A DNA stretch of 32,588 nt, taken from positions 1 through 32,588 of the forward strand of contig BJHS01000020.1 of the NCBI GenBank assembly GCA_014193315.1, in the 5' to 3' direction. The stretch is from Verrucomicrobiota bacterium. GTDB lineage: Bacteria; Verrucomicrobiota; Verrucomicrobiia; Opitutales; UBA953. The notes beneath the pieces are model-generated. The model was not told the DNA's origin. It ran no database searches and saw only the letters and a list, made by a program, of their open reading frames with translations. The translations under genes were made by a program, and so were the position numbers. This document shows, one piece after another, positions 1 to 32,588 of this stretch; position 1 is the first letter of the stretch; every line of letters starts with the position of its first letter.

Positions 1-126
1 GCAGGCATAGCAGGTGTCCGAGAAGATCGGCCGGATGTCGCGGTTGAACTGGACACGTTCGGCGGCCGAGAGCGTGAGACCCGGGAGAGTCAGGACGGTG
101 AGCAGGCGCAAGGGGGACATTGGCAT
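1..126 (-). CDS. N-terminus of a third PSCyt1 (planctomycete cytochrome c) domain protein, cut by window edge
   Basis: Only the first 42 codons are in the window. They read a short hydrophobic signal peptide (about residues 5-20, ending in Ser-Ala-Ala) followed by VQFNRDIRPIFSDTCYAC, which is the start of a PSCyt1 domain. The histidine expected after the second Cys of the CxxCH heme motif would lie just outside the window. The same stretch occurs in the paralogue starting at 6800 (SFNRDIRPIMSDTCFHCHG), so the missing part is probably DUF1549 and DUF1553. Two in-frame ATGs are possible, at 126 and 120, and neither has a clear ribosome binding site. It lies downstream of the terminator at 185-208, so it may be transcribed separately from the cluster before it. 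The family is certain enough; the full architecture is inferred. Confidence 0.8.
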   Translation of the reverse strand, partial: MPMSPLRLLTVLTLPGLTLSAAERVQFNRDIRPIFSDTCYAC

Positions 127-184
127 GGGCAAAGGGGGGTAGGTGAGGAGTAGTCGTCAGGCGGTGACTGGCAATGGGGAGTTA

Positions 185-208
185 CAAAAAACCCCTCGAA
201 AGAGGGGT
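185..208 (-). terminator. Rho-independent terminator ending the 8952-235 cluster
   Basis: Read on the minus strand, a perfect 7-bp stem (ACCCCTC at 208-202 pairing with GAGGGGT at 197-191) closes a four-base TTTC loop and runs directly into TTTTTT (191-186). It begins 26 bases after the stop codon of the double DUF1080 gene and precedes the next start codon at 126. This is the clearest intrinsic terminator in the window. Confidence 0.7.
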
Positions 209-234
209 CATGAAGTCCGGTCCGGGCGCCAGGG

Positions 235-1539
235 TTACTTCTTCTCGGGCGTCAGCGTCTTGATGGAGAGGGCCCGGAAGCCGACGGCGTCGCCGTGCCC
301 GGCGAAGCCGAAGAAGCCGTGGGTGTTGTCTTTGCCTGGGTGGGCCGACTTGCCCATCACGGTCGCCATGTCGACCTTGCTCAGGTCGGCATCGAGGATG
401 ATGAAGCCGTTCAGCTCGACCTTGATGGTGGAGCCCTTGACGGTCACTTCCTGGAAGTTCCATTCGCCGATGGGACGCTGGTAGCCTCGCTGGGCGGCGA
501 CCATGCCGTACGCCGAGCCATGGACCTGGCGGGGGTCGAGCTTACCGCGGACCTTGTCGTAGTTGTCGTCCAGGATTTGGCATTCGCACATGCCGACATA
601 GGCGGTGTTGCCGGTGCCGGGGAATCGGATGCACAAGCCATTATTGCCGCCGGTGGGAACCTTGAATTCGAGGCGCGCGACGAAGTCGGTCAGGTCATCT
701 TGGTGGTACAGGTTGCCGCCCTTGTTCGGCTTGCAGAAGATCGCGCCGTCGACCACTTCGTACTGGTCGGTCGCGCCCTTCCACTCGGTCAGGTCCTTGC
801 CGTTGAAGATCGGCTTGAAGCCGTCGGCCTGCTTGGCCGCTAGGAGCTGGTTGGCCTCGTTGCCGGGGATCTCGCGGATGAACACGTTGCGCCAGCGGAT
901 CGGCGCGCCGTGGGTTTGCAGGGAGATGGGGCCCTTGGCCGGGACGGCGATCTTGCGGTCATAGTAGTTCTCGAGGATGGCATGGTCGACGGTCTGCTGG
1001 CCGTTCAGCCAGACGCTGACACGGGAGCCGACCATGACGACGCGGAGGGTGTTCCATTCGCCGGGTGGTTTGTCCGCCAGCACGAGGGGGAATTTGCCGG
1101 GGTTGGTCGCGGAGTTGTTCCAGAGGGCGCCACTGCCCTTGTCGGCGCCATTCTTCTTTTCCTTGGGGTTGGCCGGGTCCCAGATTTGGAGCTGCGGCAC
1201 GCCGCGGAGGTAGATGCCGGAGTCGCCCAGCGGCGCCATGTTGTATTCGAGGGTCAGTTCAAAGTCGCCGTACTCCTTGACTGTGGTGGCATATTTGCCC
1301 TTGCCGTCGTTGAGCAGCTCGTCGCCCGCCGCCTTCCAGTGCTGCTGCATGTCGGCCGTCCAGATCGCGTCGCGTTCGGTGCGCTTCTCCGGCGGCATCG
1401 CGAGGTAGGCACGGTGATCGGAAGTGTCGCCGCCGCGCCAGCCGGTGAGGTCGACGCCGTTGTAGAGGGCGGTGAAGCCGGCGGGCGGGGTGGGGGCGGC
1501 CGTCAGGGCGACGGCGGCGAGGAGGGCGAGGAGGCGCAT
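235..1539 (-). CDS. Exported protein with two tandem DUF1080 (3-keto-disaccharide hydrolase) domains
   Basis: This 434-residue protein has a signal peptide (MRLLALLAAVALTAAP). A first DUF1080 domain spans about residues 20-225 (opening GFTALYNGVDLTGW). A second spans about 240-430 (opening GFKPIFNGKDLTEW). Both carry the family's jelly-roll landmarks, namely a GEWN stretch (160-163; 358-361) and an LNG strand (178-180; 376-378). PF06439 members are concanavalin-like lectin/glucanase folds, and some cleave 3-keto-glycosides. The open frame extends upstream to 1725 but runs over the preceding gene, so the ATG at 1539, directly before the signal peptide, is chosen. It lies 20 bases after the single-domain DUF1080 gene and is the last gene before the terminator. 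Substrate is unknown, and one of the two domains could serve only in binding. Confidence 0.9.
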   Translation of the reverse strand: MRLLALLAAVALTAAPTPPAGFTALYNGVDLTGWRGGDTSDHRAYLAMPPEKRTERDAIWTADMQQHWKAAGDELLNDGKGKYATTVKEYGDFELTLEYNMAPLGDSGIYLRGVPQLQIWDPANPKEKKNGADKGSGALWNNSATNPGKFPLVLADKPPGEWNTLRVVMVGSRVSVWLNGQQTVDHAILENYYDRKIAVPAKGPISLQTHGAPIRWRNVFIREIPGNEANQLLAAKQADGFKPIFNGKDLTEWKGATDQYEVVDGAIFCKPNKGGNLYHQDDLTDFVARLEFKVPTGGNNGLCIRFPGTGNTAYVGMCECQILDDNYDKVRGKLDPRQVHGSAYGMVAAQRGYQRPIGEWNFQEVTVKGSTIKVELNGFIILDADLSKVDMATVMGKSAHPGKDNTHGFFGFAGHGDAVGFRALSIKTLTPEKK

Positions 1540-1559
1540 GGTGTAAGGTCGACGGGGGT

Positions 1560-2216
1560 TCAGAGGGGTTCGAGGGTGCAGCGTTTCACCTCGAAGGCAC
1601 CGCCTTCGACCTGGAGGCCGATGAAACCTTCGGACAGGTTGGCGCCGGTGGCTTTGTTCACTTCCTTGCCGTTCACGAGGATGGTGACGGTATCCTTGTC
1701 GCAGACCGTGGTGAAGGTGTTCCATTCGCCGACCGGTTTCTCGGCGCTCTCGCCGGGGCGGCCGATGCGGTACCCGCGGACCTTGCCCGTCTTCTTATCC
1801 GTGAGGGCGGTGCCATCCTTCACGGTTGCGCCGTTCCAGAAGTAGAAGTCGCCTTGGCGGTCGTGCATGCCTTGGCACTCGATGCTCTTGGGCCAGACCG
1901 CGTCCGGCGGGGTCATGTGGACGACGACCCCCGTATTGCCTGGCTTCGTGAAACGCCATTCAACGGTGAACTTGTATTGCTTGTAGGCTTTCTCGGTGCG
2001 GAGGAAGCCGCTCGGTTTGCCGGTGCAGGCGAGCAGGCCGTCCTTGATGGACCAGGTGTCCTTGGCCGAGGCCTCCGGGAACGCGACCCAACCGACGGTG
2101 TCCTTGCCGTTGAAGAGCTCGACCTTGGCGGTCGGCAGGGAGGCTTCGGCGGCAAAGGCGGGGAGCGACGAGGCGAGCAAGGCCAACCAAAGTGACGGGC
2201 GGAGGGAGGGGCGCAT
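1560..2216 (-). CDS. Exported single-domain DUF1080 (3-keto-disaccharide hydrolase family) protein
   Basis: This 218-residue protein has an N-terminal signal peptide of about 22 residues ending at AFA-AEA. One DUF1080 domain covers residues 30-216, starting with VELFNGKDTVGW and containing NTGVVVHM (94-101), a GEWN motif (163-166) and the closing strand GGAFEVKRCTLEPL. The length fits a single-domain member of PF06439. Known relatives act on 3-oxidised glycosides in the periplasm, and that activity is inferred here, not shown. The gene sits between a DUF1501 gene (69-base gap) and a two-domain DUF1080 paralogue (20-base gap), suggesting co-transcription. The start is preceded by CCTATCCCC and no Shine-Dalgarno sequence. 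Confidence 0.9.
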   Translation of the reverse strand: MRPSLRPSLWLALLASSLPAFAAEASLPTAKVELFNGKDTVGWVAFPEASAKDTWSIKDGLLACTGKPSGFLRTEKAYKQYKFTVEWRFTKPGNTGVVVHMTPPDAVWPKSIECQGMHDRQGDFYFWNGATVKDGTALTDKKTGKVRGYRIGRPGESAEKPVGEWNTFTTVCDKDTVTILVNGKEVNKATGANLSEGFIGLQVEGGAFEVKRCTLEPL

Positions 2217-2285
2217 GGGGATAGGCCCAACCCTAACCGGGGAGGTCAGGTTTTGAAGCGAAAAAGTCTAACGTTTACGACCGAC

Positions 2286-3728
2286 TTAAGCCATGATACC
2301 TTTGACCACCTTGCCCGCGATCCCCGTCAGGCGCACGTCGAGCCCCTGATACTTCACACTGAGGTTGTGGTGGTCGATGCCCATGAGGGCGAGCATGGTT
2401 GCATGCAGGTCATGCACACCCACGACGTTCGTGACCGCGTGGTAGCCGAGTTCATCGGTGGCCCCATAGGTCGTGCCGGCCTTGACGCCGCCGCCGGCGA
2501 GGAAGACCGAGTAGCCCGCGATGTGGTGGTCGCGACCCGAGCCCTGACCCATCGGGGTGCGACCGAATTCGCCGCCCCAGAGGATGAGCGTGTCTTCGAG
2601 CAGGCCGCGCTCCTTCAGGTCGTTGATGAGCGCCGCGGTGGCCTTGTCGACATCCTGGGCGCCCATCTTCATGCCGTTGTCAAGGCCGCCGTGCAGGTCC
2701 CAGGCACGGTGGTAGAGTTGGATCATGCGTACCCCGCGTTCGGCCAAGCGCCGCGCCATGAGGCAATTGGAGGCAAAGGAGCCGTCGCCGATCTCCTTGA
2801 TGCCGTAAGCTTCAATCGTCTTGGGCGATTCGCTCTTGAAGTCGAGCAGCTCCGGGACGCTGGTCTGCATCTTGAAGGCCATCTCGTACTGGGCGACGCG
2901 GGTGGCGATCTCAGGGTCGACGGTCTCCTCGGCTAGGCCGCCGTTCAGTCGGCGGATTTCGTCGACCACCTGCCGCTGCGTGCTCTGGCAGACGCCCTGC
3001 GGGTTGCCGATGTAATGGACGGCTTCGCCTTTGGATTGGAACTGGATGCCCTGGTACTTGCTCGGGAGCACGCCGCTCGACCATTGGCGCGAGGAAATGG
3101 GCTGTTGGCCGGTGCGGCCGGCGGAGGTCAAGACGATGTACCCAGGGAGGTTTTCGGTCTCGGAGCCGAGTCCGTAGAGGAGCCAAGATCCCATGCAAGG
3201 GCGGCCCTTGATGATCGAACCCGTGTTGAAGAAGGCGTGGGCCGTGTCGTGGTTGATCTGCTCGGTCTTCATCGAGCGGACCACGCAGAGGTCGTCGGCG
3301 ATGCTCCCGAGGTACGGGAAGATGTCGGTGATCTCGGTGCCGGCCTTACCCCACTTCTTGAAGTCAAAGGAGCCGCCCCGGGCCTTGAGCACCGCGCCCT
3401 GCAACTGGGCGATCTGTTGCCCCTTGGTGAAGGATTCCGGGAATGGCTGGCCGTCGAGTTTCTTCAGGACGGGCTTGGGGTCGAACAGCTCCAGGTGGGG
3501 TGGGCCGCCCGCCATGCAGAGGAAGATCACCCGCTTGGCTTTGACCGGAAAATCGGGTGAGCGCAGGGCGCCGCGGCTCCAGCCTTTTTGGGGGGCGGGG
3601 GCGGGGGCCGCGAGGCCGCGGGCGGCGAGCATGGCGAACGCCGCGCCACCGAGGCCATAAGCACTCTTGGTCAGGAAGCTTCGACGGTTGATCGAAAGCG
3701 CGTGGGCGATGGGGTCGTAAGGTCTCAT
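2286..3728 (-). CDS. Tat-exported DUF1501 protein (partner of the upstream PSCyt1/DUF1549/DUF1553 gene)
   Basis: This 480-residue protein belongs to DUF1501 (PF07394), a group with an alkaline-phosphatase/sulfatase-like fold whose reaction is not established. A Tat signal is visible as INRRSFLTK (13-21) followed by a hydrophobic, Gly/Ala-rich stretch to about residue 42. Family landmarks are KRVIFLCMAGGPPHLELFD near residue 64, a WGGEFGRTPMGQGSGRDHH region and the C-terminal HDLHATMLALMGIDHH. The start codon lies 3 bases after the stop of the cytochrome-type gene 6800-3732, so the two are almost certainly co-translated. This pairing recurs at 15662-11002. DUF1501 proteins are abundant in Planctomycetota and Verrucomicrobiota. 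Confidence 0.93.
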   Translation of the reverse strand: MRPYDPIAHALSINRRSFLTKSAYGLGGAAFAMLAARGLAAPAPAPQKGWSRGALRSPDFPVKAKRVIFLCMAGGPPHLELFDPKPVLKKLDGQPFPESFTKGQQIAQLQGAVLKARGGSFDFKKWGKAGTEITDIFPYLGSIADDLCVVRSMKTEQINHDTAHAFFNTGSIIKGRPCMGSWLLYGLGSETENLPGYIVLTSAGRTGQQPISSRQWSSGVLPSKYQGIQFQSKGEAVHYIGNPQGVCQSTQRQVVDEIRRLNGGLAEETVDPEIATRVAQYEMAFKMQTSVPELLDFKSESPKTIEAYGIKEIGDGSFASNCLMARRLAERGVRMIQLYHRAWDLHGGLDNGMKMGAQDVDKATAALINDLKERGLLEDTLILWGGEFGRTPMGQGSGRDHHIAGYSVFLAGGGVKAGTTYGATDELGYHAVTNVVGVHDLHATMLALMGIDHHNLSVKYQGLDVRLTGIAGKVVKGIMA

Positions 3729-3731
3729 GGC

Positions 3732-6700
3732 TCAGTAGCGCGTGATGGTTTCGTGGGAATTAAGGAGGACTCGGCAGGCCTGTGTCCAAGCGGCATGGGC
3801 CGCCGGATCGACGGTGGGCGGCGGGGTGAGGCCCACCTTGAGCAACTTCGTCGCTTCGTCCGGATTGGCCGTGTAGTAAGCTGTCTGGTCCGCGATCAAC
3901 TTCGTCAACGAGGTGCGTTCGGCGGGCTTGACCCCGCGGCCCATCGCTAGGCGGAAGGCTTGATCCAGTCGATCCTCGCCGGCCGGCCGGGCGAGGAGCC
4001 GGGTGGCGAAGACGCGGGCCGCCTCGACGAAGGTCGGGTCGTTCAGCAGCGTCAGCGCTTGCTGCGGGGTGTTGCTGTAGCTGCGGAGGGCCACGCATTC
4101 ATCGCGGGCGGGCGCGTCGAAGTTGACCAGCATCGGGTGCAGGAACATCCGCTGCCAATGCATGTAGAGGCCGCGCCGCCATTGTTCCGCATCCTTGCTC
4201 GCCGCGTAGGATCGGTTGGGGAACTGCAACGGTTCGTAGTAGCCTTCCGGCTGGTAGGGTTTCACGCTGGGCCCGCCGACGTCCTCGGCATTGAGCAGGC
4301 CGGCGATGGCCAGGGCGTTGTCTCGCACAAATTCCGCGTCGAGTCGGCGCGGGTTCTGCGAAGCCAGCCACCGGTTGTTCGGGTCGATCTCCTTGAGCTC
4401 CGGTCGGAGGCTGCTGCTTTGACGGTAGGTGCGGCTGGTCACCATCAGGCGGGCCATCCGTTTCACATCCCAGCCATGGTTGCGGAATTCCACGGCCAGC
4501 CAGTCGAGCAATTCCGGGTGGCTCGGGGGTTCGCCCTGCGAGCCGAGGTCATCGAGGTTGGCGGAGAGGCCGCTGCCATGGAAGATCTGCCAAAGGCGGT
4601 TCATCACGGTGCGAGCGGTGATCGGGTTGTCCTGGGAGGTGATCCAGTTGGCGAGGTCAAGCCGCGTGAGGCGTTGTTGCTCGGTGCTGGTCCGTAGGCC
4701 CGGCAGGAAGGAGGGGGTCGCGGGTAGCACGATCGGACCGGAGGTGTCCAGGAAGTTGCCGCGCGGAAGGACGCGCACGGTCAGCGGCGCGCGTGCTTCC
4801 GTCACGAGCGACCAAGCCTCGCCACGGCGGTAGTCGCGCAATTTCGCCGCCATGAGCTTCACCTGGTCGAAATCGGCGCGGGTCGGTTGCACCGAGTAGA
4901 GGTAGGCGACCGCTTGTTCCGCGGCCGACTTCGCCGTCGGGCCGACGGTCAAGGGGTCGTACCCGCCGAAAGGGGTGACGGCGATTTCGATCGGTTGCAG
5001 GCCCGCCCCATCGATGGCGACCAGTAAGGTGTCGGTCTCCGCGAGGTCGACCGGCGTGTCGAGCAACCAGACCGCGCGTGCGGTTCCGGCCGTGGGGACG
5101 GTCAGCGCCCACGTCGTCCCGATGCCCAGGGTCTCGGCCCCCCCCGCATACTTGATGTCATGGATGGAGGCGTCGGCGAAGCCCGCCGCGAGTTTGCGCT
5201 CCTTGCCGGCGGCGTTACGGACCGCGAAACCAACGGTCAGGCTACTGCGGGTGCCGGGTTTGGCGTCGGGCAGGGAGAGGCGGAGCGCGGCGACCCGGAG
5301 GGCGCCGGGCTTGAGCGCGACGACGAGATTCTCGCCCTTGGTCAGGGCTTTCTTGAGGCCGACGGGTTGCCCGGCGGCGAGCGGCTGGGCGGACGATGCC
5401 ACGGGGGTGCCGGTGCTCGGGTTGGGTGCTGGCTTCGCCCCCTTATTCACCGGCGCCGCCGCCACCGGGGCCTTGTGGATTTCGAATGAGCCGAGCGGCT
5501 TGAGCCAGCCGTCGGGGTTGCGTTCGGTGTAGTCCTTGAGCGAGGCCATCCAAGCGGCGACTTTGGCGGGGTCGGTCTTGGCTTGGGCGAAGGCAGCGAT
5601 TTCCCGGCGGGCGCGGGCATCCTGCTTCTGGAGGTAGGGGCTCGTGGTCTTCACCTCGGGCGGGAAGGGGGAATCGTTGTTCACGCCCCGCAACTCCGGC
5701 TCCGGCGTGTAATTGTAGTCGGCGTAGACGCCCCATTGTTTCACGTCGGCGAAGAAGGCCTGCAGGGAATAGAAGTCGGCCGACTTGATCGGGTCGAACT
5801 TGTGGTCGTGGCATTCGGCGCAGCCGAAGGTCGAGCCCAGCCAAGCGGACGAGACGGACCGGACCCGCTCGGCGCCGTATTTGGCAAGGTATTCCTTGGG
5901 CTGGGCGCCGCCTTCGCGGGTCATCATGTTGAGGCGGTTGTAGCCGGACGCCACTTTCTGTTCTTCGGTCGAGCCCGGCAATAGGTCGCCGGCAAGCTGC
6001 TCCCGCGTGAACGCATCGAAGGGCTTGTTGGTGTTGAAGGCCTTGATCACGTAATCGCGGTAGGGGAAGATGCGCTGGTTCTGGTCGCCATGGAAGCCGA
6101 CGGTGTCGGCGAAGCGGGCGACATCCAGCCACCACACCGCCATGCGTTCACCGAAGTGCGGCGAGGCCAGCAGCCGGTCCACTTGCTTTTCGTAGGAGTC
6201 GGTGGCCGTGTCGGCCACGAAACTCGCCAGTTCGGCCGGCGTGGGCGGCAGTCCCGTGAGGTCGAGCGTGACGCGGCGGAGCAGGCGCTCCTTCGAGGCT
6301 TCGGGCGATGCGGCGATCCGCTTCTCCGCGAGCTTCGCGCCGATGAAGGCGTCGATCGGGTTGCGCCCGCCGGTCGGCAGGGCGGGGATCGCCGGTGATT
6401 TCAGCGGGACGTACGACCAATGTGCCTCGTAGAGGGCGCCTTGGGCGACCCAGCGACGAAAGAGTTCCTTTTGCGCCGGCGTGAGCGTTTTGTGCGCCTC
6501 CTTGTTCGGCATCACGTCATCCGGGTCGGTCGCGAAGATACGCTTGATGATCTCGGAGTCGTCGGGCTTGCCGGGGACGATGGCGATGGCGCCGCTTTTG
6601 CCGGCCTTTAGTGATTCCTCGCGGATGTCCAGACGAAGCTGGCCCTTGCGGGATTTCGCATCGAAGCCGTGGCAGTGAAAGCAGGTGTCCGACATGATCG

Positions 6701-6800
6701 GCCGGATGTCCCGATTAAACGAGACGGCGTCATCGGAGGCGGCGCCCAGTCGAGTGGTGGCGCTGGCGGCGAGCAAGAGGGTGGACAGATACGCGCGCAT
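3732..6800 (-). CDS. PSCyt1-DUF1549-DUF1553 protein (PSD1 and planctomycete cytochrome c family)
   Basis: This 1022-residue exported protein has a signal peptide at residues 1-21. It carries a PSCyt1 heme motif CFHCH (40-44) and then a DUF1549 region (about 140-345) with DLTGLPPTPAEL and WWLDVARFADT. A second CxxCH (C327-A-E-C330-H331, in the motif CAECHDHKFDP) follows. Next come a less conserved insert with Pro/Ala linkers (about 390-690) and DUF1553 (about 705-960, with NPITARTVMNRLWQIFHG). Two CxxCH motifs suggest two covalently bound c-type hemes. The frame is open to 6896, but the ATG at 6800 directly precedes the signal peptide. The biochemical role of the family is unknown; electron transfer outside the cytoplasm is an inference. 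It is tightly linked to the downstream DUF1501 gene (3 bases). Confidence 0.93.
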   Translation of the reverse strand: MRAYLSTLLLAASATTRLGAASDDAVSFNRDIRPIMSDTCFHCHGFDAKSRKGQLRLDIREESLKAGKSGAIAIVPGKPDDSEIIKRIFATDPDDVMPNKEAHKTLTPAQKELFRRWVAQGALYEAHWSYVPLKSPAIPALPTGGRNPIDAFIGAKLAEKRIAASPEASKERLLRRVTLDLTGLPPTPAELASFVADTATDSYEKQVDRLLASPHFGERMAVWWLDVARFADTVGFHGDQNQRIFPYRDYVIKAFNTNKPFDAFTREQLAGDLLPGSTEEQKVASGYNRLNMMTREGGAQPKEYLAKYGAERVRSVSSAWLGSTFGCAECHDHKFDPIKSADFYSLQAFFADVKQWGVYADYNYTPEPELRGVNNDSPFPPEVKTTSPYLQKQDARARREIAAFAQAKTDPAKVAAWMASLKDYTERNPDGWLKPLGSFEIHKAPVAAAPVNKGAKPAPNPSTGTPVASSAQPLAAGQPVGLKKALTKGENLVVALKPGALRVAALRLSLPDAKPGTRSSLTVGFAVRNAAGKERKLAAGFADASIHDIKYAGGAETLGIGTTWALTVPTAGTARAVWLLDTPVDLAETDTLLVAIDGAGLQPIEIAVTPFGGYDPLTVGPTAKSAAEQAVAYLYSVQPTRADFDQVKLMAAKLRDYRRGEAWSLVTEARAPLTVRVLPRGNFLDTSGPIVLPATPSFLPGLRTSTEQQRLTRLDLANWITSQDNPITARTVMNRLWQIFHGSGLSANLDDLGSQGEPPSHPELLDWLAVEFRNHGWDVKRMARLMVTSRTYRQSSSLRPELKEIDPNNRWLASQNPRRLDAEFVRDNALAIAGLLNAEDVGGPSVKPYQPEGYYEPLQFPNRSYAASKDAEQWRRGLYMHWQRMFLHPMLVNFDAPARDECVALRSYSNTPQQALTLLNDPTFVEAARVFATRLLARPAGEDRLDQAFRLAMGRGVKPAERTSLTKLIADQTAYYTANPDEATKLLKVGLTPPPTVDPAAHAAWTQACRVLLNSHETITRY

Positions 6801-6867
6801 AAGGGTGTAAGGGGTAAGACATGCCTTAAGCCCCGAGGTTTCAACTGGAAAGACCCCGGCGGCCCTT

Positions 6868-8952
6868 TTACCGGGCCAGCCAATTGACCGCATCAATCAC
6901 CACAAACCCGTCCGCGCCCTCATTGGAGACGATGACGGCGGCTGGGGTGACGTTGGTGAAGTCGTAGGTGCCGAGGGAGAGGAGGTGATTGGCCGGACCC
7001 TTGGTGAGGTCGACCTTCCGGGTTGTCGGTTGTCCCGCCACCTCGAGGGTGACCTTGGCGTTGGTGGCACGGTTGGCGTTGGGGACCACCGCGAGAAAGA
7101 CTTCGTACCGGCCGGCTTTCGGGAGTTTGGCCGCGAAGCGGGCGCTGGTCGGGCCGTGCGCACCCTTGGCGTCGTGCCGGTAGCCCTGGCCGACGTAACT
7201 CACGGAGGCGGTGCTCGGGGTCCAGGTGCCGGTCAACTGGGCGTCATCGTCGTCGACGGTGATGCCGGGCAGGTCCTTGGGCTCGCGATGGGGCGCCTTC
7301 GGCGGGCCGACGCGATCGACGATCTGGCCGTCGGCCTGCAGACGCGCGAGGAGCCCGGCGTAGGGGACGTCTTGGACGGCGACTTGCTGGTCGATGGCCT
7401 GGCAGGCGGCGGTGGCGGCGGACTGCCCGAGAATCATGAAGACCGGCTCCATCCGGATCGACCCGTAGGCGATGTGTGTGCAACTGACGCAGACGGGGAC
7501 GAGGAGGTTGGCGCATTGCGCCTTCTTCGGCACGAGCGCACCGTAGTCAATGGGGTAGGGGCGCCCAGGGTTCACTTGGACATCGCCTTCGTTGCGCACG
7601 TACGCTTTGCCGTCGGCGTCCTTCAAGACGATGCGCTGCACGTTGTGCGAGTCCATGTTGTAAGAGCCCATGCCGACCGAGCGGGGGGAGGGCGTCTGGC
7701 GTTTGAGGTGGTTCTCGTTGATGATTAGCTCGGAGGTCATGCGGCGCGCCTCGCGGACGTAGATTTGGTGGGGCCAGTTGCCGTTGTCGGTGAACTCGTC
7801 CTTGGCCAAGCCCCACAGCGCAATGCCTTCGCGAATCTTGGCCGGCACGGAGGCGTCGTTGGCGAGGAAGTAAAGGTAGCCCTGCTGGTATTGGCGGTGC
7901 TCGGCGATGATCTCGCGCCGGCGTTCGTAGGAGGCCTCCGGGTAATCCCAGTTCATGCCGATGTTGTCGGTGCTGAAGGGGCCGTGGTTGTTGGTGTCGG
8001 TCTTGGCGTTCGGGATCAGGTCGAACTTGCCGAACACGTGAGTCGAGCCTTGAGCTAAGGCCCGGGCGAGCAGGGCATATTGCTTCGGGTCGTAGCCCGG
8101 AGGCTGTGGGAACGCGACGCGGTTGGCGGCGACCTTGGTCAGGCACATCCGGAAGTTGTAGGCTTGGATTTTCTTGTCCCCGGCACCATCGGGGCCGCCG
8201 ACCGGGCGGTCCTGGATGCGCGGCAAGAGGCCCGACGTTGGGTCGCCTTCGATGACGTAGGGGTCGACTTTGCCGGCGAACTGGTGCGACTTAGCGTGGC
8301 CCAGCTGGATGCCATTGAGGGATTCTTGGAAAGCCGCGTTGGCTTCGCGGCCGACGGTGTAGCTAATGCCGGCGGCGGCCATCAAGTCGCCTTCGTAGGT
8401 GGCGTCGATGAACATGCGCCCGGCGAAGCGACGTTTGCTCAGCGTGGTGATGGCGATGATGCGACCATCCTTCTGCTCGACGCCGTGGGCACGATCCAGC
8501 CATTCGTCGCGTTCGACGATTAGTTGGTGTTCCTTCACGTAATCTTCGAAGACCTTTTCGGCGACCGACGGTTCAAAGATCCACATCGTTCGTTCCGAGG
8601 CGTCCATGGCGACCGTGCCTTGGCCTTTATTGCCGAACTTTTCCTTGGCTTCGTGCTTCCATGCTTCGGGTTGCTGGTAGGCTAGCCAGACCCGGTGGTA
8701 GAAGTCACGTGAGAGACCGCCGATGACGGACTTGTCACCGGAGTCAGTGAAGCCCAAGCCACCACTCGAGAGGCCGCCGAGGTGCTTGTCGGGGCTGATG
8801 ACGATAACAGTTTTGCCCATCTTCTTCGCTTGGACGGCAGCGATGATGGCGGCCGAGGTGCCGCCGTAGATGACAATGTCATAGGTCGGTAGCGGGGCTT
8901 CGGCAACGAGCGCACAGGGTAGGGCGAGGAATAGGGCAAGGAGACGCCGCAT
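6868..8952 (-). CDS. Exported FAD-dependent oxidoreductase with golvesin/xanthan-lyase-like C-terminal domain
   Basis: This 694-residue protein has a signal peptide (MRRLLALFLALPCALVAEA). A dinucleotide-binding fold follows (YDIVIYGGTSAAIIAAVQA, residues 24-42), typical of the FAD_oxidored group (PF12831), where the usual GxGxxG is GGTSAA. Later landmarks are GLSSGGLGFTDSG and FIDATYEGDLMAAAG, as in the family. The last about 140 residues (from GITVDDDDAQLTGTW, about 555 on) form a separate beta-rich domain resembling the C-terminal domain of golvesin and xanthan lyase proteins, a probable carbohydrate-binding module. It would oxidise an unidentified extracytoplasmic substrate. It is the first gene of the 8952-235 run. 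The start follows CATCACACCCC with no ribosome binding site. Confidence 0.9.
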   Translation of the reverse strand: MRRLLALFLALPCALVAEAPLPTYDIVIYGGTSAAIIAAVQAKKMGKTVIVISPDKHLGGLSSGGLGFTDSGDKSVIGGLSRDFYHRVWLAYQQPEAWKHEAKEKFGNKGQGTVAMDASERTMWIFEPSVAEKVFEDYVKEHQLIVERDEWLDRAHGVEQKDGRIIAITTLSKRRFAGRMFIDATYEGDLMAAAGISYTVGREANAAFQESLNGIQLGHAKSHQFAGKVDPYVIEGDPTSGLLPRIQDRPVGGPDGAGDKKIQAYNFRMCLTKVAANRVAFPQPPGYDPKQYALLARALAQGSTHVFGKFDLIPNAKTDTNNHGPFSTDNIGMNWDYPEASYERRREIIAEHRQYQQGYLYFLANDASVPAKIREGIALWGLAKDEFTDNGNWPHQIYVREARRMTSELIINENHLKRQTPSPRSVGMGSYNMDSHNVQRIVLKDADGKAYVRNEGDVQVNPGRPYPIDYGALVPKKAQCANLLVPVCVSCTHIAYGSIRMEPVFMILGQSAATAACQAIDQQVAVQDVPYAGLLARLQADGQIVDRVGPPKAPHREPKDLPGITVDDDDAQLTGTWTPSTASVSYVGQGYRHDAKGAHGPTSARFAAKLPKAGRYEVFLAVVPNANRATNAKVTLEVAGQPTTRKVDLTKGPANHLLSLGTYDFTNVTPAAVIVSNEGADGFVVIDAVNWLAR

Positions 8953-9019
8953 GGGGTGTGATGAAAAGGTGGCGAAAAGGGGGACCGGACTGGAAAGGGG
9001 ATAGGGAAGGTGGTCCGGC

Positions 9020-10042
9020 TTATTTCATGGCCTTAAGGACGTCACTGCCTTCCATCGTGTTATTGTTCATAAGCACGATGCGTACGGTGGCTTGGGCCGG
9101 CATGACTTGAATCGATGAACGGTAACTAGCGGTAGCCCCATCGTGCCCGTAGGCGAGCCGCTCCGCTGTGCCAGTCCGAAAGGCGCCGAGGCCGACCTTG
9201 CCGCCATTAGGATTGGCGTCCGCATGCGGCTGTAAGGCCAGCGTGAGGGCGTCGTTCAGGGGCGTGCGTTCCGGGTGCTCGAGGGCTTGTCCGAACTTGA
9301 GCATGTCAGCGGCGGTGCTGCGGAGGCTGCCCGCTGGAGCAAAGGCTTGGAAGGTAGTGATGAGCCCGGGCTTGTCGCCGTTGTAGGGCGGGGCTAAGGG
9401 GCCAAGGCTGGGTAAGTGACTCGGTTGCGTGTGGGTCAGGCCGAGCGGTCGGCAGACTTTCTCAAGGACACATTCCGTCCAGGGCTTACCGTATTGCTTC
9501 GCCACCAGGTAGCCGAGTAGGGCGACGCCGATATTGGAATAGCTGCAGGCCTGCGGGCCGTCTTGCTTGAGCTGTACTTGGGCGAGCCAAGCCAGCATCT
9601 GGGCTTCGTCGTAATTCGCATACCCCTTGAAGCCGTTGCTAAAGTTATCCGGCATCCGGGGAAGCCCGCTGGTATGGGTCGAAAGTTGCTTGAGGGTGAT
9701 TCGTCCGACGCGGGCGTCGGTATACTTGCACGCGGGCCCGAGGAGTTCAGCCACCGTGGTCTCCAGCGTCACCTTCTTTTCCAAGACGGCTTCGGCCAGC
9801 AAGATTCCCGTGAAGATCTTGGTGAGAGAGGCGATTTCGAAGACGAGGGTTTCGGGCGCTTGTGTCGGGTCAGGCGACTTACCCGCCAACGCGAAGCGGG
9901 TGCCTTGCGGGGTTTGCTCGGCGGTAACGATGCAGCCAGCGGGGATTTTGGCCGTTAAGGACTCCGCGGCCTCAGCCAATGGCTTCGCAGCGCTCGTGAG
10001 GGTGGCGAGGCAGCAGGTGACGAGGGCGAGGGTTCGGTTCAT
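9020..10042 (-). CDS. Exported serine hydrolase, class C beta-lactamase/penicillin-binding-protein fold
   Basis: This 340-residue protein starts with a signal peptide of about 19 residues. The three active-site motifs of the beta-lactamase family (PF00144) are all present: S72-L-T-K75, Y168-S-N170 and H300-D-G302 (in place of KTG). The length and motif spacing match EstB-like esterases and D-aminopeptidase-like members rather than dedicated resistance enzymes. Resistance function is therefore not claimed, and esterase or peptidase activity is more likely given the esterase gene just upstream. Its start lies 2 bases after that gene's stop codon, indicating translational coupling, and it has one of the few Shine-Dalgarno-like sequences in this window. 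Confidence 0.9.
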   Translation of the reverse strand: MNRTLALVTCCLATLTSAAKPLAEAAESLTAKIPAGCIVTAEQTPQGTRFALAGKSPDPTQAPETLVFEIASLTKIFTGILLAEAVLEKKVTLETTVAELLGPACKYTDARVGRITLKQLSTHTSGLPRMPDNFSNGFKGYANYDEAQMLAWLAQVQLKQDGPQACSYSNIGVALLGYLVAKQYGKPWTECVLEKVCRPLGLTHTQPSHLPSLGPLAPPYNGDKPGLITTFQAFAPAGSLRSTAADMLKFGQALEHPERTPLNDALTLALQPHADANPNGGKVGLGAFRTGTAERLAYGHDGATASYRSSIQVMPAQATVRIVLMNNNTMEGSDVLKAMK

Positions 10043-10044
10043 GC

Positions 10045-10911
10045 TCAGCGGCTCTCCCCCTGCTTACGGATGAATTGCAGGACGGCCTTGTGGCCTGGGT
10101 CCGCATTGAAGCGAAGGTTGTGGCCGATGCTACCGTGATCGGTATCCGTGATCTTCAGCGAGGTGGTTTCGACATGGCCCGCCCCCTTTAGCATCGCGAT
10201 GAGAAACTGGCTTTCCTCCGCACGTCCGGTCATGTCGTGGTCCGAGTAGAGCGTTAAGATCGGTGGCAGGGTCTTCGTAACGTGGAAGGCGGGGGCGGCT
10301 TCGTCGGATGTGACACTGTAGCGGCCTTGCCCGCGTTCCTCGCGGATGGTGTAATGCGTGAAGACTTGGCCACTGACCTGCGCGATGCCAGCGACGTCTT
10401 TTAGGCTGAGGCCGTAGGGTTTCAGTCGGCTAGAGTCAAAGCCCACCAGGAGTGCGAGGTAGCCTCCGGCGGAATGGCCGCCGATGAAGACCTTGCGCGG
10501 GTCACCGCCCATCCGGCCGATGTTGCGCACCGTCCAAGCAAAGGCCGCGGCGGCATCGTCGACATACTCAGGGTATTTTGCCTTCGGGCTGAGTCGGTAA
10601 TCGGGCACGACCACCGCGATGCCTTCACGGGCGAAGCTCGCAGCGATTTCGGCGCAATGCTCGGAGGCGAGTCCTTTGCTTCCTTTCTTTAAGCCACCCC
10701 CGTAGAACCAAACATAAGTCGCGAAAGGCGTGTCGCTTTTGGCGGGTAAGGTGACGTCCAACTTGCAGCGTTCCGCCTCGTAGGCCGTGAGGTCATTGCC
10801 AGTCCGGTAAGCGATGTCCTTGAGGACTTTGACGTCGGTTGGGGTTTCGGCAGCGAAACTGGGTCCATGGCCGACGAGGAGGGTGAGGCAGAAAGCAAGC
10901 AGTCGACGCAT
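10045..10911 (-). CDS. Exported alpha/beta hydrolase (esterase/lipase, BD-FAE-like)
   Basis: This 288-residue protein has a signal peptide (MRRLLAFCLTLLVGHGPSFA). An oxyanion-hole stretch VWFYGGGLKKGSKG (67-80) takes the place of the usual HGGG. The nucleophile elbow is GGHSAGG with Ser147. The probable acid is Asp224 or Asp226 in YSDHDM, and the histidine is His259 in TDTDHGS. The strand VVVPDYRLSPKAKYP is typical of the hormone-sensitive-lipase/carboxylesterase (COG0657) group. It probably removes ester groups from an exported substrate, possibly a polysaccharide. It is 90 bases downstream of the DUF1501 gene and 2 bases upstream of the serine hydrolase gene. The start is preceded by a C-rich run without a ribosome binding site. 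Confidence 0.88.
   Translation of the reverse strand: MRRLLAFCLTLLVGHGPSFAAETPTDVKVLKDIAYRTGNDLTAYEAERCKLDVTLPAKSDTPFATYVWFYGGGLKKGSKGLASEHCAEIAASFAREGIAVVVPDYRLSPKAKYPEYVDDAAAAFAWTVRNIGRMGGDPRKVFIGGHSAGGYLALLVGFDSSRLKPYGLSLKDVAGIAQVSGQVFTHYTIREERGQGRYSVTSDEAAPAFHVTKTLPPILTLYSDHDMTGRAEESQFLIAMLKGAGHVETTSLKITDTDHGSIGHNLRFNADPGHKAVLQFIRKQGESR
10052..10060 (-). promoter_or_regulatory. Shine-Dalgarno-like sequence for the 10042 start
   Basis: Minus-strand GGGGGAGAG ends 9 bases before the ATG at 10042 and lies inside the last codons of the esterase gene. It is noteworthy because most other genes here have no purine-rich site upstream. Some of the match may simply come from the Gln-Gly-Glu-Ser codons. 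Confidence 0.3.
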
Positions 10912-11001
10912 GGCGGGGCGGGGTAGTCCGTAGGTTGGCGGACAACCGGCGGAGGGAAAGCGTGAAGTGAGCGCCCCCGGTCTTCCTGACTAAATGACCG
11001 G

Positions 11002-12438
11002 TCAGGCGATGAGCCCCTGCACGACCTTGCCGTGGACATCGGTTAGACGATAGTCGCGGCCAGCATGGCGGAAGGTGAACTCTTCGTGGTTAAAGCCAAG
11101 GAGCTTCATGATCGTCGCATGAAGGTCGTGTACGTGAACGACGTCCTTGACGGACTTGAAGCCGAACTCGTCGGTCTCGCCGTAAACTGTACCGCCGCGG
11201 ACGCCGCCCCCAGCCATCCACATCGTGAAGCCGTGGTGGTTGTGGTCGCGGCCGTTGATCTTACCGGCATTGGAGCCCGGCGTGGGGAGCTCGACGGTCG
11301 GGGTACGACCGAACTCGCCGCCCCAGATGACGAGCGTGGAGTCGAGCATGCCGGAGCGCTTGAGGTCAGCGAGGAGCGCGGCAATCGGTTGGTCGGACTC
11401 GTGCGCCAACTTGCGGTGGTTGGATTCCAGGTCGTCGTGGGCATCCCAGGGCTGGCCAGAGCCATGCCAAAGCTGGACGAAACGGACGCCACGTTCCACC
11501 AGGCGACGGGCAATCAGGAATTGGCGGCCTTGGGTGGTGTCGCCATACATCTCGCGAGTCGAGATCGACTCACGGCTGATATCAAAGGCATCGGTAGCTT
11601 CGAGCTGCATGTGGTAGGCCATCTCGAACGATTGCGCGCGAGCTTCGAGGGCGGCATCCTGCGGGTGGAGCGATTGGTGTGAGGCGTTAATGCGCGCAAG
11701 GAGATCGAGCTGCTTACGCTGGGCCGGACGCGAGAGGCCCGCGTTGCGGATGTTTTCAATAAGTTCCTCCACGGTCTTTTTAGAGGAGTCGACGTAGTTG
11801 CCTTGATAGACGCCGGGCAAGAAGCCGCACTGCCAGTTCTGGGTTTCTTGGATCGGATAACCGCCCGGACAGAGGGTGATGAAGCCAGGGAGGTTTTCGT
11901 TTTCGGTGCCGAGCCCGTAGGTCACCCACGAACCCAAGCTGGGACGAACTTGGCGGGCTTCGCCGCAATTCATTAGTAGCAGGGAAGGTTCATGGTTCGG
12001 GACATTCGCCTGCATGGAGCGAATGACGCAGAGGTCATCGGCAAACGCTGCTGTCTTAGCAAAGAGCTCGCTGGCTTCGAGGCCGCTCTTGCCGTAGCGC
12101 TTCCACGTGAAGGGCGAGCGGAAGGCTGCTCCCGTCTTGCGTTCAGTCGCAATGTAGTCGCCCGGCAGTTTCTGGCCGTGGTATTTATCGAGCGAGGTCT
12201 TCCGGTCAAAGGTGTCAACGTGCGAAGGACCGCCGTTGGCGAAGATGTGGATGACGTGCTTAATCTTCGATGGCAGCGGGGCGCGGCGCGGCGCCAGCGG
12301 GTGCATGGGGTTAACCGAAATCGGGGCACCGTGGAGATCGCGCTGCAGTAACGAAGCGAAGGCTAAGCCGCCCATGCCCATGCCGCACTTCTGCAGGAAC
12401 TCCCTGCGGTTATGGATGAAAGTGGGGTCGTGGTGCAT
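11002..12438 (-). CDS. Tat-exported DUF1501 protein (second copy)
   Basis: This 478-residue DUF1501 (PF07394) protein has a Tat-type N-terminus NRREFLQKCGMGMGGLAF (10-27). It has the same landmarks as the copy at 3728-2286: a region with ANGGPSHVDTFD, WGGEFGRTPTVELPT, GRDHNHHGFTMWMAGGGV, and the C-terminal HDLHATIMKLLGFNHEEF. An upstream in-frame extension to 12498 overlaps the preceding gene, so the ATG at 12438, two bases after the stop of the PSCyt1 gene, is chosen. The two DUF1501 proteins are clearly diverged paralogues rather than a recent duplication. The reaction is unknown. Export in folded form by Tat suggests a bound cofactor or metal, which is inference. Confidence 0.93.
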   Translation of the reverse strand: MHHDPTFIHNRREFLQKCGMGMGGLAFASLLQRDLHGAPISVNPMHPLAPRRAPLPSKIKHVIHIFANGGPSHVDTFDRKTSLDKYHGQKLPGDYIATERKTGAAFRSPFTWKRYGKSGLEASELFAKTAAFADDLCVIRSMQANVPNHEPSLLLMNCGEARQVRPSLGSWVTYGLGTENENLPGFITLCPGGYPIQETQNWQCGFLPGVYQGNYVDSSKKTVEELIENIRNAGLSRPAQRKQLDLLARINASHQSLHPQDAALEARAQSFEMAYHMQLEATDAFDISRESISTREMYGDTTQGRQFLIARRLVERGVRFVQLWHGSGQPWDAHDDLESNHRKLAHESDQPIAALLADLKRSGMLDSTLVIWGGEFGRTPTVELPTPGSNAGKINGRDHNHHGFTMWMAGGGVRGGTVYGETDEFGFKSVKDVVHVHDLHATIMKLLGFNHEEFTFRHAGRDYRLTDVHGKVVQGLIA

Positions 12439-12440
12439 GC

Positions 12441-15400
12441 TTATTCGGTAAAGTTGAATTCGTTGCTGGCGAAGAGAATCTGCGCGAGCGAAGACCAAGG
12501 GGACTGCGGCGAACTCTTGCGGTTAAAGCCCGCGGAGGCCGCATCGATGATCTCACCAGTGCGCGCGTCCTTGAGCACCGGAGCCCAGGTGAAGCTGTCG
12601 CTGTTCGGGCCGTTCAAGTCATCGAGGATAAAGTCCACCGTGTCGCTCGGGGAGATGACGGCTTTCTCGAGGACGACGGGTACGGAAGCCCCGCCGAGGC
12701 AGGTCCATTCACCGAGCAAGCCGCGTTGGGCGGAGACAATGCGGGCACGGACGCCCTGGCTTTGGGGAGTGGGCACCTTGAGGTCACCATCGATGCGGAA
12801 TTCACCGCCGCCGCCCGCGGACCAGCGCCGGATGACTGCGTGCTGCGCATCGTTACCAGGATGGCCGCCTTTCGCAGTCAACGCAGCATGCCCATTCCCG
12901 CTGGTCGCGTCGGGATACTTGTCCGTCGGGTTCAAGCCATCTTTCTTGAACACTTTCATCTCGGTGAAGGTGACTTTCTTGGTTTTGGGGTCGTAGCCGC
13001 CGATGCCACTCAACCAGTTGGCGGGGGCGGGGGCTTGGCGGACTTCGGTGACGTAGGCCAAGGCTTGCTTAATCTCCGCGGACTTTGGGTCGCGGGCGAG
13101 GATGGCACGGTAGAGCTCGCGCACTTTCTCTTCATCGGTGGCCGCTGGGGCGATTTTCTCCGCGAGTTTATCCGCCTGCTGACGAGCGAAGGGATGGTTC
13201 ATCATCCAGAGCGCTTGCTGGGGCGTCGTGGTTTCATTACGTCGGGCGACGTGGTAGTCCGGGTTCGCAAAGTCGAACGTGCGGAAGACGGCTGGGAGGT
13301 TCTGGCGGTCAATCAAGGCGTAGATGGTCCGCCGGGGCGTGCTGAAATTGGCAACGAGGTCAAAGGGCTGGCCACCGAGCTTGGGCTCGAGCTGACCGGT
13401 GATGGCGAGGATGCTGTCACGCATGGTCTCGAAATCCGCCCGGCGACGATGCATGCGCCAGAGCAGGCGGTTCTCAGGGTCCTTGTCCAGGCCAGCCTTA
13501 TGGGTTTCCGACGCTTGGCGGAAAGCCGCCGAGGTCACGAGGGTTCGAATAAGTTTCTTGGTCGACCATTGGTCGGCGATGAAGCGCGTTGCCAGTCCGT
13601 CAAGGAGTGCAGGGTTAGTGGGCGCCGCCGTGCGGACGCCGAAGTCGCTGGGGGTCTCGACGAGAGGTTGGCCGAAAATCTGATCCCACACGCGGTTCAC
13701 CATCACACGAGCCGTCAGTGGATTGTTGGCATTGGCGATGGCTTCGGCGAGCTCGAGGCGCCCGCTGCCCCGCTTGAAGTCCCCGGGCTTGCCGTCGGGG
13801 GCAAGGATTTCGAGGTAATGCCGCGTGACGTTCTTGCCGGGGCGGCCTGGATTACCGCGTAGGAAAACGTTGCCGTTCACGGGTTGGGCTTTGTCAACGA
13901 CGGCCATGGCCCGCGGTGGGCTCTTGGGGCTGGCTTTGAAGGCTTCAACTTCACGGATGAGGCTACGATGTTTTTGGGCGTCGGCGACGACGTACGAGCC
14001 CACAAGGCTATCGGCAGTCGGGGTGGTGGGGCCGTTCGCTGCTTCGATGAGTGCTCGCCACGGTTTGAACTCGAGGGTGGGGTTACCGCGGGCGGTCGCG
14101 AGGAGTTCGCCGTAGGCAGCGACGAGTTCGTCGAACTTCGTCGGCATCTTTTTGGTCAGGGCGGCTTGCAGGGTGGGGTCAATCGGTGTGGCTGACTTCG
14201 CGAGAAGTTCGGCCGAAAGTTTGGCCTTGAAGGCGTCGTCAGGGGTGCCTACGAGACGGGCCCAGAGTCCGAACTGCGGGTCGGTCGTAACGAGGCGAGG
14301 CTTCAAGGTTATCTTCCACCCCGCAAGGATCGCGGGGTAGAGGGCGAGGCGTTTCGCTTCCTGGGCGTCATCAAACTTCGCGTCGGCCAGTGAGCGACGG
14401 AGAACGCCGAGGTAAGCCGTTGTCTTGACGGACGAGAAGGAGCCTTCGCGCCGGCTGGTCCGGAAATCCACGACCTTGGCTTCCTTGGCGGCGAGCTCTT
14501 TTTCAAATTCCACCGAGTCCTTCGTCGGCGTGAAGGGCTTCAGTAACGGCTTATCTTTGGGCTCCTCGCTCGAGTTAAAGATGGCGTAAAGAGCGTAGTA
14601 ATCCGTCGCAGGCAAGGGGTCGGATTTATGGTCGTGGCACCGTGCACAGGCCATGGTGAGGCCTTGCGTGCCGCGCATGACGACGTCGATGCGGTCATCG
14701 ATGATGTCCTGTTGGTTATTAAGGAAGCGTCGGCCGAGGGTCAGGAAGCCCAAGGCCGCCAAGTCGCGGGTGTCTTCGCCAGTCACGAGCGCGTCCGCCG
14801 CGAGCTGCAGCTTGAGGAACTGGTCATACGGCATATCCTGATTGAAAGCCCCGACGACCCAATCACGGTAAGTGTAGGCGTAGGCGTAACGACGTTCCTC
14901 TTCGAAGACATAACCCTTGGTGTCGGCGTAACGCGCAACGTCGAGCCAGTGCCGGCCCCAGCGTTCGCCGAAGGCTGGGGCGGCGAGGAGTCGGTCGACG
15001 AGTTTATCGTATGCTTGCGGGTCGCGATCCGCGACGAAGCGCTCGACCTCGGCGGCGGAGGGCGGCAGGCCGTGCAACACAAAGTACGCGCGACGAATCA
15101 GCGTTTCCTTCGGGGCATCGGGCGAATAGGACAGGCCGTTCGCTTCTAGTTTAGAAAGGACGAAGCGATCGACGTCATTACGGATGCGCTCGGTGGCCGT
15201 GACTTTGGGGAGCGCTGGGGCGGCAATAGGCTGGAAGGCCCAGTGCTTACGTGGGTCGGAGATCTCGGGCTGACCAGACGTCGGCCAAGGGAGCCCTTGG
15301 CGAACCCATTCGGTGAGCGCGGCGATTTCCTTGGGCACGAGTTTCTTCTCGTCGCTCGGCATCGCTTCGACGTCCTTTCGCTTCGTGTGGTTAATAGCGA

Positions 15401-15662
15401 GAATGAGGCGACTCTGCTCGGGTTGGCCAAGGACAACGACGGGACCGACTTCCCCGCCTTTGAGAATGTAAGCCCGGGAGTCTAGGCGCAGGCTCGACTT
15501 CTGCTTCTTAGGTCCATGGCACTCGTAGCAGTTTTCGACCAAGATTGGGCGGACCTCCTTTTCGAAAAACTCAAGTTGGGCGGCCGTTGGGACAGGGTCA
15601 GCCCCAGCCAGACGCCCAGTCAGGGCGAGGCCTGCTAGAAGTAGGAGGGCAGGGGCTTTCAT
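12441..15662 (-). CDS. PSCyt1-DUF1549-DUF1553 protein (second complete copy)
   Basis: This 1073-residue exported protein has a signal peptide (1-21). PSCyt1 carries C45-Y-E-C48-H49 followed by GPKKQKSSLRLDSR. A DUF1549 region (about 165-345) contains LPPSAAEVERFV and GRHWLDVARYADTKGY. A second heme-type motif is C339-A-R-C342-H343 in CARCHDHKSDP. DUF1553 (about 635-835) contains NNPLTARVMVNRVWDQIFG. A C-terminal region (about 885-1073) is rich in beta-strand-like sequence and is not present in the same form in the 1022-residue paralogue. It heads a minus-strand cluster with DUF1501, esterase and serine hydrolase genes. A sigma-70-like promoter may lie at 15681-15707. Electron-transfer function is inferred only from the heme motifs. 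Confidence 0.93.
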   Translation of the reverse strand: MKAPALLLLAGLALTGRLAGADPVPTAAQLEFFEKEVRPILVENCYECHGPKKQKSSLRLDSRAYILKGGEVGPVVVLGQPEQSRLILAINHTKRKDVEAMPSDEKKLVPKEIAALTEWVRQGLPWPTSGQPEISDPRKHWAFQPIAAPALPKVTATERIRNDVDRFVLSKLEANGLSYSPDAPKETLIRRAYFVLHGLPPSAAEVERFVADRDPQAYDKLVDRLLAAPAFGERWGRHWLDVARYADTKGYVFEEERRYAYAYTYRDWVVGAFNQDMPYDQFLKLQLAADALVTGEDTRDLAALGFLTLGRRFLNNQQDIIDDRIDVVMRGTQGLTMACARCHDHKSDPLPATDYYALYAIFNSSEEPKDKPLLKPFTPTKDSVEFEKELAAKEAKVVDFRTSRREGSFSSVKTTAYLGVLRRSLADAKFDDAQEAKRLALYPAILAGWKITLKPRLVTTDPQFGLWARLVGTPDDAFKAKLSAELLAKSATPIDPTLQAALTKKMPTKFDELVAAYGELLATARGNPTLEFKPWRALIEAANGPTTPTADSLVGSYVVADAQKHRSLIREVEAFKASPKSPPRAMAVVDKAQPVNGNVFLRGNPGRPGKNVTRHYLEILAPDGKPGDFKRGSGRLELAEAIANANNPLTARVMVNRVWDQIFGQPLVETPSDFGVRTAAPTNPALLDGLATRFIADQWSTKKLIRTLVTSAAFRQASETHKAGLDKDPENRLLWRMHRRRADFETMRDSILAITGQLEPKLGGQPFDLVANFSTPRRTIYALIDRQNLPAVFRTFDFANPDYHVARRNETTTPQQALWMMNHPFARQQADKLAEKIAPAATDEEKVRELYRAILARDPKSAEIKQALAYVTEVRQAPAPANWLSGIGGYDPKTKKVTFTEMKVFKKDGLNPTDKYPDATSGNGHAALTAKGGHPGNDAQHAVIRRWSAGGGGEFRIDGDLKVPTPQSQGVRARIVSAQRGLLGEWTCLGGASVPVVLEKAVISPSDTVDFILDDLNGPNSDSFTWAPVLKDARTGEIIDAASAGFNRKSSPQSPWSSLAQILFASNEFNFTE

Positions 15663-15680
15663 AAAGGGTCTAACAAGAAC

Positions 15681-15707
15681 ACCCTATGATTGTTCCTCCA
15701 ATGTCAA
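15681..15707 (-). promoter_or_regulatory. Possible promoter for the 15662-9020 cluster
   Basis: On the minus strand a perfect TTGACA (15707-15702) is followed after 15 bases by TAGGGT (15686-15681), a weak -10 match with a short spacer. The surrounding 60 bases (15661-15720) are only 21/60 G+C by hand count, far below the genes on either side. The predicted transcript would have a leader of only about 12-16 bases. The -35 match is good and the -10 doubtful. Confidence 0.35.
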
Positions 15708-15800
15708 TTTTGGGTAAAAATGGACTTGGAAGGGCTCACGGGAGGCTCGTTTGGCCCCTGCAGGATTTTTCCTTCCAACCTTTGAGGTTATCCGCTGTCT

Positions 15801-15829
15801 GTGAGGGGTGCCGTTTACCCCCGGCTCAC
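15801..15829 (+). promoter_or_regulatory. Stem-loop in the leader of the ThuA/cytochrome fusion gene
   Basis: GTGAG (15801-15805) and GGGT (15806-15809) can pair with CTCAC (15825-15829) and ACCC (15817-15820), with loop GCCGTTT and a 4-base bulge. The structure ends 12 bases before the ATG at 15842. A smaller hairpin, AACCT-TTG-AGGTT, lies upstream at 15777-15789. The structures may influence translation initiation, but no known RNA element was recognised. Confidence 0.3.
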
Positions 15830-15841
15830 CCCATCATTCTT

Positions 15842-18800
15842 ATGACTAATATCCTCCGTCCCTGGACCCGCGTCGCTGTCGTAGCCGCTTGTCTCCTCGC
15901 TTCGCTCGGCGCACAAGCGGCCGCCGACATCGTCTTCTTGGCGGGTGGCCGGTCGCATGGCCCTGGTGAGCACGAGTTCAAGGCGGGCTCCGAACTCTTG
16001 GCCAAGGCCATTAATGAGCAGAGCGGCTTAGGTCTCAAGGCCGTGGTCGTCAGCGGCTGGCCTAAGGATGAAACGATTCTGGACGGCATCAAGTGCCTCG
16101 TCATCTATGCCGACGGCACGAGCGTCGTCGGCAAGGGCTGGGCCAAGGTCGATGAGCTCGCCAAGAAGGGTACGGGCATCGTGTTCATGCATTATGCCGT
16201 CCACCCCGATGCCAAGGATGGCGAAAAATACTACCGTCCCTGGATCGGCGGCGCATTTGAAACGGGCTGGTCCGTCAACCCGCATTGGGTCGCCGACCTC
16301 AAGGCTTTGCCGAATCATCCGGTAGCGCGCGGCGTGAATGGCCTCGTGCAGGCTTACGATGAGTTTTATTACAACATGCGTTTCCCGGCGGAGCGCAGCA
16401 AGGTGCTCGACCTCGTTACGGCCGTGCCAACCCGTGAGAACGTGAAGAAGTATATCAATCTTTGGAATGAGCACGGCGTCGACGGCCTCGGTAAAGTCCA
16501 GACGTTGATGTGGGGTATCGAACGCGCCGATGGCGGCCGCGGCGTTGGTTTCTCCGGTGGTCATAACCATCGCAATTGGGCCATCGACGGCTTCCGGACC
16601 TTGGCCCTCAACGCTATCGTTTGGGCTGCGAAGGTCGAAGTGCCTGCCACGGGGGTGAAGTCCACTCCAGTTACCGAAGATGAGCTCAACGCCAACCTGG
16701 ATGATAAGGGCAAGAACGCACCTCGCCTCAAGCTTCCGCAGCCGGGCGAATTTGCCAAGATTCCCGCCGCCGCCATTCAGGTCGAACGCGAAGCCAAATT
16801 CGGCCCTCCCGCCGCTAGTGCTCCTGCACCCGCCGCCCCGGCCGCTCCCAAAGCCGCGACGCCTGCCGCCACGCCGACCGCAGGGAAGCCAGCGGCTCAG
16901 ACCAAGGACATTACTGCCAAGGATAAGGTTCGCCTAACCGAACTGACCGCTGACCTCAAGGGTGCGAAGGAACTTTACCTGCTGGTTTCCGACCTCGGTG
17001 ATAGCAACTGCGACTGGGTCTCCTGGATCGAGCCCACGTTGCTCATGGCCGACGGGACGACGAAGAACCTCATCGATCTGAAGTGGAAATCCGCCACCGC
17101 CAGCCACGGCGCGGTGCTCGTGGGCAAGAATAATTCCAAGGGTCCGCTTTCCGTCGCCGGTAAGGTCTACACCAACGGTATTGGCACCCACGCCACCTCG
17201 GTCATCGCCTACGATCTCCCAGCGGGCGTGGTCGGCTTCCGTACGCAAGTCGCCATCGACGACGGTGGTTTAGAGCGCGGCGGTAAGCGCAGCCCCGCTG
17301 CGGTTCGCTTCATGGTGTTTACCCAGAAGCCCGACGAAGCGAAGGCCGTCGCGGTGGAAGATGGTCCAATGCTCGTCCCGCCAGAACTCTTCACCGTACC
17401 GGAAGGTTTTGAAGTCACGGTCTGGGCGACTTCGCCGATGCTCTTTAACCCGACGAACATCGACTTCGACGAGAAGGGTCGGATGTTTGTCGCCGAGGGC
17501 GTGAACTACCGCGGTAAGGGTGGTCGCCGCAAGGAAGGCGACCGCATCGTCATCCTCGAGGACACCTCGGGCGCTGGCAAGGCGGACAAAGCGACGGTCT
17601 TCGTCCAGGACACGAACCTGGCCTCGCCGCTGGGCGTCGCCGCCATCGACGGCAAAGTCGTGGTCTCCCAGCCGCCGGACTTAATTGTTTACACCGACGT
17701 CAATCGCGACGGGGTCTTCGACCCGGCCGTCGATAAGCGCGAGGTCCTCCTGACCGGCTTCAATGGCCGCCAGCACGACCACTCCCTTCACAGCGTGACC
17801 GTCGGTCCGGACGGGAAGTGGAACTTCAATCAAGGCAACACCGGCGCGGACTTCATCGACAAGGCCGGCCGCCACTTCTACATGGGGAGCCCTTACATGC
17901 TCGGCGGCATCGCCGGGAAGCGTAGCGACGACGGCAATGTCTGGATCGGCGGATTCTCGGTCCGCATGAACGCCGATGGCTCTGACCTCCGCATCGTTGG
18001 TCACAACTACCGTAATAGCTACGAGCAGGCCATCAATTCGCTTGGGGACCTCTACCAGAGCGACAATGATGACCCGCCCGCCTGTCGTGTCTCCTTGATC
18101 ATGGAAGGCGGCAATGCCGGCTTCGCCTCCCTCGATGGTAAGCGCTCCTGGGGAGCCGATAAGCGTCCCGGGCAGTCCACCCCGGTGGCGGAATGGCGGC
18201 AGGAAGACCCGACCACCATGCCCGCCGGCGATGTCTATGGCGGCGGTTCCCCGACCGGCGTAGCCTTCTACGAGAACGGCGCGCTCGGCGAGAAGTGGAA
18301 CGGCCTGCTCCTGGCCTGCGAAGCCGGCAAGAACGTCATCTTCGGCTATCAGCCCAAGCCCGATGGCGCCGGCATGAAGCTCGAGCGTTTTGATTTCATC
18401 ACCTCCAACAAGGAGAAGGAGTGGGCGGGGTCCGACTTCCTGGGCGGCCGCGCGACGGGCGTCCTGAAGACGATGTTCCGTCCGGCCGACGTCACCGTGG
18501 GCCCGGATGGCGCGATTTACTTCGCCGATTGGTTCGACCCCGGCGTGGGCGGTCACGGCACGCGCGATAATCGCTACTCCGGCACCATCTACCGCGTCGC
18601 CCCGAAGGGTTTCAAGTCGGTGGTCCCGAAGATCGACCTCGGCGTGCCGGAAGGCCAGTTGCTTGCCTTGCGTAGCCCCGCCTCGAATGTCCGCGGCGCC
18701 GGGTTTGCCCGCCTCAAGGCCCAGGGAGATAAGGTTGCCGACGACGTCGCCTCCCTGCTGGGTGATGCGAATCCCTACGTCGCCGCGCGCGCCGTGTGGT

Positions 18801-19933
18801 TGCTGGCGCAACTCGGCGATAAGGGCGTCGCCCTCGCCCGGAAGGAGCTCGCCTCGGCCGACGCCACGCGGCGACTGGTCGCCTTCCGTGCCCTGCGCGC
18901 CGCCGGCCGCGACGTGTTTGCCCTTTGCCAGTCCGCGGCCACCGACGCTTCCCCCGCGATTCGTCGCGAAGTCGCGCTCGCGCTCCGTGACTTCAAGACC
19001 CCGGCCGCCGTCGCCACCTTGGTGACCGTCGCGAAAGGTTTCGACGGACTGGATCGCGCTTACCTGGCGGCGATCGGCCTGGGGGCCATCGACCGCGAGG
19101 CCGAGGTCTACGCGGCCCTCGCCAAGGAGATGGGGGCCGCGCCCGCCGCTTGGTCGCCCGCCTTTGCCGCGCTGACCTGGCGCCTCCACCCGCCGCAGTC
19201 CGTCGCCGGCGTCCGGGAGCGCTTGTTCTCCGGGAAGCTATCGGCCGACGAATCCAAGGTCGCCTTGACCGGGTTGGCCTTCACGAAGAGCGCCGCCGCC
19301 GCCGCGACCATGGTCGAACTCGCGCTCGACAAGAGCTTCGTCCACCGCGAATTGGCCAACTGGTGGTTGCAAAGCCGCAAGGGCAACGACTGGAAGGAAT
19401 TCGACGTGGAGAAAGTCATGAAGCTGCGCGGTCTCTATGACCCCGCCAAGGCCGTCGTCACCGCGGTGGATCTCCTTCCGGAAGCCGCCGATGCCAAGCC
19501 CCTCTCCGCCGTCGAGCAGATCGCCGCCTTGAAGGGCGACGCGGCCCGGGGCAAGGTCACCGCCGCCGTCTGCCTCGGTTGCCACCGGCTCGGCGACCAA
19601 GGCGTGGACTATGGCCCCAACCTCACCACCTACGCCAAGCAGCAGTCGGTCGAGACCGTCGTGCTGGGCATCGCCCGCCCCTCCGCCGAGATCTCGCACG
19701 GCTTCGAAGGCGTGCGCCTGACCACCACGGACGGCATCGTCGTGCATGGCATCGTGCTAAGCGACGCCGACCCCGTCATGCTCAAGTGCCTGGGGGGCGT
19801 CGTCCAGACCATCCCGAAGGCCAAGGTCAAGTCGCTCACCCCGCTCCCGCGCTCCTTGATGCTCTACCCCTCGCAGATGGGTCTCACCGATCAGTCGGTG
19901 GCGGACCTCGTGGCCTACCTGCGTAGCCTCTAA
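15842..19933 (+). CDS. ThuA–NPCBM–membrane-bound-dehydrogenase propeller–HEAT–heme-binding CxxCH fusion protein
   Basis: This 1363-residue exported protein has several domains in order. They are a signal peptide (about 1-27); a ThuA-like glutamine-amidotransferase fold (about 28-290, starting IVFLAGGRSHGPGEHEF); a Pro/Ala-rich linker (about 319-358); and an NPCBM-type carbohydrate-binding domain (about 360-496, with GIGTHATSVIAYDL). A PVC-type membrane-bound-dehydrogenase beta-propeller (about 512-930, with GFEVTVWATSPMLFNPTNIDFDEKGRMFVAEG) follows, then Ala-rich HEAT-like repeats (about 940-1190). A C-terminal cytochrome domain has C1244-L-G-C-H1248. ThuA proteins are linked to trehalose and keto-disaccharide use. 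The propeller would be the catalytic dehydrogenase part, passing electrons to the heme. The frame is open from 15686, but the ATG at 15842 immediately precedes the signal peptide. Confidence 0.92.
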   Translation: MTNILRPWTRVAVVAACLLASLGAQAAADIVFLAGGRSHGPGEHEFKAGSELLAKAINEQSGLGLKAVVVSGWPKDETILDGIKCLVIYADGTSVVGKGWAKVDELAKKGTGIVFMHYAVHPDAKDGEKYYRPWIGGAFETGWSVNPHWVADLKALPNHPVARGVNGLVQAYDEFYYNMRFPAERSKVLDLVTAVPTRENVKKYINLWNEHGVDGLGKVQTLMWGIERADGGRGVGFSGGHNHRNWAIDGFRTLALNAIVWAAKVEVPATGVKSTPVTEDELNANLDDKGKNAPRLKLPQPGEFAKIPAAAIQVEREAKFGPPAASAPAPAAPAAPKAATPAATPTAGKPAAQTKDITAKDKVRLTELTADLKGAKELYLLVSDLGDSNCDWVSWIEPTLLMADGTTKNLIDLKWKSATASHGAVLVGKNNSKGPLSVAGKVYTNGIGTHATSVIAYDLPAGVVGFRTQVAIDDGGLERGGKRSPAAVRFMVFTQKPDEAKAVAVEDGPMLVPPELFTVPEGFEVTVWATSPMLFNPTNIDFDEKGRMFVAEGVNYRGKGGRRKEGDRIVILEDTSGAGKADKATVFVQDTNLASPLGVAAIDGKVVVSQPPDLIVYTDVNRDGVFDPAVDKREVLLTGFNGRQHDHSLHSVTVGPDGKWNFNQGNTGADFIDKAGRHFYMGSPYMLGGIAGKRSDDGNVWIGGFSVRMNADGSDLRIVGHNYRNSYEQAINSLGDLYQSDNDDPPACRVSLIMEGGNAGFASLDGKRSWGADKRPGQSTPVAEWRQEDPTTMPAGDVYGGGSPTGVAFYENGALGEKWNGLLLACEAGKNVIFGYQPKPDGAGMKLERFDFITSNKEKEWAGSDFLGGRATGVLKTMFRPADVTVGPDGAIYFADWFDPGVGGHGTRDNRYSGTIYRVAPKGFKSVVPKIDLGVPEGQLLALRSPASNVRGAGFARLKAQGDKVADDVASLLGDANPYVAARAVWLLAQLGDKGVALARKELASADATRRLVAFRALRAAGRDVFALCQSAATDASPAIRREVALALRDFKTPAAVATLVTVAKGFDGLDRAYLAAIGLGAIDREAEVYAALAKEMGAAPAAWSPAFAALTWRLHPPQSVAGVRERLFSGKLSADESKVALTGLAFTKSAAAAATMVELALDKSFVHRELANWWLQSRKGNDWKEFDVEKVMKLRGLYDPAKAVVTAVDLLPEAADAKPLSAVEQIAALKGDAARGKVTAAVCLGCHRLGDQGVDYGPNLTTYAKQQSVETVVLGIARPSAEISHGFEGVRLTTTDGIVVHGIVLSDADPVMLKCLGGVVQTIPKAKVKSLTPLPRSLMLYPSQMGLTDQSVADLVAYLRSL

Positions 19934-20022
19934 AGCACGGTTAGTATAAAATTGAGCGGGGAATGTAAGGGGCGCGGCCGCTCGCGGCTTGCCCGCCGGC
20001 ACGTTGTCCCTAGGTTGGCCGC

Positions 20023-20817
20023 ATGGTTCGCCTGCTGTTTCTCGGACTTTGCCTCCTCCCGTCCCTCGGTTTCGCCCAGGAGCCGGTGATCTCTCGCTAC
20101 CGCGAGGCGGAGCTTGGCAATGCCGAGGCGCAGGTTGAGGTTGGTCATTACTATGTCATCCAATACGCCAGGAACCGTATCCGCCGCAACCTGACCGAGG
20201 CGCTCGACTGGTACGGCCGCGCGGCGAAGCAGCGCAATACCCTGGGGATGATGCGACTGGCCGAACTCCACCTCCGGCCCGAACCCGAGGTCCACAGCCC
20301 CGCCGATGCATTCGACTGGTATGATCGACTCTATGAGTCCAATCGTCCAGAGACGGGCTGCAACGCGGCCCTGGCTCGGTTCTACGCCGAGGGTGTCCCG
20401 GCGCGCGACGGCAAGCCCGCGTCCCCGCCCGACCTGCGCCGTGCTTATTACCATGCCCTCCTGCATGCTTCGACGGGAATCATGCCGCCCGACTTGACCG
20501 AAATAAAGAGCCGGGCGCGGGGGAAGCTGACGGCCGCGGAGGTCAAGGATGTCGAGGATCGCGCCTTCCGCTGGGTGGAGGATCACAATAAGCCCGGCTT
20601 CAAGCTGGAAGTCGAACTAGCCGCTGGCGAGGGCCCGGACAAGGCCGGTAAGAAGAATAAGGACGGGAAAGCCACCACGACCGATGAACCGATCGATACC
20701 TCCGACAAGGCGCTCGATCTGGCTATCAAGAATCAGCAAGAAAGCGCGAAGCAAGTGGCACCCCTCGGCAAGCAAAAGCGCTACCTGTTACCGTCCGCCG
20801 ATCGCGAGAAGAAGTAG
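20023..20817 (+). CDS. Exported Sel1-like (TPR-type) repeat protein
   Basis: This 264-residue protein has a signal peptide of about 18 residues (LLFLGLCLLPSLGFAQ). Its two or three alpha-helical Sel1-like repeats lie at about residues 27-150, for example AELGNAEAQVEVGHYYV, ALDWYGRAAKQRNTLGMMRLAEL and AFDWYDRLYES. The C-terminal about 60 residues are charged and low in hydrophobics (Lys/Asp-rich, DKAGKKNKDGK) and probably disordered. Such repeats mediate protein-protein contacts, and a specific partner cannot be named. It lies between two large exported dehydrogenase-like genes, with gaps of 89 and 47 bases. A TATAAA at 19945-19950 could be a -10 box but no convincing -35 accompanies it. Other small Sel1 proteins of unrelated function look similar. 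Confidence 0.8.
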   Translation: MVRLLFLGLCLLPSLGFAQEPVISRYREAELGNAEAQVEVGHYYVIQYARNRIRRNLTEALDWYGRAAKQRNTLGMMRLAELHLRPEPEVHSPADAFDWYDRLYESNRPETGCNAALARFYAEGVPARDGKPASPPDLRRAYYHALLHASTGIMPPDLTEIKSRARGKLTAAEVKDVEDRAFRWVEDHNKPGFKLEVELAAGEGPDKAGKKNKDGKATTTDEPIDTSDKALDLAIKNQQESAKQVAPLGKQKRYLLPSADREKK

Positions 20818-20864
20818 CCGACTCTGGGTTTGCCTCGGGAGGGCAGGGTGCTTTGCTCCGGAGT

Positions 20865-23174
20865 ATGCGTCCCGGCCTCGTCGCCTTGCTTAGTACCGTG
20901 GTACTGGCCTTCGGTCAGGCCAAGAAGCCGACCGGGGTCGGCAAGGAGCCCACGGAGGCTCCGGGGCGCTGGATCTTCGCCACCGTCGGCGTCGACCGTA
21001 AGCCCGAGGGGACCGCCGAGCACACGGCGCTCAAGGGGCTCGCCCTCCGCCTCGGCGAAGACGGCAAGCACGCCCTCGCCTACGACACCGAGCTCGCCCG
21101 GGTCGTTGGGGGCTGGTCGGGCAAGTTCGTGAGCGAGATGAACCTGATGTCGCGCGGTGAGTACCCGTCGGCGTTGGGGCGCGTTTATTTCTCCACCGAC
21201 GATGACCTCGCCGGTCTCGCGGTCGGCGAGCAGGCCCCTCGACTCGAGCGGCGCAAGGGTTTCGGCCCGCTCGCCCCGACGCAGCTGCGCTTGGCTAATT
21301 TCCAACCCAAGGACGAACCGGCCGCCACCTTCGCCGTCCAGGGCTCCTATCGTATGGTCGGTTTCCAGCCGCAGGGCGACGGCGTGCTCACCTTCGGCGT
21401 CCCCGGCGCGGCTGATCGCGTCATCGAGACCCCTCGCGTCGTTGATTCCAACGAGGCCCAGGTGCTCGTCCGCGCCCTCGTGACCGAGACGGCGACCGGC
21501 GTCACCGTTCTGCTTGGACGGACGGCCGATGCCGGACGCATCGGCGTGCGCGGTCCCGGTCGACGTGACCAGCTCGACGGGTGGGAAGTTTACCGTGTGC
21601 CGGCCGGCAAGCAGCAGGTGGAGATCGCCTATGCCCCCGTCGGCGCCGCTCGCCCCGAAGGCTGGCCCGAGGCGGGGGCACCCGCCGCTCCCGGCCGACG
21701 CTGGCCGCAGACGGTCGAGACCACGGGCGAACTCTCGACCAAGGTCGGCGAGCCTTACGTGGTCGACCGGGTCAAACTCCCCGAGAGCAACCCATGGAAG
21801 ACCCCGATGTTCACCTCGGCCTTGGATTTCCTGCCCGATGGGCGCGTCGTGGTGGCCACCTTTCATGGCGACGTCTTCATCGCCTCGGGGATCGATGCGC
21901 CGTTGCAGAAGGTGACGTGGTGTCGTTTTGCCGCGGGCCTCTATCACCCGCTGGGCCTGAAGGTTGTCGGCGGGGAGATTTTCGTCACCTGCCGCGATGG
22001 CCTGTGGAAGCTGCGCGACACCGATGGCGACGGGGAGTGCGACCGCTACGAGGTCTTTAACGCCGACGTCCAGATCACTAGGAATTTCCACGAGTTCGTC
22101 TTCGACCTGCAGACCGACGCCGCCGGGAATTTCTACTTCATCAAGGCCGGCCCCGTCCGCAAGGGTGGGCGGGGCTTTGACGAGATCTGCGAACACCATG
22201 GCGCTCTCTGCAAGGTTTCCGCCGACGGTCGTACGTTTTCCGTCGTCGCCACAGGTTTCCGCGCCCCGAATGGACTGGGGATCAGCCCGACGGGCCAGCT
22301 CACGACCGGCGACAACGAAGGTACATGGACGCCGGTCTGCCGGTTGAATTGGATCAAGGAGGGTGGGTTTTACGGCGTTCCGCCGCTCGCCCATCGTGCG
22401 AACGAGCCGACCGACTACGATCGCCCGCTTTGCTGGTTCCCCAAGGACGTCGATAACTCCAGCGGGGGGCAGGTTTGGGTGACCTCGGACAAGTTCGGGC
22501 CGTGGAAGGATCGCTTGCTGCACCTCAGTTACGGCACCTGCTCGCTCTTCGGCGTCCTTCCCCAGGAGGTCTCGTTCCGTGGCCAGCCACAGATGCAGGG
22601 CGGCGTGAGCCGATTCAACGTCAACTTCGACAGCGGGGCCATGCGTGCCCGCTTCAACCCCCAAGACGGCCAGCTCTATGTCGTCGGTCTCCGCGGCTGG
22701 CAGACTACGGCGACGCGCAATGGCTGCCTCCAGCGCGTGCGCTACACCGGGGCGGCTTACCGCGCGCCCCTGCAGCTGGCCGTGCATCCTGGGCAGGTGG
22801 TGCTGACCTTCGGTGCTCCGGTCGACCGCGCGACCGCGGAGGATCCCGCCAGCTGGAACGCGGAACTTTGGAATTACGTCTGGTCCGCCGCCTACGGTTC
22901 ACCCGAGGTGTCGACCATCGTCCCGGCCCGCGCCGCCGCCGAACTCGGTAAGGACGGTAAGCCCGAGTTCTCGAAAGACCAGATGGCCGAGCGCAAGCAC
23001 GACCCCTTGGCGATCCGCTCCGTCAAGGTCTCCGCCGACGGCTTGACGGTCACCCTAGAGACCCCCGAGCTTCGCCCCGCCATGCAGATGCTGCTCAAGT
23101 ACGAGCTTAAGTCAGCCGACGGGCAGGAGCTGCGTGGGCAGGTCATCAATACCATCCACGCGCTCGCCCAATAG
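20865..23174 (+). CDS. Exported DUF6797-like / beta-propeller dehydrogenase-like protein without a heme motif
   Basis: This 769-residue protein has a signal peptide (about 1-18, ending FGQA). Its N-terminal part (about 25-290, with KGLALRLGEDGKHALAYDTELARVVGGWSG split over two strands) resembles DUF6797. A propeller domain follows (about 300-625, with FTSALDFLPDGRVVVATFHG), containing a calcium-binding-type loop DTDGDGECD near residues 385-393 and FRAPNGLGISPTGQLTTGDNEG. The C-terminal 120 residues look like an Ig-type domain. Relatives often carry a C-terminal CxxCH cytochrome; none is found here, so electrons would have to pass to another protein such as the neighbouring cytochrome fusion. 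A TTG at 20853 is in frame, but the ATG at 20865 is preferred because it directly precedes the signal peptide. Substrate unknown. Confidence 0.82.
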   Translation: MRPGLVALLSTVVLAFGQAKKPTGVGKEPTEAPGRWIFATVGVDRKPEGTAEHTALKGLALRLGEDGKHALAYDTELARVVGGWSGKFVSEMNLMSRGEYPSALGRVYFSTDDDLAGLAVGEQAPRLERRKGFGPLAPTQLRLANFQPKDEPAATFAVQGSYRMVGFQPQGDGVLTFGVPGAADRVIETPRVVDSNEAQVLVRALVTETATGVTVLLGRTADAGRIGVRGPGRRDQLDGWEVYRVPAGKQQVEIAYAPVGAARPEGWPEAGAPAAPGRRWPQTVETTGELSTKVGEPYVVDRVKLPESNPWKTPMFTSALDFLPDGRVVVATFHGDVFIASGIDAPLQKVTWCRFAAGLYHPLGLKVVGGEIFVTCRDGLWKLRDTDGDGECDRYEVFNADVQITRNFHEFVFDLQTDAAGNFYFIKAGPVRKGGRGFDEICEHHGALCKVSADGRTFSVVATGFRAPNGLGISPTGQLTTGDNEGTWTPVCRLNWIKEGGFYGVPPLAHRANEPTDYDRPLCWFPKDVDNSSGGQVWVTSDKFGPWKDRLLHLSYGTCSLFGVLPQEVSFRGQPQMQGGVSRFNVNFDSGAMRARFNPQDGQLYVVGLRGWQTTATRNGCLQRVRYTGAAYRAPLQLAVHPGQVVLTFGAPVDRATAEDPASWNAELWNYVWSAAYGSPEVSTIVPARAAAELGKDGKPEFSKDQMAERKHDPLAIRSVKVSADGLTVTLETPELRPAMQMLLKYELKSADGQELRGQVINTIHALAQ

Positions 23175-23194
23175 CCACTCCTTCGGGGCGGCCC

Positions 23195-25015
23195 TTAGGC
23201 GTCCTTGCGGGCGTCGAGTTCCATCCAGCGCTCAACGGCTTGGGCGTGCTCGGCTTCCAAGGTATGCAGTTTCTTCTGGAAAGCCGCCGCCTGGCCCCCG
23301 CCATCTTTATAGATTTCGGGGTCTCCGAGCTGCACCGAGAGCTGGGCCTGTTCGGCCTCCAGCTGCTCAATCTTGCCCGGCAAGGTTTCGAGTTCCTTCC
23401 GTTCCTTGTTGTTAAGTTTGGCGCCTACGGGGGCGGGGTTGGTCGCGCCTTTGGTGCCGCTGGCTTTGGCGGCGGGGGGGGCGCTCAGCGCACTCTGGCG
23501 CTTGGCGACCGCGATGCGGGCGAGCTCGTGCCGCCAATCGGTGTAGCCGCCAGCGTGTTCCGTGACGACCCCGTTGCCTTCGAAGACCAGCGTGCTGGTC
23601 ACGACATTGTCCAGGAAAGCGCGGTCGTGGGAAACCATGATTAAGGTACCGGCGTAATCCACGAGGATATCTTCAAGGACGTCGAGGGTCTCGGCGTCGA
23701 GGTCATTGGTCGGTTCATCGAGCACGAGCACGTTCGCGGGCATGGTGAAGAGGCGGGCCAGCAGGAGTCGGTTGCGTTCGCCACCCGAGAGCACCTTGGC
23801 CTTGGAGCGGGCGCGCGAGGGATCGAAGAGGAAGTCCTGCAGGTAGCTGATCACGTGGCGCGAGCGGCCCTGCACCGTGACCGTATCGCTGTCTCCGGCG
23901 AGGTTCTCGGCAACGGTCTTGTCGTCGTCGATCTGGTCGCGCATCTGGTCGAAGTAGATCACCTCCATCTTCGTGCCGAACTTCAAGACGCCGGCAGTCG
24001 GGGCCAGCTGACCGAGGAGCATCTTGACCAAGGTGGTCTTGCCGGCGCCGTTCGGGCCGATGAGGCCCACCTTGTCGCCGCGGTTGAGGACGAGGCTGAA
24101 TTCACGGATGAGCGGCGTCCCGCCCGGGTAGGCGAAGTCGATATTCTCGGCCTCGACCACGCGGACGCCGGAGCGTTCGGCTTCGCTGATCTCCATTTTG
24201 GCCGAGCCGGCGACGGAGCGCAACGCGCCGCGCTGGGCGCGCATCTTCACGAGGGCTTCCATGCGGGCGTTGGACTTCGTACGCCGGGCGCCGGGGCTAC
24301 GGCGTGACCAGGCTTCTTCCTGGCCGAGTTTCTTGTCGAAGGCCGCGCGCTGGCGTTCCTCGGCGACGAAGAGCTCTTCCTTGCGGACGAGGTAGGTGTC
24401 GTAGTCGCAGGACCAGCTGGCGAGCTTACCGCGGTCGAGCTCGATGATACGGTTGGCCATGCGGCGCAGGAAAGCGCGGTCGTGCGTGACGAAGAGCAGG
24501 GGGATCTGTTGTTCCAGGAGGAATTCTTCCATCCACAGGATTGAATCGAGGTCCATGTGATTGGTCGGCTCGTCGAGCAACAGCAGGCCCGGCTTGGCGG
24601 CCAAGGCCTTGGCGAGGAGGCAGCGGCGCTTCAGGCCGCCGGAGAGGGCGTTGAATGTCCGGTCCTCCGGTAGGCCGAGGCGGGCGATGAGGTCGTCCAC
24701 GCGCAGGTCCTTCTCCCAGTCCTCGGAGTGGTCGTCGGCGCGCACGCCCGAGGTCACGATTTCCCGGACATTGCCGGGGAGTTCCTCGGGGATCTCCTGG
24801 GTCAGCCGGGCGATGCAAACGCCGTCCGGGATGGTGACCGTGCCCGTGTCGGGGGCGGCTTCACCGGCGGCGATGCGCATGAGGGTGGTCTTGCCCGCAC
24901 CATTACGGCCGAGGAGGCAGACCCGTTCGCCCTCCTCGATCTGCAGGTTGAGGTGGTCCAGGACGGGGGGGCCGCCGAAACTGACATAAACGTCGAGGAG
25001 ACTGAGAAGAGCCAT
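23195..25015 (-). CDS. uup: ABC-F family ATPase, Uup-like
   Basis: This 606-residue soluble protein has two ABC ATPase domains and no membrane segments. The first has Walker A GRNGAGKTT (36-44), signature LSGGLKRR (about 124) and Walker B LLLLDEPTNHMD. The second has Walker A GPNGAGKTT (about 318), signature LSGGERNRLLLARLF (about 407) and VLVLDEPTNDLD. A long charged linker joins them, and a C-terminal coiled-coil domain (about 530-606) matches the Uup-type C-terminal domain. ABC-F proteins bind the ribosome, and Uup is also linked to DNA-structure-related phenotypes. It is a housekeeping gene placed between carbohydrate-related genes, convergent with the propeller gene (20 bases between stops) and divergent from the 25137 operon. 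Uup rather than EttA is chosen because of the C-terminal extension. Confidence 0.92.
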   Translation of the reverse strand: MALLSLLDVYVSFGGPPVLDHLNLQIEEGERVCLLGRNGAGKTTLMRIAAGEAAPDTGTVTIPDGVCIARLTQEIPEELPGNVREIVTSGVRADDHSEDWEKDLRVDDLIARLGLPEDRTFNALSGGLKRRCLLAKALAAKPGLLLLDEPTNHMDLDSILWMEEFLLEQQIPLLFVTHDRAFLRRMANRIIELDRGKLASWSCDYDTYLVRKEELFVAEERQRAAFDKKLGQEEAWSRRSPGARRTKSNARMEALVKMRAQRGALRSVAGSAKMEISEAERSGVRVVEAENIDFAYPGGTPLIREFSLVLNRGDKVGLIGPNGAGKTTLVKMLLGQLAPTAGVLKFGTKMEVIYFDQMRDQIDDDKTVAENLAGDSDTVTVQGRSRHVISYLQDFLFDPSRARSKAKVLSGGERNRLLLARLFTMPANVLVLDEPTNDLDAETLDVLEDILVDYAGTLIMVSHDRAFLDNVVTSTLVFEGNGVVTEHAGGYTDWRHELARIAVAKRQSALSAPPAAKASGTKGATNPAPVGAKLNNKERKELETLPGKIEQLEAEQAQLSVQLGDPEIYKDGGGQAAAFQKKLHTLEAEHAQAVERWMELDARKDA

Positions 25016-25094
25016 TCGGCCTTGAAGTGAGAGAGGGCGGGGCGGCTGGCGAGTAAAATGGGGTGGGGCCTACCTTCCCCCGGGAAACGAACAC

Positions 25095-25124
25095 TTGTCG
25101 GGGCACCCCGTCGGGGTGTAATTT
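25095..25124 (+). promoter_or_regulatory. Possible promoter with palindromic operator for the 25137-29616 operon
   Basis: TTGTCG (25095-25100) and TAATTT (25119-25124) are 18 bases apart and could be -35 and -10 boxes. A perfect inverted repeat, CACCCC-GTC-GGGGTG (25104-25118), fills the spacer, a typical position for a repressor or distortion-type activator. The ATG at 25137 follows within 13 bases of the -10, so the transcript would be nearly leaderless. Both boxes are weak matches; the palindrome itself is certain. Confidence 0.3.
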
Positions 25125-25136
25125 AGATACATCCCC

Positions 25137-27146
25137 ATGCGTCGCCTTCTCTGCCTGTTCCTCGCTGCCGCCGCCCTGGCTGACGGGCCGAAGGACAACC
25201 TCCCTTCCGCCGTCCGCCCCATCCCCCCGCCCGGCGTGCCCGTCCCCGAGTCCGACCGCAAGGTCATCCAGCAAGCCTTGAGCGAGCTGCGTGTCGCCAT
25301 CGACAACGCCACCAAGGCCCAAGCGAAGAACCCGCGCTTGGCGGAGTTGCTGCCCGACCTCGAGATCTTTCACAAAGCCGCCGATTGGGCCCTGAAGTAC
25401 AATGAGTTCTTCAAGGAGTCCGAGTTCAAGTCGGCACTCGAGGTCATCGCCGAGGGGAAGGCCCGCGCCGCCGCCTTCGCCAAGGGGGAGGCGCCGTGGA
25501 CGACCCAGAAGGGTCCCGTGGTCCGGGCCTATCGCTCCCGGATTGACGGCTCCATCCAGCCTTACGGCATCGTCGTGCCCGAGAACGCCGGCGCCGGCCC
25601 GCTGCGGCTCGACTTTTGGTGCCACGGCCGGGGCGAGAACCTGAGCGAGCTGAACTTCCTGCAGGATCGCCGGAAGTCCGTCGGCCAGGTTCCGGCCAAC
25701 AACCGCTACGTCCTGCATCCCTACGGCCGTTACTGCTGCGCCAACAAGTTCGCCGGCGAAGTCGACCTCTGGGAGGCCTACGAGCATGCCCGCAAGTCCT
25801 ACGCCTTCGATGACGACCGCTTGTTCATCCGCGGTTTCAGCATGGGTGGCGCAGCCGTCTGGCAGTTCGGCGCCCATTACACGGATCGCTGGTGCGGCAT
25901 CAACCCGGGCGCGGGCTTTGCCGAGACCCCTGAGTTCCTGAACGTCTTCCAGTCCGAGGATGTCAGCAAGATTCCCGCTTGGCAGCAGACCCTCTGGTCT
26001 TGGTATAATGCGACCGACGTCGCCGCCAACTTCGCCAATGCCCCGACCGTCGCTTACAGCGGCGAAATCGACAAGCAGAAGCAGGCCGCCGACGTGATGG
26101 CCAAGCACCTCCGGGCCGAGAACTTGGAATTGGTGCACATCATCGGGCCGAAGACCGCGCACAAGATCCACCCCGACTCCTTCGTCGAAATCGAGCGCCG
26201 CCTCGCCGCCATCGCCGCGGTGGGGCGCGACCGCACGCCGCGCGAGGTGACGTTGGTGACGTACTTCCTGCGCTACAACCGGATGCACTGGGTCCAGATC
26301 GACCGCATGGGTCAGCATTGGCAGCCCGCCCGTCTGGCCGCCGAGGTCGATGGTGACAATGCGGTCACGATCAAGACGCTCAATGTGACGGGCTTCACCT
26401 TGGACATGGCCCCAGGTCACGCGCCGTTTTCGCAGCGGGGTAAGGTCGTCGTGCACATCGACGGCCAGGACCTCGAAGCCGCCCCGCCGGCCACGGACCG
26501 CTCCTGGAAGGTCACCTTCGCCCGGGCGTCCCACAATGGCATGTGGACGCAGGTTCGCGCCTACGACGATGAAGCTGGCCTCGTGAAGCGCCACGGCCTG
26601 ACCGGTCCCATTGACGATGCCTTCATGGACGCCTTCCTGTTTGTTTCCCCGACGGGCCAGCCGCTCCACGCCAAGTCCGGCGCCTGGGCCAAGACCGAGA
26701 TGGAGCGCGCCAGTTGGGAGTGGCGCCGGCAGTTCCGCGGTTTCGCTCCGGTTAAGACCGATAAGGATGTGAAGGACGAGGATATCGCCGCCAATAACCT
26801 GGTTCTCTGGGGCGACCCCGGGAGCAACGCGTTGATTGCGCGTATCGTCGCGAAGTTACCCATCACCTGGACGGCCGAGAAGCTCGTGGTGAACGACAAG
26901 ACCTACCCCTCTTCGGATCATATGCCTGTGCTCATCTACCCGAACCCGCTTAACCCCGCGAAGTACGTGGTGATCAATAGCGGCTTCACCTACCGAGAGT
27001 ACGACTATCTTAACAACGCCCGCCAAGTACCGAAACTGCCCGACTGGGCGGTCATCGACCTCAACACCCCGGTGACACCTCAGGCTCCGGGGGCTATCCC
27101 TGAGGCTGGTTTCTTTGACGAGAACTGGCATTGGCGTGCCCGCTGA
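25137..27146 (+). CDS. Exported alpha/beta hydrolase (prolyl-oligopeptidase/esterase family) with C-terminal beta domain
   Basis: This 669-residue protein has a short signal peptide (MRRLLCLFLAAAALADG), a helical N-terminal region (about 30-110) and an alpha/beta hydrolase core (about 130-360). The nucleophile elbow is GFSMGG with Ser235. The candidate acid lies in SGEIDKQKQAADV (about 308-320), and the candidate histidine is His342 or His345 in KTAHKIHPD. The last 300 residues contain a likely beta-sandwich (about 370-470) and a further region ending in a conserved-looking stretch SSDHMPVLIYPNPLNP. Similar proteins are annotated as prolyl oligopeptidase family or poly-hydroxyalkanoate-depolymerase-like esterases, and the substrate here is unknown. 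It is the first gene of an operon with the GMC oxidoreductase (21-base gap). Confidence 0.85.
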   Translation: MRRLLCLFLAAAALADGPKDNLPSAVRPIPPPGVPVPESDRKVIQQALSELRVAIDNATKAQAKNPRLAELLPDLEIFHKAADWALKYNEFFKESEFKSALEVIAEGKARAAAFAKGEAPWTTQKGPVVRAYRSRIDGSIQPYGIVVPENAGAGPLRLDFWCHGRGENLSELNFLQDRRKSVGQVPANNRYVLHPYGRYCCANKFAGEVDLWEAYEHARKSYAFDDDRLFIRGFSMGGAAVWQFGAHYTDRWCGINPGAGFAETPEFLNVFQSEDVSKIPAWQQTLWSWYNATDVAANFANAPTVAYSGEIDKQKQAADVMAKHLRAENLELVHIIGPKTAHKIHPDSFVEIERRLAAIAAVGRDRTPREVTLVTYFLRYNRMHWVQIDRMGQHWQPARLAAEVDGDNAVTIKTLNVTGFTLDMAPGHAPFSQRGKVVVHIDGQDLEAAPPATDRSWKVTFARASHNGMWTQVRAYDDEAGLVKRHGLTGPIDDAFMDAFLFVSPTGQPLHAKSGAWAKTEMERASWEWRRQFRGFAPVKTDKDVKDEDIAANNLVLWGDPGSNALIARIVAKLPITWTAEKLVVNDKTYPSSDHMPVLIYPNPLNPAKYVVINSGFTYREYDYLNNARQVPKLPDWAVIDLNTPVTPQAPGAIPEAGFFDENWHWRAR

Positions 27147-27167
27147 GTCCTTCCGCACCCTCGCTCC

Positions 27168-28946
27168 ATGCCGATCATCACCGAGAAGGAACTGCGCCCC
27201 GAGTACGACGTGATCGTCGTCGGCTCCGGTGCCGGCGGTGGCCAGTCCGCCTACACGCTGACCATGAACGGCGTGAAAGTCCTCATGCTGGAAGCCGGCC
27301 GTAACTACGACCCCGCGACCGAGACCGCGATGTTCCAGACCGCCAGCCAGATGCCGCTCCGCGGGATGTCCACCCGCGAGAAACCCTTCGGGTTCGCCGA
27401 CGCCACGGTGGATGGTGGTTGGGAAGTCCCCAACGAGCCTTACACGCAGGCCAACGATAAGCCCGCGGATAAGTTCTGGTGGTGGCGTGCCCGGATGCTC
27501 GGGGGTCGCACGAACCACTGGGGTCGTATTTCGCTGCGCAATGGCGCCTACGACTTCAAGCCGTACTCCCGCGACGGCCTCGGCTTCGACTGGCCCATCG
27601 CTTACGAGGATGTCGCCCCTTACTACGACAAGGTCGAGATGTTGGTCGGTGTCTACGGCTCGAACGAAGGTCTCGAGAACACGCCGGACTCCCCCAACGG
27701 GACGCTACTGCCTCCGCCCAAGGCGCGTGCTGGCGAGCTCTACTTTAAGAAGCATGTCGCCAAACTTGGCATTCCCGTCGTCCCGATTCACCGTGCGGTC
27801 CTGAGCACCCGCCAGGATCATGAGAATTTCCCGCGGCGGATCTTCCCGCACAACCCGACCGCGCAGAAGCTGACGGCCGACTCCATGAAGGCCCGCGCCG
27901 CGTGCTTTTGGGCTACGGACTGCGGTCGCGGCTGCAGCATCCGGGCGAACTACCAGTCGACGACGGTGCACCTGCCGCCGGCCTTGGCCTCCGGTAATCT
28001 CGACATCCTTTGCGACGCGCATGCCCGCGAGGTTATCCTGAATGACCAAGGGAAGGCGGCCGGCATCCTCTACATTGACAAGCGTACTGGTCAGGAGCGC
28101 CTCGTGAAGGCCCGGGCGGTCATCCTGGCCGCCAGCTCAGGCGAGACCGCCCGCATCCTGCTCAACTCCCGTTCGAAACGCCCCGAGGGCGTCGCCAACT
28201 CGAGCGGGCTTGTCGGAAAATACATCATGGACACCGTCGGGGCTGGCCTCGGCGGCCGCGTGCCGGCCTTCGAGAACCTACCGGTGCATAACGAGGACGG
28301 CGCCGGTGCCCACGTCTACGTGCCGTGGTGGCTCTACCAGCAACAGCACGCTGGCAAGCTCGACTTTGCCCGCGGCTACCACATCGAGTTTGCGACCGGT
28401 CGCCTCGCCCCGAACCTTAGTGTCGCCGGTCCCGCCGGTCCCGGTTACGGCAAGGCATTCAAGGAGGAGCTCCGTCGCACCTATGGCTCGTTCGTCGGTT
28501 TCTCCGGCCGAGGGGAGATGATCCCGAACAAGGATTCCTTCTGCGAACTCGACCCCGTGGTGAAGGATAAGTGGGGCATTCCCGTGCTACGCTTCCACTG
28601 GAAGTGGTCCAGCCACGAGCTCAACCAGGCGGCGCACATGCAGCGTACCTTCAAGGAGATGATCGAGGCCGCGGGCGGCACCCCGGGTGTCCCGACGACC
28701 GGCGAAAAAGCCATCAAACCCGGCGGATTCATCATCCATGAGGTGGGAGGCGGCATCATGGGCGCCGACCGGGCCAAGGCCGTGACCAACTCCTGGAACC
28801 AGTGCTGGGATATCCCCAACCTCCTGCTGAACGATGGCTCCGCCTTCGCCAGCAACGCCGACAAGAACCCGACCCTGACAATCATGGCCTTGGCGTGGCG
28901 CGCGTGCGACCACCTCATCGACGAGATGCGCAAGGGCAACCTCTGA
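27168..28946 (+). CDS. GMC-family FAD oxidoreductase (glucoside 3-dehydrogenase/gluconate-dehydrogenase-like catalytic subunit)
   Basis: This 592-residue protein has an N-terminal FAD-binding motif YDVIVVGSGAGGGQSA (13-28), a GRTNHWGRISLR segment typical of the GMC group, and C-terminal GMC_oxred_C landmarks. The probable catalytic His524 lies in IIHEVGGGIMGAD, and the protein closes with NADKNPTLTIMALAWRACDHL. It lacks a signal peptide, while the next gene encodes a small subunit-3 protein with a Tat-like leader. The pair is therefore likely exported together by hitchhiking, as is known for related periplasmic sugar dehydrogenases. The closest known roles are oxidation of glucosides at C3, or of gluconate or sorbitol, with a cytochrome acceptor. 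Which one applies cannot be read from sequence alone. The gap to the partner gene is 10 bases. Confidence 0.92.
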   Translation: MPIITEKELRPEYDVIVVGSGAGGGQSAYTLTMNGVKVLMLEAGRNYDPATETAMFQTASQMPLRGMSTREKPFGFADATVDGGWEVPNEPYTQANDKPADKFWWWRARMLGGRTNHWGRISLRNGAYDFKPYSRDGLGFDWPIAYEDVAPYYDKVEMLVGVYGSNEGLENTPDSPNGTLLPPPKARAGELYFKKHVAKLGIPVVPIHRAVLSTRQDHENFPRRIFPHNPTAQKLTADSMKARAACFWATDCGRGCSIRANYQSTTVHLPPALASGNLDILCDAHAREVILNDQGKAAGILYIDKRTGQERLVKARAVILAASSGETARILLNSRSKRPEGVANSSGLVGKYIMDTVGAGLGGRVPAFENLPVHNEDGAGAHVYVPWWLYQQQHAGKLDFARGYHIEFATGRLAPNLSVAGPAGPGYGKAFKEELRRTYGSFVGFSGRGEMIPNKDSFCELDPVVKDKWGIPVLRFHWKWSSHELNQAAHMQRTFKEMIEAAGGTPGVPTTGEKAIKPGGFIIHEVGGGIMGADRAKAVTNSWNQCWDIPNLLLNDGSAFASNADKNPTLTIMALAWRACDHLIDEMRKGNL

Positions 28947-28956
28947 GCCTCCGACC

Positions 28957-29616
28957 ATGTCCCTCGAGCCTTCTTCCCCGCCGACCCGTCTGGATCGCCG
29001 TCAGGCCCTTGGCTGGCTGGCCGTCGCCGCCGTTGGCCTCACCGTGGCCGGTCGTCTGCCGCTGGGCGCGGCGGAGCCCGCCGACCGTCCGCACGGCAAG
29101 CGCATCGGCGCCGACCCGGTGTTGAACAAGACCTATGCCCCCGGCGAGCTTTGGCCGCTCTCCTTCACGCCCGCCCAGCAGGCCGCGGCGGCGGCCTTGG
29201 CCGACCTGATCATCCCGCCGGAGGCCGGCGGTAAGAAACCGTCCGAGCTCGGCGTGCCCGCGTTCATCGACGAGTGGATCAGTTCCTACTACGACGAGAC
29301 CCTCAAGGATCGGCCGATCATCCTGACGGGCCTGACCTGGCTCGATGCGGAGGCTAATCGCCGTCACGGCGCCACCTTCGCGACCTTGACCGAGGCCCAG
29401 CAGGCCGGTCTCGCTGACGACATCTGTGGCGCGAAACCCGTAAAGACGGAGCACAAGCCGGGGCAGGAGTTCTTCAAGCGCTTCCGCCACCTGACGGCGG
29501 GCGGTTACTACACGACGCCCCAGGGTATGCGGGAGCTCGGTTACGTGGGCAACACGCCGTCCGCGAACTTCGACGGCCCGACCCTGGAGGCGCTCAAGCA
29601 CCTCGGGCTCGCCTGA
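28957..29616 (+). CDS. Gluconate 2-dehydrogenase subunit 3 family protein (Tat-type leader)
   Basis: This 219-residue protein has an N-terminal twin-arginine-like sequence LDRRQALGWLAVAAVGLTV (12-30). The mature domain fits Gluconate_2-dh3 (PF13618), with ALADLIIPPEAGGKKPSELGVPAFIDEW split over two helices and FFKRFRHLTAGGYYTTPQGMRELGY near the C-terminus. Small subunits of this type help maturation and Tat export of the GMC catalytic subunit encoded immediately upstream. The heme subunit that usually completes the complex is not encoded in this operon. The PSCyt or CxxCH proteins elsewhere in the window are candidates by inference only. The stop codon sits in a palindrome shared with the converging EamA gene. 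Confidence 0.9.
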   Translation: MSLEPSSPPTRLDRRQALGWLAVAAVGLTVAGRLPLGAAEPADRPHGKRIGADPVLNKTYAPGELWPLSFTPAQQAAAAALADLIIPPEAGGKKPSELGVPAFIDEWISSYYDETLKDRPIILTGLTWLDAEANRRHGATFATLTEAQQAGLADDICGAKPVKTEHKPGQEFFKRFRHLTAGGYYTTPQGMRELGYVGNTPSANFDGPTLEALKHLGLA

Positions 29617-29619
29617 GCC

Positions 29620-30519
29620 TCAGGCGCGGGGCCGGCCCAGTCGCTGCACGATGGCCACACCGGCCAGCGTGAGCAGACCGCCCACCACCGTGGCGGCAGG
29701 CGGGCTTTCGCCGAGAATCGCCCAGCTGAAGAGCACGGAGAAGAGCGGGATCACATAGACCGAGCCCATGACGGTGGTGATGGGCAGGCGCTGCAAGACC
29801 CACGCCCAAAGGGTGTAGCACACCGCCGCCGGTACGATGCCCAGGAAGAGCAGGTGTCCCCACGCGGTTGCGTTGAGCCGGCCCGCGGTGCCGACAAGGT
29901 TGTGGGAGAAAGGCAGCAGGCCCAGCGTGCCGAACCAGATCGCCCAGGTCGTGACGTCGATGGCGGCGTAATGCCGGGTCAGGTGCTTACTTAGCAGGGT
30001 CTGTGCGGCCGCACAGAGGGCGGCGCCGAAGATCAGCGCGGTGCCTTCGTTTAGGGTGACGCCGTTCTCGACAACCCCGGAGGTCAAGGCGACGCCGACC
30101 ATCGAGGTCAGGATGCCAAGCCAGGCGAAAAGGGTGACTTTTTCCTGTCGGGTGACGGCGCCGTATAGGACCACCAGGATCGGCACGCAGGAGATCAACA
30201 TCGAGCCGGTGCCGGCGTCGACGGTGCGTTCCCCGTAGTTGATGCCGAGGTTGTAAAGCGTGAAGCCGAACGCGCCGAGGAGGGCGATGCCGGGTAGGTC
30301 GCGCCGGGCGGGCAGGGGACGGCCCCGGACGAGCCAGACGATGAGCATCACCGTGGACGCGATCAGGTAGCGCAGGGCCCCGAGTTCCCCCGCCCCGACC
30401 TCGTGGACGATGGCACGCACGTTGACCCACGACATGCCCCAGGCGACGAGGTTGAAGCCCATCGCAAGGTAAACCCAGCGGAGCGAGATGCCCTTCGAAG
30501 GTTCGGCAGGGTTGCTCAT
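29620..30519 (-). CDS. EamA/DMT-superfamily transporter
   Basis: This 299-residue integral membrane protein has about ten hydrophobic helices and two EamA repeats (about 12-145 and 158-292). Family landmarks are INYGERTVDAGTGSMLI with SCVPILVVLYGA in the first repeat, and SVYVIPLFSVLFSWAILGE in the second. DMT members export or import small metabolites such as amino acids or sugars, and the substrate cannot be predicted. Its ATG overlaps the stop codon of the upstream lyase-like gene (ATGA, 30516-30519), indicating translational coupling. Its stop is 3 bases from the converging subunit-3 gene. Confidence 0.9.
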   Translation of the reverse strand: MSNPAEPSKGISLRWVYLAMGFNLVAWGMSWVNVRAIVHEVGAGELGALRYLIASTVMLIVWLVRGRPLPARRDLPGIALLGAFGFTLYNLGINYGERTVDAGTGSMLISCVPILVVLYGAVTRQEKVTLFAWLGILTSMVGVALTSGVVENGVTLNEGTALIFGAALCAAAQTLLSKHLTRHYAAIDVTTWAIWFGTLGLLPFSHNLVGTAGRLNATAWGHLLFLGIVPAAVCYTLWAWVLQRLPITTVMGSVYVIPLFSVLFSWAILGESPPAATVVGGLLTLAGVAIVQRLGRPRA

Positions 30520-31814
30520 TTTGCGGCGGGCTTACTCCCGGGGTAGGCGGTGTAGCCCGCGGTGCCCGCCAACTTGGCGTCGACCGGCCGAAGGAACGCG
30601 ACTTTGGGTAAGGAGCCGTCGGGCTGGCGCGGCCCGGTCAGCAGGGACTCGTCCACGCTTTCAAAAGCGGCATCGGTGAACTTCATCCCCGTGGCGAAGG
30701 CGTTGTCCTGCAGCGTGGATTTATCCACGTTCAGCTTCGTCACGTCGCGGTTGCCGCGGTAGCTGAGGTTGCCGGTGATCCGGTGGCCCACGCCATCGAT
30801 ATCCGCGGAGTTATCGGGCGGCCGCATGAGGAAGTTGAAATCGTTGGCATTGCGGTAGGCCGAGTTGAAGGACCAGTCTCCGCCCATCAGGTGATGGTTG
30901 GCGTAAAAGCCGCTGGCCCGGTTGCGGACGGCGAGGCACCCTTCGGTGACGTGACGCGGGGCGGGTTTCGGGACAGCCTGGGAGGGCGTGGCGCCGAACC
31001 CGCCGACTTTGAAGCCGTTGCCATCGCCCAGTTTCTGGAACTTCGTTCCGAAGCCGTTAAACATTGCCCAGCAGTTCTCGAAGCGGACGGCTTCGCGGGA
31101 CGTGATGCAGTCGTAGCCGTCATCGCTGTTGAACCAGGCGCGGCAACCGCGGAAGGTGTTGTTGATCGAGCCCTTGGTCGGGTGGCAACCGAAACCATCC
31201 ACATTGCCGCCATGGCCGTCCTCGGAGGTGTAGTCGTGGTTGTTGAACGCATCGCAGTTCAGGAACAGGTTGTCGGAGCCTGCGAGCGCGTAGATGCCGA
31301 TGGCCTGGCTGTCGTGGAGGCTCAGTCGTTCGATGAGGTTGTGGCTGCCGTGATTCTCCAGATTGCAGGATTGCCCGTGACCCGTGAAGTTTACCTGCGT
31401 GCCGATGATCTCGAAGCCGCGGAAGTGCAGCCATGAGCCCATCACTTGAAAGGCGTTGATGCGGGTGTTGGGCGGCTTCACCTCCGAGAAGTCGAAGACG
31501 GGCCTCTCGTCGCGGTAAGCCCAGTAGCGGATGGGTTGACCGGGTTTGCCGTTTTTATCGAAGTAATTGAGGTAGACCCAGATTCGTTGGGTGCGGGCGA
31601 TCTGATCGGGCTTGGCCTTATAGGTGCCTCCGCGGATCCAGACCGTATCGCCCGGGTCGGCGAGGTCCTGGGCCTTCATGAGGGAGGCGAGCGGCCGATC
31701 GATCGTCCCGGCTTGCTCATCCGAACCGCCGGGCGCCACGAAAAGCTCCTTGGCCTCGATGCCAAGTTGCCAGCCAAGGGCTAAGGCTAGAAAGAGATGA
31801 GCCCAGGGCCGCAT
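30516..31814 (-). CDS. Exported right-handed parallel beta-helix protein, pectate-lyase family 9-like
   Basis: This 432-residue protein has a signal peptide (MRPWAHLFLALALGWQLGIEA) and an N-terminal DUF1565-like cap (ELFVAPGGSDEQAGT). A beta-helix follows. The key PL9 pattern is visible: Asp206 in GGNVDGFG, Asp231, Asp232 and Asp235 in NSDDGYD, and Lys269 in GDGNGFKVGG. In PL9 enzymes four Asp residues bind calcium and a Lys acts as the base, and spacing here is close to that pattern. A calcium-dependent polyuronate lyase acting outside the cytoplasm is therefore likely, though non-pectin substrates are possible. An in-frame TTG at 31838 is rejected in favour of the ATG at 31814 before the signal peptide. 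It is coupled to the EamA transporter. Confidence 0.85.
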   Translation of the reverse strand: MRPWAHLFLALALGWQLGIEAKELFVAPGGSDEQAGTIDRPLASLMKAQDLADPGDTVWIRGGTYKAKPDQIARTQRIWVYLNYFDKNGKPGQPIRYWAYRDERPVFDFSEVKPPNTRINAFQVMGSWLHFRGFEIIGTQVNFTGHGQSCNLENHGSHNLIERLSLHDSQAIGIYALAGSDNLFLNCDAFNNHDYTSEDGHGGNVDGFGCHPTKGSINNTFRGCRAWFNSDDGYDCITSREAVRFENCWAMFNGFGTKFQKLGDGNGFKVGGFGATPSQAVPKPAPRHVTEGCLAVRNRASGFYANHHLMGGDWSFNSAYRNANDFNFLMRPPDNSADIDGVGHRITGNLSYRGNRDVTKLNVDKSTLQDNAFATGMKFTDAAFESVDESLLTGPRQPDGSLPKVAFLRPVDAKLAGTAGYTAYPGSKPAAK

Positions 31815-31867
31815 CGGGCTACAAAAGACCCAACGCAACGGAGGGCAAGCCTCCCTCTTGGCGCCGC

Positions 31868-32401
31868 CTACTTCCGGACCTGCATGAACTCGATCAGTTG
31901 CTTCGCGCAGGCTTGGGCGAAGGCGGGGTCGTTGATTTCGACGTTGAAGGAGTGGACCGGGACCTTGGCGTGACGTCGCAGGGCGCCAAAAAGGGCCTCG
32001 TCTGCCGCGGAGTCATGGAAAGGCTTGCCGGGGGCGCTGATGACGCTGATTGCCTTGGTCGGGATCATGATGGCCGCGGGGGCCGCGTAGCCGTTGACCT
32101 TATGCGCGATAATCGCCCCCAACTCCGCGGCTTCCACCGCATTGGTACGCATCAGCGTGACCTGCGGGTTGTGGATATAGAAGTTCCGGTGCGCGAACTT
32201 TGCCGGCACGGTATCGCGTTCGCCGAAGTTGACCATGTCGAGGCAGCCCGGGGCGATGACCGCGGGGACCTTGGCGCGGGCCGCGGCATCCAGCCGCTCG
32301 GGCCCGGCGTTGAGGACCCCTCCGACAAGTTCATCGGCCCACTCGGTGGTCGTGAGGTCGAGGACGCCGGACACCATCCCGCTCTCGATGATTGATTCCA
32401 T
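31868..32401 (-). CDS. C-terminal part of a Tm-1-like / UPF0261 family protein, N-terminus missing
   Basis: The frame encodes 177 residues from the first ATG. They match the C-terminal domain of UPF0261/Tm-1-like ATP-binding proteins, with GVLDLTTTEWADELVGGVL, VNFGERDTVPAKF, NPQVTLMRTN and FHDSAADEALF. Family similarity begins before the ATG (ATGAGGRIME, from about 32425), but an in-frame TAG at 32438-32440 stops it. The family is about 400 residues long, so over half is missing. What precedes it is not the missing half but a different protein fragment. It could be a genuine deletion remnant or a chimeric assembly join. The family's role is poorly defined; members often sit with a TIM-barrel partner. 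Confidence 0.8.
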   Translation of the reverse strand: MESIIESGMVSGVLDLTTTEWADELVGGVLNAGPERLDAAARAKVPAVIAPGCLDMVNFGERDTVPAKFAHRNFYIHNPQVTLMRTNAVEAAELGAIIAHKVNGYAAPAAIMIPTKAISVISAPGKPFHDSAADEALFGALRRHAKVPVHSFNVEINDPAFAQACAKQLIEFMQVRK

Positions 32402-32437
32402 GATGCGCCCGCCCGCGCCGGTGGCGGCCTGCCCTTC

Positions 32438-32588
32438 CTACCTCCGCGCCGCCGCGCGGCGCGTGTCGCCGCCCACCGTCACCGGCTCGTTGGCCAGGAG
32501 CTGGCGCATGGCGGAGTAGCCGGCCGATTCGACGCCGACGATTTTCACCTCGGGCTTGAGCCCGCGCGCCGCCACGGCGCAGCCGGCG
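32438..32588 (-). CDS. Internal fragment of a threonine-dehydratase-like PLP enzyme with an aberrant C-terminus, cut by window edge
   Basis: Minus-strand codons from 32587 to the TAG at 32440-32438 give 49 residues. Residues 1-42 read AGCAVAARGLKPEVKIVG, then VESAGYSAMRQLLANEPV and TVGGDT. This matches the fold-type II PLP region of threonine ammonia-lyase after the glycine loop. The family would continue with an ADGIAV-type segment. Here it changes to a low-complexity Arg/Ala tail (RRAAARR) and stops. No other frame restores the expected continuation. The protein is too short for a gene in its own right; see the junction finding. Confidence 0.6.
   Translation of the reverse strand, partial: AGCAVAARGLKPEVKIVGVESAGYSAMRQLLANEPVTVGGDTRRAAARR

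Follow-up and report, generated by a model that had tools for sequence, protein, structure and literature searches.

Introduction

What does a ThuA domain do on the same polypeptide as a carbohydrate-binding domain, a beta-propeller, HEAT repeats and a c-type heme domain? The question is raised by one gene of the window analyzed here (the whole stretch of 32,588 nucleotides of contig BJHS01000020.1 from a Verrucomicrobiota bacterium) and concerns two large families, the ThuA proteins and the PVC-type heme propellers, few of whose reactions have been assigned; in the literature searched, the model name TIGR02604 turned up in a single paper. The gene and its parts, all on the plus strand, are the following.

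15842..19933, plus: ThuA-NPCBM-propeller-HEAT-cytochrome c gene, predicted exported, 1363 aa and stop (ORF, Pfam, NCBIfam)
15842..15922, plus: signal-peptide-like start, residues 1-27 (judged by eye from the sequence)
15920..16711, plus: ThuA domain, residues 27-290, with H117, H159, D173, E174, Y176, R233 and H241 (Pfam, fold comparison)
16712..16876, plus: Ala/Pro-rich linker, residues 291-345 (model confidence low around its middle)
16877..17341, plus: NPCBM/CBM51-like carbohydrate-binding domain, residues 346-500 (Pfam)
17384..18610, plus: beta-propeller, PQQ sugar dehydrogenase fold, residues 515-923, with H645-D646-H647, R724-N725 and R880 (NCBIfam, model, fold comparison)
18617..19411, plus: HEAT repeats, residues 926-1190 (Pfam, model)
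19523..19930, plus: TIGR02603 c-type heme domain, Kustd1711-related, residues 1228-1363 (NCBIfam, sequence match)
19571..19585, plus: CLGCH heme motif, residues 1244-1248 (read from the sequence)
19859..19861, plus: Met1340, counterpart by alignment of Kustd1711 M292, the distal heme ligand (unchanged in all 42 aligned rows)

Domain Organization

The frame starts at an ATG at 15686 or 15842 and ends at 19933 with zero internal stops; the upstream ATG would place 52 extra residues before the signal-peptide-like stretch. Pfam matches were obtained for ThuA (PF06283, residues 77-262, 44.1 bits vs. a cut-off of 33.4), NPCBM (PF08305, residues 409-496, 72.1 vs. 23.9, in two stretches), DUF7133 (PF23500, residues 517-899, 162.7 vs. 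27), HEAT_2 (residues 1001-1065, 31.6 vs. 27.7) and Cytochrom_C (residues 1235-1269, 28.0 vs. 21.3), and NCBIfam matches for TIGR02604 (residues 522-923, 458.2 vs. 122.2) and TIGR02603 (residues 1232-1362, 127.6 vs. 68.15); with these last two above cut-off on a single chain, the protein fits the PVC-type heme-binding CxxCH class. An earlier note, made from the sequence, had described a single five-part polypeptide ending in a CLGCH heme domain, and this description holds: every domain, ThuA and the cytochrome module included, scores above its curated cut-off in one unbroken frame, CLGCH is the sole CxxCH of the protein, and structure prediction and fold comparison agree with the claimed propeller and HEAT repeats.

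The structure model of the ThuA-NPCBM part reached a pTM of 0.63 and therefore the relative placement of these two domains is not trusted. Judged from sequence, the two NPCBM halves seem to run opposite to those of solved CBM51-type chains, since in all five chains shown the later half of the profile comes first (in 2vmh, profile 378-465 lies at chain 8-97 and profile 319-366 at chain 99-145), the second stretches being weak singly (i-E 0.16 to 4).

A Probable Natural Mosaic Within the Gene

The five-part architecture is whole in two sister genomes (G017 and G009) and in the separately assembled BS10. Relatedness shifts sharply inside the gene near 18.6-18.7 kb, the DNA identity breaking between the 300-base bins that start at 18.4 and 18.7 kb. 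The window protein shares 66-73% identity with its fused sisters in the HEAT repeats and 59-60% in the cytochrome domain, vs. 93-97 and 96% among the sisters themselves; the cytochrome figures refer to G017 and G009, the sole sisters with that part whole (in G021 the cytochrome end lies in a second frame, L044, and was kept unjoined). BS10 carries the same tail allele on a separate 232-kb contig, preceded by an N-terminal part with matching domain composition (dN 0.062 and 0.048), so the break reads as natural recombination. A mid-gene frameshift or assembly join, the danger seen by the earlier note, is ruled out by this combination in BS10, while the sharp break itself is real.

The Propeller and Its Cofactor

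The propeller was modeled with a pLDDT of 88.8 and its best fold matches are PQQ sugar dehydrogenases, among them 3a9g (Z 31.4, 306 residues, 2.8 A), 2ism (29.6), AA12 (6i1q, 29.0), CcPDH (6jt5, 28.1), 2g8s (27.9) and sGDH (1qbi, 25.5). The fold alone is no proof of activity, because HHIP, a relative of the PQQ sugar dehydrogenase fold which to our knowledge is taken as a non-enzyme, scores Z 24.6, inside the range of the sGDH entries (23.8-25.5). His647 aligns with His147 of Escherichia coli YliI and does not vary among the close relatives that make up the 42-row alignment. We take the catalytic His of sGDH to be H144 and its PQQ ligand set to be R228, N229, R406 and R408. By sequence alignment this set is incomplete in the window protein: R724, N725 and R880 are present, the place of Arg408 is held by Ala or Ser, and sGDH Gln76 has no clear counterpart. 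Residues were mapped by MAFFT and motifs because hhalign against the GSDH profile aligned the last blade alone. In 13 more distant fused propellers, two of which (C4_DUF and Chth_C12) were cut out in part, R724 occurs in 3 and R880 in 6, and in 8 the His precedes the corresponding position by one residue; Asn725 is present in each of the 11 whose alignment covers that site.

One reading is a true PQQ quinoprotein dehydrogenase that scavenges the cofactor from its surroundings, ThuA handling the product. E. coli presumably draws PQQ from its surroundings for YliI, PQQ enzymes give the highest scores among solved folds, and the close family retains the His at the catalytic place and the Arg-Asn pair. 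However, the Arg408 equivalent is lost, the Arg ligands are not generally kept in sister fusions, and the GSDH profile (PF07995) found no match in the window protein at E up to 0.1. In addition, neither PqqC nor PqqE was detected in 36 genomes of the genus, that of the window included (completeness 62-99%), a surprising result given the 36 TIGR02604 stretches of the window's genome; outside the genus the PqqC search does yield true positives in the phylum (above cut-off in 6 of 288 genomes, all of one family), the PqqE search none above cut-off anywhere. A quinoprotein of this kind is considered unlikely. By sequence, no PQQ propeller appeared among the matches listed (60 of 176 PDB rows). Of the "propeller dehydrogenase" put forward earlier the propeller fold stands, "dehydrogenase" being a family name; heme-coupled sugar oxidation, which we infer from this fold, is weakened by the partial ligand set, by the PqqC and PqqE result for the genus and by a related protein reported as a beta-galactosidase (PMC5342196).

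Alternatively, the propeller may be non-redox and cleave glycosides itself, with the heme and ThuA domains serving other steps. Lac161_ORF7 (AGW45552), a TIGR02604-HEAT_2-Cytochrom_C protein encoded on DNA assigned to Chthoniobacter, was reported as a beta-galactosidase; produced in E. coli BL21(DE3), it hydrolyzed lactose with a Km of 1.8 mM and a kcat of 13.2 per s, and the words "PQQ" and "cofactor" are absent from the text of that article (PMC5342196). Nevertheless, this is one paper whose readout was glucose release, assayed by a glucose oxidase kit, traces of beta-galactosidase from E. coli might account for the cleavage, and the available passages name no glycosidase residues (PMC5342196). 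As the kept heme domain would also be left unexplained, a glycosidase propeller seems improbable.

The Heme Domain

The C-terminal domain matches Kustd1711 with an E value of 2.7e-20 and holds a His/Met c-type ligand set (C1244-H1248 in the CXXCH motif, M1340). On sequence grounds these ligands would be those of a high-potential cytochrome, the potentials of Kustd1711 being about +350 mV (PMC11791136).

The ThuA Domain

The ThuA domain matches the folds of 4e5v (Z 18.1, 222 residues, 3.1 A), 4jqs (18.0) and 1t0b (16.7), and its residues H159, D173, E174, R233 and H241 recur in 27-28 of the 28 fused and in 25-29 of the 30 stand-alone ThuA sequences compared; in fold and in shared polar residues it thus agrees with stand-alone ThuA. 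Its dN/dS of 0.02-0.11 in six pairs indicates strong purifying selection.

A non-enzymatic, carbohydrate-binding ThuA domain has precedents in the levan-binding domain of SGBP-lev (PMC7618045) and in the glycan-binding CBM of Agd3 (PMC7229062), both with a ThuA-like fold and both recovered by the structural comparison (8aa2, Z 12.3; 6nwz, Z 12.4), and would suit the dispensability of ThuA at the window locus described below. But the scores of ThuA-like structures are well above these (Z 16.7-18.1), an NPCBM is already present in the same protein, and the residue set common to stand-alone ThuA is retained, whereas Agd3 is described as not sharing the surface residues that ThuA-like proteins conserve (PMC7229062). 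A mere binding role is therefore regarded as quite improbable. Our best guess would be keto-sugar processing, because a second fusion partner of these propeller proteins is DUF1080, a family genetically linked to 3-keto-lactose use (PMC9007349). Among the literature titles listed, nothing relevant joined ThuA to 3-keto sugars or to Verrucomicrobia cytochromes.

Recurrence and Exchange of Partners

A fusion unique to this protein is ruled out, as ThuA is in frame in 23 of the best 80 of 573 relatives, a choice which leaves architecture shares among these loci not unbiased, and in further genomes. In six genomes, picked for holding family members, at least 23 propeller proteins are fused to ThuA and at least 13 to DUF1080 (3-keto-disaccharide hydrolase); the survey took ThuA or DUF1080 rows in open frames of at least 700 aa and TIGR02604 rows sharing such frames (DUF1080 total for G019, 21 on a recount of rows below cut-off). 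One protein carries both partners (ThuA 78-301, 3keto-disac_hyd 366-549, DUF7133 569-949, Cytochrom_C 1617-1656). Propeller-heme proteins with one or the other of two sugar-enzyme types as fusion partner form a widespread, little-studied Verrucomicrobiota group. The recurrence bears out the earlier proposal that the fusion can serve as a functional link for ThuA, a strongly constrained domain whose slot is also held by DUF1080.

At the same locus, however, the orthologue has no ThuA in 8 of 13 sister loci retrieved, so the rest of the protein works without it; that ThuA action and heme-coupled sugar oxidation happen on one substrate, as the earlier note put it, is a conjecture. In the stretches of the best 80 of 573 loci, a separate ThuA ORF beside a ThuA-less form was found at L128 alone, overlapping in another frame. 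At L055 another ORF gave a very weak second ThuA-like match.

Exported Verrucomicrobia proteins gather modules, and the domains might have been shuffled together without coupled function, their substrates unshared. The alleles are mosaic, in one protein of the window's genome a GDSL lipase domain is an additional partner, and the propeller tree requires at least 10 changes of ThuA presence, 6 of them forced by starred branches (quick trees with SH-aLRT support alone; the long branch L097 may be misplaced and L128 was scored ThuA-bearing). Yet the recurrent partners are narrow, ThuA and DUF1080 (the two families searched), once together, and the ThuA domain is under the constraint given above; shuffling of this kind is very unlikely.

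In the window's genome, DUF1080 occurs within 2 kb of 3 of the 13 ThuA stretches; random placement gave a mean of 0.62 and attained the observed number in 96 of 5000 placements. ThuA lies near TIGR02604 in 2 of 13 cases, both fusions and not above chance (979 of 5000), and for DUF1080 the figure is 4 of 22, again fusions throughout (264 of 5000). The random placements took no account of contig borders and used 28 TIGR02604 places merged from the 36 stretches.

Neighboring Genes

The following genes of the window accompany the fusion gene.

235..2216, minus: two 3-keto-disaccharide hydrolase (PF06439) genes, two-domain 259-1479 and one-domain 1584-2123
12441..15662, minus: divergent PSCyt1-PSCyt2-PSD1 protein, first in a row of minus-strand genes
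20023..20817, plus: Sel1-repeat-like protein (26.1 bits, below the Pfam cut-off of 30.7)
20853..23174, plus: second, divergent propeller protein (TIGR02604 36.3 bits, below cut-off)
27168..29616, plus: GMC oxidoreductase and gluconate 2-dehydrogenase subunit 3 (window annotation)

The minus-strand row comprises DUF1501, a BD-FAE esterase, a beta-lactamase-like protein, an FAD oxidoreductase, PSCyt, DUF1501 and DUF1080. In the loci examined the Sel1-repeat-like gene adjoins the ThuA-bearing form only, and the second propeller gene lies downstream in all 11 sister loci that reach that far, behind the Sel1 gene where present. DUF1080 and GMC/gluconate 2-dehydrogenase subunit 3 genes, which touch on keto-sugar chemistry, thus occur in the window too; the latter pair is presumably the make-up of a LacABC-type sugar 3-dehydrogenase.

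Proposed Role

We tentatively propose, with a probability of about 0.4, a single-chain exported, probably periplasmic, glycoside-processing enzyme whose propeller makes a keto-sugar on which ThuA acts. The NPCBM would hold the sugar chain while the propeller acts on a sugar unit, the likeliest activation being oxidation to a keto-sugar; electrons would exit via the c-type heme domain, and the HEAT repeats may space or dock the parts. ThuA would then cleave or rearrange the keto-sugar, in the slot which DUF1080 fills in sister proteins. A bolder version, which we hold to be improbable, makes ThuA and DUF1080 swappable keto-sugar enzymes on a PQQ-free propeller of PQQ fold, a single-chain "oxidize and cleave" system with a high-potential heme; if true, it would mean that glycans are also degraded by a pathway running alongside the glycoside hydrolases. 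The ThuA/DUF1080 swap on the same propeller poses a concrete question, namely whether ThuA acts on propeller-made 3-keto-glycosides, and the PQQ synthesis genes not found in the genus pose another, what the numerous propellers use in place of PQQ.

Comparison With Known Systems

The PQQ sugar dehydrogenases (sGDH, YliI/Asd, AA12) share with the window propeller the fold, the His at the catalytic place and the Arg-Asn pair; the window protein differs from them in its partly lost PQQ ligands, its extra ThuA and HEAT parts and a genus in whose 36 genomes PqqC and PqqE were not found. CcPDH likewise joins a propeller, a heme domain and a CBM, its heme being b-type and that of the window protein c-type. 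The rhizobial ThuA/ThuB trehalose pathway, with which the window protein shares the ThuA family name, involves 3-keto-sugar chemistry, and its ThuA is cytoplasmic and stand-alone, with a separate dehydrogenase. ThuAB has been described as the catabolic route for trehalose in rhizobia (PMC3518184).

Lac161_ORF7 has the same propeller, HEAT and heme families and also stems from Verrucomicrobia DNA, but the available passages report neither ThuA nor NPCBM for it, the comparison being by description only (PMC5342196). The PSCyt/PSD proteins of freshwater Verrucomicrobia, from the same phylum, combine a cytochrome with CBMs including NPCBM and have a suggested role in sugar use, whereas their cytochrome and partner families differ from those of the window protein, and the term "ThuA" has no occurrence in the text (PMC5615132); genes of the PSCyt kind adjoin the fusion gene. 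The diheme cytochrome c Kustd1711 (7zs0) resembles the window heme domain in family, CXXCH motif and distal Met, but has two heme domains and none of the other modules (PMC11791136). LacABC with DUF1080 resembles our proposal in that periplasmic sugar oxidation is followed by a keto-sugar enzyme, the parts being separate proteins there and one chain with propeller and heme in the window (PMC9007349).

Domain Organization of the Fusion Protein

The gene under study lies on a contig (C20, which the window covers entirely) of a 2.36 Mb genome that is 97% complete, and the closest named relatives among the matches listed are BS8, BS10 and UppL6_bin-0046, of which two bear the label Opitutae.

15842-19933, + strand, exported-type fusion gene, one open frame, 1363 residues

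The longest frame begins at 15686, and the start at 15842 begins a stretch that by eye resembles a signal peptide. The earlier note had described a single chain of five domains, and this description was borne out, each domain scoring above the Pfam or NCBIfam cut-off in one open frame: ThuA (residues 77-262), NPCBM (409-496), the DUF7133 propeller (517-899), HEAT_2 (1001-1065) and Cytochrom_C (1235-1269) according to Pfam, with the propeller family TIGR02604 (522-923, 458 bits) and the heme domain family TIGR02603 (1232-1362, 128 bits) according to NCBIfam.

Two Alleles of the HEAT-Cytochrome Tail

The gene was also inspected for an assembly join. When the window is compared with five ThuA-bearing sisters, identity across all six is 89-100% in the ThuA, NPCBM and propeller parts, whereas the HEAT and cytochrome parts of the window are only 66-73% and 59-60% identical to those of the sisters, which among themselves share 93-97% (HEAT) and 96% (cytochrome; genomes G017 and G009). 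DNA identity falls between the 300-base bins starting at 18.4 and 18.7 kb, and third-position GC climbs along the gene from 0.73 (ThuA) to 0.92 (cytochrome). Across 18600-19933, where identity to the sister genomes drops sharply, the tail is represented by two alleles in the clade. A join near 18.4-18.7 kb was considered as the source of this break and is disfavoured, because the separately recorded BS10 (232-kb contig) carries the window's tail allele (dN 0.062 for HEAT, 0.048 for cytochrome) after an N-terminal part composed of the same domains; the mosaic is better explained by recombination. The complete architecture is intact with the other tail allele in G017 and G009, and outside the genus at loci L032/L088, L053, L054 and L090 (Pfam was run on L053, L088 and L090).

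Presence and Absence of ThuA in the Family

The best 80 of at least 573 relatives were kept and their architectures called with HMMs built from the family. Twenty of them have the same make-up as the window protein (the end of L051 lies in a second frame), so that the uniqueness implied by the earlier note does not hold; three more have it in a cut or frame-broken form. The others have no ThuA in frame: 26 consist of NPCBM-propeller-HEAT-cytochrome (L128 has a ThuA in an overlapping frame), 30 of propeller-HEAT-cytochrome (L123 has an NPCBM in a neighbouring frame) and one of propeller-HEAT.

Thirteen sister loci were fetched and examined. A divergent PSCyt gene flanks one side in all 13, and a second propeller gene follows downstream in 11/11 loci long enough (L047 and L048 end too early), separated from the fusion gene in L044 by a Sel1 gene and approximately 3 kb. 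ThuA is present at five of these loci and absent from eight, whose products are NPCBM-propeller-HEAT-cytochrome chains roughly 1050 residues long; therefore, ThuA has been gained or lost in place, in either direction. Three other genes of these loci, with their positions in the window:

9020-10042, beta-lactamase-like gene
20023-20817, Sel1-like gene
20853-23174, gene for a divergent propeller, conserved downstream of the fusion gene (TIGR02604 E 4e-9, below cut-off)

Among the loci examined, the first two are confined to the ThuA-bearing form. The beta-lactamase-like gene occurs in 5/5 ThuA-bearing loci and in 0/7 ThuA-less loci covering that place; the Sel1-like gene occurs in 3/3 ThuA-bearing loci that reach its place and in 0/8 ThuA-less ones (E 1e-6). 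Even these three matches share no more than 34-35% identity with the gene of the window, and a more distant homologue in ThuA-less loci could therefore escape detection.

On the 80-row propeller tree (quick type, SH-aLRT support, L128 counted as ThuA-bearing) the presence of ThuA changes at least 10 times, six of these changes being forced by starred branches. The ThuA tree (48 rows) places the window's domain among 16 fused ones, which a starred set (99) unites with three labelled stand-alone, one of these (L034) being a contig-end fragment that abuts a propeller gene. In four Prosthecobacter/Verrucomicrobiaceae proteins the ThuA is of another type: their ThuA-NPCBM part is 41-43% identical to the window's, and in the two of them compared over the propeller-HEAT-cytochrome part that part is still 64-65% identical. 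One chance event would hardly explain why ThuA domains of different types have repeatedly become joined to the same propeller lineage. The fusion at L053, from a MAG labelled Planctomycetota, groups inside Verrucomicrobiota, as a result of transfer or of a mislabelled bin.

ThuA and DUF1080 as Partners of the Propeller

Profiles for ThuA, DUF1080 (3-keto-disaccharide hydrolase, PF06439) and TIGR02604 were searched in six genomes and the frames were compared. At least 23 propeller proteins carry ThuA (19 ThuA-propeller, three ThuA-propeller-ThuA and one ThuA-DUF1080-propeller) and at least 13 carry DUF1080 (nine DUF1080-propeller, one with two DUF1080 before the propeller, two propeller-DUF1080 and the triple fusion). 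Counted as stretches above cut-off, at least 26/77 ThuA and at least 14/163 DUF1080 lie inside propeller fusions.

Table. ThuA and DUF1080 stretches inside propeller fusions by genome (fusion counts are lower bounds).
Genome: ThuA; DUF1080
Genome of the window: 3/13; 4/22
G019: 2/10; 4/21
G037: 3/11; 2/25
G054: 5/12; 1/33
G057 (Haloferula sp. BvORR071): 7/13; 2/30
G058 (Chthoniobacter flavus Ellin428): 6/18; 1/32

Domain order was verified by Pfam in five fusion proteins, including the Haloferula triple fusion (L178:923-6163), which unites ThuA, 3-keto-disaccharide hydrolase, propeller, laminin-G-like and cytochrome c domains in a single chain. The second ThuA fusion of the window's own genome (G000:C5:2556-7745, L166) is a 1730-residue frame of the order ThuA-propeller-cytochrome-ThuA, whose N-terminal copy lacks equivalents of E174, Y176 and H241 and looks degenerate. 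One fusion protein of this genome also contains a GDSL lipase domain; neither this nor the degenerate copy fits the partner pattern well. Within the same genome, ThuA lies near DUF1080 in 3/13 cases, above chance (96/5000 random placements); proximity to TIGR02604 does not exceed the chance level in the case of ThuA (2/13, both fusions; 979/5000) and shows a weak excess for DUF1080 (4/22, all fusions; 264/5000). The fusion does offer a genuine functional link for ThuA, and the exchange of ThuA and DUF1080 gives this link a firmer base than the single gene at 15842-19933.

Predicted Function of the Domains

A structure predicted for residues 24-505 from 25 sequences (pLDDT 87.5, pTM 0.63) best matches the ThuA-like structures 4e5v (Z 18.1), 4jqs (18.0) and 1t0b (16.7). 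The domain retains the polar residues common to stand-alone ThuA, and its dN/dS is 0.02-0.11 (six pairs). Catalysis is likely but putative, because glycan-binding ThuA-like folds without known catalysis exist. The NPCBM domain (16877-17341) appears to have its halves swapped relative to the five solved CBM51-type chains listed, although the second stretches are weak individually, and would probably be a circular permutation.

For residues 505-1363, modelled from 42 sequences (pLDDT 88.8, pTM 0.89), the top structural matches of the propeller are PQQ sugar dehydrogenases. This predicted fold would by itself be no proof of enzymatic activity, because HHIP, a relative of this fold not known to act as an enzyme, matches at Z 24.6, within the range of the sGDH entries (Z 23.8-25.5), while NHL propellers reach about 23. 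His647 aligns with His147 of YliI, Arg724-Asn725 with R214-N215 and Arg880 with R341, the position of R343 being Ala or Ser. Among 13 more distant fused propellers, three have the His in the same register and eight one place earlier, and two, cut out only partly, have no His aligned; Asn725 is kept in 11/11 aligned, Arg724 in three and Arg880 in six.

Neither PqqC nor PqqE was found in any of the genus's 36 genomes, which are 62-99% complete. The search is able to detect PqqC, since 6/288 genomes of the phylum, all of one family, scored above cut-off, with none among 14 control genomes; the negative for PqqE is weaker because no genome searched gave a match above cut-off. The scarcity of PqqC among the 288 genomes contrasts with the large number of TIGR02604 propellers in the six genomes where these were counted. 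With neither protein found in the genus, a quinoprotein reading would need external PQQ, or another mechanism would apply.

At the C-terminus, the heme domain resembles Kustd1711 (E 2.7e-20). Met1340, invariant across a 42-row alignment, aligns with M292 of Kustd1711, the distal ligand that mutant chains replace by Cys or His. Kustd1711 is described as having potentials near +350 mV that are tuned by Ca (PMC11791136). For cytochrome c assembly, family PF01578 is matched twice above cut-off in the genome of the window. Sugar oxidation by the propeller-heme half is a proposal.

Relation to Described Systems

No paper on ThuA-propeller fusions was found in a literature search whose coverage excluded most subscription journals and preprints. 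Related studies propose that DUF1080 and LacABC form a route for lactose use via 3'-ketolactose (PMC9007349) and describe DUF1080 as abundant in Planctomycetes and tied to xanthan (PMC5673643). According to a further study, PSCyt proteins of freshwater Verrucomicrobia carry CBMs including NPCBM, and a sugar role was suggested (PMC5615132). Lac161_ORF7, produced in E. coli, was reported as a beta-galactosidase (PMC5342196); it has in common with the window protein the three C-terminal families.
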